From Actinomycetota bacterium (GTDB lineage Bacteria > Actinomycetota > Actinomycetes > Streptosporangiales > Streptosporangiaceae), in assembly GCA_027314515.1 (NCBI GenBank), contig DAHVAR010000055.1, positions 1 to 64,000 on the forward strand: 64,000 nucleotides of DNA, written 5' to 3'. The notes below the pieces were generated by a model. That model did not search any database, was not told where the DNA came from, and saw nothing but the letters and a program-made list of their open reading frames with translations. Each line of letters starts with the position of its first letter. Within the stretch, counting starts at the first letter, position 1. Positions 1-64,000 of this stretch are shown here, one piece after another. The position numbers and the translations under genes are program-made.

Positions 1-2
1 CC

Positions 3-2039
3 GCCACTCACGCCGACGAGCTCCTGCTGGCTGGGCTCGGCCGGGCCGCCCGGCTGTTCCCGGCGCTGGAGACCGAGTTGCGTGAGGCGGCACCGGTCGA
101 GGTCACCATGGACACCCCTGGCGCGTTCACATTTCTGCGCCAGACGGCCCCGCTGCTGTCCGGCGCCGGATTCGGGGTGCTGCTGCCGGGATGGGCCCGC
201 CGATCCCGGCTCGGTGTCAAATTGACGACCAGGCACACCCCGAACTCCAGCTCGGCCTCGGGCCCCGCGGGCTTCGGCATGAACGACCTCGTCGAGTTCC
301 GCTGGGATCTCGCGGTCGGCGATGACGTGCTCGACGCCGACGAACTCGAGCGGCTGGCCGCCCTGAAGGTCCCGCTGGTGCGGCTGCGCGGGCAGTGGGT
401 GGAACTCGACGACGCGCACCTGAAAGCGGCGCTGCGCTTCATGGAACGCCAGCGCTCCGGCACGATGAGCGCCGGTGAGGCCCTGCTCGCCACGGTGCGC
501 GGCGATGAGGACGAACTCCCGCTGGTAGAGGTGGACGCCGATGGCTGGCTCGGAGATCTGCTCTCCGGGGAGTCCGACCGGCGGCTCGCGCCGGTCGGTG
601 CGCCGCCGTCCTTCACCGGGACACTTCGCCCGTACCAGGAACGCGGCCTCGCCTGGCTGTCGTTCCTGGGGAGCCTGCGGCTGGGTGGGATCCTGGCCGA
701 CGACATGGGCCTGGGCAAGACCGTCCAGGTGCTCGCCCTGCTCGCGCACGAAGGGTCGGGCCCGGCGCTGCTGATCTGCCCCATGTCGCTGGTGGGCAAC
801 TGGCAGCGCGAGGCGGAGCGGTTCACGCCGGAGTTGTCGGTGCACGTTCACCACGGATCGCAGCGGCTGCGCGGTGAGGACCTCGCGGCGCAGCTTGGCG
901 GCACGGACCTGGTGATCACGACATACGGCGTCGCTCTGCGCGATGCCGAGCAACTGGCAGGGCTGACCTGGTCCCGGGTGATCTGCGACGAGGCGCAGTA
1001 CATCAAGAACCATGCCACGCGCGCGGCCCGCGCGGTCAGTTCCCTGCCCGCGCTCTCCAGGCTGGCACTGACCGGCACGCCCGTCGAGAACAGGCTGGCC
1101 GATCTGTGGTCGCTCATGGAATTCGTCAGCCCCGGGCTGCTCGGGACGGCCGAGAAGTTCCGCCGCACCTACGCCATCCCCGTCGAGCGAGGTGGCGACG
1201 AAGTTGCAGCGGCGGCGCTCAAGCGCACCACCGGCCCGTTCATTCTGCGCAGGCTCAAGACCGACAAAACGATCATCTCCGATCTTCCCGAGAAGCTGGA
1301 AATGAAGGTCTGGTGCAACCTGACCGCCGAGCAGGCGTCCCTGTACCAGGCGACGGTGACCGACATGCTGTCCCGTATCGAAGGCGCCCCGGACGAGGTA
1401 TCCCGCCGTGGCCTGGTGCTGGCCACGATGACCAGGCTCAAGCAGGTCTGCAACCACCCAGCGCACCTGCTGGGCGACGGTTCACGGCTGCCGGGGCGCT
1501 CCGGCAAGCTCGCCAGGCTGGAAGAGGTCTGCGACGAGATCGTCGCGGCGGGGGAGAAGGCGCTGTGCTTCTCCCAGTACGCGGAGTTCGCCGGGCTGCT
1601 CGCGCCCCACCTGACCGCGCGGCTCGGCTGCCCTGTGCTCTTCCTGCACGGCGGGACCACCAAGAAGCGAAGGGACGCGATGGTGAGCAGGTTCGCGGAA
1701 CTGGACGGGCCAGCCGTCTTCCTGCTCTCGCTGAAGGCGGGTGGCACGGGGCTGAACCTGACAGCCGCGAATCACGTCATCCACTTCGACCGCTGGTGGA
1801 ACCCCGCGGTCGAAAACCAGGCGACCGACCGGGCGTTCCGTATCGGCCAGCGCAAGGACGTCCAGGTGCGCACCTTCGTGTGCGTGGGCACGCTGGAGGA
1901 GCGGATCGATTCCATGATCGAGGTGAAGAAGGCGCTCGCCGAGCGGATCGTGGGCACCGGTGAGTCCTGGCTGGCGGACCTGTCGGTGGAGCAACTGCGT
2001 TCGGTCATCGAACTTGCCCCCGAGGCGGTTTCCCCATGA
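3..2039 (+). CDS. SNF2-family DEAD/DEAH-like helicase (5' end missing)
   Basis: C-terminal 678 residues of a Swi2/Snf2 ATPase. The frame is open from the left edge, so the protein starts outside the window; a TTG at 78 is only an internal candidate. Seen: motif I DDMGLGKT near codon 235, a DEAQ box near codon 330, LTGTPVENR after it, and in the second RecA lobe GGTGLNL, HFDRWWNPAVE and ATDRAFRIGQ. These are hallmark SNF2 motifs for ATP-driven translocation on double-stranded DNA. Actinobacterial members are usually about 1000 aa with an N-terminal SNF2-associated region, mostly missing here. The stop overlaps the next start (ATGA), so it is co-translated with a SWIM zinc-finger protein, a common pairing. 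The substrate is unknown. Confidence 0.95.
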   Translation, partial: ATHADELLLAGLGRAARLFPALETELREAAPVEVTMDTPGAFTFLRQTAPLLSGAGFGVLLPGWARRSRLGVKLTTRHTPNSSSASGPAGFGMNDLVEFRWDLAVGDDVLDADELERLAALKVPLVRLRGQWVELDDAHLKAALRFMERQRSGTMSAGEALLATVRGDEDELPLVEVDADGWLGDLLSGESDRRLAPVGAPPSFTGTLRPYQERGLAWLSFLGSLRLGGILADDMGLGKTVQVLALLAHEGSGPALLICPMSLVGNWQREAERFTPELSVHVHHGSQRLRGEDLAAQLGGTDLVITTYGVALRDAEQLAGLTWSRVICDEAQYIKNHATRAARAVSSLPALSRLALTGTPVENRLADLWSLMEFVSPGLLGTAEKFRRTYAIPVERGGDEVAAAALKRTTGPFILRRLKTDKTIISDLPEKLEMKVWCNLTAEQASLYQATVTDMLSRIEGAPDEVSRRGLVLATMTRLKQVCNHPAHLLGDGSRLPGRSGKLARLEEVCDEIVAAGEKALCFSQYAEFAGLLAPHLTARLGCPVLFLHGGTTKKRRDAMVSRFAELDGPAVFLLSLKAGGTGLNLTAANHVIHFDRWWNPAVENQATDRAFRIGQRKDVQVRTFVCVGTLEERIDSMIEVKKALAERIVGTGESWLADLSVEQLRSVIELAPEAVSP

Positions 2040-2914
2040 GCCCGTACTGGCCGCCACCTTCGCGGCCGCGCCGGGTCGAAGGCGGGCTGAAGGCACGGAG
2101 CAGTCGTGGCGCGATCGGCGAGCAGTGGTGGTCGAAGCGGTTCCTCGCGGTGCTGGAGTCCTTCGGCATGAGCAGCCGGCTCGCCCGGGGCCGCAATTAC
2201 GCCCGCGCGGGCCAGGTCCTGGGGTTCGACCTGGCTCCGGGTAAGGTCACCGCTCGGGTCCAGGGTTCCCGCGCGGCGCCGTACCGGGTCGTCATCGAGA
2301 TCGACCGGCTCACGGCCGGACAGTGGGAGCGGGTCGAGGCGGCACTCGCCGCGCAGGCGCTGTTCCGTGCGAAATTGCTGGCGGGCGAGATGCCGGCCGA
2401 GATCGAGGCGGTCTTCGCCGAATGCGGCACGCCGCTGTTCCCTGGCGCGGCTTCAGACCTGCGAATGTCCTGCTCCTGCCCTGACTGGGGAATGCCCTGC
2501 AAGCACCTCGCGGCTGTGTGCTACCTGCTCGCGGAGGCGTTCGACACCGATCCGTTCCGGATGCTGGCCTGGCGTGGGCGCGGGCGGGAGGAGTTGCTCG
2601 CCAGCCTGCGGGCGCTGTCCGGGGGTGGTGAGATTGCGGCCGGTGACGTCGCCGTGATCGAGGTCTGCGACCGCCCGCTGGCCGACTGCGTGGATGACTT
2701 CTGGGCACCGGGACTGCCGGCCGCACGCCTGCGGAGCCTGCCGGTCGCACCAGCGGCGCCGCCCGACCTGCTGTTGCGGGCGTTCCCGCCGCCGGACGTG
2801 CTGATCTCGGGGAAAGGTCTCGCGACAGTGCTCGGCCCCCTCTACGAACGCCTGCCGGCGGATCCGGCCGAGACAGCGGGCCCGGCCGAGACAGCGGACC
2901 ATGATCGTGACTGA
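2036..2914 (+). CDS. SWIM zinc-finger protein
   Basis: 292 aa. The SWIM signature CxCx(n)CxH is seen as CSCPDWGMPCKH at about residues 145-156; it binds zinc and is thought to contact DNA or protein. Its ATG overlaps the SNF2 stop by 4 nt, so the two form one transcriptional unit. SWIM proteins often accompany SNF2 ATPases in actinobacteria, and a joint role in chromatin or DNA repair is inferred, not shown. The last codons hold two copies of an 18-nt repeat (2865-2900) giving PAETAG/PAETAD. The gene converges with the next one, with a 20-nt gap. Confidence 0.9.
   Translation: MSPYWPPPSRPRRVEGGLKARSSRGAIGEQWWSKRFLAVLESFGMSSRLARGRNYARAGQVLGFDLAPGKVTARVQGSRAAPYRVVIEIDRLTAGQWERVEAALAAQALFRAKLLAGEMPAEIEAVFAECGTPLFPGAASDLRMSCSCPDWGMPCKHLAAVCYLLAEAFDTDPFRMLAWRGRGREELLASLRALSGGGEIAAGDVAVIEVCDRPLADCVDDFWAPGLPAARLRSLPVAPAAPPDLLLRAFPPPDVLISGKGLATVLGPLYERLPADPAETAGPAETADHDRD
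2865..2900 (+). repeat. 18-nt tandem repeat x2 in SWIM gene 3' end
   Basis: Two adjacent copies of cggccgagacagcggRcc differ at one base. They are in frame and duplicate six residues (PAETAG-like) just before the stop. Confidence 0.85.
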
Positions 2915-2934
2915 TTGGGTGGTGTGGTTCCCGA

Positions 2935-4770
2935 TCATGGAACCTGAGTCCGCGCCGGCGCGGACTCATCGATCAGGGCGAGCAGTTCGGCGATCTGATG
3001 ACGTGGCATGTCGATCAGCCGGGTTGGCCACCATCGGCGCTGGCCAGTCTTGCTGTCGATGATCGCGCGGGCCGCGTTCTTGGTGATCACCTGGCCACGC
3101 TCGCTGGCCAGGGCGATGATCGCCTCCCGCCAGGAGTTCATGACGTTCCCGTGCGCGTGCTCGAGCACAGCACACCGCAGGCGGGCCGCCGGGGTGGCGG
3201 GCTGGGCGGCGGTGGTCGCTTCCACAACGGCGTAAGCCGCCCCGGCGAAGCTCCGGTGAAAGCGGAGATGGTACTTGCCGGCCAGCAGGTCCGCCAGAGC
3301 GCTCTGAGCGGGCGCGGTCGCCGCATCCGGGTGGCTGTTCGCGATCAGCGCGACGACTGCGGGAGCATTCACCGCGAGCAGGCTCCGGGCCAGCCACGGC
3401 CCCGGGTCGGCGGAAAGGTCGATCACCACCGCGCCGGTCCGTGACCATGACGAGGGCAGCCCCGCGGTCAGCAGCGTGTGCAGATGCGCGTGGCCAGGAT
3501 TGCCCGCGTGCTGCTGGCCGGGGTCGGTGTGTTGCTGGCCGGCGCGGTCCTGGCCCGTACCGGACCGGTCCCGGGCCTGGTGGTCGTGATGCTGGTTCTC
3601 GCGGTCCCGGCCCTGCGCCTGGTCCGGGCGGGACCGCCGCTGGCCGGTGCGGTCCGCGATCTGCCAGCCCTCGGCCACGATGCCCGCCACGCCGCCCGGC
3701 ATCCGGGCCGCGAACTCCAGCACCGCGCGCTGGACGTCATCGGGTGCGACCTGCGCGCTGGCTTCCACCGACTGCGGGCCACGCGTGTACACGCGGGCGG
3801 GCGACGGCGTGCCCTGCCGGAACTGCTTCCAGGTCCGCGATGTCGGCCGGCAGACGTACAGGTCGCTGCTGCTGCCGATCGCCTGCGCCCCGGAGTACGT
3901 GCTGAACGAGGGGATGATCTGCTCGAAGGCCAGGCCCAGGCCGCTGGTCAGGGCCTGCTGCACTTTCCAGGCGAGGCCCGGATGCCGTTCGCCCGCGCCG
4001 TAGCAGACCAGCAGATTCCCGAACTCCCGGTTGCGCAGCGCGGCCAGGCCACTGGCGGCGAACAGGGCGATGCCTTCCGGTGTATAGGGAGGGTCGGTGA
4101 AGACGATGTCGGCCCAGCCGAGGATGTCCCGGGGGACCCCGAAGCGGAAGTCCGCGAAGCTGCATCTGACGTTCAGATCCAGCGCCCGTGCCCGGCCGTC
4201 GATGTATGCGAGCAGGTCTTCGTCGATGTCGGCGACGTGGGCGGTCAGCGCCGGATTGACAAGGCAGGCAGCGAGGGCGGTGAGGTCGTGATCGCCGACA
4301 CAGAGCAGCCGGCTGAACTCATAGGTCTCGTTGAGCCACCGGGCGCGGCGCAGGGCGGTGGCGGGCGTGACCGTCACATGGTCCAGCCGTTCCTTGGGAG
4401 CTGGGGCCTGCGCGAGCAATCCGGCGATCACCGCTTCCGCGTCGGCGGGCGGGTGCGGCGGGGTTGTCACCAGTGCGAGATAGGCGGGAACGACGTGCCG
4501 GCGCAGCGAGTACTTCCCATCGCCGGGCTCGAGGTCGGTGGCGGCCGCCGCCAGGACTTCTTCGACGGTGCGGCGGGACAGGCCGGTGGCCTGGATGAGC
4601 CCGGCCAGCGAGTGGGCGCCCCCGATGAGCAGTTCGATCACGCGCTGCAGGCTGCGTTGGTAAGGGCCGAAGCTCGCCATCAGATCGGCCACGGCCTGTG
4701 GGCCGGTGCCGGGGTGTGGACCGGTGCCGGGGTGTGGGCCGGTGCCGGCCGGGGGATTCAGCTCAGCCAT
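2935..4770 (-). CDS. BpsA-like (N4-bis(aminopropyl)spermidine synthase family) protein with novel C-terminal domain
   Basis: 611 aa. Layout: a GTGPHP-repeat head (about 7-24), a winged-helix-like segment (about 35-95), then an aminopropyltransferase-like Rossmann core with GDHDLTALA (159-167), DIDEDLLAYI (181-190) and TDPPYT (225-230). This pattern matches the BpsA/DUF43 family, which makes branched polyamines from spermidine in thermophilic archaea. After residue about 350 comes a His/Asp/Gln/Arg-rich linker and a roughly 190-residue C-terminal part I do not recognise. Its start overlaps the upstream hydrolase by 13 nt, so they are co-transcribed. Family assignment is fairly sure. The substrate is not: the DPPY motif could also suit a methyltransferase. 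Confidence 0.75.
   Translation of the reverse strand: MAELNPPAGTGPHPGTGPHPGTGPQAVADLMASFGPYQRSLQRVIELLIGGAHSLAGLIQATGLSRRTVEEVLAAAATDLEPGDGKYSLRRHVVPAYLALVTTPPHPPADAEAVIAGLLAQAPAPKERLDHVTVTPATALRRARWLNETYEFSRLLCVGDHDLTALAACLVNPALTAHVADIDEDLLAYIDGRARALDLNVRCSFADFRFGVPRDILGWADIVFTDPPYTPEGIALFAASGLAALRNREFGNLLVCYGAGERHPGLAWKVQQALTSGLGLAFEQIIPSFSTYSGAQAIGSSSDLYVCRPTSRTWKQFRQGTPSPARVYTRGPQSVEASAQVAPDDVQRAVLEFAARMPGGVAGIVAEGWQIADRTGQRRSRPDQAQGRDRENQHHDHQARDRSGTGQDRAGQQHTDPGQQHAGNPGHAHLHTLLTAGLPSSWSRTGAVVIDLSADPGPWLARSLLAVNAPAVVALIANSHPDAATAPAQSALADLLAGKYHLRFHRSFAGAAYAVVEATTAAQPATPAARLRCAVLEHAHGNVMNSWREAIIALASERGQVITKNAARAIIDSKTGQRRWWPTRLIDMPRHQIAELLALIDESAPARTQVP
4695..4748 (-). repeat. 18-nt tandem repeat x3 at the 5' end of the bpsA-like gene
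   Basis: Three copies of ggtgtgggccggtgccgg (plus-strand reading; small variations) lie at 4695-4712, 4713-4730 and 4731-4748. They encode GTGPHP hexapeptides directly after the first residues of the protein. Confidence 0.9.
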
Positions 4771-5594
4771 TCGGCGAGCAATCGGTTCAGGTGGTCGGGC
4801 GCGTCCAGCGGAATCCAGTGGCTCGCGTCCGCGATCTCCTCATAGCGCCACGGTCCTTCGACGAAAGCGGCCGATTGCTCCATCCTTCCGCCGGCCAGGT
4901 AATGGTCGTTTGTGGACCAGATGCCGAGCGTTGGCGCCTTTACCGGGGGCAGTGCCGCCGCTGTCGGCGACGGCGGCCGCCGCGGTGCCCGCGGGGCCAG
5001 GTTGGCGCGATACCAGTTGAGCGAGGCGGTGAGGGCGCCCGGCCGGGAAAGGTCGGCCAGGTACTGCTGCTGGTCGCCGTCACCGCGGCTGAGCTCGCGC
5101 AGCAGTGCCCAGTCGCCCAGGGCCAGGTGTGCCTCCGCCGCTCCCTCGAACTGGAAGTAGAGCTGATACCAGGCCATTTCGCGCTGGCGGATGGTGGCGG
5201 GGACCTGTGGGTGCGGGACCGAAAGGACCACCAGCCGCCGCACCCGCTGCGGGTTCGTCATGGCGGTCAGCCACGCGACTGCGGCTCCCCAGTCATGACC
5301 CACCAGGTGCGCGCTCTCGACTCCGAGCGCGTCGAGAATGCCGGTGACATCGCCCACCACGTTTGCGATGTGGTAGGCGGCCACCTCGGCTGGGCGTTCC
5401 GACCGGCCCATTCCCCGCAGGTCGGGGGTGATCACGCGGAACCCGTGCGCAGTGAGGAACGGGACCTGGTGGCGCCACAGACGCGCCGAGTCGGGCCAGC
5501 CATGCAGCAGGATGACCGGGTCACCGGCGCCATGGTCCTCGACGTACATGCCGAGGCCGTTGACTTCGATCAGCCGTCCGGGGTTTTCGTTCAC
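4758..5594 (-). CDS. Alpha/beta hydrolase, epoxide-hydrolase-like
   Basis: 278 aa from a GTG start at 5594. This start was chosen because GGAGG lies about 12 nt upstream and because the open frame further upstream lies under other genes. Seen: oxyanion motif HGWPD (31-35), nucleophile elbow GHDWG with Asp101, and a late His in DASHWIPLD. An Asp nucleophile with HGWP is typical of epoxide hydrolases and haloalkane dehalogenases, so it probably opens an epoxide through a covalent ester. No signal peptide; cytosolic. Its 3' end overlaps the BpsA-like start by 13 nt, which suggests coupled translation. The natural substrate cannot be read from sequence. Confidence 0.88.
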   Translation of the reverse strand: MNENPGRLIEVNGLGMYVEDHGAGDPVILLHGWPDSARLWRHQVPFLTAHGFRVITPDLRGMGRSERPAEVAAYHIANVVGDVTGILDALGVESAHLVGHDWGAAVAWLTAMTNPQRVRRLVVLSVPHPQVPATIRQREMAWYQLYFQFEGAAEAHLALGDWALLRELSRGDGDQQQYLADLSRPGALTASLNWYRANLAPRAPRRPPSPTAAALPPVKAPTLGIWSTNDHYLAGGRMEQSAAFVEGPWRYEEIADASHWIPLDAPDHLNRLLAEWLS

Positions 5595-5654
5595 CTGAGC
5601 CTGAGCCTCCGCCTCTTTCCTAGCAGACGCTAGCGCGGACCGTAGGCTGGCGCC

Positions 5655-6122
5655 GTGACGACCGAACCGGGCGCAGGATTGGCCCCACTCAGCCGGGCGC
5701 GCGGCGTCGCGGCCATGCTCGCAGCGGACACGGCCTCGGCCGGGGCGGGCATCACTGTCGAGGTCACCGGGCCCGGGCAGGCCCGCGCCCAGATGACAGT
5801 CACCGGGAACATGATCAACGGCCATGGCACCTGTCACGGCGGCTACCTGTTCCTGCTGGCCGATACGGCGTTCGCCTGCGCATGCAATACCCATCAGTAC
5901 ATGACGTTCGCGGCCGCCGCCAGCATCGTCTTCACCGCGCCAGTGCGGGTGGGGGAGACCCTGACCGCCGTGGCGGTGGAGCGGAGCCGCTATGGCAGGA
6001 ACGGAGTCTACGACGTGACGGTCATCAGGGACACCGATGAGGTGGTCGCCGAATTCCGGGGCCAGAGCCGGATGACGAGTGTCCCACTGCCGGGCGAAGG
6101 CGGGGATGGGGCACATGCCTAG
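5655..6122 (+). CDS. paaI: PaaI-type hotdog thioesterase
   Basis: 155 aa, GTG start. Hotdog fold with the PaaI signature HGTCHGGYLFLLAD (57-70); Asp70 is the expected catalytic acid in phenylacetic-acid-pathway thioesterases. Length fits the family. PaaI usually removes CoA from dead-end hydroxyphenylacetyl-CoA intermediates, but no other paa gene is here, so a general acyl-CoA housekeeping role is possible. It is divergent from the epoxide-hydrolase-like gene with a 60-nt gap, and its stop overlaps the likely start of the next gene by 8 nt. Confidence 0.85.
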   Translation: MTTEPGAGLAPLSRARGVAAMLAADTASAGAGITVEVTGPGQARAQMTVTGNMINGHGTCHGGYLFLLADTAFACACNTHQYMTFAAAASIVFTAPVRVGETLTAVAVERSRYGRNGVYDVTVIRDTDEVVAEFRGQSRMTSVPLPGEGGDGAHA

Positions 6123-6849
6123 CGCATGCCCGTTCACCATCGAACGGCCGGTCATGCGCCAGCGCTGGGAACGGCTGACCTTCCTGCACTGGGCCTTCGA
6201 CCCCGAGGCCATCCAGCGACTCCTGCCGGCGCACCTGCGGGTCGAGCCCTGCGAGGACAGAGCGTGGGTCGGCCTGGTGCCGTTCTTCATGCGGGTGGCG
6301 ACAGCGGGCGGTCGGCGGGTGCCCTGGGTGTCGAATTTCTGCGAGACAAACGTGCGCACGTACGTGCGCGACAGCGACGGCCGCAGTGGGATCTGGTTCT
6401 TCTCGCTGGACGCCGCGCGGGCCGGTGCCGTGGTCACGGCACGGACGACCTACGGGCTCCCGTACTTCTGGTCCCGGATGCGGATCACCGAGCGCGGCAG
6501 CCAGATGACTTACGAGTGCAGCCGTCGGTGGCCCGGACCGCTGCCGGTGACGAGTTTGGTACGGCTGAACGTGGGCGAGCCATTCCGGGATTCGGAGATC
6601 ACCGAACGCGACGACTTTCTCACCGCCCGGTGGATCTTGTTCAGCGTGTCGGGCAATCGCCGCCGGTTCGCGCGCGCGCGCCACGAACCCTGGCCGTTGC
6701 GCCGCGCCGAACTTCTGCTGGCCGACGATGGCCTGATCTTGGCAGCCGGCCTGCCCAAGCCCGAGGGTGCGCCACTTGTGCACTACTGCGATGGTGTCGA
6801 TGTCACCATCGGCCTGCCCGAGCAGCACCGGCCAGCACCGGTTCGCTGA
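6115..6849 (+). CDS. DUF2071 (YqjF-like) family protein
   Basis: 244 aa from ATG 6115, preceded by GGGGATGGGG. An in-frame upstream ATG at 6079 would lie deeper inside the thioesterase gene and is less likely. The sequence shows family traits: an N-terminal WERLTFLHW stretch, FFMRVA, VSNFCETNVRTYV, and a C-terminal HYCDGVDV. DUF2071 proteins have an acetoacetate-decarboxylase-like fold but no proven common reaction. Overlap with the PaaI-like gene points to one mRNA. No membrane segments. Confidence 0.85.
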   Translation: MPSACPFTIERPVMRQRWERLTFLHWAFDPEAIQRLLPAHLRVEPCEDRAWVGLVPFFMRVATAGGRRVPWVSNFCETNVRTYVRDSDGRSGIWFFSLDAARAGAVVTARTTYGLPYFWSRMRITERGSQMTYECSRRWPGPLPVTSLVRLNVGEPFRDSEITERDDFLTARWILFSVSGNRRRFARARHEPWPLRRAELLLADDGLILAAGLPKPEGAPLVHYCDGVDVTIGLPEQHRPAPVR

Positions 6850-6927
6850 CCTGCCGGGCATAGCGTGGCCCTGGCCGGGCGCCGGGGTGCTCACACCCCC
6901 TTGACACGGGGTAACCATGGTGGCAAG

Positions 6928-6971
6928 CTCTGCAGTACAGAGTAAATCGTAGAGAACTCTGCTACGCAGAG
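6928..6971. promoter_or_regulatory. Two palindromic operator-like sites, CTCTG-N5-CAGAG
   Basis: Two perfect inverted repeats with the same arms lie at 6928-6942 (centre cagta) and 6957-6971 (centre ctacg), 29 bp apart centre to centre. They are 39-82 bp upstream of the membrane protein start. A TTGACA at 6901-6906 may be a -35 box. The layout suggests binding of two dimers of the winged-helix regulator encoded by the second gene of the unit, giving autoregulation (inference). Confidence 0.65.
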
Positions 6972-7009
6972 GCTGTACGGGCGGAAGATCACAGTGTAGA
7001 GAGCAGGCC

Positions 7010-7681
7010 ATGACCGCTGACCCCGTGAATGACGCCGCCGATTGGAGCGCGCACCTGTCAGCGCTGCGGGCGCAGGTGCGGCGCGACCTGCGGGCCACCT
7101 CGCTGCCGCTGCTGATACTCGGGACGGCGACAACCATCGGGATGCTGCCGCAATTCGTGAACGCCCTGGTAGCTAGATCCTCACTACCGCTGGCTCCCGT
7201 CCCCCGAGGCGCGGCGAGAGCGGTGGCCATCACGGGCTTCGGCCCCTTCGTCGATCCCCGCATCGACGACTGGTTCGCTGGCCTGCTCATCACGGCGGCC
7301 TTCGCCGTGATGTGGTTGGTGTTCCGGCGGCGGGCACTGCGCGGTGGTGTCGGGCGGTCTTCCGGTTTCGGGGTGGCCGCTGTGGTGGGCGTCATCCTGT
7401 CCCTGTCGGTTGTCGTCATCGCCCTGCTGCTGACCGGGCCGTTCGTGGTCTTCGGCCTGGGTCTGCTGATCGCCGGCCTATGGCAGCGCAATCGCTTCCT
7501 GGTCATCTGGGCCGTGATCGTCGGCGTCATCGGCGTGTCCGAGGCGTTCTACGCGATCACCAACCGGCTGCCGGCCGGGCTCTGGGCGGGGTGGGTACAT
7601 CCCGCGATCTATGTGCTCCTTGGGGCGGCTACCGTCCTCGCCGGTGTGGTCGCACGCGTCCGGGAAGATCGTGCGCGATGA
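7010..7681 (+). CDS. Multi-pass membrane protein of unknown function
   Basis: 223 aa. Soluble N-terminus (about 30 residues), then hydrophobic segments near residues 33-53, 86-106, 117-140, 141-158, 163-182 and 192-212. I do not recognise a catalytic motif. Its stop overlaps the ATG of a winged-helix regulator (ATGA), a frequent actinobacterial pairing in which the regulator may control or sense its membrane partner. Two palindromic sites just upstream probably regulate the unit. Function is unknown. Confidence 0.85.
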   Translation: MTADPVNDAADWSAHLSALRAQVRRDLRATSLPLLILGTATTIGMLPQFVNALVARSSLPLAPVPRGAARAVAITGFGPFVDPRIDDWFAGLLITAAFAVMWLVFRRRALRGGVGRSSGFGVAAVVGVILSLSVVVIALLLTGPFVVFGLGLLIAGLWQRNRFLVIWAVIVGVIGVSEAFYAITNRLPAGLWAGWVHPAIYVLLGAATVLAGVVARVREDRAR

Positions 7682-8160
7682 GCGGCGCAGCCGGTGACCC
7701 CGAGGGCGGGGCAGGCGTGGACGATCCGGCGGACCGGCCGGCGGCGAATTCCGGCGCACGGCTCGATGGGATACCCCCGCCGCACCCGGCGCTGACCTTC
7801 GATGAGGTCGTACATCAGCGGACGAGGCTGGGCATACTCGCCGTCCTGGCAGAGGCCGGCCAGGCTGACTTCCCCTATCTCCGGCGGGTGCTGGGCCTGA
7901 CGGACGGGAACCTCGGCCGGCATCTGCAGATACTCGAAGAATCCCGGCTCATCATGACGAGCAAGGGGTATCACCGCCGACGGCCCCGGACCTGGGCGGA
8001 GATCACGCCCGAGGGGCGCCGGGCACTGCAGTCGGAGGTCACCCGGATGAAGGACCTGATCAAGCGTCTCGATGCGAGCCCGGAGTTAAGCGGCGGGCCG
8101 GGGCCGGGTGGCGGGCCGGGGCCGGGTGGCAGGCCGGGATTGACCAACCGGCCGCGGTGA
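7678..8160 (+). CDS. Winged-helix transcriptional regulator (ArsR/MarR-like, PF13601 type)
   Basis: 160 aa, ATG overlapping the membrane protein stop. An unstructured N-terminus (about 40 aa) leads into a winged helix: DEVVHQRTRLGILAVL, then LTDGNLGRHLQILEE as the recognition helix, then a wing with a basic RRRPRTW stretch and ITPEGRRAL. This matches the single-domain winged-helix family often next to membrane proteins. It likely binds the CTCTG-N5-CAGAG pair upstream. The tail is Gly/Pro-rich and built from an 18-nt tandem repeat (8092-8127). Confidence 0.9.
   Translation: MSGAAGDPEGGAGVDDPADRPAANSGARLDGIPPPHPALTFDEVVHQRTRLGILAVLAEAGQADFPYLRRVLGLTDGNLGRHLQILEESRLIMTSKGYHRRRPRTWAEITPEGRRALQSEVTRMKDLIKRLDASPELSGGPGPGGGPGPGGRPGLTNRPR
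8092..8133 (+). repeat. 18-nt tandem repeat in regulator tail
   Basis: Unit ggcgggccggggccgggt occurs at 8092-8109 and 8110-8127, followed by a partial copy. It is in frame and encodes GGPGPG-like hexapeptides. Confidence 0.85.
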
Positions 8161-8303
8161 CCCGGCCTCCGCTCTTGCCTACCGCCCGGGCTCCCAGGGA
8201 ACACTGGCGGGGGGATCTACGGGCGGAGCAGCCAGCGTGGTGACGCAACCGGGCGAGCAGGGCGATCCGATCCACCCCAGCCAGCTTTGGGCCGGGCGGG
8301 CCG

Positions 8304-8587
8304 GTCAGTTACCTGGATCTGAGCGGCCCGGTGGAAGGTCGGGTCGTCGGGCCGCGTCCACGGCCTGGGTGGGTCCTCCCTGAACTGGCTGGCGATCGCG
8401 CCCCTGCTGGCGACGCGCCGGCTGTTCGCCCCGGACCTGGCCGGCCACGGCCGCACGGGCCGTGCTGCCGGACGCCGGTCATGTGCCGCAACTTGAGCTT
8501 CCGGCGGAGACCGCGCGGATCATCACGACGTGGCTCGGGTCGGCGGGCAAGCCCGCCGCGGACGCGGCGCGGCGGCCCGGCGCGTAG
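8304..8587 (+). pseudogene. Alpha/beta hydrolase remnant (frameshifts and internal deletion)
   Basis: Hydrolase pieces appear in order but in three frames. YLDLSGPVEGR is near 8310 (frame of 8304). VHGLGGSSLNW with APDLAGHGR runs from 8356 in a second frame. VLPDAGHVPQLELP, the His-containing C-terminal motif, runs from 8462 to a TAG at 8585-8587 in a third frame. The middle of the enzyme, including the nucleophile elbow, is gone. It lies just before a WS/DGAT and a patatin, so it was probably a lipid esterase of the same island. Confidence 0.8.
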
Positions 8588-8605
8588 TGCAGCAGGTAAC
8601 CGGCT

Positions 8606-8618
8606 TGACGTAGCGTCA
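8606..8618. promoter_or_regulatory. Perfect dyad TGACG-TAG-CGTCA
   Basis: A 5-bp inverted repeat with a 3-nt centre, 36 bp upstream of the WS/DGAT start, overlapping a TTGACG that could be a -35 element. Possible operator; the regulator is unknown. Confidence 0.4.
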
Positions 8619-8653
8619 TCAGTAGCTGCCAGGCGCCGCGGGGGTGGTGAGCC

Positions 8654-10039
8654 ATGGAGTGGATGAGCACGCTCGACGCGGGCTTCTACTTCGTCGAGCA
8701 CGAGAACGTCCCCATGCACATCGGCTCGCTCGTGGTGCTCGAGGGGCCGGCCCCCGCCTACGAGGAACTGATCGACCTCTACGCCGCCAAGCTGCCCATG
8801 GTCCCGCGCTACCGGCAGGTGGTGCGGACGGTGCCGATGCAGGTGTTCCGGCCCTTCTGGGCCGACGATGAGCACTTCGAGATCCGCTACCACGTCCGGT
8901 ACGCCAGTGTGCCGGCGCCCGGTGGCCAGGCGGAAGTACGCGCGCTGGCTGCCCGTCTGCTGGCCCAGCGCCTGAACCGTGCCAGGCCGCTGTGGGAGGC
9001 GTGGCTGCTTGACGGGATCGCGGGGGACCGCTGGGGGTTGCTGTCGAAGGTGCACCACTGTGTGGTGGATGGGATCGCAGGGACGGACCTGCTGACCAAG
9101 GTATGCGACCTCAGCCCGGAGTTCGAGCGGCCAGTTCCGCAACCGTGGACTGCGAGGCCGGCGCCGTCGGCCGCCAGCCTCGTCTCCAGCGGCATCCTCG
9201 ACACCGCCACGTGGCGTTGGCGGCAGCTCGCCGGGGTCCCCGGCTTCGTGCGGCACCGCCTGGCCAGTCCGGCCGAGGCGTTGCGGTTCGGCTGGGGCCT
9301 GACGGCTGGCGCCCGCCGCCTGGCATCCCGCGCTCCCTGGTCCCTGAACGGGCCGATTGGCCCGGACCGCAACTGGGCCTGGACGACTGTGGACTTCGGC
9401 GATGTGAAGCGCATCCGCCGCGAGCACGGGGGCACCGTGAACGACGTGCTTCTCGCGGCGATCACCCGGGGCTTCCGGGATCTGCTCGCCGAGCGTGGGG
9501 AACTCACCCGCGGACTGGTGGTGCGTTCGCTCGTACCGGTCTCCGTCCGGGGGCAGGACGAGCATGCGGAGTTCACCAACCGGGTCTCGGCGGTGCTGGC
9601 TAACCTGCCGGTCGGGGAGCCGGGGCCAATGCGGCGGCTAACGCTGCTCCGCGAGCAGATGAGCGACATCAAACGCACCCATCAGGCGGTGGGCCCGGAG
9701 TTCCTGACGGAGATGCTCGGGTTCGTCGCGCCGACGGTGCTCGCCCTCGGCAGCCGTGCGGCGTTCGGCATGGGGCAACCACTGGTGCAGACGGTGACCA
9801 CCAATGTCCCCGGCCCGTCTTTCCCGCTTTACATCCTCGGCCACAAGATGGTCGAGTCCTACCCATATGTGCCGATCGGCGACAACGTCCACATCTCGAT
9901 CGCGATCTTTTCCTACCTTGGCTGCTTCTATTTCGGGATAACCTCGCAAAAGGGGGAAGCATCCGACGTAGAGGCACTGACCAGGGGGATCACCACCGGC
10001 GTCGCGGAACTCATCGACCTCGGCTCAGGAGCCGCGTAA
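8654..10039 (+). CDS. Wax ester synthase / diacylglycerol acyltransferase (WS/DGAT)
   Basis: 461 aa, normal for the family. The start is supported by the family N-terminus (STLDAGFYFVE) and a GGGGTGG upstream. The catalytic HHxxxDG is seen as HHCVVDG at 134-140, and the conserved NDVLL and NVPGP blocks are present. These enzymes transfer acyl-CoA to fatty alcohol or diacylglycerol, making wax esters or triacylglycerol stored in lipid bodies; they attach to membranes or droplets. Neighbours are a hydrolase remnant upstream and a patatin-like lipase downstream, suggesting storage-lipid turnover. Confidence 0.95.
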   Translation: MEWMSTLDAGFYFVEHENVPMHIGSLVVLEGPAPAYEELIDLYAAKLPMVPRYRQVVRTVPMQVFRPFWADDEHFEIRYHVRYASVPAPGGQAEVRALAARLLAQRLNRARPLWEAWLLDGIAGDRWGLLSKVHHCVVDGIAGTDLLTKVCDLSPEFERPVPQPWTARPAPSAASLVSSGILDTATWRWRQLAGVPGFVRHRLASPAEALRFGWGLTAGARRLASRAPWSLNGPIGPDRNWAWTTVDFGDVKRIRREHGGTVNDVLLAAITRGFRDLLAERGELTRGLVVRSLVPVSVRGQDEHAEFTNRVSAVLANLPVGEPGPMRRLTLLREQMSDIKRTHQAVGPEFLTEMLGFVAPTVLALGSRAAFGMGQPLVQTVTTNVPGPSFPLYILGHKMVESYPYVPIGDNVHISIAIFSYLGCFYFGITSQKGEASDVEALTRGITTGVAELIDLGSGAA

Positions 10040-10168
10040 GCGGTTGTTCGCTTTCAGCGATCTTCCGATTCGATGGCGAACGGGATAAATCAGTCATAAG
10101 ATCCCGTGAACAGCGATCTGCCGGGACCTCGGGGGCGGTGCCGGACGCCGGACCCTGGGAGGTGGACG

Positions 10169-11173
10169 TTGGATCAGGACAAGATGTCCGCCGGCCCGTT
10201 TCCGCGCACCGGGCTCGTCCTGGGTGCGGGGGGCGTGCTGGGTGCCGCGTGGATGACCGGTGCCCTGCCCGCCGTGCAGGAGCGGCTTCAGCGCACGCTC
10301 AACGACGTCGAGGTGATCGTCGGCACGAGCGCCGGGAGCGTGGTCGGCGCCGCGCTGCGCTGTGGGATCAGCGTGGCGGAGATGGTCGCGCACCAGCGTG
10401 GCACCGCCGGCGGGGCCATCGGGCAGATCAGCCTGGACGATGTCGCGGACGGCCCATGGCCGCCCGTCCCGCGGCCGTACCCGGGATCTCCCCGGCTGGC
10501 GCTCACCTCGTTCCTGTCCCCGCTGAGTATGCATCCGTGGGTGACTGCGAGCGCCTGGCTGCCGCGCGGGCGCGGCAATCACCGGGCACTTCACCAGCTG
10601 GTCGATGCGCTGCACGGGCAGGCACACGCACATCCGTCAGCACCCCACTGGGTGAGCCGGGGCGACACCTGGATCGTGGCGGTCGACTATGACTCGGGCC
10701 GCCGGGTGATCTTTGGCCAGGACGGGTCACCCCCGGCCACCCTGGCCGACGCGGTGGTCGCCTCGTGCTCGATCCCGGGGTGGTACGCGCCGGCCTTGAT
10801 CCACGGCCGGCGCTACGTCGACGGCGGAGTCCGCTCTCCCCACTCGCTCGCCATCCTCGCCGATGCCGGCCTCGAGGAGGTATGGGTCCTCGCCCCGATG
10901 GCGAGCCTGGAGATTGGCTGGACATTCAGGCCGCAGGAACGGCTGGAGCGCCGCGTCCGTGGCCTGATCACCGCAGCGCTGCTACGCGAGGTCCGGGCGC
11001 TGCGGGCACGCGGAGTCCGGGTGAACGTCCTCACACCGGGGCCGGAAGATCTGGCGGTCATGGGTGCGAATCTGATGGACCCGCGCCGGCGCCTCACGGT
11101 GTTTGAAACGTCGCTGCTCACCTCGGCCGCTGCGCTCGCCCGCGCTGATTCAGCCCTGTCGGCCGCCGCCTGA
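10169..11173 (+). CDS. Patatin-like phospholipase
   Basis: 334 aa. TTG 10169 is chosen because GGGAGG lies 6 nt upstream; GTG 10106 and ATG 10184 are in-frame alternatives. Seen: oxyanion loop GAGGVLG (19-25), nucleophile GTSAG with Ser54, and the DGG motif (YVDGGVRSP, near residue 217) giving the Ser-Asp dyad of patatins. No signal peptide or membrane segment, so probably a cytosolic or droplet-associated acyl hydrolase. It follows the WS/DGAT on the same strand and may release fatty acids from lipids that enzyme makes. Confidence 0.92.
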   Translation: MDQDKMSAGPFPRTGLVLGAGGVLGAAWMTGALPAVQERLQRTLNDVEVIVGTSAGSVVGAALRCGISVAEMVAHQRGTAGGAIGQISLDDVADGPWPPVPRPYPGSPRLALTSFLSPLSMHPWVTASAWLPRGRGNHRALHQLVDALHGQAHAHPSAPHWVSRGDTWIVAVDYDSGRRVIFGQDGSPPATLADAVVASCSIPGWYAPALIHGRRYVDGGVRSPHSLAILADAGLEEVWVLAPMASLEIGWTFRPQERLERRVRGLITAALLREVRALRARGVRVNVLTPGPEDLAVMGANLMDPRRRLTVFETSLLTSAAALARADSALSAAA

Positions 11174-11341
11174 ACGCGCCGGGCGGCGGCCCTGCGAGCG
11201 CGGTCGCGACTGGAAGGCCCAGCGCGTGGCTCCCTTATCCTCACTGCGGTAGGTGTGCCATTTTCCCGATTGGCGGGGGTTACCGTTGTCATGGGTGTCG
11301 TCGGGCGCTTCGTATAGTCAGGGTGCTGGGTAAGGTTCAAT

Positions 11342-12175
11342 ATGCCGCGGTATCGCTTTTCCTGGGATAACCTCCCGCCAGCTTTGCTTACCCGGCTGTG
11401 CCGGGATCTGGACCTCGATCCACCTCCCGCTCCCGCGCTGCTGGCCAGGTACGGTCCCAGGCCACGTTCCGAATTCGTCCATGACGCCTGGCGCACGCTG
11501 GTTGATACGTGGCTGGAAGCCGACGGGCGATCTCGCGAGCGGATCGTGGCGCAGTTCTGGAAGCACGGGCTCGGTAGTGGTGGCTCACCACCGCTGACCG
11601 TGGCAGAGCAGGTGGACTACCTCGACTCGTGCCGGGAGTCAGCGTCCGCCCGCGAGATCGTGGCAGCCGCGTTCCGGGCGCTCGGCGAGCCTTGGCTGGT
11701 CGGGACCCCCGCGGGGGAGGATGCTCCGGAATCGTCCGATCAGCCGCCGAGCCTCGACGAGTGGCTCGACGATGTGATGGGGGAGATCCTCGGCCCCGCC
11801 GAGGTCCGGCGCGACCGCGATGGGGACATCCCCGTCCGGGCGGGGAGCACCGTGTGCTACGTCCGCTGCGTCGACGATCCCCCATCCGTGCGGCTGTTCT
11901 GCCCCATGGTGGTCGGGATCCCGTCCTCAGCGGCGCTGCTGGAAGCAATCAATGAGATCAACATGAACATCACCGTCGGCCGTGTCTTCCATACCCCGGC
12001 CGATGAAGTGATCTTCGCCATCGAACTGTACGGGGAGCAACTGACCGCGGAGATCATCAGGGAGAGCCTCGCTGCCGCGACCACCGTCGCCGACCACTTC
12101 GACCACCAGCTTCAGTCCCGGTTCGGTGGCAAGACGATGTTCCCCGAGACCAGCGACGATTCGGTGATGCTGTGA
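11342..12175 (+). CDS. YbjN / type III secretion chaperone-like fold protein
   Basis: 277 aa. A helical N-terminal part (1-130) precedes a C-terminal YbjN-like domain with DGDIPVRAGSTVCYVR, then VRLFCPMVV, NEINMNITVGRVF and LQSRFGGKTMF. This fold resembles secretion chaperones, but in actinobacteria the role is unknown. A TATAGT at 11313-11318 may be its -10 box. It ends in a GTGA overlap with an HtrA-like protease, so the two are co-translated. A chaperone or adaptor for that protease is a reasonable guess only. Confidence 0.8.
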   Translation: MPRYRFSWDNLPPALLTRLCRDLDLDPPPAPALLARYGPRPRSEFVHDAWRTLVDTWLEADGRSRERIVAQFWKHGLGSGGSPPLTVAEQVDYLDSCRESASAREIVAAAFRALGEPWLVGTPAGEDAPESSDQPPSLDEWLDDVMGEILGPAEVRRDRDGDIPVRAGSTVCYVRCVDDPPSVRLFCPMVVGIPSSAALLEAINEINMNITVGRVFHTPADEVIFAIELYGEQLTAEIIRESLAAATTVADHFDHQLQSRFGGKTMFPETSDDSVML

Positions 12176-13104
12176 CAGGCCAGTACATCACCGGCCTGCA
12201 GCAGTTCAGCCAGGACATGATCGAGGTCGTCGCACGGTGCCGTCCCGCGGTGGCGACCATCCATCATCACCCTGCCGAGGGGGAGTCCAGCGGGTCGGGA
12301 TTCCTGCTCGACGGGGCTGGCCACGTGGTGACGAACTACCACGTGGTCGAGGAGAGCGGGCCTGACCTGCGACTCCAGTTCGCCACGGGTCTCGCCGCGC
12401 AGGCGGAGGTGGTCGGCGCGGACCCGCTGACCGACCTCGCCGTCGTCCAGGCGCACGGCCCGCTGCCCGAACCGCTGGGGGTGCGCGCCCAGCCGGCGGT
12501 GCTCGGAGAGATCTGCCTGGCCATGGGAAGCCCGTTCGGCGACTACACCGAATCGGTCAGCCTGGGCATCGTCTCCGGGCTGACGCGCACCATACCGACC
12601 TCCCGGGGCCGCCCGCTGGAGCGGGCCATCCAGACCGACGCCGCGATCAGCCCGGGCAACAGTGGCGGGCCCCTGGTGGACGTGGCGGGCATGGTGCTGG
12701 GCGTGAGCACCTGCGTGGACGTCCGGGGGGTGGGCATCGGCTTCGCGGTGCCGGGGGAAACCATCGACTGGGTGGTCCGGCAGATCCTGCGCCACGGCGA
12801 CGTGCAGCGGGGCGCGCTCGGGGTCGCTGTCGCCACCCGGGTCGAGAACGTGGAGGGCCAGTTCCGCCACGCTCCGGTGATCACCCGCGTCACCGCCGAC
12901 CTCGCGTGCGACCTGCGGCCCGGTGATGTCATCCTGGCGGTGGCCGGCCGGCCGGTCACCGACCGTGCCGACATCTATTACCTGCTGACCAGGGACATCA
13001 TCGGGACGCTGGTGGCGGTGGAGGTGCTGCGGGACGGTCAGCGGGTGATCCACGACGTGCCGGTCCGCAAGTATCTCCCGCCGGCGGCTGTCAATTCCCG
13101 CTGA
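12172..13104 (+). CDS. Trypsin-like serine protease (HtrA/DegP-like, S1C) with PDZ domain, no export signal
   Basis: 310 aa, GTG start overlapping the upstream stop. Catalytic triad seen as His57 (TNYHVV), Asp88 (DPLTDLAVV) and Ser164 (PGNSGGPL). Residues about 210-305 form a PDZ domain (GALGV, LRPGDVILAVAGRPV, ADIYYLLT). Unlike typical HtrA there is no signal peptide or membrane anchor, so it should act in the cytosol. It pairs with the YbjN-like gene upstream. The stop codon lies inside a hairpin that is also the first copy of a 20-nt repeat (13090-13109). Confidence 0.9.
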   Translation: MTGQYITGLQQFSQDMIEVVARCRPAVATIHHHPAEGESSGSGFLLDGAGHVVTNYHVVEESGPDLRLQFATGLAAQAEVVGADPLTDLAVVQAHGPLPEPLGVRAQPAVLGEICLAMGSPFGDYTESVSLGIVSGLTRTIPTSRGRPLERAIQTDAAISPGNSGGPLVDVAGMVLGVSTCVDVRGVGIGFAVPGETIDWVVRQILRHGDVQRGALGVAVATRVENVEGQFRHAPVITRVTADLACDLRPGDVILAVAGRPVTDRADIYYLLTRDIIGTLVAVEVLRDGQRVIHDVPVRKYLPPAAVNSR

Positions 13105-13109
13105 CAGCC
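13086..13109 (+). terminator. Hairpin over the protease stop codon
   Basis: GGCTGTCA / TGACAGCC form an 8-bp perfect stem with loop attcccgc. There is no T-run, as is usual in high-GC actinobacteria. It includes the TGA stop at 13102-13104. Confidence 0.5.
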
Positions 13110-13201
13110 GACATCACGTCCGGGGTGACGCCGGTGGCCAGGCCCGCTCCCGCCGGTGGCCGTCAATTCCCGCTGACAGCCGTCAATTCCCGCTGACAGC
13201 C
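13090..13201 (+). repeat. 20-nt repeat, three copies, at and after the protease 3' end
   Basis: The unit gtcaattcccgctgacagcc is identical at 13090-13109 (inside the gene, including its stop), 13162-13181 and 13182-13201. The last two are directly adjacent. The outer copies are both followed by gac, so the block looks like duplication of the gene end. Confidence 0.9.
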
Positions 13202-13205
13202 GACG

Positions 13206-13958
13206 TCAGGCGACCAGCCTGCGCAGCGCCGCCCTGGCCAGGCTCACCGCCGCCGGGCCCGGCGGGGCCGGCCGGCCTCCCTGCCGTTGTTCGGGAATCG
13301 CGCCCAGCCGGCGCAGGCACGACCAGGTGTCGCGGGCGGCCTCCAGCGCCTGCCCGTCATCCAGCGGCTGGCCGGTCCGGGTGTCCTTCCAGCCCAGCGC
13401 CGCCATCCCCCGGCGCAGATGCTCGTGGGCGACCTGGGTGTCCAGCGGGGTGGCGCTGGCGACGGCGAGCAGCAGCAGCAGCCCGGCGTCCCGCTCGGCC
13501 TCCGCCCGGGCCTCCGGAAGGCGGCTGGCGATATGCCACCACAACCGGCCAGGATCGCGGCTCAGGCGGTCACCGAGGGCGGTCCGGAACAGCATCCCCC
13601 GGTGGGGGCGCACCAGGGCCATCCGGCGGGCCGATTGGCGAAGTTCCAGCACGGGGGGGGTCAGGTGTTCCTTCGCGCCCTCGCCCAACCAGCCCTGGTC
13701 CCAGTTCAGCGTCTCGAACGCGTCGCGCACGATGGCGGGCGGCAGGTAGCCGGCGCGGGTGAGCCGGATGCCGGCGGGGCCGATCCTGTGCAGGAGCCAG
13801 GTGTAGGGGCTGATCGCCGCCACGGCGGCCGCGGCGTCCACCATCACCGGCCGGTGCAGTGAGGCTCGGGCGAGCAGGTCCACGGCATACCGGGAGCCAG
13901 AACCCCACAGCCGTTCCTGCAACTCCTCCAAGTCGCCGGGCATCACCTCAGTCGGCAT
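13206..13958 (-). CDS. Protein like the C-terminal half of pRiA4b ORF-3 / IS1096 TnpR-like proteins
   Basis: 250 aa. The order YTWLLHRIG, LTRAGYLPPAIV, LTPPVLELRQSARRMALVRPHRGML, LWWHIASRLP and LLLLLAVA resembles the region following the pRiA4b ORF-3 domain in many actinobacterial proteins. Here the ORF-3 domain itself is absent, so this is either a stand-alone version or what remains after loss of the N-terminus. There is no enzymatic motif and the function is unknown. It is convergent with the HtrA-like gene and followed upstream by a decayed region. Confidence 0.65.
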   Translation of the reverse strand: MPTEVMPGDLEELQERLWGSGSRYAVDLLARASLHRPVMVDAAAAVAAISPYTWLLHRIGPAGIRLTRAGYLPPAIVRDAFETLNWDQGWLGEGAKEHLTPPVLELRQSARRMALVRPHRGMLFRTALGDRLSRDPGRLWWHIASRLPEARAEAERDAGLLLLLAVASATPLDTQVAHEHLRRGMAALGWKDTRTGQPLDDGQALEAARDTWSCLRRLGAIPEQRQGGRPAPPGPAAVSLARAALRRLVA

Positions 13959-14199
13959 GACCGGTCGCTTCCGGCAGTGGGTGTGGTGGGACGCCCGAGG
14001 AAAGCCGGTGCCAGCCGGAGGCGTCCGTGACCACCTCGGATCCGTCTCTGCGGGCCTGTGGTTGCATGAGCGTTAGAGATACTCCCTGGTCAGCCATGGT
14101 GTCAATGTGCAGGTTCGGCACCTTATCAACGTTTTGTCGTGGAATCCCTGCCGGAGGGGAGTTTTCCCTGCGCTGTCTCCTCGCCAGGCCCGGGCACCG
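13959..14199. other. Non-coding, decayed stretch
   Basis: No recognisable gene, RNA or repeat between the orphan protein and the methyltransferase remnant. The part from 14040 to 14160 is less GC-rich than the neighbours. The longest frames here have no family features. Confidence 0.4.
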
Positions 14200-14796
14200 G
14201 CGTGCTCCTGCTGAGCGAGTACCGCCAGAGCAGGTGGCGCCGGCATCGCACCCCCGGGAAGTTCCCGGCCGGCCAACCGCTGGGACCTCGGCGTAGGTGC
14301 GGGCCGGCGGCCAGCGGGTGGGAGCGTTGACTCGGGCACACCCCCTTCGCGCCTTGAAAGCCAGCTGCACGGGAACGGCTGCCAGGTCCGCGCTCAGGTC
14401 AGGTGGCCGCCGGCTGCGCGCCAGCCCAACTACGGCCAGCATGCCACCCGGGCGCAACAGGTCATTCATACGCCGCAATGCCGCCCGTTCCCCCATATGG
14501 TGCAAAGCGGCTACGGAGGCGATCAGGTCGAAGGACGCCGGTGGGAAGTCCTGGCTGCGGAAATCGCCGCGCACATACTCGACTCCGGCGCCATTGTCGC
14601 CGGCCCGGGCGGTCTCGACGGTGGGGCCGTCGGCGTCGATCGCGGTGACCTCACCGGCCACCTGCCGGAGCATTCGTGCCAGCATGCCGCCCCGGCAGCC
14701 GACGCCGGGAGCGCGCCGCGCCCCGGCTGGGACCGCGCCCCGGATGAGCCGGCAGTAGTGGATGCCGTGATTCCAGGGGGCTCGCCCACGGGTCAT
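14200..14796 (-). pseudogene. Class I SAM-dependent methyltransferase, broken
   Basis: From ATG 14796 the reading runs WNHGIHYCRLI, VGCRGGMLARMLRQ (altered motif I; relatives usually have VGCGEGM), VTAIDADG, FDLIASVAALHHM and LRPGGMLAVVGLARS. The region before WPPARTYAE looks shortened. The family ending, VRCRRHLLWRYSL, is found near 14205-14245 in a different frame. Deletion, frameshift and an altered SAM loop point to a dead gene. It lies downstream of the ECF41 sigma gene on the same strand. Confidence 0.75.
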
Positions 14797-14894
14797 GCGG
14801 TGGCCGTTTCCCTTGGCTGGACCGGGTGCGCCCGGTAAAGGCCGGGCTGGGGGATTGCGGCGGATCTGCCGTGAACATGCCGGCCAATCCCGCG

Positions 14895-15824
14895 TCACTG
14901 ACCGCCGGGTTCGCCCGCGGTCCACGCGGCCAGGTCGCCGACCGTGCCGAGGTGGCGGAGTTTGTCCGGGTTGATCTGGTTGTAAAGGGTGACGATGCGG
15001 CCGTCACCGATTCCCAGCGACAGTACCCCGAGGATGCTGCCGTCAGGTGCGGAAAATTGGGCGCCGGGCTGGCCGTTCACGGACACGGGCGCCAGCGCGA
15101 AGTGCAGGCGGTCCGCCTGCCGGGCGAGCCCGCAGATGAACCGGAGGACCGCCACGCGCCCGGCCACGGGCTGACGGACGGCGGGAGCTTTGCCGCCACC
15201 ATCGCCGTAGAAGGTCACATCGCGGGCGAGCAGTTCTTCGAGCGCCGCCACATCCCCGTCACGGACGGCGGCGAAGAACCGGCCCGCCAGCCGCTCCCAC
15301 TCGGCGGCGGATGCCGTGTAGCGGGGGCGGCTGTCCCGGATACGCAGGTGCGCCCGGTGCATCGCCTGTCGGCAGGCGCTCTCGCTCCTGCCGACCACGG
15401 TGGCGACCTCGGCGTAGGAGTAGCCGAGCACCTCGCGCAGCAGCAGGACCGCCCGCTCCACCGGCGACAGCGTCTCCAGCAGCACCAGGAAGGCGACCGA
15501 GACGGTTTCATCCATCTCCAGCCGGGACGCCGGGTCCTGCTGCGCAGACTCGACCCAGGGCTCGGGCAGCCATGGGCCGACGTACTGGTCGCGGCGGCGT
15601 CGGGCCGAGCGCAACGCATCGATCGCGAGGCGGGTGGTGACGGTGACCGCATACGCCTCCGTGGAGCGCACGTCGGCAGGTGCGCTGGTGTGCAGGCGCA
15701 GGAACGCCTCCTGCACGATGTCCTCGGCCTCCGTGACGCTGCCCAGCATCCGGTAGGCGATCGAGAACATCAACGGCCGCAGTTCCCGGGTTTCCGCCAC
15801 GCGGTCAGCCATGTCGTGATGCAA
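14895..15824 (-). CDS. ECF41-type RNA polymerase sigma factor (SigJ-like)
   Basis: 309 aa. Sigma region 2 is SIAYRMLGSVTEAEDIVQEA, followed by an ECF41-like WLPEPW linker, region 4 (VLGYSYAEVATVVGRSESACRQ) and a SnoaL-like C-terminal domain. The C-terminal motifs DGGG and NPDKL, which in ECF41 factors tune sigma activity instead of an anti-sigma factor, are both present. The neighbour usually found with ECF41 is an oxidoreductase-type gene; here a PPOX-type gene lies divergently, with a matching promoter (15860-15886). Direct control of that gene is inferred. Confidence 0.93.
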   Translation of the reverse strand: MHHDMADRVAETRELRPLMFSIAYRMLGSVTEAEDIVQEAFLRLHTSAPADVRSTEAYAVTVTTRLAIDALRSARRRRDQYVGPWLPEPWVESAQQDPASRLEMDETVSVAFLVLLETLSPVERAVLLLREVLGYSYAEVATVVGRSESACRQAMHRAHLRIRDSRPRYTASAAEWERLAGRFFAAVRDGDVAALEELLARDVTFYGDGGGKAPAVRQPVAGRVAVLRFICGLARQADRLHFALAPVSVNGQPGAQFSAPDGSILGVLSLGIGDGRIVTLYNQINPDKLRHLGTVGDLAAWTAGEPGGQ

Positions 15825-15859
15825 CCACGCCGTGATCTCTCAAGGAAGTCCCGCCGTGC

Positions 15860-15886
15860 TGTCACAGGGAATGCCGGTCTGTCGTC
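15860..15886 (+). promoter_or_regulatory. ECF41-type promoter, TGTCACA-N16-CGTC
   Basis: TGTCACA at 15860-15866 and CGTC at 15883-15886 with exactly 16 nt between them equal the published ECF41 consensus as I remember it. It points toward the PPOX gene, 46 nt before its ATG, in the gap between it and the sigma gene. Confidence 0.75.
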
Positions 15887-15932
15887 GAAGGGTGGAAGAA
15901 CGGCCCAGCACGAGAAAGCGAGTGAGGGTGCC

Positions 15933-16343
15933 ATGTCTCAGCCGCCCGTATCCGGCCAGCTACAGCCGTTCGTCACCCAGGCCACGATCATGCTGGAGAC
16001 CAGGAAGCGTGACGGAACCTGGGTGGGGACACCGGTCAGCATCGCCGTGCGGGGAGATAGGGCGTATGTCCGCACCTATGACAAGGCATGGAAGAGCAAG
16101 CGGCTGCGCAACTTTCCCGAGGTGCGGTTCGCCCCCTCTACGATGCGGGGCAAGCCCACCGGACCGGCGGTGCACGCCCAGGCGCGCCTGTTGGACGGCG
16201 CGGAAGCCGGCGCCGCGTCGAAGCTGCTCGCCCGCAAGTATCCCGTCCTGCACGGCGTCCTGGTTCCGCTCTCGCACCTGCTCATGCGCACGCAGACGCT
16301 TCACTATGAACTGAGCGAGGTGCGGCCCGAGCCGCTGCGCTGA
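15933..16343 (+). CDS. PPOX-class (F420/flavin-dependent) oxidoreductase
   Basis: 136 aa from ATG 15933, with GTGAGGG upstream. Split-barrel FMN/F420-binding protein: VTQATIMLETRKRDGTWV, then VRTYDKAWKSKRLRNFPEVRFAPST, which forms the cofactor phosphate-binding basic strand, and LLARKYPVL. Length and motifs fit the small PPOX-class F420-dependent family. It is cytosolic and the substrate is unknown. It is divergent from an ECF41 sigma factor whose consensus promoter stands just upstream. Confidence 0.88.
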   Translation: MSQPPVSGQLQPFVTQATIMLETRKRDGTWVGTPVSIAVRGDRAYVRTYDKAWKSKRLRNFPEVRFAPSTMRGKPTGPAVHAQARLLDGAEAGAASKLLARKYPVLHGVLVPLSHLLMRTQTLHYELSEVRPEPLR

Positions 16344-16430
16344 CTTGCGCCGGAGCCTGCTCGGCTGCTCGGCGGCCCGCTGACTCGGCTGGGGCCGCTG
16401 GATGCCGGAATTCTCACCGTCAAACGATGT

Positions 16431-16464
16431 AGAGCCCGGTTTCCGTGTCCGGAAACCGGGCTCT
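16431..16464 (-). terminator. Strong terminator after the tRNA-Cys/tRNA-Val unit
   Basis: A perfect 14-bp inverted repeat, AGAGCCCGGTTTCC against GGAAACCGGGCTCT, with a 6-nt loop (gtgtcc on plus). It lies 14 nt after the encoded CCA of tRNA-Val on the minus strand. No T-tract. Confidence 0.8.
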
Positions 16465-16480
16465 CACCTGGGAAAACTGG

Positions 16481-16552
16481 TGGGCGATACTGGGATTGAA
16501 CCAGTGACCTCTACCGTGTCAAGGTAGCGCTCTCCCACTGAGCTAACCGCCC
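16481..16552 (-). tRNA. tRNA-Val (GAC)
   Basis: Full cloverleaf on the minus strand: acceptor GGGCGGT/ATCGCCC, D arm GCTC-GAGC, anticodon stem CTACC/GGTAG with loop TTGACAC (anticodon GAC), T arm ACTGG-TTCAATC-CCAGT, discriminator A. The CCA is encoded at 16478-16480. The start is only 3 nt after tRNA-Cys, so both come from one precursor. Confidence 0.95.
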
Positions 16553-16555
16553 TCG

Positions 16556-16627
16556 AGGCGGAGGCGGGAATCGAACCCGCGTACAGGGCTTTGCAGGCCC
16601 TTGCCTAAGCCACTCGGCCACTCCGCC
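16556..16627 (-). tRNA. tRNA-Cys (GCA)
   Basis: Acceptor GGCGGAG/CTCCGCC, anticodon loop CTGCAAA (anticodon GCA), T loop TTCGATT, discriminator U as expected for Cys. CCA is not encoded. It lies directly upstream of tRNA-Val(GAC). Confidence 0.95.
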
Positions 16628-16727
16628 AGCGCCAAGGGGTCCCGTCCCAGGGAATCCGTGGCTTGGATAACAAGCCGAGAGCCGTAGGCGGCCTTAGACC
16701 GCGCGGGAACGGCATCCGGCGCCTCCG

Positions 16728-16800
16728 AGCGGACGACGGGATTCGAACCCGCGACCCTCACCTTGGCAAGGTGATGCTCTACCAACTGAGCCACGTCCGC
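16728..16800 (-). tRNA. tRNA-Gly (GCC)
   Basis: Acceptor GCGGACG/CGTCCGC, D arm GCTC-GAGC, anticodon stem CACCT/AGGTG with loop TGCCAA and anticodon GCC, T loop TTCGAAT, discriminator U. It is upstream of the Cys and Val genes on the same strand and probably in the same transcript. Confidence 0.95.
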
Positions 16801-16993
16801 AGTCCCGGCTTCCGCAGCGGCCGCAGCAGCCGCAACCGGTATGCGTAGAGAACTGTAGCCGATCCTGACTCGCGGGCAAACTCGCATACCCGGATAGCGG
16901 CCCGCGTGCTCCGCCGACGCGCTCCGCCGGCCAGCGAAGCCAGGCCGCGGAACCAGGCATGTGCCCCGGCGCGACTGCGCTAGCGTCGGGACC

Positions 16994-17818
16994 ATGGTTG
17001 TCTGGATCAACGGGGACCTGCTCCCCGACAACGAGGCCAAGATCTCGGTATTCGACCACGGGCTGGTCACCGGTGACGGGGTCTTCGAGACCGTCAAGGT
17101 CACCAACGGAGCACTGTTCGCGCTGAGCCGGCATCTGGTCAGGCTCGGCCGGTCGGCCGCCGGGCTCGGCCTCCCGGAGCCCGACATGGACCAGATCAGG
17201 GCGGGTGCACTCGCCGTGGTCGATGCGTCACCCAGGTTGCCACTGGCCCGGCTGCGAATCACGGTGACGGCCGGGATGTCTGCTCTTGGGTCGGAACGAG
17301 GCCATTCGCCCTTGACGACCATCGTGGCCCTCGCCGAGCAGAAGCCGCCCGCCGCCGCCATCGACGTGGTCGTGGCGCCCTGGCGGCGCAACGAGGAGGG
17401 CGCCCTGGCCGGGCTCAAGACCACGTCGTACGCGGGAAACGTGCGCGCGCTGGCGTACGCCGCCGAGCGTGGCGGCAGCGAGGCTATCTTCGCGAATGTC
17501 GCCGGGAACTTGTGTGAGGGAACGGGCACCAACGTGTTCGTCGCCATCGGCGGCAAGCTGATAACGCCGCCGCTGTCGTCCGGTTGCCTGGCAGGCGTGA
17601 CGAGGGGCCTGGTCCTTGAGTGGTTCGGTGCGGCGGAGGATGAGCTACCGCTAGCGGCTTTGTCAAATGCTGATGAAGCATTCCTGACCGGTACAACCAG
17701 GGACGTGCAGCCGATCCGTCACGTTAATGGCCGCAAGCTAGCGGCGGTGCCCGGTCCTATCACCAGAAAGGCGGCGGAGGTATTTGCCATGCGGGCAGCC
17801 GAGTCGCCCGATCCGTGA
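16994..17818 (+). CDS. Class IV PLP-dependent enzyme (aminodeoxychorismate lyase / branched-chain aminotransferase-like)
   Basis: 274 aa from ATG 16994. Class IV fold: SVFDHGLVTGDGVFETVKV near the start, the PLP lysine expected in GLKTTSYAGNVRAL, glutamate in CEGTGTNVFV, and the phosphate-binding SSGCLAGVTRG. The overall pattern resembles PabC, which turns 4-amino-4-deoxychorismate into p-aminobenzoate and pyruvate for folate. D-amino-acid or branched-chain aminotransferases share these motifs and cannot be excluded. It is divergent from the tRNA-Gly unit and stands alone, without pabA or pabB next to it. Confidence 0.8.
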   Translation: MVVWINGDLLPDNEAKISVFDHGLVTGDGVFETVKVTNGALFALSRHLVRLGRSAAGLGLPEPDMDQIRAGALAVVDASPRLPLARLRITVTAGMSALGSERGHSPLTTIVALAEQKPPAAAIDVVVAPWRRNEEGALAGLKTTSYAGNVRALAYAAERGGSEAIFANVAGNLCEGTGTNVFVAIGGKLITPPLSSGCLAGVTRGLVLEWFGAAEDELPLAALSNADEAFLTGTTRDVQPIRHVNGRKLAAVPGPITRKAAEVFAMRAAESPDP

Positions 17819-17866
17819 TATGGCCATGCCGCGAGCGGCATGGCCATATGTCACGCAGGATTGGCT

Positions 17867-18289
17867 TTATGCGCGCCAAAGAAGCTCGTCGAGCTCGCCA
17901 TCCACGTTGATGTAGTCAGTCTCGTGACCCGGCGCGATGACCTCGTAGGTCCGGGTCAGGAACGCGGCAGTGGAACCACGCGGCGCTTCGAAGTGAGCCT
18001 CGCCGAAGGGGGAGGACAGCGCGATGTTCAGCAGATCGCGGCCGTGCTCGTCGGCGGGCCAGACCTGGACGTCACCCTCACCTGCCGGGCCTTCGAGTCC
18101 GACCGCCAGCAGGTCACGGGCGAAAATCCACTCAACCGGCTCATCGGTGCCGACGTGGAACGCCATGCGGATCGCGTACGGGTCGTCGGCGCTGTAGTAC
18201 AGGCTCGCCACCAAGGGGACCGATCCGTGGTCAGGGACCACCAGACTGAGGCCGAGTTCTGCAGACACGGTCACGCTGCTGTTCATCAT
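17867..18289 (-). CDS. ssgB: SsgB-like sporulation and cell-division protein (SsgA family)
   Basis: 140 aa, close to the usual length of SsgB. The SALP pattern is clear: an N-terminal short strand, SLYYSADDPYAIRMAFHVG, EPVEWIFARDLLAVGL, GDVQVWPA, ALSSPFGEAHFEAP and a C-terminal acidic tail. SsgB recruits FtsZ to sporulation septa with SsgA in Streptomyces. Its presence implies a sporulating or mycelial actinobacterium. Two adjacent ATGs make the exact start uncertain by one codon. Which SALP subgroup it belongs to is inferred from length and compactness. Confidence 0.85.
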   Translation of the reverse strand: MMNSSVTVSAELGLSLVVPDHGSVPLVASLYYSADDPYAIRMAFHVGTDEPVEWIFARDLLAVGLEGPAGEGDVQVWPADEHGRDLLNIALSSPFGEAHFEAPRGSTAAFLTRTYEVIAPGHETDYINVDGELDELLWRA

Positions 18290-18840
18290 CGGGTCAGACC
18301 TTTGCCTTGTCGTGTCCCGGATTGCCGGGCTTCACATATTGGTGCGCGCTTGCCCCATCACTTAGGACATCGCTCGTCCCGCGGAATTGTTATCGCGAAT
18401 GTTTGATTCCGCGAAAGAAGTCGCTCGTAACCTCGGTCACCGATCAACAAACCGGCTACGACCTGGTCAAACGCTTCTCGCAATAAAACACCGGTTTAGA
18501 CGCTGGATCATCCCCGTGGGTCACAAGGATCAGATGTGACCTTCGTCTCAGCAGGCCCTGGGAAGGCCCGTTAGCAGCACCGGAGCGCCTGGCCCCTGGT
18601 TAATAGTCCGCATTTACCAGGCTTTCGAGTGACATACCAGCAGTGCCGTTGGCGGTAGGTCACAAATTGAGAATAACGAAAGCCGATATTAGCTATGTCG
18701 GATTTTTCGCCTTCACCCGGCCAGGCAGCGCCGCGGCCAGGCACGGCAGCCACCGGGGGACGTTGTCGGTGCAGTGATGCCAGGACCGTCCATGCGCTAC
18801 TCTAAGATCGCTCCGCGGCCCGGAATCCGGCCGCGGGCCA
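18290..18840. other. Long intergenic region upstream of ssgB
   Basis: About 550 nt, less GC-rich than its surroundings, with no convincing gene; a 60-codon minus-strand frame at 18571-18753 lacks family features. It should hold the ssgB promoter. An imperfect dyad TCGCGAAT-gtttg-ATTCCGCGA sits at 18393-18414, about 105 nt upstream of ssgB. Confidence 0.4.
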
Positions 18841-18912
18841 GGGCGATTGGCTCAGCGGGAGAGCGCCTCGTTCACACCGAGGAGGTCACTGGTTCGATCC
18901 CAGTATCGCCCA
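18841..18912 (+). tRNA. tRNA-Val (CAC)
   Basis: Acceptor GGGCGAT/ATCGCCC, D arm GCTC-GAGC, anticodon stem CCTCG/CGAGG with loop TTCACAC (anticodon CAC), T arm ACTGG-TTCGATC-CCAGT, discriminator A, then encoded CCA at 18913-18915. Its T arm and 3' acceptor strand nearly match the tRNA-Val(GAC) at 16481-16552, so the two are related isoacceptors. Confidence 0.95.
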
Positions 18913-18915
18913 CCA

Positions 18916-19462
18916 ACCAACCAAGAATAAGCAGCTCAGAGGCAGCGCCCTCAAGATCAGTAACCAGGCAACCAGTTGGGCGCCAATCTGGGGGGCCAGT
19001 AGAGCCACCCGGCGCCAGCCACCAGCCAAGCCAGCGACCGACTTAGCACGCTAAACGCGCCAGCGAAACCCGGCATATACGGTCATAAAGGCGCCGCCGA
19101 AAGGCGGTTTCGGATGCCATGTCGGGGTCGGCAGCGTCGGAGCGCCGCTCGCGGCGTCGGAGCGGCCGCTCGCGGCGTCGGCAGCGAGTCTTTTACCCGG
19201 TTTGTCCTGCGATGGCAGGCGCCAGGGTGAAGAAGCCGGTCAGGGCGGTCTGACTCGCGGGAAAGCCTGGCTAGCTCACGCCGGAGCGTAGCGCGCCGGT
19301 TACCGCTGGCCAGGCATTCTCGTTGCCCATCGTTTACCGGACTGATGGCTTTCCCGCTTCCCGGCGGGGGTACGCAGGTAACGCTGAGTGACGGTAATGG
19401 CACGCAATCAGTGCCGCAGCGGAACTCGCGGGCTGATCGTGCTATGGGACGGGGGATTTGGC
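18916..19462. other. Intergenic region with no gene seen
   Basis: Between tRNA-Val(CAC) and the first L,D-transpeptidase. It has a short direct repeat of ctcgcggcgtcgg near 19150-19185 and otherwise nothing I can support. The last 75 nt are in frame with the transpeptidase and would be coding if GTG 19388 is the start. Confidence 0.4.
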
Positions 19463-20767
19463 GTGTTCAGAGCGGGGCGGTCCGGTAAGCAGCCAGATAG
19501 CAGCGAACCCGACGCAGGCGGGGTGGCGGGCAGCCCGGCACCTGACAGCGGCGAACCGGGCGATCAGGCTGGCGGGACTGACCTGGCTAGCGCGCCGGCC
19601 CGCAAGAGCGGCAGGCCGGGCAGCCGTATCGTCGTCGTCGCGGTCGCCACGGCCGCCGTTGCCGCGGCGGGTACGGCCTACGCGGTGACGCAATCGCCGA
19701 GCAGCCGGCATCCGGCGGCTGCCAGGCAGGCCGCCGCCGCGCCGAGTGGCCCCATGCTCGTGACGTCGATTACCCCGGCGACCGCGAGCACCGGGGTGGA
19801 CGGTGCTTCCCCGATCGCCATCAGCTTCTCCGATCCGGTCGCGGCAAACTCGCCACGCCCGCAGATCCAGCCGAGTGTGCCGGGAACCTGGCGCAGTCAG
19901 GGCTATTCGATGGTGTTCACGCCGTCGGTTTCGTTCGGGCAGTCCACCCGGGTGACCGTCGAGATTCCGGGCGGCCGCGCCGGCGTCAGGTCAGCGAGCG
20001 GCGTTGTGCTCAGCGCGCCGATGACGGCACATTTCACCACTGGCAGTTACCCGCAGCTGGCGCTTGCCGAGCTGCTCGCCGAGCAGGGCTACCTGCCGAT
20101 GACCTTCGAGGCGTCATCGACCAGCGCGACACGGACGGCAAGCACACAGTCCAGCGCGGACCCGGCCAGCTCGACCCCGGCCGGCCAGGCCTACTCACCG
20201 CCCGCCGGAACTTTCAGCTGGGAGCCCGGCTATCCGTCGATGCTCCAGAGCATGTGGACGCCGTACTCGCCCAACGTGATCCTGCGCGGTGCCGTGATGG
20301 CGTTCGAGTCCCAGCACAACATGACCGTGGACGGGAACGTCACGAACAGGCTCTGGAACGCGCTGTTCCGGGCACAGCAGAACGGCGACCGGAACCAGAA
20401 CGGCTACACCTACGCGGTCGCGGACCAGCGACTTCCGGAGACGCTGACGATCTACCACAACGGGCATGTCGTCCTGCGCAGCCTCACCAACACCGGCATC
20501 CCGGTCTCGCCGACGGTGAACGGCACGTTCCCGGTGTATGAGAGGCTCCGATACCAGATCATGTCGGGAACTAACCCGAACGGCAGCCACTATGCCGACC
20601 CCGTCTCGTTCGTTTCCTACTTCAACGGCGGTGACGCGGTTCACTACTTCCCCCGTCCCGGCTACGGCTACCAGCAGAGTCTCGGCTGCGTCGAGCTTCC
20701 CTACACCGCGGCGGAGCGGGCCTATCCGTACCTGACCTACGGAAGCCTGGTCACCGTACTGGGCTGA
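19463..20767 (+). CDS. L,D-transpeptidase (Ig-like + PG-binding + YkuD), paralogue 1
   Basis: 434 aa from GTG 19463 (GGGGG about 8 nt upstream); GTG 19388 is an alternative. A hydrophilic N-terminus of about 50 residues, one membrane segment (RIVVVAVATAAVAAAGTAYA), an Ig-like domain, a peptidoglycan-binding-like segment (VILRGAVMAFESQHNMTVDG) and a YkuD domain ending in SLGCVELP with the catalytic Cys. YkuD enzymes make 3-3 peptidoglycan crosslinks outside the membrane. The usual SHGC is SLGC here. A close paralogue follows, separated by a strong terminator. Confidence 0.9.
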   Translation: MFRAGRSGKQPDSSEPDAGGVAGSPAPDSGEPGDQAGGTDLASAPARKSGRPGSRIVVVAVATAAVAAAGTAYAVTQSPSSRHPAAARQAAAAPSGPMLVTSITPATASTGVDGASPIAISFSDPVAANSPRPQIQPSVPGTWRSQGYSMVFTPSVSFGQSTRVTVEIPGGRAGVRSASGVVLSAPMTAHFTTGSYPQLALAELLAEQGYLPMTFEASSTSATRTASTQSSADPASSTPAGQAYSPPAGTFSWEPGYPSMLQSMWTPYSPNVILRGAVMAFESQHNMTVDGNVTNRLWNALFRAQQNGDRNQNGYTYAVADQRLPETLTIYHNGHVVLRSLTNTGIPVSPTVNGTFPVYERLRYQIMSGTNPNGSHYADPVSFVSYFNGGDAVHYFPRPGYGYQQSLGCVELPYTAAERAYPYLTYGSLVTVLG

Positions 20768-20826
20768 CGCCCTGCGCCCGGCCAGCGGCTGCTCACGCAG
20801 ACTGGCTGCGAGCCGCCGGATGAGCT

Positions 20827-20862
20827 ACCGCCCGGCACCGCATCGTCGCGGTGCCGGGCGGT
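20827..20862 (+). terminator. Intrinsic terminator between the two L,D-transpeptidase genes
   Basis: A perfect 15-bp stem, ACCGCCCGGCACCGC with GCGGTGCCGGGCGGT, and 6-nt loop atcgtc, 60 nt after the stop of paralogue 1. No T-run. It implies separate transcription of the second paralogue. Confidence 0.85.
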
Positions 20863-21029
20863 GCGTTGTGCGGCCCAAACCTGTTTCCGTTTCTTTACCT
20901 GTCCCGGTCCAGGTAACTCCCGCGTGCATCTAAAGTCGAGCAGAAGGGTTGTCCTGATAAAAGTCAGGTAGCCCTTATCAGCGCCCGCGAACGACTGCCG
21001 GGCATGGATGGCGAGCGAGGGAGTCACTG

Positions 21030-22253
21030 TTGTCCTCATTGACGCACCTGCGCGGGCGGATCGCCGCACTCGGCGGCGTGATTCTCCTCTTGCTGGTGGC
21101 CGGCGTCTGGATCACGCTCACGCATGCGTCGGCGCAGTCGACGGGAGGCAACGGCAAGACCGCCGCCGGCGGCAGCAAGCCGAGCACTGGCCCGTCCTCG
21201 CCGGGCAGCGCCGGGCCACTGCAGCTGGTGTCGGAGACCCCGGCCAGCAGCGCCACCGGCGTCAGCGGGGCGGCGGACATCAAGATCCAGTTTTCCGTTC
21301 CGCTGGCCGCGAACTCCCCGCTGCCGCGGATCAAGCCGCACGTGGCCGGGAGCTGGCGGGGCATCGGGACAGCGACGCTGGAATTCGTGCCAAGGCGAGG
21401 CTTCGCCCAGCGGACTCGCGTCCGGGTGATCATTCCCGGCGGGCCGTCCGGAGTCCGGTCCGCGCACGGCAGCCTGCTCGCCAGGTCAGCCAGGCTGGAC
21501 TTCAGGATCGGCACCTATCAGACCGCCCGGCTGGCGGAGTTGCTGGCCCAGCTCGGCTACCTGCCGCTGACCTGGACCGGGTCACCGGGCGCTACGGTGC
21601 CCGCGGCGTCGGACGCGGCCGGCCAGATTGCCGCCGCCTACTCCCCGCCGCAAGGGACGTACAGCTGGCAGCCCGGTTACCCGCGCAGGCTCAGGGCCTT
21701 CTGGCAGAACGGCGGCGCGAGCAGCCTCATGCTCAAGGGCGCGGTCATGGCGTTCGAGGCAGACCAGGGACTCGCGGTCGACGGCGTTCCGGGCCGGGCG
21801 GTCTGGGGCGCGCTGCTGCGGGCGGTGGCGGCCGGCCAGGACAACACGCATGGTTACACCTACGCGGTGGCCAGCGAGGGGAACCCGGAGCAGCTGACGG
21901 TCTGGCACGACGGCAGGGTGATCATGCGGAGCGTGGCCAACACCGGGATCCCGGCCTCGCCGACTGCGATCGGCACGGCACCGGTGTACCTGAAGTACTA
22001 CTACCAGGTCATGAAGGGGACGAACCCGAACGGCACCAAGTACGCCGACCCGGTCCACTACGTGTCGTACTTCTACGGCGGCGACGCGGTCCACTACTTC
22101 AACCGCGCCACCTACGGCTGGCCGCAGAGCCTGGGCTGCGTCGAGTTGCCCTGGAACAGCGCGAAGTTCATCTGGAAGTACCTCACCTACGGCACCCTTG
22201 TCACCGTCGTCCGCGGCAGCCAGACTCCGGTGGGCAGCCCGCCGATGAACTAA
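21030..22253 (+). CDS. L,D-transpeptidase (Ig-like + PG-binding + YkuD), paralogue 2
   Basis: 407 aa from TTG 21030, supported by GAGGGAG 6 nt upstream. A short basic head and signal anchor (LGGVILLLLVAGVWITLT), a Ser/Gly linker, an Ig-like domain (about 65-150), a PG-binding-like segment (LMLKGAVMAFEADQ) and YkuD ending in SLGCVELP. It aligns with the upstream gene over the whole extracellular part (TNPNG, YADPV, GGDAVHYF in both), so the pair arose by tandem duplication. Acts on the peptide stems of peptidoglycan at the cell surface. The His before the catalytic Cys is Leu, as in its twin. Confidence 0.92.
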   Translation: MSSLTHLRGRIAALGGVILLLLVAGVWITLTHASAQSTGGNGKTAAGGSKPSTGPSSPGSAGPLQLVSETPASSATGVSGAADIKIQFSVPLAANSPLPRIKPHVAGSWRGIGTATLEFVPRRGFAQRTRVRVIIPGGPSGVRSAHGSLLARSARLDFRIGTYQTARLAELLAQLGYLPLTWTGSPGATVPAASDAAGQIAAAYSPPQGTYSWQPGYPRRLRAFWQNGGASSLMLKGAVMAFEADQGLAVDGVPGRAVWGALLRAVAAGQDNTHGYTYAVASEGNPEQLTVWHDGRVIMRSVANTGIPASPTAIGTAPVYLKYYYQVMKGTNPNGTKYADPVHYVSYFYGGDAVHYFNRATYGWPQSLGCVELPWNSAKFIWKYLTYGTLVTVVRGSQTPVGSPPMN

Positions 22254-22294
22254 CGCCGGCTTCCGCGCCGGGTCCGGGCCGCCGATAGCATCGT

Positions 22295-22322
22295 GCCCAG
22301 GGCGACATCATTCGCCCTGGGC
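22295..22322 (+). terminator. Terminator before thrS
   Basis: Perfect 11-bp stem GCCCAGGGCGA / TCGCCCTGGGC with loop catcat, 41 nt after the transpeptidase stop and 51 nt before the thrS start. I saw no T-box features, so it is read as the upstream gene's terminator. Confidence 0.75.
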
Positions 22323-22372
22323 TGCGGGCTGCCGTGCCCGGGTGCCGCGATCACCACCAGAAGGAGCCAGAC

Positions 22373-24385
22373 GTGCCTGCGGACAAGCTTCACATCACAC
22401 TCGCCGGGAGCGAGCATGTGGTGGAAGAGGGCACTACCGCTGGCCTGGCGCTAGCCGACCGCGGTTCCGCCGCGGCAGTCATCGCTGCCAGGGTCAACGG
22501 TGAGCTCCGCGACCTCACCTGCCGCCTAGCGGACGGCGACCGGGTCGAGCCGGTAGCGATCGACTCCGCCGACGGCCTGAACATCCTCCGGCACTCCACC
22601 GCGCACGTGCTGGCACAGGCCGTGCAGGACCTGTTCCCGCAGGCGAAGCTCGGCATCGGGCCGCCGATCGAGAACGGCTTCTACTACGACTTCGACGTGC
22701 CGGAGGCGTTCACGCCGGAGGACCTGAAGTCGATCGAGCAGAAGATGCGCCAGCTCGTGAAGGAGGGCCAGCAGTTCAGCCGCCGCGTCGTCACCGACGC
22801 CGAAGCGCGCGCTGAGCTGGCGGAAGAGCCGTACAAGCTGGAACTGATCGGCCTGAAGGGCGGCGTCGCCGGACCGCCGGGGGCTGTATTGCCGGGTGGT
22901 GGCGGCCAAGGCGACGCGGGGGAGTCCGTCGAGGTCGGCGGGCCCGAGCTGACCATCTACGACAACCTGGACGCCAAGACCGGCGAGCAGCGCTGGAAGG
23001 ACCTGTGCCGCGGCCCCCATCTGCCCGCGACCAGGAACATCCCGGCCTTCCGGCTGATGCGCACCGGCGGCGCGTACTGGCGCGGCAGCGAGAAGAACCC
23101 GCAACTGCAGCGGATCTACGGCACCGCCTGGCCGAGCCGGGAAGCCCAGGACGACTACCTCAGGCTGCTGGCGGAAGCCGAGAAGCGCGACCACCGCAAG
23201 CTAGGCGCTGAGCTCGACCTGTTCAGCTTCCCCAGCGACATCGGCAGCGGGCTGCCCATCTTCCACCCCAAGGGCGGCATCGTCCGCAAGACGCTGGAGG
23301 ACTACTCGCGCCAGCGGCACGAGCAGGCCGGCTACGAGTTCGTTTACACGCCGCACATCACCAAGTCGAACCTGTTCGAGACGTCCGGCCACCTGGAGTG
23401 GTACGCCGAAGGCATGTACCCGCCCATGGAGATGGAGGGCGCGAAGTACTACCCCAAGCCGATGAACTGCCCGATGCACATCCTGATCTACGCCTCGCGC
23501 GGCCGGTCCTACCGCGAGCTCCCGCTCCGGCTGTTCGAGTTCGGCACCGTGTACCGGTATGAGAAGTCCGGCGTGGTGCACGGACTGACCAGGGCCCGCG
23601 GCTTCACGCAGGACGACTCGCACATCTTCTGCACGCCCGATCAGCTCCACGGGGAGCTGGCCAGCCTGCTCGACTTCGTGGTCGGCCTGCTCCGCGATTA
23701 CGGGCTGACGCAGTTCGAGGCCGAGCTGTCGACCAGGCCGGAAAAGTTCGTCGGCGAGATCTCGGACTGGGACAGGGCCGAGGCCGCGCTGAAGTACGCG
23801 CTGGACAAATCGGGCCTGCCTTACGTCATCGCGGAGGGCGAGGGCGCGTTCTACGCGCCGAAGATCGACGTGCACGTCAAGGATGCGATCGGCCGGCGCT
23901 GGCAGCTGTCCACCCTGCAGGTGGACTTCCAGGAGCCGGGCCGGTTCGGCATCGAGTACCAGGCCGCCGACGGCAGCCGCCAGCGTCCGTACATGATCCA
24001 CCGGGCGCTGTTCGGCTCAATCGAGCGCTTCTTCGGCATCCTTACCGAGCATTACGCCGGCGCGTTTCCGCCCTGGCTCGCCCCGGTCCAGGTGGTCGGC
24101 ATCCCGATCTCCGACGCGCACGCGGGTTACCTGCTCAGCGTCGCGACCCGGCTGCGCGAGCACGGCATCCGGGTCGAAGTGGACACCAGCGACGACCGGA
24201 TGCAGAAGAAGATCCGCACCGCGCAGCGGCAGAAGGTCCCCTACATGCTGCTTGCCGGGGATGACGACGTGGCTGCCGGGGCTGTGTCGTTCCGCTACCG
24301 CAGCGGGGAGCAGAAGAACGGCGTGCCGGTCGTCGACGCGATTGCCGAGATCACCGGCGCGGTCGCCAGCCGGATCCAGGTCTGA
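22373..24385 (+). CDS. thrS: Threonyl-tRNA synthetase
   Basis: 670 aa from GTG 22373 with AAGGAG 7 nt upstream. Order: TGS domain (to about 65), the editing/SAD domain with [11 protein letters not shown], then the class II core with motif 2 ([20 protein letters not shown]), zinc ligand Cys in PMNCPMH, and motif 3, followed by the anticodon-binding domain ([13 protein letters not shown] onward). It charges tRNA-Thr in the cytosol. A Gly/Pro-rich insert (GGVAGPPG.., about residues 163-183) in the editing domain is longer than usual. It starts the conserved thrS-HIT-pgsA block. Confidence 0.98.
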
Positions 24386-24390
24386 CGCCG

Positions 24391-25017
24391 GTGCCCCCTC
24401 AGCTGCCGGGGCCAGCGGACCTCGGCCTGGGCGAGGAAGACGTCCCGGTCAGCGAGGAAGACGTCCCGGTCAGCCGGGACGGCGTCCTGGACGAGCCGTA
24501 CCAGATCGTGCCGGACGGGCTGCAGCGGCTCTGGATGCCGCACCGGCTTGCCTACATCAAGGGCGAGGGCAAGCCGGCCGGGGCCAGCGCGGTCGAGTGC
24601 CCGTTCTGCGAGATACCGAAGCTGAGCGATGCGGACGGGCTGATCGTTGCCCGCGGCGCGCAGGTCTACGCGGTGCTGAACCTGTACCCGTACAACAGCG
24701 GGCACCTGATGGTCGTGCCGTACCGTCACGTCGCCGACTACACCGACCTCACCGGGCCGGAGACCGCCGAACTGGCGGACTTCACCAAGCGCTCGATGAC
24801 CGCGTTGCGCGACGCGTCGGCGGCGCAGGGCTTCAACATCGGCATGAACATGGGCGGGGTGGCCGGGGCCGGCATCGCCGCTCACCTGCATCAGCACGTG
24901 GTGCCGCGCTGGGGCGGCGACGCCAACTTCATGCCGGTCGTCGGCCGCACCAAGGTTCTGCCGCAACTTCTCGCCGACACCCGCATCGTCGTCGCCGGCG
25001 CGTGGCCCGCTGCCTGA
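24391..25017 (+). CDS. HIT-family phosphorylase/hydrolase (AP4A phosphorylase-like)
   Basis: 208 aa, GTG start 5 nt after the thrS stop. An HIT core with zinc-type CPFCEIP, NLYPYNSGHLMVVPYRHV, and the triad HLHQHVVPRW (catalytic His in the middle). It matches the mycobacterial Rv2613c group, which splits diadenosine tetraphosphate by phosphorolysis. Synteny (thrS upstream, PIM lipid genes downstream) agrees. The N-terminal 30 residues hold an in-frame 21-nt tandem duplication (SEEDVPV twice) that the family does not need. Confidence 0.9.
   Translation: MPPQLPGPADLGLGEEDVPVSEEDVPVSRDGVLDEPYQIVPDGLQRLWMPHRLAYIKGEGKPAGASAVECPFCEIPKLSDADGLIVARGAQVYAVLNLYPYNSGHLMVVPYRHVADYTDLTGPETAELADFTKRSMTALRDASAAQGFNIGMNMGGVAGAGIAAHLHQHVVPRWGGDANFMPVVGRTKVLPQLLADTRIVVAGAWPAA
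24431..24472 (+). repeat. 21-nt tandem repeat x2 in the HIT gene
   Basis: Two exact adjacent copies (24431-24451 and 24452-24472) of a unit beginning gcgaggaagacg. In frame, seven residues (EEDVPVS) duplicated. Confidence 0.95.
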
Positions 25018-25077
25018 CCCCGCAACCCGAACCCGAGGTAACGGGGTAGTACGGAGCCAGGCACCATCGAGCCTGAA

Positions 25078-25133
25078 GGGCGCGAGTTACCGATCGATGC
25101 CCCAGTTGGGGCCGCGAGCAGTAACTCACGCCC
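25078..25133. terminator. Bidirectional terminator between convergent genes
   Basis: GGGCGCGAGTTAC (25078-25090) pairs with GTAACTCACGCCC (25121-25133) with one mismatch. An inner hairpin GCCCC-agtt-GGGGC lies between the arms. It separates the convergent HIT and EF-G-like genes. Confidence 0.65.
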
Positions 25134-25150
25134 GTTGGCGAGCCCGGACA

Positions 25151-27298
25151 TCAGGGTTTCTCGGCCGCGGCCACCTTCTCGGCGAGGTGTGACGGCAGCG
25201 GCTCATGCCGCAGGTAACTGCGGGTGAACGAGCCAGTGCCGTGCGACATCGAGCGCAGGTCGATGGCGTACCGGGTCACCTCGAGTTCGGGGATCTCTGC
25301 CCGCACCAGCGTGCGCCCGCCGGCTACTGGCTCGGTGCCGAGTACGCGGCCGCGGCGCGAGGACAGGTCGGACATGACGGCGCCGACGTAATCGTCGGCG
25401 ACCAGCACCGAAACCTCGTCGACCGGCTCCAGCAAGAGCACGTGCGCCTTGGCCGCGGCATCCCTGAGTGCAGCGCGCCCCGCTTTCTGGAACGCCATGT
25501 CCGAGGAGTCCACCGAGTGCGCCTTGCCATCGAACAGCGTGACCCTGATGTCGACCATCGGGTAACCGGCGACCACGCCCTGTTCCATCTGGGCCCGGAC
25601 GCCCTTCTCGACCGACGGGATGAACTGGCGCGGGACCACGCCGCCGACGATCTTGTCGACGAACTCGAACCCGCCGCCGGATCCGAGCGGCTCGATCTCG
25701 ACGCTGCAGATCCCGTACTCGCCGTGACCGCCCGACTGCTTGACGTTGCGGCCGAGGCCCTGGGCCTTGCCCGCCACCGTCTCGCGCAGCGGCACGCGCA
25801 GCTCGACCTGCTCGACTGCCACCCCGTAGCGGCTGGACAGCCGGTCCAGCGCCAAGTCGGAATGGGCCTCGCCCATGCACCAGAGGACGAGCTGGTGGGT
25901 CTCGGCGTTGTTTTCCAGGCGCAGCGTCGGGTCCTCGGCTACCAGCCGGGCCAGAGCTTGCGACATCTTGTCCTCGTCGGCCTTGGACTTGGCCTGGATC
26001 GCGACCGGCAGCAAGGGCTCGGGCATCGCCCACGGCTCCATCAGCAGCGGTTTGTCCTTGTCGGAGAGCGTGTCGCCGGTCTCCGCCGTCGCCAGCTTGG
26101 CCACCGCGCAGATGTCGCCGGCCGCGCAGCTCGGCATCGGCCGCTGCTGCTTGCCGAGCGGTGAGGTGATCGCGCCTACGCGCTCGTCCTCGTCGTGGTC
26201 CGCGTGCCCGCTGGCCTCCCGGCCGTGGCCGGACACATGCACGACGGCGTCCGGCCGGAGCGTGCCGGAAAACACCCGGACCAGGCTGACCCGGCCCACG
26301 TACGGGTCGGATGTGGTCTTGACGACCTCGGCGAGCAGCGGCCCGTCCGGATCGGACTCCAGGTCGCTCACCGGCTTGCCGTCAGCCGTGGTCACGGCCG
26401 GCATCGGGTGCTCAGCCGGGGACGGGAACGCCTGGGTGATGACCTCGAGCAACTCTTCCATGCCGATGTGGTGCGGGGCCGCGGTGGCGAGTACCGGGTA
26501 GAAGCTGCCCCGCGCCACCGCCTTCTCCAGGTCCTCGATGAGGCCCTTGACGTCGAGGTCGGCGCCGGAGAGGTAGGAGTCCATCAGCGACTCGTCCTCG
26601 CTCTCCTGGATGATGGCCTCGATCAGCGAGCCGCGGGCCTCATCCACCCGGTCGGCCTGGCCGCCGGGGATGTCGGCGTCCGACCGCTTGCCGCCCGAGT
26701 AGTCGTAGAACCGCTGGGACAGCAGGCCGATCAGGCCCTGCACGGCGCCCTGGTCGTCGGAGACTGGCAGGTAGAGCGGCGCAACCGAGTCGCCGAACGC
26801 CGCCCGGCAGGCAGCCAGCGCCTCGTCGAAGTCGCCGCGCTGATGGTCGATCTTGGTGATCACCACGGCTCGCGGCGTGCCGACGGCAGCGCACTCCTCC
26901 CACAGCATCCGAGTCAGGCCGTCGATGCCATCGGCGGCCGAGACGGTGAAGAGGGCTGCGTCCGCGGCGCGCAGTCCGGCTCGCAAGTCGCCGGTGAAGT
27001 CGGCGTAGCCGGGCGTGTCGAGGAGGTTCACCTTGACGCCCTCGTAAACGAATGGCACCAGCGTCAGGTTGACCGAGCGCCCCTGCCGGATCTCGACCTC
27101 ATCGAAGTCGCTGGTGGTGGTACCTTCCTCGACCCGGCCCTCGCGCTGGATCGTGCCGGTCGAGACCAGCAGGGCCTCGGCCAGCGTGGTCTTTCCTGCT
27201 CCCGAGTGGCCGACCAGCACCACGTTGCGCACGCTTGCGGGCTGGCCGGCCGCTGATGTCCGGCCGGCGGCCCCTGTTGCGTGAGTTTTGTCCGCCAT
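25151..27298 (-). CDS. Elongation factor G-like GTPase (EF-G2 type)
   Basis: 715 aa. The second of two near ATGs (27298) is chosen because AGGAGG is 8 nt upstream; the first (27304) would be only 2 nt away. G1 GHSGAGKTT, switch region EEGTTTSDFDEVE, G3 DTPGYADF, G4 TKID (canonical EF-G has NKxD), then the domain II-V layout of EF-G, including GGHGEYG and a PVDEV stretch. The changed G4 and compact size mark it as the non-essential EF-G2 class and not the main translocase; its role is unclear. It lies opposite to the flanking core operons, as in Streptomyces. Confidence 0.9.
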   Translation of the reverse strand: MADKTHATGAAGRTSAAGQPASVRNVVLVGHSGAGKTTLAEALLVSTGTIQREGRVEEGTTTSDFDEVEIRQGRSVNLTLVPFVYEGVKVNLLDTPGYADFTGDLRAGLRAADAALFTVSAADGIDGLTRMLWEECAAVGTPRAVVITKIDHQRGDFDEALAACRAAFGDSVAPLYLPVSDDQGAVQGLIGLLSQRFYDYSGGKRSDADIPGGQADRVDEARGSLIEAIIQESEDESLMDSYLSGADLDVKGLIEDLEKAVARGSFYPVLATAAPHHIGMEELLEVITQAFPSPAEHPMPAVTTADGKPVSDLESDPDGPLLAEVVKTTSDPYVGRVSLVRVFSGTLRPDAVVHVSGHGREASGHADHDEDERVGAITSPLGKQQRPMPSCAAGDICAVAKLATAETGDTLSDKDKPLLMEPWAMPEPLLPVAIQAKSKADEDKMSQALARLVAEDPTLRLENNAETHQLVLWCMGEAHSDLALDRLSSRYGVAVEQVELRVPLRETVAGKAQGLGRNVKQSGGHGEYGICSVEIEPLGSGGGFEFVDKIVGGVVPRQFIPSVEKGVRAQMEQGVVAGYPMVDIRVTLFDGKAHSVDSSDMAFQKAGRAALRDAAAKAHVLLLEPVDEVSVLVADDYVGAVMSDLSSRRGRVLGTEPVAGGRTLVRAEIPELEVTRYAIDLRSMSHGTGSFTRSYLRHEPLPSHLAEKVAAAEKP

Positions 27299-27621
27299 CC
27301 GCATCGCCTCCTGAGCGCTGAGTTAGGTTCTTGCCCTGTTCCGCCTTCTGCTATTGCCCGGCTGGTGTCGCCCGGTTCGGTGTCGCCCGGCGCCGGCCGC
27401 GTCCGGAGATGACTTCTTGTTGCCCTACGGCCGGGTGCCGCACGCCCAGCCTTTACCTGCTGTGCGGTGTTCACAAGACCCCTACCGCATTGATTAGCAC
27501 TCGGCCCGGCTCCAGCCGGCGCCGGGGCACCCGCGCTGACCGGAGCCAGGGCCGGGCGGGCATGTGCCAGGGGCCGAGCGGGCGCTCGCGCGGCCGCGCC
27601 CGCCAGTAGGATCAAGCCGCC
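27299..27621. other. Divergent intergenic region (EF-G-like / pgsA)
   Basis: 323 nt that must carry promoters for both directions. I see no clear RNA or dyad. A 12-nt direct repeat ggtgtcgcccgg occurs twice near 27364-27391. Confidence 0.4.
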
Positions 27622-28302
27622 ATGCTCAAAGTCCTGCGGCCTGCTCTCGCCCGCGTGCTGACACCGGTCGGCCAGATCCTGGCCAAGACTCCGGTGACGC
27701 CGAATGCGCTCACCATCATCGGCACGGTCGGCATGTCAGCCGGCGCGCTGTCGCTGTTTCCCACCGGCCACCTGTTCGCCGGCGTGATGGTCTGCACCGG
27801 CTTCGTGCTCACCGACATGCTCGACGGCACGCTGGCCAGGATCAAGGGCACGACAGGAAAGTTCGGCGCGTTCCTGGACTCGACCATGGACCGGGTAGCG
27901 GACGCGGCGGTGTTCGCCGGCCTGGCGGCCTGGTTCGTGCTCGGCGGGCACGACAGGCTGCTGGCCGGGGTGGCGGTGTTCTGCCTGGTCACCGGGGCAC
28001 TGGTGTCCTATGCCAAGGCCCGCGCCGAGAGCCTCGGGCTGCGCTGCGACGTCGGTTTCGCAGAACGGACCGAACGGCTGCTCATCGGTCTAGTTGCCAC
28101 CGGGCTCGCCGGGCTTGGCGTACCGTATGTCCTCTCCATCGGTCTCTGGCTGCTGGCGGCAGCCAGTACCTTCACCTTCGGCCAGCGAGTCCTGGCGGCG
28201 CGACGGTCGGCGGCGGAGATCGCCGCCGACGGGAGCCAGCCAGACTCCGGCTCCGTTGCCGCGGCCGCCGGTGACCGTCGGCCTGCGGACCGAGAGGATT
28301 AG
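27622..28302 (+). CDS. pgsA: Phosphatidylinositol phosphate synthase (CDP-alcohol phosphatidyltransferase)
   Basis: 226 aa. The full CDP-alcohol phosphatidyltransferase motif is seen: D65, D68-G69, A72-R73, G82, D86, D90. About six hydrophobic segments place it in the membrane. In actinobacteria the enzyme in this exact position (before PatA and PimA) joins CDP-diacylglycerol with inositol phosphate to make PI-phosphate, the anchor of PIMs and lipomannans. The C-terminal 25 residues are polar and variable. First gene of a tightly packed four-gene operon. Confidence 0.95.
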   Translation: MLKVLRPALARVLTPVGQILAKTPVTPNALTIIGTVGMSAGALSLFPTGHLFAGVMVCTGFVLTDMLDGTLARIKGTTGKFGAFLDSTMDRVADAAVFAGLAAWFVLGGHDRLLAGVAVFCLVTGALVSYAKARAESLGLRCDVGFAERTERLLIGLVATGLAGLGVPYVLSIGLWLLAAASTFTFGQRVLAARRSAAEIAADGSQPDSGSVAAAAGDRRPADRED

Positions 28303-28305
28303 GGC

Positions 28306-29274
28306 ATGCCTGGACTGCGGGAACGGTTGATAGCAACCGGCTACGGCCTGGGCTGGAGCGTGGTCTGCAAGCTGCCCGAGCCGTGGGCGCGGCGCGGCTT
28401 TCAGTTCTTCGGTGACCTGGCGTGGCGGCGGCAAGGCCGGCTAGTCCGCCAGCTTGAGGCGAACCTGGTGCGGGTCCTTGGCCAGGACGTCGACGGTAAG
28501 GTGCTGCGCGCGGTTTCCCGCCAGAGCATGCGCTCCTACGCCCGGTACTGGCTGGAGGTGTTCCGGCTGCCGGTAATGCCGGTCGACCGGCTGATCGAGG
28601 GCATGTCCGCCGAAGGCCCGTTCGACCAGGCCTTCGAGTTCCTGGCGCAGGGCCGGGGCGTCGTCTTCGCGCTCCCGCACATGGGGAACTGGGACCAGGC
28701 CGGCGCTTGGATCATGGCCAAGGGGGCAGGCTCCATCACAGCCGTCATGGAACGGCTGAAGCCAGAGTCGGTGTACGAGAAGTTCGTCGCCTTCCGCGAG
28801 GGCCTGGGCATGGAAGTACTGCCCGCCAGCGGGGGAGCGAGGCCCTTCGGCATCCTCGCGCAGCGCTTGCGCGCGGGCAAGGTCGTGGTCCTGGTGGCGG
28901 ACCGGGATGTCACCGGCACCGGCATCGAGGTCGATTTCTTTGGTGAGAAGTGCATGATGCAACCAGGGTCAGCGGCCCTGGCCGTGCAGACCGGGGCGGC
29001 CCTGATGCCGGCCGTCTTGTGGTTCAACGGCGACGGCTGGGGCGTGCATATCGGCCGGGAGATACCAGTGCCGGCGCTGCCCTCTCGCAAGGAGCAGGTC
29101 GCGGCCATGATGCAGCAGGTGGCCAGGTTCTTCGAGGACGGGATCCGCGAGCATCCGCAGGACTGGCACATGCTGCAGCCGGTGTTCGTGTCCGACCTCG
29201 ATCCCGATCGGCAGGCCGCCGCCCGCGAGCGCGCCATCGGTAACGGGCAGCTGGCAAATCAGGACACGCTATGA
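28306..29274 (+). CDS. patA: Phosphatidylinositol mannoside acyltransferase (PatA)
   Basis: 322 aa (M. tuberculosis PatA is about 316). LPLAT/HtrB-like fold with HxxxxD at His125-Asp130 (PHMGNWDQA), LVADRDVTGTGIEV and FFGEK. It transfers palmitoyl from acyl-CoA to the mannose of PIM1/PIM2 on the inner face of the membrane. It starts 3 nt after pgsA and its stop overlaps pimA (ATGA), the same order as in mycobacteria. Confidence 0.95.
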   Translation: MPGLRERLIATGYGLGWSVVCKLPEPWARRGFQFFGDLAWRRQGRLVRQLEANLVRVLGQDVDGKVLRAVSRQSMRSYARYWLEVFRLPVMPVDRLIEGMSAEGPFDQAFEFLAQGRGVVFALPHMGNWDQAGAWIMAKGAGSITAVMERLKPESVYEKFVAFREGLGMEVLPASGGARPFGILAQRLRAGKVVVLVADRDVTGTGIEVDFFGEKCMMQPGSAALAVQTGAALMPAVLWFNGDGWGVHIGREIPVPALPSRKEQVAAMMQQVARFFEDGIREHPQDWHMLQPVFVSDLDPDRQAAARERAIGNGQLANQDTL

Positions 29275-30398
29275 GGATCGGCCTGGTGTGCCCCTACACC
29301 TGGGAGGTGCCAGGCGGCGTGCGCGAGCATGTCAGCGGGCTGGCCGAGGCGCTCATGGAAATGGGCCACGAGGTCTCGGTGATCGCCCCGGCCGATGACG
29401 ACGCCGACTTGCCGCCCTACGTGGTGCCAGCCGGCCGGGCCGTGCCGGTTCCCTACAACGGATCGGTGGCGCGACTGGCGTTCGGCTTCCTGTCCGCCAG
29501 CCGGGTCCGGCGCTGGCTGAAGGACGGCGACTTCGACGTGCTGCACGTGCACGAGCCTGCCGCGCCGAGCCTTTCCCTGCTGGCTTGCTGGGTAGCCGAC
29601 GGCCCGATCGTGGCCACCCTGCACGCGGCGCTGCCACGGTCGCGCGCGCTGCACGCCGCCCAGCCGATCCTGGCTTCGGCACTGGAGAAGATCAGCGGCC
29701 GGATAGCCGTCGCCGAGGCGGCCAGGAACACCCTGGTCGAGCACCTTGGCGGCGACGCCGTGCTGATACCTAACGGCGTGCATGTCGGCCGGTACGAGAA
29801 GGCAGAGCCGCTGCCGGGATTCCCCGGCACTGGCGGCACACTCGGGTTCCTGGGCCGGATGGACGAGCCGCGCAAGGGCCTGGACATACTGCTGGCCGCG
29901 TTCACCATGATGGCGCCGGGTCGGCCGGGGCTGCGGCTGCTGATCGCCGGCCGCGGCGACCCCGGCGAGGTGCTGGACCAGGTTCCCCGCCCGCTGCAGG
30001 ATCGGGTGGTGCTGCTTGGCCAGGTCAGCGACGCCGACCGGATCAAGATGCTGCACTCGGTAGACGTGTTCTGTGCGCCCAACACCGGCGGCGAGAGCTT
30101 CGGTTACGTGCTGGTTGAGGCGATGGCCGCAGGCGCCCCCATCGTCGCCAGTGACCTGGAGGCATTCCGCCAGGTGCTGCGTGGCGGCGAAGCTGGCGAG
30201 CTGTTCGAGACCGGGAACGCGGCAGGACTGGCAGCGGCGGCCGCGCGACTGCTGGACGACCCAGCCCGCCGGGCTCGGCTCGCGGCCGCTGCCTCCGTCG
30301 CGGTCCGCGAGTTCGACTGGTCCGTGGTCGCACGGGACGTGGTCCGCGTCTACCAGGCCGTCGCGCCGGCCGCCGGGCGGGTGGCTGTCGCGCTATGA
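29271..30398 (+). CDS. pimA: Phosphatidylinositol alpha-mannosyltransferase PimA
   Basis: 375 aa (mycobacterial PimA about 378). GT4 fold; N-terminal MRIGLVCPYTWEVPGGVREH matches the lipid- and GDP-binding start of PimA, followed by LHVHEP, and in the C-terminal lobe NTGGESFGYVLVEAMAAGAPIVAS, with the ExxxxxxE glutamates that bind GDP-mannose. It adds the first mannose to phosphatidylinositol at the cytosolic face. ATGA overlaps on both sides show tight operon coupling. Confidence 0.95.
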   Translation: MRIGLVCPYTWEVPGGVREHVSGLAEALMEMGHEVSVIAPADDDADLPPYVVPAGRAVPVPYNGSVARLAFGFLSASRVRRWLKDGDFDVLHVHEPAAPSLSLLACWVADGPIVATLHAALPRSRALHAAQPILASALEKISGRIAVAEAARNTLVEHLGGDAVLIPNGVHVGRYEKAEPLPGFPGTGGTLGFLGRMDEPRKGLDILLAAFTMMAPGRPGLRLLIAGRGDPGEVLDQVPRPLQDRVVLLGQVSDADRIKMLHSVDVFCAPNTGGESFGYVLVEAMAAGAPIVASDLEAFRQVLRGGEAGELFETGNAAGLAAAAARLLDDPARRARLAAAASVAVREFDWSVVARDVVRVYQAVAPAAGRVAVAL

Positions 30399-30964
30399 CA
30401 TTGCTGACCGGCATCATCGTCATCGCCGTGATGGCCATGATCGGCGTTTACATCTCCTGGCGGGCCGGCCGCCTGGACCGGCTGCACGCCCGGCTGGAGG
30501 CGGCGCGCTTCGCGCTTGATGCCGCCCTGGTCCGGCGCAGCTCGACAGCGCTGGAATTGGCGTCCTCCGGGCTGCTGGATCCGGCCACCAGCGTGCTGCT
30601 GGCTGGCGCGGCGCATGACGCCCGGTCCCCGGAATCCGGCCGCGAGCTGGCTGAAAGTGACCTCACCAGGGCGCTGCGAGCGGTCTTCGGCCAGCCGGAC
30701 TTCCGCGCTCTGCTCGCTGGCCGGGAGGGCGCTGAGGAACTGCTCACCGAGCTGGAGAGCGCCGCGCATCAGGTGTTCCTGGCCCGCAAGTTCTACAACG
30801 ACGCGGTGGCCGCTACTCAGGCTGCGCGCTCGCGCTGGCTGGCGCGCATACTCCGGCTGGCGGGCCGGGCGCCGGATCCTGAGTTCTTCGAGATCGACGA
30901 CTCGCTGGTGCTGGCCGCTGAGGATGGCGGCCGCGGCGCTGACCTGCCGCACCTGACCGGATAG
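30395..30964 (+). CDS. Small membrane-anchored protein, PIM operon, unknown function
   Basis: 189 aa, ATGA overlap with pimA. One N-terminal membrane segment (LLTGIIVIAVMAMIGVYISW), then a largely helical cytosolic domain with FLARKFYNDAVAATQAARSRW, which recalls LemA-like bundles. The acidic C-terminus is short. A protein of this type follows pimA in many actinobacteria, but its job is unknown. Fourth and last gene of the operon. Confidence 0.85.
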   Translation: MTLLTGIIVIAVMAMIGVYISWRAGRLDRLHARLEAARFALDAALVRRSSTALELASSGLLDPATSVLLAGAAHDARSPESGRELAESDLTRALRAVFGQPDFRALLAGREGAEELLTELESAAHQVFLARKFYNDAVAATQAARSRWLARILRLAGRAPDPEFFEIDDSLVLAAEDGGRGADLPHLTG

Positions 30965-31030
30965 CCGGGCTGGTCTAACCACCGGCGCCGCGGATCCGTT
31001 TCCGGCGCCTGGCTATCGTGCTGGCCGGGC

Positions 31031-31126
31031 ACCGTGCCCGGCCAGCGCCGCCCCGCGCCAACACCGTGCCGGGCCTGCGCCGCCCCGCGCCAACACCGTG
31101 CCCGGCCTGCGCCGCCCCGCGCCAAC
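31031..31126 (+). repeat. 32-nt tandem repeat x3 upstream of pdxS
   Basis: Copies at 31031-31062, 31063-31094 and 31095-31126 begin accgtgcc and end cgccaac, with only a few substitutions. No spacers, so not CRISPR. The unit is not a multiple of three and the region is non-coding. Confidence 0.95.
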
Positions 31127-31158
31127 AATTGCTATCGTTATTTGTGGGCGAGGATAGA

Positions 31159-31187
31159 AGCACTTTCCTGTGGTACCGGGAAGTGCT
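31159..31187 (+). promoter_or_regulatory. Hairpin in the pdxS leader region
   Basis: AGCACTTTCC (31159-31168) pairs with GGGAAGTGCT (31178-31187), ten pairs including one G-T, loop tgtggtacc. It lies 105 nt before the pdxS start. It could be a terminator of the operon before or a leader control element. Confidence 0.45.
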
Positions 31188-31292
31188 ACCAGCGCGAGCC
31201 AGGATCTCCGGCATCGCCGCGCGGCTTGCGGGTCGCGCACTGCGCACAGCCTACTATCGCGATCACCGTCAGCAGCTGAAGTGAGGTTTGCC

Positions 31293-32246
31293 GTGTCCGT
31301 CCAGAATGCAGCAGAACGTTCCGAGCGCCCCGGCGGCGGTGCCGCGGCCGTGCCAGCCGGGCAGCCGCAGAAAGGCACGAGCCTGGTCAAGCGCGGCATG
31401 GCCGACATGCTCAAGGGCGGCGTGATCATGGACGTCGTCACCCCGGAGCAAGCCAAGATCGCCGAGGACGCTGGCGCCGTCGCGGTGATGGCGCTGGAAC
31501 GCGTCCCGGCCGATATCCGGGTCCAGGGCGGCGTGGCGCGGATGAGCGACCCGGACATGATCGACGGCATCATCGCCGCCGTGTCCATCCCGGTCATGGC
31601 CAAGTGCCGGATCGGCCACTTCGTCGAGGCGCAGGTGCTGCAGGCCATCGGCGTCGACTACATCGACGAGTCGGAGGTGCTGACGCCTGCCGACGAGGCG
31701 CATCACGTCAACAAGTGGGACTTCACCGTGCCCTTCGTCTGCGGCGCCACCAACCTGGGCGAAGCGCTGCGCCGCATCACCGAGGGCGCCGCGATGGTCA
31801 GGTCCAAGGGCGAGGCCGGCACCGGCAACGTGATCGAGGCCACCACGCACATGCGCGCGATCAGGTCACAGATCCGCAAGCTGACGACGCTGTCGCCGGA
31901 AGAGCTGTACTCGGCGGCCAAGGAACTGCAGGCGCCCTACGAGCTGGTCGCTGAGGTCGCCGCAGCCGGCCGCCTCCCGGTCGTGCTCTTCACCGCCGGC
32001 GGCCTGGCCACGCCGGCCGACGCGGCCATGATGATGCAGCTCGGAGCCGACGGGGTGTTCGTGGGCTCGGGCATCTTCAAGTCCGGTGACCCGGCTGCGA
32101 GGGCGGCGGCGATCGTGAAGGCAACCACCTTCTACGACGACCCGGACGTGATCGCGAAGGTATCCCGCGGTCTCGGCGAGCCGATGGTCGGCATCAACCT
32201 GGACACGCTCGCGCCAGAGCAGCGCTACGCCGGCCGCGGATGGTGA
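31293..32246 (+). CDS. pdxS: Pyridoxal 5'-phosphate synthase subunit PdxS
   Basis: 317 aa from GTG 31293 (GTGAGG upstream). Ser/Pro/Ala-rich head of about 25 residues, then the very conserved TIM barrel: [17 protein letters not shown], the Schiff-base lysines in VMAKCRIGH and [11 protein letters not shown], and [15 protein letters not shown]. With PdxT it builds PLP from ribose 5-phosphate, glyceraldehyde 3-phosphate and ammonia. It overlaps pdxT by 7 nt. Confidence 0.98.
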
Positions 32247-32941
32247 CTGGACTGACCAGCCCGGCGGGGCAGGCCGAGCCGATGGGGCAGGAGCCGATGG
32301 GGCAGGAGCCGATGGGGCTGACCAGGCTGGCCGGCCCGGCCAGCCTGGCGGGGCCGCCGGTCGGGGTGCTCGCGCTGCAGGGTGATGTCGCCGAGCACAT
32401 GCGTGCACTGCGCGCGTCCGGCGCGACGCCGACGGCAGTGCGCCGGCCAGACGAGCTCGACCGGGTCGACGGCCTGATCATCCCCGGCGGGGAGTCGACG
32501 ACGATATGGAAGCTGATCGACATCTTCGGCCTCGCCGAGCCGCTGCGGAAGCGCATCGCCGATGGCATGCCCGTGTTCGGTTCCTGCGCTGGCTTGATCA
32601 TGCTGGCCGCCCGGCTGCCCGATCCCGCTTCCGGTCAGCAGACGCTGGGCGGGATCGACATGACGGTCCGGCGGAACGCCTTCGGCCGCCAGGTGGACTC
32701 CTTCGAGCGCGATCTCGACGTCAAGGGCATCGACGGGCCCCCGTACCGTGCCGTCTTCATCCGTGCCCCGTGGGTGGACGAGGTCGGGCCCGCCGTCGAG
32801 ACTCTCGCCACCGACCCTGGCACGAGTAGGATCGTCGCGGTTCGCCAGGGTCGGGCGCTCGCCACCTCGTTCCATCCCGAGCTCACCCCGGACTGGCGCA
32901 TTCACAAGATGTTCGTCGACATGGTGAGGGATCCGGCATGA
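32240..32941 (+). CDS. pdxT: Pyridoxal 5'-phosphate synthase glutaminase subunit PdxT
   Basis: 233 aa if ATG 32240 is used. The conserved enzyme begins only at about residue 41 (VGVLALQGD). Motifs: IIPGGEST, nucleophile Cys in GSCAG, and FHPE with the catalytic His-Glu. It supplies ammonia from glutamine to PdxS. The 40-residue head carries EPMGQ three times from a 15-nt repeat and contains several in-frame ATGs, so the real start could be inside the repeat. It overlaps pdxS at the start and yebC at the stop. Confidence 0.95.
32276..32320 (+). repeat. 15-nt tandem repeat x3 at the pdxT 5' end
   Basis: Unit gagccgatggggcag at 32276-32290 and 32291-32305, with a slightly altered third copy to 32320. 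In frame (EPMGQ). Each copy brings an ATG that could serve as a start. Confidence 0.95.
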
Positions 32942-33690
32942 GCGGCCACTCCAAGTGGGCAACCACCAAGCACAAGAAGGCGGTGGTTGACGCCCGTCGC
33001 GGCAAGCTGTTCGCCAAGCTGATCAAGAACGTGGAAGTCGCCGCCCGCAGCGGCGGACCCGACCCGACTGGCAACCCGACCCTGTACGACGCCGTGCAGA
33101 AGGCCAGGAAGAGCTCGGTGCCGAACGAGAACATCGATCGCGCGATCCGGCGCGGCGGCGGGCTCGAGGCCGGCGGCGCGGCCTACGAGTCGGTTACCTA
33201 TGAGGGCTACGCGCCGGGTGGCGTGGCAGTCCTGGTCGAGTGCCTGACCGACAACCGGAACCGGGCCGCGTCCGACGTCCGGGTCGCCTTCACCCGCAAC
33301 GGCGGCTCGATGGCTGACCCAGGCTCGGTTTCCTACCTGTTCAGCCGGCGCGGGGTGGTTATCGTGCCGAAAGCCGGCAGCATCACCGAGGACGACGTGC
33401 TGACCGCGGTGCTGGACGCCGGCGCCGAGGAGGTCAACGACCTGGGCGAGTCGTTCGAGGTGATCAGCGAGCCCGGCGACCTGGTGGCGGTGCGCACGGC
33501 ACTGCAGGAAGCCGGGCTCGACTACGAGTCGGCCGAGCGCCCGTTCCTGCCGTCGGTCGAGGTAGACCTCGACGAGGACAACGCGAGGAAGGTGTTCAGG
33601 CTGGTCGAGGCCCTCGAGGACTCCGACGATGTGCAGGACGTCTTCGCGAACTACTCCGTCTCTGACGACATCATGGAGAAGATCGGGTGA
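32938..33690 (+). CDS. YebC/PmpR-family translation-associated or regulatory protein
   Basis: 250 aa. Family start [21 protein letters not shown], then [33 protein letters not shown] and a C-terminal [13 protein letters not shown]. YebC proteins were first described as transcription factors; more recent work links them to translation of difficult sequences such as polyproline. It commonly lies between pdxST and ruvC in actinobacteria, as here. ATGA overlap with pdxT. Confidence 0.97.
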
Positions 33691-33736
33691 GCTGCCGGGC
33701 TGGAAAACCACGGCGGGAACGGGCACGGAGGGGCAG

Positions 33737-34978
33737 CTGAGCGGCATCGACATCCGGCCGTTCGGGCCGGCCGACGAGGCCGGGGCCGAGCTAGATCTGC
33801 ACGTTCGCGCGTTCGGCCCAATGACTCCAGCTCGCCGGCCTGGCTTCATCGCGAGCACGGAACGGGCCGTCGAGGCCGGCCAGATTCTCGGCGCTTTCGA
33901 CGGCACGCGACTGGTGGGCAGTGCCCGTTCCCATCCGATGCGGCAGTGGTGGCAAGGCAACGCCATGCCAATGGCCGGCGTGGGCGGCGTCAAGATAGCC
34001 CCTGAGGATCGCGGTCGCGGGGTCGGCCGGGCACTTATGACCGAACTAGCGGCGTACATCGCCGGACGCGGCTACCTGGTGTCCGCGCTCTACCCGGCAA
34101 CAGCGCCGCTCTACCGGTCGCTCGGCTGGGAGATCGCGGGTGCCAGGTACGAGCTGACCGTGCCGATGACCGCGCTGGCCAAGCTGCCCGCTCCGGACGA
34201 AGCAGCGGCCGGCCTGGCCGGGGAGAGCTTGGCAGACCCGGCGGACCTGCGGCGGGCCACTCCGGCCGACGCAATGATCGTGACCGAGACCCTTGGCAAG
34301 GTGTACTCGTCGGCACGCGACTGCGGCCCGGCCACCTTTGCCCCGGAGGTCATCGCGGACTGGCTGGACGACGACGATCACTTCGCCTACCTGGCCGACG
34401 ACGGTTTCCTGAGTTACCGGTGGGTGGACGGCCACTCGAATGTCCGGGTCGACGTGCTGGCGGCAGCCTCGGCGTCAACCGCCAGGGCATTCTGGCGGCT
34501 GCTCGGCTCGCACGGGAGCATGGCCGACGCGGTGCGGGCCTGCCTTGCGCCCGACGATCCGATCAACTGGCTGACCAGGGAACCCGCCGCGGCCATGCGG
34601 CGCACGTGGATCTGGATGCTGCGCCTGATCGACGTTCCGGGCGCAGTCGGGGCTCGCGGTTACCCATCCGCTGCCGACGTGTCAGTTGAGCTCGAGCTCG
34701 CCGATGGCCTGCTTCCTGCCAATGCCGGCCGCTGGCGGCTGGAGGTCAGCGGTGGCAGCGGGACGGTCGAGCGCGCCGGCTCATCCGGCCAAGTGCGGAC
34801 CGCCGGGCACGATCCGGCGCTGCGCCTGGGCTCGCGTGGCCTGGCGGCGCTCTACGCTGGCGTGCCCCTCAGCACATTGCGCCGGGCCGGCCTCGCCAGC
34901 GGCGGCGACAGGGCCGCTGACTCCGCACTGGATGGCGCGTTCGGTGGCCGCCCGGCCTTCATGCTGCACGACTTCTAG
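33737..34978 (+). CDS. eis: Eis-like GNAT acetyltransferase (probable CTG start)
   Basis: 413 aa from CTG 33737, which has GGAGG 5 nt upstream and gives the expected N-terminus (SGIDIRPFGPADE). The only in-frame ATG (33629) lies 62 nt inside yebC. A GNAT acetyl-CoA loop is seen in VKIAPEDRGRGVGRALM, then LYPATAPLYRSLGW with the likely general-acid Tyr, a second GNAT half, and an SCP2-like C-terminal domain ending in HDF. In Eis of M. tuberculosis the C-terminal Phe carboxylate is catalytic; the final Phe is kept here. Eis acetylates aminoglycosides and lysines. Substrate unknown. Confidence 0.85.
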   Translation: MSGIDIRPFGPADEAGAELDLHVRAFGPMTPARRPGFIASTERAVEAGQILGAFDGTRLVGSARSHPMRQWWQGNAMPMAGVGGVKIAPEDRGRGVGRALMTELAAYIAGRGYLVSALYPATAPLYRSLGWEIAGARYELTVPMTALAKLPAPDEAAAGLAGESLADPADLRRATPADAMIVTETLGKVYSSARDCGPATFAPEVIADWLDDDDHFAYLADDGFLSYRWVDGHSNVRVDVLAAASASTARAFWRLLGSHGSMADAVRACLAPDDPINWLTREPAAAMRRTWIWMLRLIDVPGAVGARGYPSAADVSVELELADGLLPANAGRWRLEVSGGSGTVERAGSSGQVRTAGHDPALRLGSRGLAALYAGVPLSTLRRAGLASGGDRAADSALDGAFGGRPAFMLHDF

Positions 34979-35027
34979 GCCGGCCTGGGCAGCACGTTTC
35001 AGCGGAGCCAGCCGCCAGCGGCGACCC

Positions 35028-35095
35028 GCCAGTGGCAGCCCGACAGCGGCGGCCCGACAGCGGCAGCCCGACAGTGGCAGCCCGACAGTGGCGGG
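35028..35095 (+). repeat. 14-nt tandem repeat, about 4.5 copies, between eis and ruvC
   Basis: Unit gacagYggcRgccc: full copies at 35042-35055, 35056-35069 and 35070-35083, partial copies on both sides. Non-coding, unit not a multiple of three. Confidence 0.9.
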
Positions 35096-35114
35096 CATTT
35101 TCCGCGCTTGCCAG

Positions 35115-35165
35115 CTGTCCGCCTGGCTTTTTCCGCGGATATCGCTGAGAAAGCCAGGCGGACAG
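35115..35165 (+). terminator. Long perfect inverted repeat after eis
   Basis: CTGTCCGCCTGGCTTT (35115-35130) pairs perfectly with AAAGCCAGGCGGACAG (35150-35165), 19-nt loop. It probably ends the pdxST-yebC-eis transcript; the T-rich arm end (ctttttcc) fits. An operator role cannot be ruled out. Confidence 0.65.
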
Positions 35166-35302
35166 TTCCGGGCACTGTCAGCGTGCCGCCGCCCGGGCGG
35201 GCGGCGAACCGGGTAGTGTGCTGGCCGAACAGATGTTCGCAGCGTTCCCGGTGATCGCGGCGTTCCCGGTGTTCGCGGCGTGTCAGGCAGGATGGTGACG
35301 GG

Positions 35303-35857
35303 ATGCGGGTGCTCGGCGTCGATCCCGGCCTGACCCGGTGCGGTCTCGGGGTAATCGAGGGCACGCCGGGCCGTGCGCTGCGCCTGATCGGCACCGGCGT
35401 CGTCAGGACGCCGGCCGACGATGACATCGGCTCCCGGCTGCTGGCCCTGGAAGCCGAGTTGTGCCGCTGGCTGGACCAGCATCAGCCGGACGCGGTCGCG
35501 GTCGAGCGCGTCTTCAGCCAGCACAATGTCCGGACGGTGATGGGCACCGCGCAGGCCGGGGCGGTGGCGATCGTGTGCGCGGCCCGGCGCGGGGTTCCGG
35601 TGGCGCTGCACACCCCGAGCGAGGTCAAGGCCGCGGTCACCGGCAGCGGCCGGGCCGGCAAGCAGCAGGTCACCGAGATGGTGACCAGGCTGCTGCGGCT
35701 GCCCGACCCGCCCCGCCCAGCCGACAGCGCGGACGCGCTGGCGCTGGCCATCTGCCACCTGTGGCGGGGCACCGCCCACGCCCGGCTGGCGCAGCAGCAG
35801 CAGGTTGTGGCCGACCAGTATCAGTCAGCCGTGCGAGCCGCTGGAGGTCTCCGATGA
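35303..35857 (+). CDS. ruvC: Holliday junction resolvase RuvC
   Basis: 184 aa. RNase H-like fold: [13 protein letters not shown] with catalytic Asp7, VERVFSQHN with the Glu, [13 protein letters not shown], and [13 protein letters not shown] with the last Asp. It cuts Holliday junctions symmetrically, working with RuvAB. ATGA overlap with ruvA. Confidence 0.98.
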
Positions 35858-36486
35858 TCGCGCACGTGACCGGACCCGTCGCCGCCATCTCGCCAGACGG
35901 AGCGGTGATCGACGTCGGCGGGGTCGGCCTGCTGGTCCAGTGCACCCCTGGCACCCTGGCCGGGCTGCGGACGGGTGAGCAGGCGCAGGTGGCGACCTCA
36001 CTGGTCGTCCGGGAGGACTCGCTGACGCTGTACGGCTTCGCCAGCGATGACGAGCGGAACACCTTCGAGCTGCTGCAGACCGCGACCGGCGTCGGGCCGC
36101 GGCTGGCGCAGGCCATGCTGGCAGTGCTGACGCCGGACGCGCTGCGGCGCGCCGTCGCGAGCGAGGACCTGGCCACCCTGACCTCGGTCCCCGGCATCGG
36201 CCGCAAGGGGGCGCAGCGGATCGTGCTCGAGCTTGCCGGGCGGCTCGGCGCACCTGCCGACGCGGGCGGCGGTGGGCAGGCTCGCGGTCCGGCTGCTGCC
36301 GCCGCGCCGCAGTGGCGTGACCAGGTTAGGGCGGGCCTGGTCAGCCTCGGCTGGCAGGCGCGGGAGGCCGATCAGGCGATCTCGGCCGTCGAGGCGGAGC
36401 TGACGGCGCCAGGCGGCGACACGCCGGCCGAGGTGGAAGTCTCGCAGGCGCTGCGCGCCGCGCTGCGCGTGCTGGGACGGTCATGA
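35854..36486 (+). CDS. ruvA: Holliday junction DNA-binding protein RuvA
   Basis: 210 aa. OB-fold start ([23 protein letters not shown]), helix-hairpin-helix repeats ([32 protein letters not shown]), an Ala/Gly-rich flexible linker, and domain III ([15 protein letters not shown]) that contacts RuvB. It holds the four-way junction for RuvB branch migration. It overlaps ruvC and ruvB by 4 nt each. Confidence 0.98.
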
Positions 36487-37790
36487 TCGGGTCGGCTGGC
36501 ACTAGCGGGCGCTCGAGCCCGCCCAGCGCACCCGCCGGAGCGCGCGCTCGCGGCGGTGCCGCGGATCGTCGCGCGGTTAGCGACGCTGATGTGGTACGTG
36601 ATGCTGATGTGGTACGTGATGTTGGTGTGGTTAGCGATGTTGGCGCGGTAGGCGATGCTGGTGCGCTTAGCGACGCTGGTGCGGCCGGCCGCGCCGGCGA
36701 CAGCCGGGACCGGGTCGTGTCCGCCCTGGCTGATGCCGACGACCGGGTGGTCGAGGGAGCACTGCGGCCGAAGCGGCTGAGCGAGGTGATCGGCCAGAAC
36801 CGCGTTCGTGAGCAGCTGTCCCTTGTCCTGGAAGGTGCGCTGCGGCGCGGCCGGGTGCCAGATCACGTGCTGCTCTCCGGCCCGCCCGGGCTCGGCAAGA
36901 CCACCCTGGCCATGATTATCGCGGCCGAGCTCAGCGCGCCGCTTCGGATCACCAGCGGTCCGGCGATCGAGCGAGCCGGGGACCTGGCTGCCATCCTGTC
37001 CACCCTGACTGAGGGCGAAGTCGTCTTCATCGACGAGATCCACCGCGTGGCCCGGCCGGCCGAGGAGATGCTCTACCTGGCCATGGAAGACTTCCGGGTC
37101 GACGTGGTCATCGGCAAGGGCCCCGGCGCGACCGCGATTCCGCTGGATATCGCCCCTTTTACGCTGGTTGGCGCGACGACCAGGGCTGGCCTGCTGCCTG
37201 CCGCGCTGCGGGACAGGTTCGGATTCACCGCGCACCTCGACTTCTACGAGCCGGAGGAGCTGGGCATCATCGTGCGCCGCTCGGCGGGCCTGCTCGGGGT
37301 GGCCTTGCGGGACGACGGCGCGGACGAGATCGCCGGCCGGTCACGCGGCACGCCGCGGATCGCCAACCGGCTGCTACGCCGGGTGCGGGACTTCGCCGAG
37401 GTACGCGGCGACGGGGTGGTGACCAGGGACTGCGCCCGCGCGGCGCTGGAGTTGTACGAGGTCGACGAGAGCGGTCTTGACCGGCTCGATCTCGCCGTGC
37501 TTGGCGCGCTGGTGAGCAGATTCGGCGGCGGGCCGGTTGGCTTGTCGACCCTCGCGGTAGCAGTCGGCGAGGAGGCTGAGACCGTCGAGGTCGTCGCCGA
37601 GCCGTTCCTGGTCCGTGCCGGACTGATGGTCCGCACCCCGCGCGGCCGGGTGGCGACCCCGGCTGCCTGGCAGCACCTGGGTCTGCAGGTGCCACGGCAG
37701 ACCGCCTGGATGCGGCAGGCTGGCACTATGATCGAGTGGGCAAGTCAGGAGGATGACGGCGGAGATAGCGCGCCGACACTTTTCGGCTGA
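36483..37790 (+). CDS. ruvB: Holliday junction branch migration ATPase RuvB with repeat-rich N-terminal extension
   Basis: 435 aa; most RuvB are 330-360. The AAA+ core has Walker [10 protein letters not shown], Walker B DEIH, sensor 1 GATTRAG and arginine finger RDRFGF, then the winged-helix C-terminus ([12 protein letters not shown]). It pumps DNA through RuvA-bound junctions. The extra 80 N-terminal residues are unusual: residues 31-66 are six hexapeptides of the pattern (A/V)(V/L)(S/R/G)DA(D/G) from 18-nt repeats. A GTG or ATG nearer the conserved core could also be used, but the ruvA overlap favours this start. Confidence 0.96.
36573..36680 (+). repeat. 18-nt tandem repeat x6 in the ruvB 5' end
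   Basis: Six 18-nt units of the kind gtggtacgtgatgctgat, drifting in sequence but constant in length, encode residues 31-66 of RuvB. Confidence 0.9.
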
Positions 37791-37869
37791 CTGCAGGCCC
37801 GTGACCTGGCCAGGACCGTCGAAGCGGATCGCAAGCTGGTCACGATCACTCGCCGGAGGCCGTAGCCTG

Positions 37870-37899
37870 TTGGGTGCGCGGCGTGCGCGCCGCTACACT
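37870..37899 (+). promoter_or_regulatory. Probable promoter of yajC-secDF
   Basis: TTGGGT (37870-37875) and TACACT (37894-37899) with an 18-nt spacer that contains the dyad GCGGCG-tgcg-CGCCGC. It lies 114 nt before yajC, in the only sizeable gap between ruvB and secF. Confidence 0.5.
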
Positions 37900-38012
37900 G
37901 CGGCAGTTGGTTCAAAACACGCCACTTCGGTGCTGCCACCCGGCCCGCACGACCTGGTGCAGGTCAGCATGCTGGCCGCCCGGGCCAGGACTAGTCGGAA
38001 GGATGCCCCTCG

Positions 38013-38456
38013 ATGGGGACACAAATTCTCGCCGCCGCTGCGGCGACCAAGTCAAGTACCGGCAGCAACAGCTCGCTGCTGATCATCATCGTGATCTTCG
38101 CGGTCATGATGTACTTCATGTTCCGGTCGCAGCGCAGGCGCCAGCGCGCCGCGCAGGACACCCAGCGCCAGGTAATGGACGGCTCCCGAGTTCGTACCAC
38201 GTTCGGGGTATTCGGAACCGTGGTCGAGAGCGACGACCGCAACGTTATGCTCGAGATCGCGCCGGGCATCCGGATCAAGATGCTGCGGCAGGCCATCGCG
38301 GCCGTCGTGCCCGACGACGAGCCCGACGGCGTAGCGCAGACGATGCCGTCCTTCGGCGAGACCGAGCCTGAATCCGGTCCCGACCAGAGCGGTCCCGACT
38401 TGAATGGCGATGGCACGTCAGGCAAGTCGGACAGCCGTAGCGACCTGGCCTTTTAG
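38013..38456 (+). CDS. yajC: Sec translocase auxiliary subunit YajC
   Basis: 147 aa. One membrane segment (LLIIIVIFAVMMYFMFR), then the conserved basic RSQRRRQRAAQ and a small domain with GSRVRTTFGVFGTVVES and IKMLRQAIAAVV. The acidic tail is variable. YajC joins SecD and SecF in the accessory complex that helps protein export; secD and secF follow at once, confirming it. Confidence 0.96.
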   Translation: MGTQILAAAAATKSSTGSNSSLLIIIVIFAVMMYFMFRSQRRRQRAAQDTQRQVMDGSRVRTTFGVFGTVVESDDRNVMLEIAPGIRIKMLRQAIAAVVPDDEPDGVAQTMPSFGETEPESGPDQSGPDLNGDGTSGKSDSRSDLAF

Positions 38457-38538
38457 GCGCAGCGCTAGCATAGAGCCGCGCCGCTTGAGTGCGCCATATT
38501 GGCGTGCAATACCGGCCTAACGAGAGACAAAGGCATCC

Positions 38539-40467
38539 GTGGCACCCCGAAGCGCCTCAACCTCCCATCCAGGGCGGTACCTGACCGCCCTTGTTGTGCT
38601 GCTTATCGTGATGCTGGCCAGCGTGCTCGGCGGCAACATCATCAAGCCGGCCGACTGGCGCAAGAGCTTTAAGGTCGGCCTTGGGCTCGACTTGTCCAGT
38701 GGCACGTCGGTCACGCTGAAGGCCGTCCCGCCGCATGGCGGGACGCCCAACCAGGGTGAGATGGCCAAGGCTATTCAGATCATGACGAACCGGGTCGAAG
38801 CCACCGGCCTGACCGGCTCGACCGTGGTCCAGCAGGGGACGAACGAGATCGTCGTGTCGGTGCCCGGCGCCGGCGCGCAGAAGGTCGCCACGCTGGTCGG
38901 CGAGACTGCTCTGCTGCGGCTGCGGCAGGTGCTGCTCATGGCGCCGAACACCACCACTGGCGCGGCCGCTACTACTCCGGCGCCGTCGGCTTCCTCAGCG
39001 CCCAAGACGGGTTCGGGGTCATCGAGCCCGTCGCCGTCCTCATCGGCCAGTGCTTCCTCGTCGGCCAGTGCTTCCTCATCGCCGAGCCCTTCCTCGTCGG
39101 GCGGCTCGAGCAAGGCAGCCGGCGCTAGCAAGACCGGAGCGAACTCCACGCCGTCGCCGGGCACCTCAGCGTCGACTTCACCGGCAGTGTCAGCCAGCCC
39201 TGGCGCTCCAGCCAGCGGTAAGGCCACGCTGTCCACGACCGCGGACGGAAGCGGCGACCCTGCTCTGCTCAAACCGGCCACGGTGAAGCTGTTCGACGAG
39301 CTCAACTGCACCGCCAGGCAGGGCTGGAAGCAGCAGATCTACCGCGGCGTCCCGAACGCCTGGGACAACCCGAAGGTTCAGACGGTCACCTGCTTCAAGG
39401 CGCCCGGTGTCGGGTGGGAGAAGTACGCCCTGAGCCCGGCCGTCGTGCAGGGCAGCGACCTGACCGGTGTGCAGGCGGTCGACCAGCAGACCGGCTGGGT
39501 GGTCACCTTCGGCGTCAAGGGCCCGGCAGCCAACGCTCTCGGCGCGCTGACGACCACGATGTCGACTGCCTACTACAACAAGAGCACAGGGTCGGCGACG
39601 TCACCCCTGGATTACCTGGCTATCGTGCTCGACGGCGTGTTGCAGGGCTCGCCGCCCCAGGTACAAAGCCCCATCTCCACCAGCGGGCAGATAAACGGCG
39701 GGGCCGGCGGATTCAGCCAGGCGCAGGCGACCACGCTCGCCGACGTGCTCAAGTACGGCAGCCTGCCGCTCTCGTTCCACAACCTGTACACCTCGTCGGT
39801 GTCCGCGTCGCTAGGTGCCGATCAGCTGTCGGCCGGGCTGTTCGCGGCGATGGTCGGCCTGCTGCTCGTGGTGATCTACTCGTTCCTGTACTACCGCGGT
39901 CTCGGTGTGGTCTCGGTGCTCAGCCTGGCGATCGCGGCGTCGGTCTCCTACCTGTCGGTCATCCTGCTGTCGAAATATGAGGCTTTCACCCTGAGCCTGG
40001 CCGGCATCGCCGGACTGATTGTCGCGATCGGAATCACGGCCGACTCGTTCATCGTCTACTTCGAGCGACTGCGCGACGAGGTGCGCGAGGGCAAGTCGCT
40101 GCGAGCCGCGGTGGAGCGCGGCTGGGTACGGGCCAGGCGGACGATCCTGGTGTCGGACACCGTGTCGTTCCTGGCTGCGCTGCTGCTGTACATCCTGTCC
40201 GCGTCGGACGTCCGGAGCTTCGCGTTCACGCTGGGCCTGACCACGCTCGTCGATGTGCTGGTGGTATTCCTGTTCACTAAGCCGATGATCACGCTGCTGG
40301 CGAGGACAGAGTTCTACGGCCAGGGGCACCGGCTGTCCGGCCTTGATCCGGCCAGGCTCGGCGCGCGGGCGCCATGGCGCGGCGGTCGGCGGCCTGCCGT
40401 CGGCACCGCGTCCGCGACCACCGCGTCCTCGACCACCCGGACCTCGACCACCACCAGGGAGGCGTGA
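38539..40467 (+). CDS. secD: Protein translocase subunit SecD with low-complexity insert
   Basis: 642 aa, GTG start. An N-terminal membrane helix (ALVVLLIVMLASVLGG), the P1 domain start LGLDLSSGTSVTLKA, then after LRLRQVLL a Ser/Ala/Pro insert of about 95 residues (about 138-232) in the external domain, then the conserved head and a five-helix membrane part with SLAGIAGLIVAIGITADSFIVYFER. SecDF uses the proton gradient to pull exported proteins outward. The insert carries an 18-nt repeat (gccagtgcttcctc.. twice) and no cysteines. It overlaps secF by 1 nt. Confidence 0.97.
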   Translation: MAPRSASTSHPGRYLTALVVLLIVMLASVLGGNIIKPADWRKSFKVGLGLDLSSGTSVTLKAVPPHGGTPNQGEMAKAIQIMTNRVEATGLTGSTVVQQGTNEIVVSVPGAGAQKVATLVGETALLRLRQVLLMAPNTTTGAAATTPAPSASSAPKTGSGSSSPSPSSSASASSSASASSSPSPSSSGGSSKAAGASKTGANSTPSPGTSASTSPAVSASPGAPASGKATLSTTADGSGDPALLKPATVKLFDELNCTARQGWKQQIYRGVPNAWDNPKVQTVTCFKAPGVGWEKYALSPAVVQGSDLTGVQAVDQQTGWVVTFGVKGPAANALGALTTTMSTAYYNKSTGSATSPLDYLAIVLDGVLQGSPPQVQSPISTSGQINGGAGGFSQAQATTLADVLKYGSLPLSFHNLYTSSVSASLGADQLSAGLFAAMVGLLLVVIYSFLYYRGLGVVSVLSLAIAASVSYLSVILLSKYEAFTLSLAGIAGLIVAIGITADSFIVYFERLRDEVREGKSLRAAVERGWVRARRTILVSDTVSFLAALLLYILSASDVRSFAFTLGLTTLVDVLVVFLFTKPMITLLARTEFYGQGHRLSGLDPARLGARAPWRGGRRPAVGTASATTASSTTRTSTTTREA

Positions 40468-41834
40468 TGTCGCGGCTGGGCAACCTGACCGGGCGGCTGT
40501 ACCGCGGCGAGGTCTCCGTCGACTTCGTCGGCCGGAAGAAACTCTGGTACATCATTTCCGGCTGCATCCTGGTCGTCAGCCTGCTCGGACTGGGATTCCG
40601 CGGGCTGAACTACAGCCTCGAGTTCAAGGGCGGCTCCGAGTGGACGGTCCCGGCGGCGGCAGGCGTGACCCAGGCCAGGCTGGAGCAGATCGTCACCAGC
40701 GGCGGCGGCCTCAATGCAAGCGCGACCGAGGTAAAGCCGTTTAACGGCAACGCGGCGTTCTGGCAGGTCCAGGCTGGCCAGCTGCCGACGAGCACGGCTA
40801 TCAAGATCGAAGGCGCGCTGGAGAAGACATTCGGCTTCCCCGCCAAGAAGGTCTCGGTAACGACAGTCGGTGCTAGCTGGGGATCGCAGGTCACCCAGAA
40901 GGCGGTCGAGGCGCTGATCGCGTTCCTGATCGTGATCGTCATCTACCTGTCGATCGCGTTCGAGTGGCGGATGGCAGCTTCGGCCTTCATCGCGCTGGCG
41001 CACGACATCATGATCACCGTCGGGGTTTACGCGCTGACCGGTTTCCAGGTCAGCCCGGCCACCGTCATCGGCTTGCTGACTATTCTCGGATACTCGCTCT
41101 ATGACACCGTCGTCGTGTTCGACAAGGTCAGGGAGAACACGGCGCCGATTCTCGGCACCCGGAAGAGCACCTACAGCGAGGCAGCCAACCTGGCGCTGAA
41201 CCAGACCCTGGTCCGGTCCATCAACACCTCGCTCACCGCTCTGCTGCCGGTGACCGCGATCCTGATCGTCGGCACCCTGCTGCTCGGCAACGGCGAGCTC
41301 AAGGATCTGTCGCTCGTGCTGTTCGTCGGGATGCTATCCGGCACTTACTCCTCGATCTGCATCGCGACGCCAGTGCTGGCGGACCTGAAGGAGCGGGAGC
41401 CGCAGTACAAGCAGCTTGCTAAGCAGGTAGCGCTGCGCGCGGCCGGCGGCCGCGGCGCGTTGCGCCGCGCGGCCAAGTCGGGCGCAGCGGTCGGCGGCAG
41501 CAGTGCGTCGAATGCCGGTGCAGCTAACGGCAGCGCGGCAAACGGCAGCGCGGCAAACGGCGGTGCTACCGCAGGGTTCACCGCTGAGGGCCGCCGGACC
41601 GGTGTGCCGGAATCTCGCGCCGTCAGATCTGGTGGGCTCGCCGACGATCTGGTCGACGAGGATGTCGATCCGGACGAGGCGATAGCCGACGAAGAGGCCG
41701 TGGCAGCCGCTCAGCCAGCAGCCAGCGGCCAGGCACGAGGCACGAGCATGCCCCGAGCGCCGGGATCACGTCAGCAGCCGGTGCGCCGGACGGCGGCCAA
41801 GCGGCGGCCAGGCGGCAAGAAGAAGCGGCGGTAG
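40467..41834 (+). CDS. secF: Protein translocase subunit SecF
   Basis: 455 aa from ATG 40467, which shares one base with the secD stop. First helix (LWYIISGCILVVSLLGLGF), then LEFKGGSEW, then five helices with the family motifs VGASWGSQVTQKA, ILGYSLYDTVVVFDKVREN and LNQTLVRSINTSLT. The C-terminal extension of about 150 residues is Ala/Gly/Asn-rich, contains a 15-nt tandem repeat (41529-41558), and ends in a very basic RRPGGKKKRR. It works with SecD. Confidence 0.97.
   Translation: MSRLGNLTGRLYRGEVSVDFVGRKKLWYIISGCILVVSLLGLGFRGLNYSLEFKGGSEWTVPAAAGVTQARLEQIVTSGGGLNASATEVKPFNGNAAFWQVQAGQLPTSTAIKIEGALEKTFGFPAKKVSVTTVGASWGSQVTQKAVEALIAFLIVIVIYLSIAFEWRMAASAFIALAHDIMITVGVYALTGFQVSPATVIGLLTILGYSLYDTVVVFDKVRENTAPILGTRKSTYSEAANLALNQTLVRSINTSLTALLPVTAILIVGTLLLGNGELKDLSLVLFVGMLSGTYSSICIATPVLADLKEREPQYKQLAKQVALRAAGGRGALRRAAKSGAAVGGSSASNAGAANGSAANGSAANGGATAGFTAEGRRTGVPESRAVRSGGLADDLVDEDVDPDEAIADEEAVAAAQPAASGQARGTSMPRAPGSRQQPVRRTAAKRRPGGKKKRR
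41529..41558 (+). repeat. 15-nt tandem repeat x2 in the secF tail
   Basis: Unit ggcagcgcggcaaac at 41529-41543 and 41544-41558, flanked by degenerate copies. Encodes GSAAN. Confidence 0.9.
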
Positions 41835-42385
41835 TGCCTCAGCAGGCAACCGGGGACGGACCCGGCGCGGACGTGACCGGATTGCTCAAGTCAAGCATCC
41901 GGGACATCTTCGACTACCCGCAGCCGGGCATTGTCTTCAAGGACATCACACCGCTGCTGGCCGACGGTGAGGCGTTCGCGTCGGTGGTCACAGCGCTCGC
42001 GGCCGGATACGAGGGTGTGACGAAAGTCGCTGGGATCGAGGCGCGCGGTTTCATCCTGGCCGCCCCGGTGGCCCTGGCGCTGCAGGCCGGCTTCGTGCCG
42101 GTGCGAAAGCACGGCAAACTGCCAGGGGAGACGTACACGCAGTCCTACGATCTCGAGTACGGCACGGCCACGCTCGAGGTGCATACCGATGCGTTTGACG
42201 CATCTGATCGGGTTCTGATCGTCGACGACGTGCTGGCCACCGGCGGGACCGCAGCGGCTACCGCCGAACTTGTCCGGCTCACAGGGGCCGAAGTGGCCGG
42301 CGTGGTCGTCTTGCTCGAACTCGAATTCCTTGCGGGCCGGGCGAAGCTGCCCGGGCTCACGGTCCGGTCGCTGCTTCCGGTGTGA
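41834..42385 (+). CDS. apt: Adenine phosphoribosyltransferase
   Basis: 183 aa, GTG sharing one base with the secF stop. Seen: FDYPQPGIVFKDITPLL, IEARGFILAAPVA, and the PRPP loop VLIVDDVLATGGTA. It converts adenine and PRPP to AMP in purine salvage. The position between secF and rel is typical for actinobacteria. Confidence 0.97.
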   Translation: MPQQATGDGPGADVTGLLKSSIRDIFDYPQPGIVFKDITPLLADGEAFASVVTALAAGYEGVTKVAGIEARGFILAAPVALALQAGFVPVRKHGKLPGETYTQSYDLEYGTATLEVHTDAFDASDRVLIVDDVLATGGTAAATAELVRLTGAEVAGVVVLLELEFLAGRAKLPGLTVRSLLPV

Positions 42386-42461
42386 CGCAACCTACCGAGG
42401 CGGGCAGTTCCCGATTGGTCCACCGATAGACTTGTTGACACGGCGGACTTGAGGAGCGCAT

Positions 42462-45173
42462 GTGGCCGGTGACGTGGCGACGGCCGGAACGGCCGGACCC
42501 GATGTCACCCAGGAGCTGCCCACAGTGGATGGCGGGGTGACATCGCCCGCTATTATGCCCGCAGCACCGCCCGCCGGATCGGCACAGGACGCCGCAGACC
42601 AGGACTTTACGGACTCCAGCGCCGCGAATTACGGCGGGCTGGCTCACCTGTCGGCCGACGGGCATGGCGCGGACTACGACGAGTCGGCGCACGGGTTTGG
42701 CGATAGTCACGGCGCCGATAACGACGACGCTCGTCCGGTTCGGCCCTACTCGGCCGGTTCCGGTGGTTCGGGCGGTTCCGGTGGTTCCGGCCCGTCCGGC
42801 TGGAAGGCAGTGGCCCGGAGCTCCGCCGGCAAGAAGTCCGCGGCGCGAGCGGCCGCCGGCCGGGTATCCCGCCGGTCGGCAGCAGCAGCCGCCGCCGAGC
42901 CAGCGCGGAGCGCGGAGCCCCAGGCTGACGGAAGTTCCGGCGCGGCGGCAATGCGGCGCCGCCTGGCCCGTCTTGGCTCGCCACGCGGGGGCTCGGTCAA
43001 CCCCGTACTTGAGCCGCTCATCCGGACCGTGCGCGCGACCCACCCGAAAGCCGACATCCGGAAGATCGAGCGTGCCTATGAGGCAGCGGCCCAGCTGCAT
43101 GCGGGCCAGTCCCGGCGCAGCGGGGACCCGTATATCACGCATCCGCTCGCGGTGGCCACGATCCTCGCCGAGCTCGGCATGCCGCACGACACGATCTGCG
43201 CGGCGCTCCTGCATGACACCGTGGAGGATACCCAGTACACGATTGCCCAGCTCAGCCAGGACTTCGGCGAAGAAGTGGCTGCCCTCGTCGATGGCGTGAC
43301 GAAGCTGGACAAGGTGAAGTACGGCGACGCCGCGCAGGCCGAGACCGTCCGCAAGATGGTCGTGGCCATGTCGCGCGACATCCGCGTACTCGTCATCAAG
43401 CTGGCCGATCGCCTGCACAACATGCGCACGCTCCGCTATCTGCCGCGGGAGAAGCAGGAGCAGAAGTCGCGCGAGGTGCTGGAGATCTTCGCGCCGCTGG
43501 CGCACCGGCTTGGCATGAACACGGTCAAGTGGGAGCTGGAAGACCTCGCCTTCGCGACCTTGTATCCGAAGCGGTACGACGAGATCGCCCGGTTGGTCTC
43601 TGAGCGAGCTCCGCGGCGGGAGATGTTCCTGCAGGAAGTGATCGAGGACGTCGAGGAGGACCTGAAGGACGCGAAGATCAAGGCGTATGTCACCGGCCGC
43701 CCGAAGCATTACTACTCTGTGTACCAGAAGATGATCGCGCGTAATGTCGGCTTTGATGACATTTACGATCTAGTCGGCATCCGCATCCTTGTCGAATCGC
43801 TGCGTGACTGTTATGCGGTGCTCGGCACCGTGCATGCGCGGTGGAATCCGGTTCCCGGCCGGTTCAAGGACTACATCGCGATGCCCAAGTTCAACCTGTA
43901 CCAGTCGCTTCACACCACGGTGATCGGCCCGGAGGGCAAGCCGGTCGAACTCCAGATCCGGACCTGGGGCATGCACAAGCGGGCGGAGTATGGCGTCGCC
44001 GCGCACTGGAAGTACAAGGAGGACATGGTCGGCGGCGGTGGCACCGGCGACATGGCCTGGCTGCGGCAACTCGTCGACTGGCAGCGGGAGACCGAGGATC
44101 CGGCCGAGTTCCTCGACTCCCTGCGCTTCGACCTTGGCGGTGCTGAAGTCTACGTCTTCACCCCTCGCGGCGAGGTGATAGCGCTGCCGCAGGGCTCGAC
44201 TCCCGTTGACTTCGCCTATGCGATCCACACAGAGGTGGGCCACCGCACTATCGGTGCCCGGGTGAACGGGCGCCTCGTGGCGCTGGAAAGCACGTTGAGT
44301 AACGGCGACACCGTCGAGATCTTCACCTCCAAGGCCCCGGAGGCGGGCCCGAGCCAGGACTGGCTCGGGTTCGTGAAGAGCGCGCGCGCCAAGAACAAGA
44401 TCCGGCACTGGTTCTCCAAGGAGCGGCGGGAGGCCGCGGCGGAGACCGGCAAGACCGCGATCGCTCGGATGATGCGCAAGCAGAACCTGCCACTGCAGCG
44501 CCTGGCCACCGCGGACGCACTGAACGCGATCGCCACTGAACTGCACTACACCGACCTGTCTGCGCTCTACGCGGCGGTGGGCGAAGGACACGTCAGCGCG
44601 CAGTCAGTGGTAGCCAAGCTGGTCAAGTCGGCTGGCGGCGTCGAAGGCGCGCAGGAGGACCTTGCCGAGGCGACTCTGGTGACCCGCCAGGCGCGCCCGG
44701 CCACCCCGGTCGGTGACTCGGGCGTCGTCGTGGAGGGCGCGAACGACGTCTGGGCGCGGCTGTCGAAATGCTGCACCCCGGTTCCCGGCGACCAGATTAC
44801 TGGCTTCGTCACCAGGGGGAACGGCGTCTCGGTCCACCGCGCCGACTGCATGAATCTCGGGCACCTGCTGGAGTCGCAACCAGAGCGCATGGTCAGCGTC
44901 CGCTGGTCGCCCAGGGAAGGCTCGCAGTTCCTGGTGGCGATCCAGGTCGAGGCGCTCGATCGGACCGGACTGCTCTCTGACGTGACCCGGACCCTGTCCG
45001 ATCAGCACGTGAATATCCTGTCGGCTACCGTCAGCACGACTCGTGACCGAGTCGCGTTCAGCCGGTTCACGTTCGAGATGGGCGACCCCAAGCACCTCGG
45101 TGCCGTCCTGCGCGCTGTCCGCTCGATCGACGGCGTCTACGACGTCTACCGCGTCACCAGCTTAGCCAGCTAG
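42462..45173 (+). CDS. relA: Bifunctional (p)ppGpp synthetase/hydrolase Rel
   Basis: 903 aa, GTG start with GAGGAG upstream (family usually 730-850). The first 170 residues are disordered and include a GGS-repeat run. HD hydrolase: [11 protein letters not shown]. Synthetase: [22 protein letters not shown], and RFKD, which matches the RXKD motif of dual-function Rel enzymes. TGS ([25 protein letters not shown]), a conserved-Cys segment ([11 protein letters not shown]) and a C-terminal ACT domain follow. It makes the stringent-response alarmone on stalled ribosomes. Confidence 0.97.
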
Positions 45174-45588
45174 CAGGGTCGTCAGCCCGCGTCGGCATTG
45201 GGCCGCTGCTTCGCGAGCACTCATGGATGTGAGGTTTTCGTTGCCAGGGCAACAGCGGACTCACTTTCACCTGCGGCGAACAGCGCCACAGCATCGGGCA
45301 AACAGTACAAAATGGCATCCAACGTCGCTGGGGCCGACGGCAGCGGGCCTAAGGATCGCTCACGGCAGCTGGCGTTGGTGGCCTGCGGCAGTGCCCACAC
45401 CAGGCTTCCGGGTGCGCCTCGCCGGTAAGTGGCTGGCGGGGGAGGCGCCGGGGTTCGCGCACCGCGGCAGCGGGCGTCACGTTGCTCACGGAAGTCGGTG
45501 ACGAGCGCGTCTCGGGCCAGATAAGGCACGCACAACGCGAGCCTATGCCGGCCCGCAGAGCGGGGCGCGAACCCCGGCGCCGAAACGA
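45174..45588. other. Convergent intergenic region (rel / DUF349)
   Basis: About 415 nt without a supported gene. A small palindrome GTTGCC-ag-GGCAAC is at 45240-45253. Short plus-strand frames here show no family motifs. Confidence 0.45.
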
Positions 45589-46827
45589 CTAGCCTGACAA
45601 TTCGGCGAGCGTGCGCTCGGCCTCGGCCAGCCAGGACTGCCGTGCATCCAGGGCTTCCCTGGCTTGCTGCTGTGCCTTTTGGTCGCCACTGGCCTCGGCC
45701 TTGGCGAGCTGGCGCTCAAGATGGGTGATAGCCGCGCGGATCTGGTCCACGGTGCCGCGGGCCCGCGACAGCGCCTCGGGGTTGGTGCGGCGCCAGTGCG
45801 AGTCCTCTGCCTTGCGCAGCGTCTCCTCGATCTTGCGGAGGCCGCCCTCCAGCCGATCCTGCGAGTCGCGCGGGACGGCACCAGCCCGCTCCCAGTGCTC
45901 CAGGATGCCGCGCAACGCCGCCCTGGCCGCCCGCGCGTCGGTGACCGGCAGCAGCTTCTCAGCCTCGGCGAGCAACTGCTCCTTGACCACGACGTGCTCG
46001 CGTAGCTCCCGGTCCTTGGCGTCCAGGATGTTGGAGCGCCCCTTGAAGAAAGCATCCTGCGCAGTCCTGAACCGGTTCCACAGGTCATCCTCGGCCGCCC
46101 GGTCCGCCCGGCCCGCCTGCTTCCAGGCGCGCATGAGTTCCCGGTATGCCGTCGCCGTGGCGCTCCAGTCCGTCGAGGTTGACAGCTCCTCAGCGCGGGC
46201 GACGAGCTCTTCCTTCCGGGCGCGGATTGCCTCGCGCTCCTCCTCCAGGGTGGCGAAGTAGGCCTTGCGCCGCTTCGCGAAGGCGTTCCGGGCTGCGGAG
46301 AGCCGCTTCCAGAGTGCCGCCTCGGCGGCCCGGTCGCCGCGCGGCGCGTCCTTCCACTCCTCGAGTAGCTGGCGCATCCGCTCGCCGCTGGCCTTCCAGT
46401 GGGTGGCCTCGGCGGCGAGCCGTTCTGCCTCGCTGACGATGCGCTCCTTGACCTCATGCGCACTAGCCCTGGCCTGCTCGCGAGCGGCCCGGTGCTCCTC
46501 ACGCCGATGCTCGATTGTTCCGGCGAGAGCCTCCAGGCGGGACTGCAGGCCATCGAGGTCCCCGATCGCGTGCGCTCCGGTGACCGCGGCCGTCAGCCTC
46601 GTTATCGTCGCCCTCGCCTGGCCGGCCGACAGGTCGGTACTGGACATGCGCTGCTCGAGCAGGCTGATCTCGGTCTCCAGCGCATCGAACTTGCGCTTGA
46701 AGAAGGCCAGCGCCTCGTCTGGACTGCCCGCCTGCCACGAGCCGATCTCGCGCTCGCCGTCAGCTGTGCGGACGTAGACAGTCCCGTCTTCGGCTACCCG
46801 GCCCCACGGGTCGCTTGCGGTGCTCAC
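45589..46827 (-). CDS. DUF349 domain protein
   Basis: 412 aa. N-terminal small domain (PWGRVAEDGTVYVRTADGE), then a long coiled coil with repeating DUF349 units: WKASGERMRQLLEEWKDAP, LWKRLSAARNAFAKRRKAY, WKQAGRADRAAEDDLWNRF. Acidic and charged helices throughout; no signal or membrane segment. DUF349 proteins lie next to rel/ppiB across actinobacteria, but no function is settled. It is 38 nt downstream of the cyclophilin gene on the same strand, probably one transcript. Confidence 0.95.
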   Translation of the reverse strand: MSTASDPWGRVAEDGTVYVRTADGEREIGSWQAGSPDEALAFFKRKFDALETEISLLEQRMSSTDLSAGQARATITRLTAAVTGAHAIGDLDGLQSRLEALAGTIEHRREEHRAAREQARASAHEVKERIVSEAERLAAEATHWKASGERMRQLLEEWKDAPRGDRAAEAALWKRLSAARNAFAKRRKAYFATLEEEREAIRARKEELVARAEELSTSTDWSATATAYRELMRAWKQAGRADRAAEDDLWNRFRTAQDAFFKGRSNILDAKDRELREHVVVKEQLLAEAEKLLPVTDARAARAALRGILEHWERAGAVPRDSQDRLEGGLRKIEETLRKAEDSHWRRTNPEALSRARGTVDQIRAAITHLERQLAKAEASGDQKAQQQAREALDARQSWLAEAERTLAELSG

Positions 46828-46865
46828 CGCGTACCTCCTGCTCGGTACCTGACCGGCTCAGCCAA

Positions 46866-47759
46866 TCAGGTCTTGGTGATCGTCACGCTCTCGATCTGGA
46901 CCTTCTCCTTTGGGTGCCCGTCGCCGGTACCGTTGGAGTTGTCGCTGCCTGCTTTGGCCACCTGCTGGATGATGCTGAGCCCGCTCGCGACGGTGCCGAA
47001 CGGCGTATAACTGGCTGGCAGGTCGGTGGCCTTGTACACGAAGAAGAACTGACTGCCATTGCTGTCCGGCTGTCCCGTGTTGGCCATCGCGACCGTGCCG
47101 GCCGGATACAGGGCCTCTGCGCTGCCGTTCACCGTGACCTGCTTGAGCGAAGCAAGGTTCTCGCTGTTGAAGACGTAGCCGGGGCCGCCCGTGCCGGTCC
47201 CCGTCGGGTCGCCGCACTGCAGCACATAGATGCCGACGGTTACCAGCCGGTGGCATTGCGTGTTGTTGAAGTAGCTCTGATCTGCCAGCGAGACGAACGA
47301 GTTCACCGTGCAGGGGGCCGCACTGCCGGCCAGGTCAACCACGATAGTGCCGCGGTTCGTGGTGAACGTCGCGGTGTACGTCGCCCGCTTGCCGGGCCGG
47401 GCCGGCGGCAGGGACACCGGCCGGGCGGCGGCACCGCTCTTGGTGTAGACGCACTTGCCGTCAACCATGGCCGCGGTGGAGGTCGGCGAGGGGGTAGCGG
47501 AGGCGGCGGGGCCGGGGGAGACCGGGGTGGCGGCGCTCGAAGCTGCTGGCGTGCTCGAACTGGCCGCGGCGTTCGACTTGGGGGTGTTAAAGGTGCCCAG
47601 GATCGCTGGAATGATCAGGCCTACCCCGACAACCAGGACGGCCGCGATGATCGCCACCGACCACTGCCGCGCTCGCCTGGTCCGATCAGCCTGCCGCATC
47701 ATACGGCGCTGATGAGCTTGCCTGGCAAGCTGGCGCTGGCGTTGCTTTTTGCTGGCCAC
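46866..47759 (-). CDS. ppiB: Membrane-anchored peptidyl-prolyl cis-trans isomerase (cyclophilin)
   Basis: 297 aa from GTG 47759 with AGGAGG 9 nt upstream. A very basic head (KKQRQRQLARQAHQRRMMRQ), one membrane anchor (WSVAIIAAVLVVGVGLIIPAIL), a Ser/Ala/Pro linker, then a cyclophilin domain with TVNSFVSLADQSYFNNTQCHR, GTVAMANTG, SQFFFVY and PFGTVASG. It catalyses proline isomerisation outside the membrane, likely helping exported proteins fold; the Sec genes are nearby. Some usual cyclophilin active-site residues are altered, as is common in this family. Confidence 0.93.
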   Translation of the reverse strand: MASKKQRQRQLARQAHQRRMMRQADRTRRARQWSVAIIAAVLVVGVGLIIPAILGTFNTPKSNAAASSSTPAASSAATPVSPGPAASATPSPTSTAAMVDGKCVYTKSGAAARPVSLPPARPGKRATYTATFTTNRGTIVVDLAGSAAPCTVNSFVSLADQSYFNNTQCHRLVTVGIYVLQCGDPTGTGTGGPGYVFNSENLASLKQVTVNGSAEALYPAGTVAMANTGQPDSNGSQFFFVYKATDLPASYTPFGTVASGLSIIQQVAKAGSDNSNGTGDGHPKEKVQIESVTITKT

Positions 47760-48091
47760 CCGCGTGATCCTCCTGCTCACCCGCAGTTTCCTGCGGTCTG
47801 CGTGGTCTGGCAAACGGCCCGCCGACGAAGGCATCGGCCCCTGGGCGGTGTGTTGCGAAACTTCGCGAATCGTACCGTTGCACCAGCAATTTTAATGCCG
47901 TCGTTACTTTTCGAGTCCCAACCGCTCCCAACTCGTGTCCTGACGGGACTGGGCTGGGCTGACGGCACGCTGGCCTGCAGTTCTCGGTAGCCTTGAGGCA
48001 GGCACCGCGAGCGTCCGGTTCGGTCCGCCCAACCGCAGGCGACCGGGTACCAGCTTGGCGCGGAGGGACCGGAGGAGCGCGAGGAGGCACA
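47760..48091. other. Divergent intergenic region (ppiB / MBL hydrolase)
   Basis: 332 nt carrying promoters for both directions. A TTCGCGAA palindrome occurs at 47862-47869 and the stretch 47875-47930 is relatively AT-rich. No RNA gene seen. Confidence 0.4.
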
Positions 48092-48784
48092 GTGCTGATA
48101 GCAGGGTTTCCCGCTGGCTCCTTCGCGGCGAACTGCTACCTGCTCGCACCAGGGCCAGGCACGGAATGCCTCATCATCGACCCTGGTCAGGATGCCGAGC
48201 AGGGAATCAACGAGCTGATCGAGCGGTACCGGCTCCGGCCGGTGGCGGTGCTCGCGACCCACGGGCACATCGACCACATCTGGTCGGTGGCGCCGGTATG
48301 CGGCGCGAAGGGCATCCCCGCCTACATTCACCCAGCTGACCGGGCGCTGCTGTCCGACCCTGGCCGCGGCCTGGGTCTGGGTCCTGGCCAGCAGCTGTTC
48401 GGGGGGCTGACGTTCACCGAGCCGGACGACGTACTCGAGCTCTCGGACGGGATGACGCTGCGGCTGTGCGGCCTTGAGATCGTGGTCGACCACGCGCCGG
48501 GGCACACGCCGGGCTCGGTGGCGTTCCGGCTGGCCGGCGGCGCGGAGGCGGGCACGCTGTTCAGCGGCGACCTGCTGTTCGCCGGGTCGATCGGCCGGAC
48601 CGACCTGCCGGGCGGCGACTACGACACGATCCTGGCCAGCCTGGCACGGGTCTGCCTGCCGTTGCCGGACGAGACTGTGGTGCTCTCCGGCCACGGGCCG
48701 CAGACGACGATCGGGGCGGAGCGGGCGCATAATCCGTTCCTGGCCGGGCTGACCCCGGCTAGCGGCCCGGCTACCGGGCTGTGA
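48092..48784 (+). CDS. Metallo-beta-lactamase-fold hydrolase (glyoxalase II-like)
   Basis: 230 aa from GTG 48092 with GAGGAGG upstream. Metal-binding THGHIDHIW (HxHxDH), DHAPGHTPGS, and FSGDLLFAGSIGRTDLPGGD with the bridging Asp, then a final SGHGPQTTIGAERAHNPFL. It fits the Rv2581c-type hydroxyacylglutathione-hydrolase-like family that lies near ppiB and rel in mycobacteria. The natural thioester substrate is unknown. In related genomes hisS follows; here aspS follows directly. Confidence 0.93.
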   Translation: MLIAGFPAGSFAANCYLLAPGPGTECLIIDPGQDAEQGINELIERYRLRPVAVLATHGHIDHIWSVAPVCGAKGIPAYIHPADRALLSDPGRGLGLGPGQQLFGGLTFTEPDDVLELSDGMTLRLCGLEIVVDHAPGHTPGSVAFRLAGGAEAGTLFSGDLLFAGSIGRTDLPGGDYDTILASLARVCLPLPDETVVLSGHGPQTTIGAERAHNPFLAGLTPASGPATGL

Positions 48785-48965
48785 GTCCCGGCCAAGCGGG
48801 CCTCGCTGACTGGCCAGGGCCGAGCGGCACTGACTGACCGGCCGGCCGGCCGGCAAGGAGGCTGGCAACTGACCGGACGTGCCGGAGTGACTGGCGCGGG
48901 TGAGCCCGTTCCCGGTGGTAAGGCTTTGTTGTGAATGACCTGACGAGAGAGAGGCTGAGCGAGCG

Positions 48966-50837
48966 ATGATCCGCAGCCACGAGGCGGGCAGCCTGCGGGC
49001 GTCCAGCGCGGGCGAGCAGGTGCGGCTGGCCGGGTGGGTAGCGCGGCGGCGCGATCACGGCGGCGTTGTCTTCATCGACCTGCGCGACGGCAGCGGGATC
49101 GTGCAGGTCGTGCTGCGTCAGGAGGACGTGGCGCACGACCTGCGGGCCGAGTTCTGCGTGCTGGTTGACGGCACGGTGCAGCGTCGGCCGGCCGGCAACG
49201 AGAATCCCGAGCTGGCCACCGGCGGGATCGAGGTGGCGGCAACGGGGCTCGAGGTGCTGTCGCGGGCCGATCCGCTGCCGTTCCAGATCGAGGGCGGTGC
49301 CGCCCACGGCGGCGGCGAGCTGAACGAGGAAGTCCGGCTGAAGTACCGCTTCCTAGACATCCGCCGGGCCGACATGGCGGCTGCGCTGCGGGCCAGGTCG
49401 AAGGCCGGGTACCTGGTCAACGAGGTGATGAACGCCCGCGGATTCGTCAACGTGGAGACCCCGTTCCTGACCCGCTCTACGCCCGAGGGCGCCAGGGACT
49501 TCCTGGTCCCGGTGCGGCTGCGGCCTGGCCACTGGTATGCGCTGCCGCAGTCACCCCAGCTGTTCAAGCAGCTGCTGATGATCGGCGGGATGGAGCGCTA
49601 CTTTCAGCTCGTGCGGTGCTTCCGGGACGAGGATTTCCGCGCTGACCGGCAGCCCGAGTTCACCCAGATCGACCTCGAGATGTCGTTCGTGACCAGGGAA
49701 GATGTCATCGAAGTCGCCGAGGATCTGGTGTCCAGGCTGTGGTCGGAGATCGCCGGCTTCGAAGTCAGGCTGCCGATAGCGCGGATGACCTATGCCGATG
49801 CGATGAGCCGCTACGGATCGGACAAGCCAGACCTGAGGTTCGGTAACGAGCTAGCTGACCTGACCGCATTCTTCGCGCAGACCGCGTTCAGGGTGTTCCA
49901 GGCGCCGTACGTGGGCGCCGTGGTGATGCCGGGCGGCGCCTCGCAGACGCGCAAGGAGCTTGACGGCTGGCAGGAGTGGGCGCGTTCGCGAGGTGCGCGC
50001 GGGCTTGGCTACGTGCTGATCGGCGCGGACGGCGAGGTCTCCGATTCCGGGCCGGTGGCAAGGCACCTGTCCGCGGCCGAGCGGTCCGGCCTGCCCGCCG
50101 CCGCCGGCTCCAGGGCCGGTGACGCGGTGTTCTTCGCGGCCGGCCCGGCGAGCGAGGCGCGGGCACTGCTCGGCGCGGCCCGGCTCGAGGTCGGTAACCG
50201 GTGCGGGCTGATCGACCCTTCGGCGTGGGCCTTTACCTGGGTGGTAGACGCGCCGATGTTCGAGGACGACGGCGAGGGCGGCTGGACGGCCGTCCATCAC
50301 CCGTTCACCGCGCCCCTGCCGGACTGGACGTCGAAGTTCGCGTCCGAGCCGGGCGAGGCACTGGCTGACGCTTACGACATTGTCTGCAATGGCACCGAGA
50401 TCGGCGGCGGCTCGATCCGCATCCACCGCAGCGAGGTCCAGCAGCAGGTGTTCGACGTGATCGGGCTGTCGCGCGAGGAGGCAACATCGCAGTTCGGCTT
50501 CCTGCTGGAGGCCCTGAGGTTCGGGCCGCCGCCCCATGGCGGCATCGCGTTCGGCTGGGACCGGCTGCTCATGCTGCTAACCGGGCGCGAGTCGATCAGG
50601 GACGTCATCGCCTTCCCCAAGGCCGCGTCCGGCCACGACCCGCTGACCGGCGCGCCCACGGCGATCACGCCGCAGCAGCGGAAGGAAGCCGGGATCGACG
50701 TGGTTCCGGCTGAGCCGCCTTCTGGTACTGGCGGGCAACCGCCCGGCGGCACTGGCTGGGAAGCTCACGGCGGCGCGGGCTGGGAAGCTCACGGCGGCGC
50801 GGGCTGGGAAGCTCACGGCGGCGCGGGCGCGCAGTAG
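48966..50837 (+). CDS. aspS: Aspartyl-tRNA synthetase (probably non-discriminating)
   Basis: 623 aa. Anticodon-binding OB fold with [15 protein letters not shown], in which His31 is the residue seen in non-discriminating AspRS (Leu in discriminating ones), so it may also make Asp-tRNA-Asn for the GatCAB amidotransferase. Class II core: [46 protein letters not shown], then the GAD insertion and motif 3 [12 protein letters not shown]. The last 30 residues are three GWEAHGGA octapeptides from a 24-nt repeat, not needed by the family. Confidence 0.97.
50756..50827 (+). repeat. 24-nt tandem repeat x3 at the aspS 3' end
   Basis: Three virtually identical copies of a 24-nt unit starting gctgggaagctcacgg. 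In frame; adds GWEAHGGA three times just before the stop. Confidence 0.95.
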
Positions 50838-50946
50838 CGCTAGCCGGGGATGGCCCCGCGTGGCCGGATGGCCTCCGCGCGGCGGGATGGGATGGCCGGA
50901 TGGCCCCGCGCGGCGGGATGGCCCCGCGACGACAGCATCATCGAGA

Positions 50947-52101
50947 TCATCCGGTGGGAAATGCCCTGAATGCGCGGAATGCGGCGCGGACCTCGTCGAC
51001 GAAGATGGCCGGCTGCTCGAACGCGGCGAAGTGGCCGCCCTTGGCCGGCTCGTTCCAGTAGCGCAGGTCCGGGAACTGCTTCTCCGCCCAGCGCCGGGAC
51101 GCGCGGAAGATCTCCTTCGGGAAGACAGAGCAGCCAACCGGAACCTGCACCGTGCCGCCCAGTGGCTTGCCGAAGCTCTCCCAGTACAGCCGCGCCGAGG
51201 ACGCGCCAGTGCCGGGCAGCCAGTACAGCATGACGTCGTCCAGCATCTCGTCCCTGGTCAGCACGTTCGCCGGGTCGCCGTCGCAATCGGTCCAGGACCA
51301 GAACTTCTCCACGATCCAGGCGCACAGCCCGGCAGGCGAGTCGACCAGGCCGTAGCCGACGGTTTGCGGGCGGGTGGATTGCTGCTTGGAGTAGCCCGAA
51401 TCGAAGTCCCGGTAGTGCCGCATGGCAGCCAGCGCGCCCTGTTCCTGCTCGGTCAGATCGTCCATGGTGGCAGGATCCGGCGGGACGGTGACCATGTTGA
51501 GGTGGATGCCCGCGACATGGCCGGCGTGGCGGACGCCCAGCCGGGTGGTCACGCCGGCACCCCAGTCGCCGCCCTGGGCGCCGTAGCGGGCGTAGCCGAG
51601 GCGGGTCATCAGCTGGTCCCATGCGTCGGCGATCTGGTCGGTGCCCCAGCCAGGCCTGGCCGGCTTGTCGCTGAAGCCGAAGCCTGGCAGCGACGGGCAC
51701 ACCAGATGGAACGCGTCCGCGGCGTCGCCGCCATGCGCGAGCGGGTCGGTGAGCGGTCCGACGACCTTGCCGAACTCGACGATCGAGCCGGGCCAGCCGT
51801 GTGTCATGATCAGCGGCAGCGCGTTCTGCTGCGGGGAGCGCACGTGCAGGAAGTGGATGCCGAGGCCGTCGACATTGGTCCGGAACTGCGGGAAGCCGTT
51901 GAGGCTCGCCTCGCATGCGCGCCAGTCGTAGCGCTCGAGCCAGTAGTCGCACAGGGCGCGGGTGTAGGCAAGCGGGACGCCCTGCGACCAGTCGTCCACC
52001 GTCTCCGCGTCCGGCCAGCGGGTCCGGCGCAGCCGCTGCCGCAAGTCCTCGAGATCAGCTTCGGGAATCTCAATGCGAAACGGGGTGACGTCCGAGTTCA
52101 T
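50947..52101 (-). CDS. Epoxide hydrolase (EHN-domain, microsomal type)
   Basis: 384 aa, full length for the family. An N-terminal EHN region (FRIEIPEADLEDLRQRLRRT), oxyanion HGWPGS, nucleophile Asp in GGDWGAG, and late catalytic His in KGGHFAAFEQP. It hydrolyses epoxides to diols. Cytosolic. Convergent with aspS; the gap between them (50838-50946) is made of imperfect ggatggccccgcg-type repeats. The substrate may be a xenobiotic or a lipid epoxide. Confidence 0.93.
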   Translation of the reverse strand: MNSDVTPFRIEIPEADLEDLRQRLRRTRWPDAETVDDWSQGVPLAYTRALCDYWLERYDWRACEASLNGFPQFRTNVDGLGIHFLHVRSPQQNALPLIMTHGWPGSIVEFGKVVGPLTDPLAHGGDAADAFHLVCPSLPGFGFSDKPARPGWGTDQIADAWDQLMTRLGYARYGAQGGDWGAGVTTRLGVRHAGHVAGIHLNMVTVPPDPATMDDLTEQEQGALAAMRHYRDFDSGYSKQQSTRPQTVGYGLVDSPAGLCAWIVEKFWSWTDCDGDPANVLTRDEMLDDVMLYWLPGTGASSARLYWESFGKPLGGTVQVPVGCSVFPKEIFRASRRWAEKQFPDLRYWNEPAKGGHFAAFEQPAIFVDEVRAAFRAFRAFPTG

Positions 52102-52180
52102 CGCGGTGCCTCGGCTTACGTAGTAGCGATCCGGGTGATGCCGACCCTAATCCGACCCTCGTCCGGCACGCGATCCCTGG

Positions 52181-53071
52181 CTAGGCTCGCGCGTCCGGCG
52201 GGGTCCGCGCGTCCGATGGCAGGATCTGACGGGGGATGACCGGCGGCGCTGCCCGCCGTTTCCACTCCCTCGGGTAGCCGAGCGACACCTCCTCGTGCCG
52301 GATGCCATCGTGCCAGGTCGTCCGCGGAATGTGCAGGTGGCCGTAGACGACTGCGACCGCGCCGAACCGAGTCGGCCAGCCTGCGGTCGCGGTGGTCCCG
52401 CACCACTGCGCGAACGCCGGGTATTTCATCACCCTGGTTGGCTCCCGGATCAGCGGAAAGTGATTGACCAGGATGGTCGGCATGCCCGGCGGCAGGGCAG
52501 CGAGCCGCTTCTCGGTCTTGGCGATGCGGTCGGCGCACCAGGCTTCACGGCTCGGGTACGGGTCGGGATGCAGCAGCCGCTCGTCGGTGCTCACGACGCC
52601 GGCCGCGCGGGCTCTCGCAAGTCCCTCGGTGGTCGTGGCAGCCCCGTCGGGACGAAACGAGTAGTCGTAGAGGACGAAGAGCGGCACCACGAGCGCCGGC
52701 CCGCCGTCCCCGGCCCAGACCGGGTAGGGGTCCTCAGGCGTGACGACGCCAAGGCGCCTGCAGGCGGCCACCAGCGCCAGGTACCGTTCCTCGCCGCGCA
52801 GCCGTACCGGGTCCCGGCCATGGGTCCAGAGCTCGTGGTTGCCCGGCACCCAGATGACCTTGGCGAACCGCTGGCTGAGCAACGCCAGCACCCGCTCGAC
52901 GTCCCCGGCCCGCTCACCGACGTCGCCGGCCACGATCAGCCAGTCCGAATCCGTCCGAGGCCGCAATCGCTCGGTGATCGCGCGGTTCACGCCGAATCCG
53001 ACATGCAGGTCGCTCACGGCAAGCAGCCGCGGCCCGCCCGCAGGGCTAGCCGTACCGGGCAATAGCGTCAT
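52181..53071 (-). CDS. Calcineurin-like metallophosphoesterase
   Basis: 296 aa. The five metal-binding blocks are present: SDLHVGF, AGDVGER, VPGNHELW, NHFPLI and YGHLHIPR. It should hydrolyse a phosphoester with a two-metal centre; the substrate is unknown. Cytosolic. It follows the epoxide hydrolase region on the minus strand with an 80-nt gap upstream of that gene, and lies head to head with rarA. Confidence 0.92.
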   Translation of the reverse strand: MTLLPGTASPAGGPRLLAVSDLHVGFGVNRAITERLRPRTDSDWLIVAGDVGERAGDVERVLALLSQRFAKVIWVPGNHELWTHGRDPVRLRGEERYLALVAACRRLGVVTPEDPYPVWAGDGGPALVVPLFVLYDYSFRPDGAATTTEGLARARAAGVVSTDERLLHPDPYPSREAWCADRIAKTEKRLAALPPGMPTILVNHFPLIREPTRVMKYPAFAQWCGTTATAGWPTRFGAVAVVYGHLHIPRTTWHDGIRHEEVSLGYPREWKRRAAPPVIPRQILPSDARTPPDARA

Positions 53072-53289
53072 ATCGGCGTCCTCGGGATCACGGGGTACTG
53101 GCGTGCACCATGATCGATGTTGATCTGCGGTGGCTATAGCAGCAATTTCTTCACATCGATCTTGGAGGCGGCTGCGCTGCGCTGGGCTGGGCTGGGCTGG
53201 GCTACTGGCGGGCGCCTCCGAGCCTATGGCTCGCGGCCGTGCGGCTCACATCACCGCGGCAGCCCGGCCCGGCCCGGTAGATTCGCATC

Positions 53290-54714
53290 GTGCCCCGCGT
53301 CAATCACGGATCGACCGGCAGCCTGTTCGACTCGCCGGCCGAAGCGGCCGAGCGAGCGACTGCGCCGCTGGCCGTCCGGATGCGGCCGCGCTCGCTCGCC
53401 GAGGTGATCGGCCAGGCGCACCTGACCAGAGACGGTTCGCCGCTTCGCAAGCTAGCCGACACCGACTCGCCGATGTCGGTGCTCCTGTGGGGGCCGCCGG
53501 GCACTGGCAAGACAACGCTGGCCTACGTGGTCGCGAGCGTGACCAAACGCCGGTTCGTCGAGCTGTCCGCGGTATCGGCCGGGGTCAAGGACGTGCGCAC
53601 GGCAATCGAGGCCGCGCGCGGCGCGCTGGGCATGTCCGGCCAGCAGACCGTCTTGTTCATCGACGAAGTGCACCGGTTCAACAAGGCGCAGCAAGACGCG
53701 CTGCTGCCTGCCGTGGAGAACCGCTGGGTCTCGTTCATCGGCGCGACCACCGAGAACCCGTCGTTCTCCGTCGTCGGGCCGTTGCTGTCCCGGTCGCTGC
53801 TGCTGACGCTGCGGCCGCTGGAGGACACGGACATTCAGCAGGTGATCAGCCGGGCGGTGGCTGACGAGCGCGGGTTGTCCGGCCGGATCACGCTGGGGGC
53901 CGGTGTCACCGACCAGCTCGTCCGGCTGGCCGGGGGCGACGCGCGGCGGGTGCTGACGTACCTGGAGGCGGCGGCGCTCGGCCTGCCCGACGGCGGCGAG
54001 CTGACGATCGGGCTGCTTGAGCAGGCGGTCGACCGGGCCATGGTGCGTTACGACCGGGCCGGTGACCAGCACTACGACGTGATCAGCGCCTTCATCAAGA
54101 GCATGCGCGGCAGCGACGCGGACGCGGCGCTGCACTACCTGGCCCGGATGATCGAGGCGGGGGAGGACCCGCGGTTCATCGCGCGACGGCTGATCGTCCA
54201 TGCCAGCGAGGACGTCGGGATGGCGGACCCGACAGCGCTGCAGGCGGCGGTCGCCGCGGCGCAGGCCGTCCAGTTCGTCGGGCTGCCCGAGGCGCAGCTG
54301 AACCTGGCGCAGGCCGTCATCCACATCGCGCTGGCGCCGAAGTCGAACGCTGTTGCCAAGGCCATCTGGGCCGCCCGTGCTGACGTGGCGCAGGGCCTGG
54401 CCGGACCGGTGCCCGGGCACCTGCGGGACGCAAGCTACCCGGGCGCGGCCCGGCTGGGCCACGGCAAGGGCTACCTGTACGCGCACGACGATCCGGCCGG
54501 CGTGGTGCGCCAGCAGTACGCGCCTGACGGCCTGGTCGGCAAGCGCTACTACCTGCCGTCGGGTCACGGGTCCGAAGCGCGTTACGCGGACAGGTCGGAG
54601 CGCATCAGGGAGATCCTGCACGGCAGCCCGCAGCCAGCCGTGGAAGCGGGTACCGGATCAGGGCGGGAACGGGCCGGGGAACACTCCGGCGGTGGTCCCG
54701 AACAGCCCGGCTGA
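53290..54714 (+). CDS. rarA: Replication-associated recombination protein A (RarA/MgsA)
   Basis: 474 aa, GTG start. AAA+ core: [19 protein letters not shown], Walker [10 protein letters not shown], Walker [10 protein letters not shown], sensor GATTENPSF; then the lid and the tetramerisation region with [20 protein letters not shown] and [23 protein letters not shown]. It acts at stalled replication forks with SSB. Conserved next to alaS in actinobacteria. The last 40 residues are Gly-rich and variable. Confidence 0.96.
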
Positions 54715-54796
54715 CGCCGGGTTAGCCGCGATAGGGTCGGGGCCGAGGGTCGATGGCCCGAGGCGCAGTCGATGCGCGGATGGGAGTCAGGGGGAA

Positions 54797-55336
54797 ATGA
54801 ACGCCGGTCAGCTGGCAGCGCTGATAGCCGCGGGGTTCTTCGCGGTGCTGGCGTGCGCGGGCATCGTCGTGCTGATCAAGCTCTCGCGCCTGATGTCGGC
54901 GGTGACCGGCATGGTCACCGAGTACCGGGAGCGCGCGGACCTGCTCATCCAGCAGGCCCAGGAAGCCGTTGACCGGACCAACGAGCAGCTAGCCAGGACC
55001 GACGCGATCACCGCGAGCATGGACCAGGTAACGGCCAACATGGCCGAACTGACCGGCCAGGTGTCGGCGCTGGCGGGGCTGGCCAGAAGCTTGTCCGGGG
55101 CTGCTGCCGTGCCTCTGCACGGCGCTTCGGCCTTCGTCTTCGGGTTGCGGCGGGCGGTCGCCGTCCGGCGATCCCTGCAGGTTGCGGCGATGGCGGAGAC
55201 GCTGCCGGTGACCCTGGCGGCCTCGGCACTGACGCGCACCGGTTCCGCGGCCCAATCGGCGGCACGGGCCGCCATCGCGGCCTCGGCCGGGGAAGCAACC
55301 AGGGAGAATGAGACAACTGAGGCAGGTTGCAGATGA
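54797..55336 (+). CDS. DUF948 membrane protein
   Basis: 179 aa from ATG 54797, GGGGG immediately upstream. One N-terminal membrane helix (ALIAAGFFAVLACAGIVVLI), then a heptad-rich helix (about 30-95) typical of DUF948, then an Ala-rich tail. It may act as a small membrane scaffold; function unknown. ATGA overlap with the next gene, a pair commonly found upstream of alaS. Confidence 0.9.
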   Translation: MNAGQLAALIAAGFFAVLACAGIVVLIKLSRLMSAVTGMVTEYRERADLLIQQAQEAVDRTNEQLARTDAITASMDQVTANMAELTGQVSALAGLARSLSGAAAVPLHGASAFVFGLRRAVAVRRSLQVAAMAETLPVTLAASALTRTGSAAQSAARAAIAASAGEATRENETTEAGCR

Positions 55337-55812
55337 TCCGCCGCGGATTCTGGCTGCTCGCGGGCGCCGCGCTGGGCGTGACCGGGTACCGGAAGGCGAG
55401 TCGGCTGGCGCGAACGCTGACCGGCCAGGGCCTGGCAGGCGGGCCGGCGGGGGCGCGGAACCGAGGGGGCTCGGTGCGAGGAGTGACCACGGGGACGGCC
55501 GGCCGCATCGGGACAGCCGGCCGCACCGGGAGGGCCGGCCGCATCGGGACAGTCGACCGCACCGGGACAGCCGACCGCACCGGGAGGGCCGGCCGGCGGC
55601 TGGCCCGGCCAGCCCAGCCCGAGGCCAAGCCGGCGGCCAGGATCGCGGCGGCCGCCGCGCACGCCTCGGCCGCCGCGGGGTTCGTCCGGGATGTGCGCGA
55701 TGGCATGGCAGAGTATTGGGATCTGCATCGCGGCGAATCGGGCCTTACCCTCGAAAGCCGGCGCGATGCCCTGTGGTCCGGCGACGGTCAGCGCGGCAGT
55801 CGCGACCACTGA
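55333..55812 (+). CDS. DUF6167-like small protein with hexapeptide repeats
   Basis: 159 aa from ATG 55333, overlapping the DUF948 stop. Start IRRGFWLLAGAALGVTGYRK and the C-terminal FVRDVRDGMAEY resemble the DUF6167 proteins encoded between DUF948 and alaS in actinobacteria. The middle is expanded by five 18-nt repeats (55501-55590) giving GR(I/T)G(T/R)A units that other members lack. Probably membrane-associated through its first 25 residues. Confidence 0.8.
   Translation: MIRRGFWLLAGAALGVTGYRKASRLARTLTGQGLAGGPAGARNRGGSVRGVTTGTAGRIGTAGRTGRAGRIGTVDRTGTADRTGRAGRRLARPAQPEAKPAARIAAAAAHASAAAGFVRDVRDGMAEYWDLHRGESGLTLESRRDALWSGDGQRGSRDH
55501..55590 (+). repeat. 18-nt tandem repeat x5 in the DUF6167-like gene
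   Basis: Five units of RRccgcaYcgggaSRgYc type, each exactly 18 nt (55501-55518 through 55573-55590), plus a degenerate copy just before. In frame, Arg/Gly/Thr-rich. Confidence 0.95.
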
Positions 55813-55861
55813 TCAGTCAAAGTCCCGCGCCGTAAGCAGCGCGGGCGCCCCTATGTGAAGG

Positions 55862-58630
55862 ATGGCCGTGATGGAGTCGGCAGAGATAGTCCGCCGTTTC
55901 CTTAGCTTTTTCTCGGAGCGCGGGCACACCGGCGTCCCGTCGGCCAGCCTGGTCGCCGACGATCCGACGCTGCTGCTGGTCAACGCCGGGATGCAGCCAT
56001 TCAAGCCGTTCTTCCTCGGTCAGCAGACGCCGCCATTCCGGCGGGCCACCACCTGCCAGAAGTGCGTCCGGACGCCGGACATCGAGGAAGTCGGCAAGAC
56101 CACCAGGCATGGCACGTTCTTCCAGATGCTTGGCAACTTCTCCTTCGGCGACTATTTCAAGGAACTGGCCATCCCGTACGCCTGGGAGCTACTGACCCGG
56201 CCGGAATCTGACGGCGGGTTCGGCTTCCCTGAGAGCAGGCTCTGGGTGACGGTGCTGCACGACGACGACGAGGCGGCCAAGCTCTGGCACGACGTCGTGG
56301 GCATTCCCGAGCACCGGATCCAGCGCCGCGGCCTGGCCGACAACTACTGGCACATGGGCGTGCCCGGACCGGGCGGTCCCTGTTCGGAGATCTACTACGA
56401 TCGCGGCCCGGAATATGGCCGGGAGGGCGGGCCGGAAGCAGACGAGGATCGCTACCTGGAGGTCTGGAACCTGGTTTTCATGCAGTACCAGCTTGGCCAG
56501 GTGCGATCCAAGGTGGACTTCGACGTCGTGGGCGACCTGCCGTCCCGCAACATCGACACCGGCATGGGCATGGAGCGGATGGCCGCGCTGCTGCAGGGCG
56601 TGGACAACATCTATGAAATCGACACGATGTGGAAGGTCCTTGAGCGCGCGGCCGAGCTGACCGAGCAGCGCTACGGCGTCGACGAGCGGTCTGACGTGGC
56701 GCTGCGGGTGGTGACCGACCATGTTCGCACCGCGGTCATGCTTGTCGCTGACGGCGTGATCCCGTCCAACGAGGGTCGTGGCTACGTACTGCGCCGGATC
56801 CTGCGCCGCAGCGTGCAGAAGCTGCGCCTGCTCTCCGGCGCTCAGCGCGGCGGCACCGGCAGCCACAGCCGGGGCGGCCAGGATGAGCGCTTCCTGCATG
56901 AGCTGTCCTCGGTCGCGATCGGCGCGCTCGGCGAGCAGTATCCCGAGTTGATCCGCGACGCGCCGAACATCCACACGGTGATCGATGCCGAAGAGGCAGC
57001 ATTCATGGCCACGCTGCGCACCGGCAGCGCCATCTTCGACGCGGCGGTGGAAGAGACCAGGCGCCGGGGCAGTGGCACCATCCGCGGCGACCAGGCATTC
57101 CAGCTGCATGACACCTACGGCTTCCCGATCGACCTGACCCTGGAGATGGCCGGCGAGCAGGGCCTGGCAGTGGATGAGGGCGAGTTCCGGCGGCTGATGA
57201 CGGAGCAGCGGCAACGGGCGAAGGCGGACGCGGCCGGCAAGAAGACCGGCAATGCCGACATCTCGGTGTTCGCCCGGATGCTGGAGCGGGCTGGACTGGT
57301 CACCTTTACCGGTTACGACGAAGTGGCGGGCGAGGCGACAGTCGTTGGCCTGATCGTCGACGGCTCATCGGCCCCCTCGGCCGGGGCCGGCACCGCCGTC
57401 GAGGTAGTCCTGGACCGCACGCCGTTCTATGCCGAAGGTGGCGGTCAGCTTGCCGACAACGGCGTGATCACCGCGGTCGGCAGCGGTGCCGGCGACGGCG
57501 CCCGGATCGAAGTGACCGATGTGCAGGCGCCCGTTCCCGGCCTGATCGTGCACCGCGGCACTGTCACGGCCGGTGAAATCGTCGTGGGGGCGCCCGTTCT
57601 CGCCCAGATCGATATCGAGCGCAGGCGCGCTATCTCGCGCTCGCACACCGCCACGCACCTGGTACACCGGGCTTTCCGCGGCTCGCTCGGTGAGTCTGCG
57701 GCGCAGGCCGGCTCGGAGAATGCGCCGGGCCGCTTCAGGTTCGACTTCACCGCGATGGGCGCGGTGCCCGCGTCGGTGCTGGCCACCGCGGAGGAAGAGG
57801 TCAACCAGGTCCTGATCAGTGACCTGGAAGTGCGTGCTTTCCACACCTCGATCGGCGAGGCGCGGGCGATGGGCGCGCTGGCCCTGTTCGGCGAGAAATA
57901 CGGCGACCAGGTCCGGGTTGTGGAGGTCGGTGACTACTCACGGGAACTGTGCGGCGGCACCCACGTGGCACGGTCCGGCAATCTCGGGCTGGTCAAGATC
58001 CTTGGAGAGTCGTCCATCGGATCCGGTGTCCGCCGGGTGGAGGCTCTGGTCGGGATCGACGCGTTCAAGTACCTGGCCCGCGAAAGCGTCCTTGTCAGCA
58101 TGCTGTCCGAGCAGTTCAGGGCCCGCCCGGAGGAGTTGCCGGAGCGGATCGCGAGCGTGCTGACGCGCCTTCGGGAGGCAGAACGTGACCTGGAACGGCT
58201 CAGGTCCGCTCAGTTGCTGAGCAGCGTCGCGGAACTCGCGGACAAGGCCGAGGACCTGCACGGCGCGGCGTACGTCGCATACCAGGCGCCGGACGGTACG
58301 CTGGCCGACGGAATCAGGAAGGTGGCGCTGGACATCCGGGGACGGATTTCGGCTGGCCGGCCTGGCGTGGTCGTGGCGGTCGGGCTGACCGATGGCCGGC
58401 CGACGGTCGTGGTGGCGGTTAACGACGCCGGGCGGGCGCACGGCCTCCGGGCGGGTGCCCTGGTACTCGCGGCGGCCGGTGCGCTCGGCGGCCGGGGCGG
58501 CGGCCGGGATGACGTCGCTCAGGGCGGCGGCGCTCCGCTCGGCGACCGGGCCGAGGAGGCGGTCTCTGGGGCCTTTGCAGCAGTTCGTGCCCTTATCCAC
58601 GACATAGTAGGAGTAGGTGCCGTAGGGTGA
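55862..58630 (+). CDS. alaS: Alanyl-tRNA synthetase
   Basis: 922 aa. N-terminal class II core: [49 protein letters not shown]. Editing domain with zinc ligands HTATHLVHR and [10 protein letters not shown], then a C-Ala domain to [12 protein letters not shown]. It charges tRNA-Ala and clears Ser/Gly mischarging. Start at ATG 55862 (GTGAAGG upstream); ATG 55871 is an alternative. A Gly/Arg stretch near 310-325 is slightly expanded. Confidence 0.98.
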
Positions 58631-58634
58631 GCCC

Positions 58635-59225
58635 GTGCCTACACCAGTTCGTGTCCAGGCTGAGACCTGGCGCGCCCCAGCCGTCGCCGGGAGCGACCCT
58701 GCCTGGCGCGCATCTGGAGGCGTTCGCGCCGCAAGGCGAGCTGCTCAGAGCGCTGATGTGAGGGCCGGGGTGCGGCTTGGCATCGACGTCGGCTCAGCGC
58801 GGATCGGTGTTGCCAGGTCCGATCCGGGCGGCGTGCTTGCCTCGCCGCTCGCCACGGTCCGGCGCGGCGGCGGCGACGTGGCGGAACTGGCCAGGCTCGC
58901 GGCTGAGAACAACGCCATGGAGATCATCGTCGGCCTGGCCGTCGGCCTGCGCGGAGCGGAGGGCAGGGCTGCCGCCGATGGCCGCGAGTTCGCCGTCCGG
59001 CTGGCCGGCAGGACGGCGCCACTGCCGGTCCGGCTCGCCGACGAGCGTTTCACTACCGTGCTGGCGCACGCCGCGCTGCAGAGCAGCGGCCATGACGCGA
59101 AAGCCAGGCGGCCGGCGGTGGACAAGGCCGCGGCCGCGGTACTGCTGCAGGGGGCGCTGGACGCTGAGCGCTCGACCGGCGAGCCGGCTGGTCAGCTGGT
59201 AGCCAGGGGAGATCCGACGTCATGA
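58635..59225 (+). CDS. ruvX: RuvX/YqgF-type Holliday junction resolvase-like protein
   Basis: 196 aa from GTG 58635 (AGGGTGAG upstream). The conserved part begins at GVRLGIDVGSARIGVARSDP, so GTG 58758 is a possible shorter start, though without a clear ribosome site. RNase H-like motifs: DVGSARIG with Asp, EIIVGLAVGL, LADERFTTVLA and VDKAAAAVLLQ. The family processes rRNA 5' ends and/or junctions. ATGA overlap with mltG; alaS-ruvX-mltG-aroE is a standard actinobacterial order. Confidence 0.92.
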   Translation: MPTPVRVQAETWRAPAVAGSDPAWRASGGVRAARRAAQSADVRAGVRLGIDVGSARIGVARSDPGGVLASPLATVRRGGGDVAELARLAAENNAMEIIVGLAVGLRGAEGRAAADGREFAVRLAGRTAPLPVRLADERFTTVLAHAALQSSGHDAKARRPAVDKAAAAVLLQGALDAERSTGEPAGQLVARGDPTS

Positions 59226-61531
59226 GCCGGGACGGGTACGAGGACTGGGACGACCAGCTTGACGCGGAAGACGGTCGCTACGGCCGGTCAGCGGGCCGCA
59301 GGTCACGCCGGTCCGCGGCGCCCGAGGACTCCTGGCCGGCCGGATCCAGGGCAGGGCAAGGTTCCGGGGAGTGGCCGGGGCAACCGGGCGGCACCAGCGC
59401 ACCGTGGGAATCCCCCCGCTACGAGTCGGCCGGATACAACGATCCCGGCGGGTCCTACCGTGGCACCGACAGCTACGCCGGCGCCGACAGTTACGCCGGC
59501 ACCGGCAGTTACGCCGGGCCCGATGGCAATCCGCGTTTCGATCCCGGTGCCGGCCGGTACGAATCGGGCGGGCAGCTCAGCCCGAGAACCGGGCCGGGCA
59601 GCTACGACGGCTATTCCGACCGTGGCTATTCCGACCGTGGCTATGCAGGCGGAAGTGGCTACGAGAACCCCGGCGGCAGTACTTATCCGGCTTATCCGGA
59701 GACCGGCTACCAGGGCGGGACCGACAGCGCCTACGGTGACCGCCGTTCCCGTGATGGCAGCCGTCGTGACGGCGGGTACGGCGACCGCGGGTACGCGGCT
59801 CCCGATTACCCTGAGGCCCGCTACTCGGGCAGTGAGCATTCACGCGGCGGGCCGGATCCGTATGCCGGCCCCGACCCGTATCGCACCGATTCCGGCTGGC
59901 ACGCCGACCCCGGCCCGCGCGCTGACCCTGGCCGGCGCGCTGACCCCGGCCGCAGTTCCGATCCCGGCCGCAGTTCCGATCCCGGCCGCGCGGCTCGACG
60001 CGGCGAACCCGACTACGGCAGTGCGGACCGCTACGGCAGTGCCGACCGCTACGGCACGCAGGATCGGTACAGCGTGCACGATCAGTACGGCGGGCAGGAC
60101 CGGTACGGCGGGCCGGATCAGTACGAGGAGCACGCAGGTTACGCCGACGAAGGCTACGCTGCCCTGGACAGGTATGACCAGCCTGGCGCTAGCCGCCGCG
60201 GGGAGGGCTACGGCGCTTCGGCGGGATACGAGCGCGACGGGGGATATGACGACCATAAGTACGGCTCTGCGGCGGGGGATCGCGAGCTGGACGGCCCGGC
60301 CGATCCGGACGATGACGGCTTCGCCTGGCAGGGACAGGTGGACGACAGCGGACTAAGCCGCCGTCGTGGCCGTGGCGGTGAAGACGAGATCGATGCCGAC
60401 AGTGCTCGGCACAACGGCTTCTTCCGCGGTTTCGGCGGTGGAGAGGACGACTACGGGCACCGTCCGCCGAGGCGAGGCCGTAGCCGCGCGCCGATGATCG
60501 CGCTGACGGTGGTAGTCCTTTTCCTCGCGACAATCGTCGGCGGCGGGATCTACGCCTACAACTGGTATGCCAAGCGGCACGCCGACTGGACCGGTTCGAA
60601 GGGTTACGGCTCGGTCGTCGTGCAGGTCAAGCCCGGCGAGTACGCCTGCACGCTGGTACTGGAAGACGAGTTGGTCAACGCCGGAGTAGTCGCCTCCGGA
60701 ACGGCATTCTGTGACGCCGCCACGAGCGCGGGCAACTCCAACGCCCTGCAGCCCGGTTCCTTCAAGCTGCACAAGCACATGGGCGCGGCACTGGCGTGGG
60801 CCATGCTGACTAATCCGAAATCGCGGGTTCAGCAGGGTGTGGCCGTGCCGGACGGCCTGCGCGCGAGCAAAGTCATCGCGCTGCTGGCCAAGGGCACGGG
60901 CATCCCGTTGAGCCAGTTCCAGGCGGCGCTCAAGGACCCCGCCGCGCTCGGCCTGCCGTCTTGGGCGCATGGCAACCCGGAGGGCTTCCTGTACCCGGCC
61001 ACCTACGAGATCCCGCCCGGTGCCACGGGGCTTAGCGTCATCAAGACGCTGGTGGCACAGTTCAATACCGAGGCAGCGAGCCTGAACCTGGCAACCGACG
61101 CGAAACGCGCGCATTTCACCGAGTATCAGGTCCTCATCGAGGCCAGCCTGCTCGAAGGCGAGGTTCCGCCGAGGTACTACGCGGATGTCGCGCGTGTCGT
61201 CGACAACCGGCTGAACCAGAACCCGCCGATGGACCTCGGGCTGGACAGCACGGTCGCCTACGCCACCGATCACTACGTCTACAACCTCACGCAGAGCGAC
61301 CTGAACGTGAACTCGCCGTACAACACGTTCAAGCACGCTGGCCTGCCGCCCGGTCCGATCGACTCGCCGGACGCCGCGGCGATCGAGGCCGTGCTGCACC
61401 CGGCACAGGGCGCGGCGGCGGGCCAATGGCTCTACTTCATCACCGTGAACAAGTCGGGCAAGACCGACTTCACCTCGAGCTACTCGCAGTTCCAGGCATG
61501 GACGTACCTGGCCAGGCAGAACGGAGTCTGA
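59222..61531 (+). CDS. mltG: Endolytic transglycosylase MltG with a very long disordered cytosolic head
   Basis: 769 aa; simple MltG proteins are 340-400. Residues 1-420 are low complexity, rich in Gly, Tyr, Asp, Arg and Ser, with runs such as GYSDR twice, DPGRSS twice and DRYGSA-type repeats. A membrane helix follows (IALTVVVLFLATIVGGGIYA, near 423-445), then LysM-like and YceG parts with LIEASLLEGEVP (catalytic Glu), LGLDSTVAYA and SPYNTFKHAGLPPGPI. It cuts nascent glycan strands outside the membrane. The head is presumably cytosolic and may recruit partners. Confidence 0.95.
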   Translation: MSRDGYEDWDDQLDAEDGRYGRSAGRRSRRSAAPEDSWPAGSRAGQGSGEWPGQPGGTSAPWESPRYESAGYNDPGGSYRGTDSYAGADSYAGTGSYAGPDGNPRFDPGAGRYESGGQLSPRTGPGSYDGYSDRGYSDRGYAGGSGYENPGGSTYPAYPETGYQGGTDSAYGDRRSRDGSRRDGGYGDRGYAAPDYPEARYSGSEHSRGGPDPYAGPDPYRTDSGWHADPGPRADPGRRADPGRSSDPGRSSDPGRAARRGEPDYGSADRYGSADRYGTQDRYSVHDQYGGQDRYGGPDQYEEHAGYADEGYAALDRYDQPGASRRGEGYGASAGYERDGGYDDHKYGSAAGDRELDGPADPDDDGFAWQGQVDDSGLSRRRGRGGEDEIDADSARHNGFFRGFGGGEDDYGHRPPRRGRSRAPMIALTVVVLFLATIVGGGIYAYNWYAKRHADWTGSKGYGSVVVQVKPGEYACTLVLEDELVNAGVVASGTAFCDAATSAGNSNALQPGSFKLHKHMGAALAWAMLTNPKSRVQQGVAVPDGLRASKVIALLAKGTGIPLSQFQAALKDPAALGLPSWAHGNPEGFLYPATYEIPPGATGLSVIKTLVAQFNTEAASLNLATDAKRAHFTEYQVLIEASLLEGEVPPRYYADVARVVDNRLNQNPPMDLGLDSTVAYATDHYVYNLTQSDLNVNSPYNTFKHAGLPPGPIDSPDAAAIEAVLHPAQGAAAGQWLYFITVNKSGKTDFTSSYSQFQAWTYLARQNGV
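59594..60070 (+). repeat. Mixed 15- and 18-nt tandem repeats in the mltG head
   Basis: Examples: ggctattccgaccgt twice near 59610-59642; cccggccgcagttccgat twice near 59945-59985; taYggcagtgcSgaccgc twice near 60015-60050. All in frame. Boundaries approximate. Confidence 0.75.
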
Positions 61532-61535
61532 CCCG

Positions 61536-62390
61536 GTGGCCGGGGACCCGGCGGCCCGCCGCCGGGCAGCCGTTCTCGGCTTGCCGATCGCCCACTCGCT
61601 ATCGCCCGCGCTGCATCGCGCTGCTTACCGCGAGCTAGGGCTGGCGGGCTGGACCTATTCCGCGATTGAGTGCGACGAGCAGGGCCTGCCGTTGCTGCTC
61701 GACTCGCTCGGGCCGGACTGGGCGGGCCTCTCGCTGACGATGCCGCTCAAGCGCGCGGTGCTGCCGCTGCTCGATGATGCCGAGCCGCTGGTCGGCGAGG
61801 TCGGCGCGGCGAATACGGTGGTGCTCGAAGGCGGCCGGCGTCGCGGCTTCAACACCGACGTGGCCGGGATCGTGGCTGTGCTGCACCAGGCTGGCATCAC
61901 CACAGCAGGGAACGCGCTGGTACTCGGCGGCGGCGCCACCGCATGCTCGGCACTTGCGGCACTCCGGAGGCTGGGCAGTGACGCTGTCTGCATGGCCGTC
62001 CGCTCGCTGGACCGAGCGCGGCCGGTGCTCACCGTCGCCGGACGGCTCGGCATGCAGGTCACGCTGGTCGAGTTCGGCCCGGAACTGGCCAGCCGCCGCT
62101 GGCAGCTGCTGATCTCGACGATCCCCGCCGCGGGAACCGAGGCCGTCGCCGCCCAGCTCCGGGCCGGAGTGCTGGCAGCGGATGGTGTGCTTGACGTCGT
62201 ATACGATCCCTGGCCGACGCCGCTGGCGGCTGCCGCCGAGAGCGTCGGCTCGACGGTTATGTCAGGCTTCGACATGCTCGTGCACCAGGCGGCCGGCCAG
62301 GTGGAGCTGATGACCGGCCAGCCGGCGCCCGTCAGCGTCATGCGCGCGGCAGGCCTGGCAGAATTGGCCCGGCGGCGGAATAACCGGTAG
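61536..62390 (+). CDS. aroE: Shikimate dehydrogenase
   Basis: 284 aa, GTG start 4 nt after mltG. Substrate part: LGLPIAHSLSPALHRAAY, SLTMPLKRAV with the catalytic Lys, and AANTVVLE, NTDVAGI. Cofactor part: ALVLGGGATACSALAAL (Gly-rich dinucleotide loop). It reduces 3-dehydroshikimate in the aromatic amino acid pathway. No other aro gene is next to it. Confidence 0.95.
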   Translation: MAGDPAARRRAAVLGLPIAHSLSPALHRAAYRELGLAGWTYSAIECDEQGLPLLLDSLGPDWAGLSLTMPLKRAVLPLLDDAEPLVGEVGAANTVVLEGGRRRGFNTDVAGIVAVLHQAGITTAGNALVLGGGATACSALAALRRLGSDAVCMAVRSLDRARPVLTVAGRLGMQVTLVEFGPELASRRWQLLISTIPAAGTEAVAAQLRAGVLAADGVLDVVYDPWPTPLAAAAESVGSTVMSGFDMLVHQAAGQVELMTGQPAPVSVMRAAGLAELARRRNNR

Positions 62391-62424
62391 CGACCGGACG
62401 CTTACCCGCCGGGGAATTCCAGTG

Positions 62425-62458
62425 GTCGTCGCCATGGGCTAGGCTTAGTGGCGACGAC
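62425..62458. promoter_or_regulatory. Perfect 10-bp inverted repeat around a -10-like box
   Basis: GTCGTCGCCA (62425-62434) and TGGCGACGAC (62449-62458) flank tgggctaggcttag, whose TAGGCT could be a -10 box. It is either the aroE terminator or an operator at the infC promoter. Confidence 0.5.
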
Positions 62459-62751
62459 AATGCTCGGCAGTCGCTAGCATCGCCCGGTACAGGGCGCCGC
62501 TAGCCATGCTGAGCGTGCAAGCGGAGGACCACCTCGGCCGCCTCCCACCTGGCCAGCTGACGCTGGCGGGTACCGTGCCGGGACGCCTGAGCAGTCAAGA
62601 TGAGCAGGCGGCCCGGCGGCCGCCAGCCATGAGGCTGGCTGCTCAGGCCGGGCGCCATGCCGCGGGCACTCGGATACCGGGTGGACGGGAAGGCAGGCGT
62701 CGCGGGTATGCCGTGCCCAGGAGCATCCTGGGGCGAGGCTCCCGCAATGGT

Positions 62752-62790
62752 GGCCCCGCGGCACGATAACGCGGGGCCGTTTGGCTTTCT
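62752..62790 (+). terminator. Attenuator-like terminator in the infC leader
   Basis: GGCCCCGCG (62752-62760) pairs with CGCGGGGCC (62770-62778), 9-nt loop, followed by gtttggctttct, an unusually T-rich tail for this genome. It lies about 100 nt before the infC start, so it could end transcription inside the leader. Confidence 0.6.
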
Positions 62791-62842
62791 GCGCCCGGCA
62801 GCTTGCGGCGACCGGGTCATCAGGGCCAAAGTCCCGTCGCTG

Positions 62843-62865
62843 CGCCCGGGGATGGTCCCCGGGCG
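62843..62865 (+). promoter_or_regulatory. Strong GC hairpin just upstream of the infC ribosome site
   Basis: CGCCCGGGGA / TCCCCGGGCG, 10 bp with loop tgg, ending 18 nt before the AGGAGG at 62883-62888. It may control ribosome access or act as a second terminator. Confidence 0.55.
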
Positions 62866-62892
62866 GAAGCACTGGTGACACAAGGAGGTCAC

Positions 62893-64000
62893 ATCAGCAC
62901 CGAACCTCGTATCAACGAGCGCATCAGGGTACCCGAAGTGCGGCTTGTCGGCCCGGCAGGCGAGCAGGTCGGGATCGTTGCCATTAATGACGCGCTCCGG
63001 CTGGCCCAGGAGGCAGATCTCGACCTCGTCGAGGTTGCGCCCATGGCCCGGCCCCCTGTTGCCAAGCTCATGGACTACGGCAAGTTCAAGTACGAGTCCG
63101 CCTTGAAGGCCAGGGAGTCGCGCAAGAACCAGGCCCAGACGGTCATCAAGGAGATCAAGCTGCGGCCGAAGATCGACCCGCACGACTACGGCACCAAGAA
63201 GGGCCACGTCGAGCGCTTCCTGAAGCAGGGCGACAAGGTCAAGGTAACGATCATGTTCAGGGGGCGTGAGCAGTCCAGGCCAGAGCTTGGCTTCAAGTTG
63301 CTCCAGCGGCTAGCTGGCGACATCGAAGAACTGGGTTTCGTAGAGTCCTCGCCTAAGCAGGACGGCCGGAACATGATCATGGTGATCGGGCCGCACAAGC
63401 GGAAGACGGACGCGATGGCAGCCGCGAAGGCCGACCGGGCTGAGCGAGCGAGTCGCCCCAGCGGCCGGGCCGGCGAGTCGGCTGGCGCGCAGGCGCAGCC
63501 GCCCGCTTCGTCCGGCGCTGACGACCCCAGCGGTCCTGATCAGTCGTCCGCCTCAGCACGGCTGTCGTCGGCAGAGCCGTCTGCCGAGCTGTCGTCAGCA
63601 GAACCGTCGGCAGAGCTGTCGCCAGCACGGCCGCTGTTTGCACAGTCGCTGTCAGCACAGTCGCTGTCAGGCACTCAGTCGGCCGGGTCACCGTCGGCAG
63701 GGCAGTCGTCAGCAGGACAGTCGTCAGCAGATGCGCAGCCGGCCGCGCCGCGGGCTGCGGCCGCCAGCCCGGGCCAGGGCGCTGCGGGACGGGGCGCTGC
63801 GGGACAGGGCGGGTTGCGGGAGACCGCGACGGGCGGGCCGGACGCTCCGCCCAGGCCCGCCGGACCCAGGCCCGCCATGCCCAGGCCGAACGCGCCGCGG
63901 CCGACACCAGCGTCTGCGCGGCCAGCGGCACCTAAGCCGTCCGCACCGCGCGCGACGCCCGGGTCGTCAGCGCGGCCAAGCCCAGCCGGCACCCCGGCAC
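62893..64000 (+). CDS. infC: Translation initiation factor IF-3 (ATC start, runs off the right edge)
   Basis: At least 369 residues; no stop before the window ends. Start ATC at 62893, 4 nt after AGGAGG. The first residues ([19 protein letters not shown]) are the typical actinobacterial IF-3 beginning, and IF-3 genes are known for rare start codons used in self-control. GTG 62875 in frame is the alternative. Both IF-3 domains are complete to about residue 170 ([54 protein letters not shown]). After that comes a Ser/Ala/Pro/Gln tail of about 200 residues or more, far longer than usual. It prevents early joining of the large ribosomal subunit. Confidence 0.95.

Follow-up and report, generated by a model that had tools for sequence, protein, structure and literature searches.

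The window—the whole 64,000-nucleotide stretch of actinobacterial DNA analysed here—carries near its start two minus-strand genes, and both of the originally predicted ORFs, of 611 and 278 aa, are present. The locus comprises the following features:

2935–4770, minus strand: P0001, a GDHD-type BpsA-family protein of 611 aa (ORF and PF01861)
4456–4701, minus strand: N-terminal helical (winged-helix-like) head, residues 24–105 (model helices at 24–33, 35–50, 55–62 and 66–75)
3760–4455, minus strand: BpsA-like Rossmann core, residues 106–337 (PF01861 at 121–297; VIA-align to 6j27_C)
4378–4380, minus strand: His131, at the place of Gln127 in Thermococcus kodakarensis (Tk) BpsA and Gln in 18 of 18 aligned GDDD sequences (alignment, direct reading)
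4285–4296, minus strand: GDHD motif, residues 159–162, with His161 in place of Tk Asp159 (alignment, direct reading)
4084–4095, minus strand: DPPY motif, residues 226–229 (alignment)
3523–3603, minus strand: disordered His/Gln-rich linker, residues 390–416 (pLDDT <50; not conserved)
2956–3501, minus strand: conserved C-terminal domain, residues 424–605, a half-Rossmann-like sheet with four helices (model, alignment)
4758–5594, minus strand: P0002, an alpha/beta hydrolase of the epoxide hydrolase/haloalkane dehalogenase type, 278 aa (PF00561); a neighbour, not a family partner

The motifs first noted in P0001—GDHD (159–162), DIDE (181–184) and TDPPY (225–229)—are all in place, and the predicted helices at residues 24–75 of the structure model are compatible with the proposed winged-helix-like head. 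Two further features held in part. The 13-nt overlap with P0002 is exact from the first ATG but contingent on this choice of start: the sequences of several relatives start only near alignment residue 24, and an alternative GTG start at codon 27 (4690–4692) would abolish the overlap. Likewise, the His-rich linker is a real His/Gln-rich stretch, but a disordered and unconserved one; residues 338–423 span 86 residues in the window protein versus a mean of 35 across 43 sequences (alignment A2). An NCBIfam search with P0001 returned no match.

The gene had been thought out of place in an actinobacterium, a rarity that dissolved once relatives turned up in 455 stretches of named genomes. Motifs were read in 80 of these stretches (one, L083, labelled as a gammaproteobacterial MAG), and since these were picked out by the patterns C[VLI]GDHDLT or DPPYTP[ED]G, motif conservation in the 80 loci is partly by selection. 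Relatives found by similarity are free of this selection; one such search gave 38 GDHD genomes (motif read in 37, G011 left out). The GDHD loci read comprise 80 from the named set and 38 from the relatives' set, 118 in total, or 112 distinct ones after allowing for six records present in both sets. For comparison we used 20 GDDD genomes, with the motif read in 15 and five assigned by similarity (G002, G005, G007, G298 and G322). In the titles and abstract openings of the literature on BpsA/DUF43/PF01861 and actinobacterial branched polyamines, with few subscription journals covered, we found no study of the GDHD clade.

P0002 matches PF00561 (Abhydrolase_1; E 2.1e-35, 123 bits) and contains GHDWGA with an Asp nucleophile, an elbow (GHDWG) that presumably marks it as epoxide hydrolase/haloalkane dehalogenase type. 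Its supposed coupling to P0001 did not withstand comparison: leaving aside the window and a twin nearly identical to it, a P0002-like gene is the immediate neighbour in one of 79 other named loci and in none of the 37 other relatives' loci (1 of 111 distinct loci besides the window). The gene order is not conserved, one of the two outcomes originally set as refuting the reading. A conserved two-gene unit was accordingly rejected, adjacency among the 112 distinct loci being confined to the window, the twin (L033 and L072, same contig) and Kutzneria viridogrisea (L090). The ORF-based neighbour table leaves out the named loci L083, L090 and L124, of which L090 was read by hand; its P0002-like protein is 39% identical to P0002 by tblastn and 44% in a second comparison, in which it is that genome's best match. 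Within the set, the L090 protein is nearest to L073 (65%), not to the window, and L073 has upstream a carboxylesterase of the same alpha/beta-hydrolase superfamily but of another family than P0002. The upstream-gene scan covered 7 of the 28 same-strand upstream genes counted, namely this carboxylesterase, an ion channel, a TetR protein, a PLP enzyme, two FAD monooxygenases and a PucR-type regulator. In nine Lentzea loci a P0002 match (31–42% identical) sits 4–6 kb off, not adjacent. We think that P0002 plays no part in the general function of the GDHD family. The recurrence of hydrolase adjacency in Kutzneria is interesting, albeit a single case.

The P0001 core matches PF01861 far above chance (E 5.6e-22; 78.6 bits against a gathering cut-off of 27), and its nearest solved folds are the BpsA structures together with 2qm3 (VIA-align Z 23–26; for 6j27_C, Z 26.1, rmsd 2.9, 215 aligned). 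METTL5 (Z 19.7, rmsd 2.7, 188 aligned) and PH1948 (Z 17.8) rank behind these. METTL5 carries an (N/D)PP(aromatic) motif, which RNA methyltransferases of this type share with P0001; however, identity is 12–18%, METTL5 and PH1948 have neither head nor tail domain, and the fold likeness is probably common to BpsA itself. By sequence and by fold, the core is closer to BpsA than to DNA or RNA methyltransferases, as originally predicted, and the grouping with the latter that would have spoken against this did not occur. With BpsA (N4-bis(aminopropyl)spermidine synthase, EC 2.5.1.128; T. kodakarensis 5xnc, T. thermophilus 6j27; PF01861), P0001 shares the core fold, the Pfam family, the head–core order and counterparts of Asp160, Asp225 and Tyr290, whereas the GDHD clade differs in having GDHD for GDDD and His for Gln127, in its added C-terminal domain and in being without a speD link.

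In the tree, 29 GDHD sequences form a separate clade (UFBoot 100), and 11 actinobacterial GDDD sequences (e.g., G000 contig C193, L001/L067) group together (UFBoot 96) and join it as its sister (UFBoot 100). Judged by this phylogeny, P0001 belongs to a clade that is widespread in actinobacteria and branched off from aminopropyltransferases of the BpsA type. The DPPYT motif is common to both sister groups, but the GDDD copies keep GDDD and the Gln and mostly adjoin speD. Three of five GDDD-copy tails examined are CxxC zinc-ribbon-like; L067 has a GNAT acetyltransferase downstream, L071 has it as a fusion, and in L069 and L070 the gene is followed by the same cluster.

Each of the 118 loci read from the clade (112 distinct) has GDHD for GDDD and so His161, and His131 is present in all of them except L163, whose Gln at this position counts against a two-histidine switch. 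We screened core columns for the same residue in at least 27 of 29 GDHD sequences and a different residue in at least 15 of 18 GDDD sequences; only three separate the groups: Tk 127 (Q to H; H in 28/29 GDHD, Q in 18/18 GDDD), Tk 159 (D to H) and Tk 210 (P to G; G in 29/29, P in 15/18). Since the Tk 159 column doubles as the grouping label, only Tk 127 and Tk 210 are independent of it. Conversely, G159, D160, D162 (Asp160 of BpsA), D226, P227, P228 and Y229 are kept in 43 of 43 aligned sequences, as is Glu336, and the polyamine-site residues Asp225, Glu259 and Tyr290 of BpsA correspond to D226, E261 and Y292 in the window protein, although the Glu259 position is loose across the clade (E in 16/29, D in 7/29). 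The C-terminal acidic cluster of Tk-BpsA (339–345), which carries the aminopropyl group, falls outside the aligned stretch, as does Tyr316 of the polyamine site. DPPY, found in 43 of 43 aligned sequences, does not discriminate a methyltransferase from the BpsA type, because all 11 actinobacterial GDDD sequences have it too. It is highly improbable that the GDHD protein is non-catalytic—a pseudo-enzyme regulator with a winged-helix-like head, or a metal binder using H131, H161, D160 and D162: two (nearly) invariant histidines beside acidic residues and the disordered His-rich linker of the window copy would suit such a role, but the seven motif residues retained throughout speak against it.

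In Tk-BpsA, Asp159 and Asp160 position the aminopropyl group of dcSAM, and Asp159 is reported to be essential (PMC12979288). The enzyme making dcSAM, speD (PF02675), is encoded in 19 of 20 GDDD genomes and adjoins the GDDD copy in 16; it is present in 6 of 40 surveyed GDHD genomes (34 are without it) and in 26 of 49 named ones, where dcSAM may be available, a point against any change of donor. Within the fetched flanks of the GDHD gene (up to 7–9 kb where the contig allows, some stretches being short), speD occurred in 0 of 118 loci; the window's own assembly has it next to its GDDD copy. Its presence in the named GDHD genomes may be otherwise explained, because a spermidine synthase gene adjoins speD in all three loci scanned by Pfam (L206, L202 and L165); elsewhere such a neighbour is suggested by ORF lengths only. 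Moreover, a PF02675 protein may instead be an ornithine or arginine decarboxylase (PMC10407285). On this gene content, dcSAM supply is not a property of the GDHD clade. The prediction of a BpsA-type polyamine synthase is therefore unsupported, with Asp159 replaced by His and the dcSAM-making enzyme mostly absent from the surveyed carriers. An aminopropyltransferase that still makes a branched polyamine with His for Asp in its donor site would fit the BpsA fold, the retention of most acidic and aromatic pocket residues—which itself counts against a donor switch—and the carriers that do have speD; yet we regard it as improbable, given the reported need for Asp159 and a speD that is missing in most surveyed carriers and never within the fetched flanks.

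We propose instead, at a probability of roughly 0.4, that the GDHD clade switched its donor from dcSAM to SAM, most likely for methyl transfer and perhaps acting on nucleic acid. We take as established that the clade is separate, that Asp and Gln have each given way to His, that a C-terminal domain is fused on and that a link to speD is missing. Once His161 stands in for Asp159 and His131 for Gln127, the pocket would lose its grip on the bare amine of dcSAM and could accept S-adenosylmethionine, whose carboxylate the two histidines might hold; the retained D160, D162, D226-PPY and Y292 would then place an amino nitrogen so that it can receive the methyl group, much as DPPY/NPPY N-methyltransferases do. 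More speculatively, the head and the C-terminal domain may bring a macromolecule to the active site, which would probably be RNA or DNA.

Tsr3, Dph2 and nicotianamine synthase transfer the 3-amino-3-carboxypropyl group of SAM. A GDHD protein doing so to a small molecule or RNA, keeping the BpsA geometry while the carboxylate, absent from dcSAM, is bound by its two histidines, would be the simplest chemical reading of a propyl-transfer geometry in which SAM replaces dcSAM, and D160, D162 and D226 are retained. We nonetheless consider it unlikely; the plant precedent yielded methyl transfer (PMC3725402). There, the Asp103-to-Ile exchange in a plant spermidine synthase abolished aminopropyl transfer and conferred SAM methyl transfer, which Gln79-to-Thr raised further. 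Like the GDHD clade, the plant enzyme putrescine N-methyltransferase, which arose from spermidine synthase, has lost both the Asp and the Gln that hold the dcSAM amine, but it belongs to another aminopropyltransferase family and has Ile/Thr where the clade has His/His (PMC3725402).

The C-terminal part, which could not be placed originally, is a real conserved domain: its structure model reaches pLDDT 93.9, it has no Pfam match (E up to 5, PF00398 included), and the match to it extends to at least residue 571 in 79 of 80 named loci, the exception being L098, whose ORF runs to the contig end. It weakly recalls, in its model, the KsgA/Dim1/Erm rRNA methyltransferases (RrnaAD, PF00398), whose second half of the Rossmann sheet and helical tail it resembles; in contrast, there is no sequence match, the SAM-binding first half is absent here and scores are weak. 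The first 25 Foldseek matches listed are KsgA/Dim1/Erm/mtTFB proteins, with a best E of 1.5e-3 (none below 0.001) and a TM-score of ~0.3. Z-scores against KsgA-type proteins are 5–7, where unrelated small folds reach 7.9, and whole-domain rmsd is ~10. Aligned by hhalign with 20 KsgA/Erm-like proteins, the C-terminal alignment gave a non-significant probability of 0.3, and 10 of 60 column shuffles scored as high; with sub-regions chosen post hoc, after the fold match was seen, 0 of 60 did, and a KsgA control against the GDHD core gave likewise 0 of 60 (probability 7). Net charge also counts against our proposal: the core is mildly acidic (mean −6.4), and the basic character of the C-terminal helices is slight (+2.9). 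That the protein is a SAM methyltransferase acting on a metabolite such as a small amine, rather than on nucleic acid, is unlikely: Foldseek matches at ranks 10–50 are mostly small-molecule methyltransferases, but the protein has two extra domains, and no biosynthetic gene neighbourhood is conserved across lineages. In its favour, the plant precedent methylates putrescine (PMC3725402).

Many actinobacterial genomes have the GDHD gene, and its Pfam match (BpsA_C) alone would suggest a branched-polyamine synthase. Against that transfer of function stand the switch of two residues, a dcSAM supply that is often missing and the fused domain. If the donor has changed from dcSAM to SAM, this would be an independent parallel, in another aminopropyltransferase family, to the path from plant spermidine synthase to putrescine methyltransferase. 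It is possible, at slightly longer odds than the donor switch itself, that the GDHD clade represents a new class of SAM-dependent transferases, spread through actinobacteria, to which the ping-pong aminopropyltransferase BpsA gave rise when two histidines switched its donor and an RNA-binding-like tail was gained, and adding a methyl or 3-amino-3-carboxypropyl group to actinobacterial RNA or another macromolecule.

A mobile or defence gene was rejected: PADLOC models gave no match to P0001 (E up to 1), the plasmid collection yielded one record, of chromosome size (11.85 Mb), and among phages a single unannotated record of 4.3 kb matched a third of the protein at 28% identity (E 4e-15). Over its first 16.8 kb, the window is 98–99% identical to a MAG of another genus, reflecting a chimera or a recent transfer.

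The gene in question overlaps a hydrolase gene on the same strand of the window:

2935-4770, minus strand: GDHD-type BpsA-family gene, an ORF of 611 residues
4758-5594, minus strand: alpha/beta hydrolase gene (P0002) of 278 residues, whose 3′ end reaches 13 nt into the 2935-4770 ORF

The original prediction had described the ORF, its motifs, the 611-residue product (P0001) and the 13-nt overlap correctly. PF01861 (BpsA_C; residues 121-297; 78.6 bits, cut-off 27) was the sole Pfam domain in P0001, NCBIfam yielded no domain, and in a sequence search of solved structures 2qm3 and BpsA entries were the only hits (E 1.1e-11 to 5.4e-8). In an AlphaFold model built from 43 aligned sequences (pLDDT 88.2, pTM 0.87), the core matched Thermus BpsA 6j27_C (Z 26.1, rmsd 2.9, 215 residues); the next folds, METTL5 (Z 19.7) and PH1948 (Z 17.8), resemble the modelled core but rank below the BpsA structures and 2qm3.

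P0001 is one of a family and no isolated oddity. Matches were present in 47 of 100 genomes (its own included), and their bit scores fell into two sets: a long form (core of at least 179 bits) in 38 genomes and a short form (at most 75 bits) in 12, with both in three. A distinct C-terminal match was seen in 23 of the 38 long-form genomes, and two matched along the entire length. Named genomes contained 455 stretches encoding a relative; the 80 top-ranking ones, which were retained, came from Saccharopolyspora, Lentzea, Actinokineospora, Kutzneria, Frankia, Jiangella, Actinomadura, Kribbella, Nocardia, and other genera.

The two forms differ in their motif, which read GDHD in 36/36 long-form and GDDD in 5/5 short-form rows of the alignment; three additional long-form and ten additional short-form sequences followed the same split, and in a scripted read every one of the 118 long-form loci (112 of them distinct) had GDHD. 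A tree built from 47 core sequences (180 columns, LG+G4) set 29 GDHD sequences apart with a UFBoot value of 100 and 11 actinobacterial GDDD sequences with a value of 96, and united the two groups at 100. When a separating core column was required to have one residue in at least 27/29 GDHD sequences and another in at least 15/18 GDDD sequences, only three passed (Tk, T. kodakarensis BpsA numbering): at Tk 127 Gln becomes His, at Tk 159 Asp becomes His, and at Tk 210 Pro becomes Gly; Tk 159 is also the column by which the sequences were grouped. His131 of the window protein, equivalent to Tk 127, was present in every long-form locus (118; 112 distinct) except L163, the sole GDHD sequence with Gln there; its genome, G043, additionally has a GDDD copy and speD.

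In the T. kodakarensis enzyme, Asp159 and Asp160 are reported to hold the dcSAM aminopropyl group in position (PMC12979288), and we infer that Gln127 contacts the donor. In a plant spermidine synthase, loss of one donor-motif Asp (D103I) is reported to end aminopropyl transfer and begin methyl transfer from SAM, which Q79T raises further (PMC3725402). The parallel with Asp to His at Tk 159 in the GDHD clade is our own.

Were the clade dependent on dcSAM, its genomes would be expected to encode AdoMet decarboxylase (speD, PF02675). Among the relatives, all 12 short-form genomes had speD (in 11 within the gene's own contig, at a distance of 0.4-0.9 kb), as did 7/8 further short-form genomes of a phylum sample (0.3-0.9 kb away in five); pooled, speD was present in 19/20 GDDD genomes and adjacent in 16. 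The corresponding counts for long-form genomes were 6/38 and 0/2, and three of the six positives, the window's own genome among them, also carry a short-form copy. Of the named GDHD carriers, 26/49 had speD: it was present in the searched Lentzea, Saccharopolyspora, Kutzneria, and Actinokineospora genomes and absent from those of Frankia, Jiangella, Actinomadura, and Kribbella. Pfam placed a spermidine synthase gene next to speD in three loci (L206, L202, L165); in L206, from a Lentzea genome, an Orn/DAP/Arg-decarboxylase-like gene precedes speD, making three consecutive genes (1617-4055). The fetched flanks of GDHD genes gave no speD match (0/80 named loci, 0/38 relatives' loci). On these counts the clade as a whole cannot depend on dcSAM, unless an enzyme invisible to PF02675 supplies it. 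The proposed polyamine synthase finds no support, given the change from GDDD to GDHD and the lack of speD in most long-form genomes outside the named set. The better reading is that the GDHD clade comprises putative donor-switched enzymes that use SAM; to methyl transfer as their reaction we assign a probability of roughly 0.4, and that their substrate might be a macromolecule is the weaker part of this reading.

Residues 424-611 matched nothing in Pfam at E up to 5. Modelled alone (42 relatives, pLDDT 93.9), this domain gave no Foldseek match at E < 0.001, and rows 1-25 (best E 1.5e-3) were all KsgA, Dim1, Erm, or mtTFB, the last being presumably chain B of the yeast complexes. VIA-align matched domain residues 1-101 to the KsgA Rossmann sheet's second half (e.g. 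3ftd: Z 6.4, rmsd 2.8, 92 aligned) and, in separate hits, residues 101-188 to helical tails from the KsgA group (8ap1: Z 5.8, rmsd 5.4, 75 aligned); unrelated small folds scored Z up to 7.9, and sequence comparison with the KsgA/Erm group did not confirm the likeness. The modelled fold may serve as a lead pointing to RNA, not as a sign of KsgA/Erm-group membership.

No constant partner gene accompanied the GDHD gene across the loci compared. The predicted coupling to an epoxide-hydrolase-like gene likewise did not hold up, as a P0002-like hydrolase directly adjoins it only in the window, its near-identical twin (L072), and Kutzneria viridogrisea. In the latter (L090, 6210-8626), the epoxide-hydrolase-like gene lies directly upstream and is the genome's top match to P0002. 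In 25/36 long-form relatives' loci, the stretch held a 1500-residue protein, mostly adjoining the GDHD gene, which we take to be glutamate synthase; the GDHD gene's other flank had genes that are presumably lgt-, dsbA-, and trp-like. Named loci from Lentzea, Saccharopolyspora, and the like place the GDHD gene between OpuAC-type ABC transporter genes and a GGDEF/EAL gene that a malic-enzyme gene follows; in Frankia, histidinol dehydrogenase and response regulator genes adjoined it. Such stable placement within each lineage speaks for a gene that belongs to the chromosome and is inherited mainly vertically. Elsewhere in the window (78-2914), SNF2 helicase (DUF3670) and SWIM zinc-finger genes form a pair with a 4-nt overlap, and contig C1 of the same assembly (G000) has a second such stretch at 73% identity.

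As to the window's own copy, positions 2-16801 shared 98-99% identity with contig C129, which belongs to G054 of another genus (the same record as L072, MAG clean1968). Over the compared extent 16477-34098, identity was 92-96% to G006 of the window's own genus and 70-83% to C129 at matching parts. The nearest relative switches sharply, with ~325 bp common to segments 1-16801 and 16477-34098, and the long form turned up in none of the genus's eight other genomes, which are 72-98% complete. The contig may be a metagenome chimera; otherwise, a segment of at least 16.8 kb has passed from one genus to another very recently. That G000 has both a GDHD and a GDDD copy is therefore not to be relied on.

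The canonical GDDD BpsA gene of G000 (contig C193, ~48-51 kb; L001/L067) and speD are divergently oriented, and a GNAT acetyltransferase gene comes directly after the GDDD gene. The same cluster follows the GDDD gene in L069 and L070, and a single ORF joins BpsA and GNAT in L071, a possible actinobacterial branched-polyamine/acetylation cassette. In the GDHD carrier Allokutzneria (L209, 1344-2928), a second speD adjoins a GDDD-like gene 47% identical to that of L070. The PADLOC model mad2 also hits the GDDD copy of G000 (L067, 7552-9255) at residues 346-441 (E 4e-6), probably via the common methyltransferase fold.
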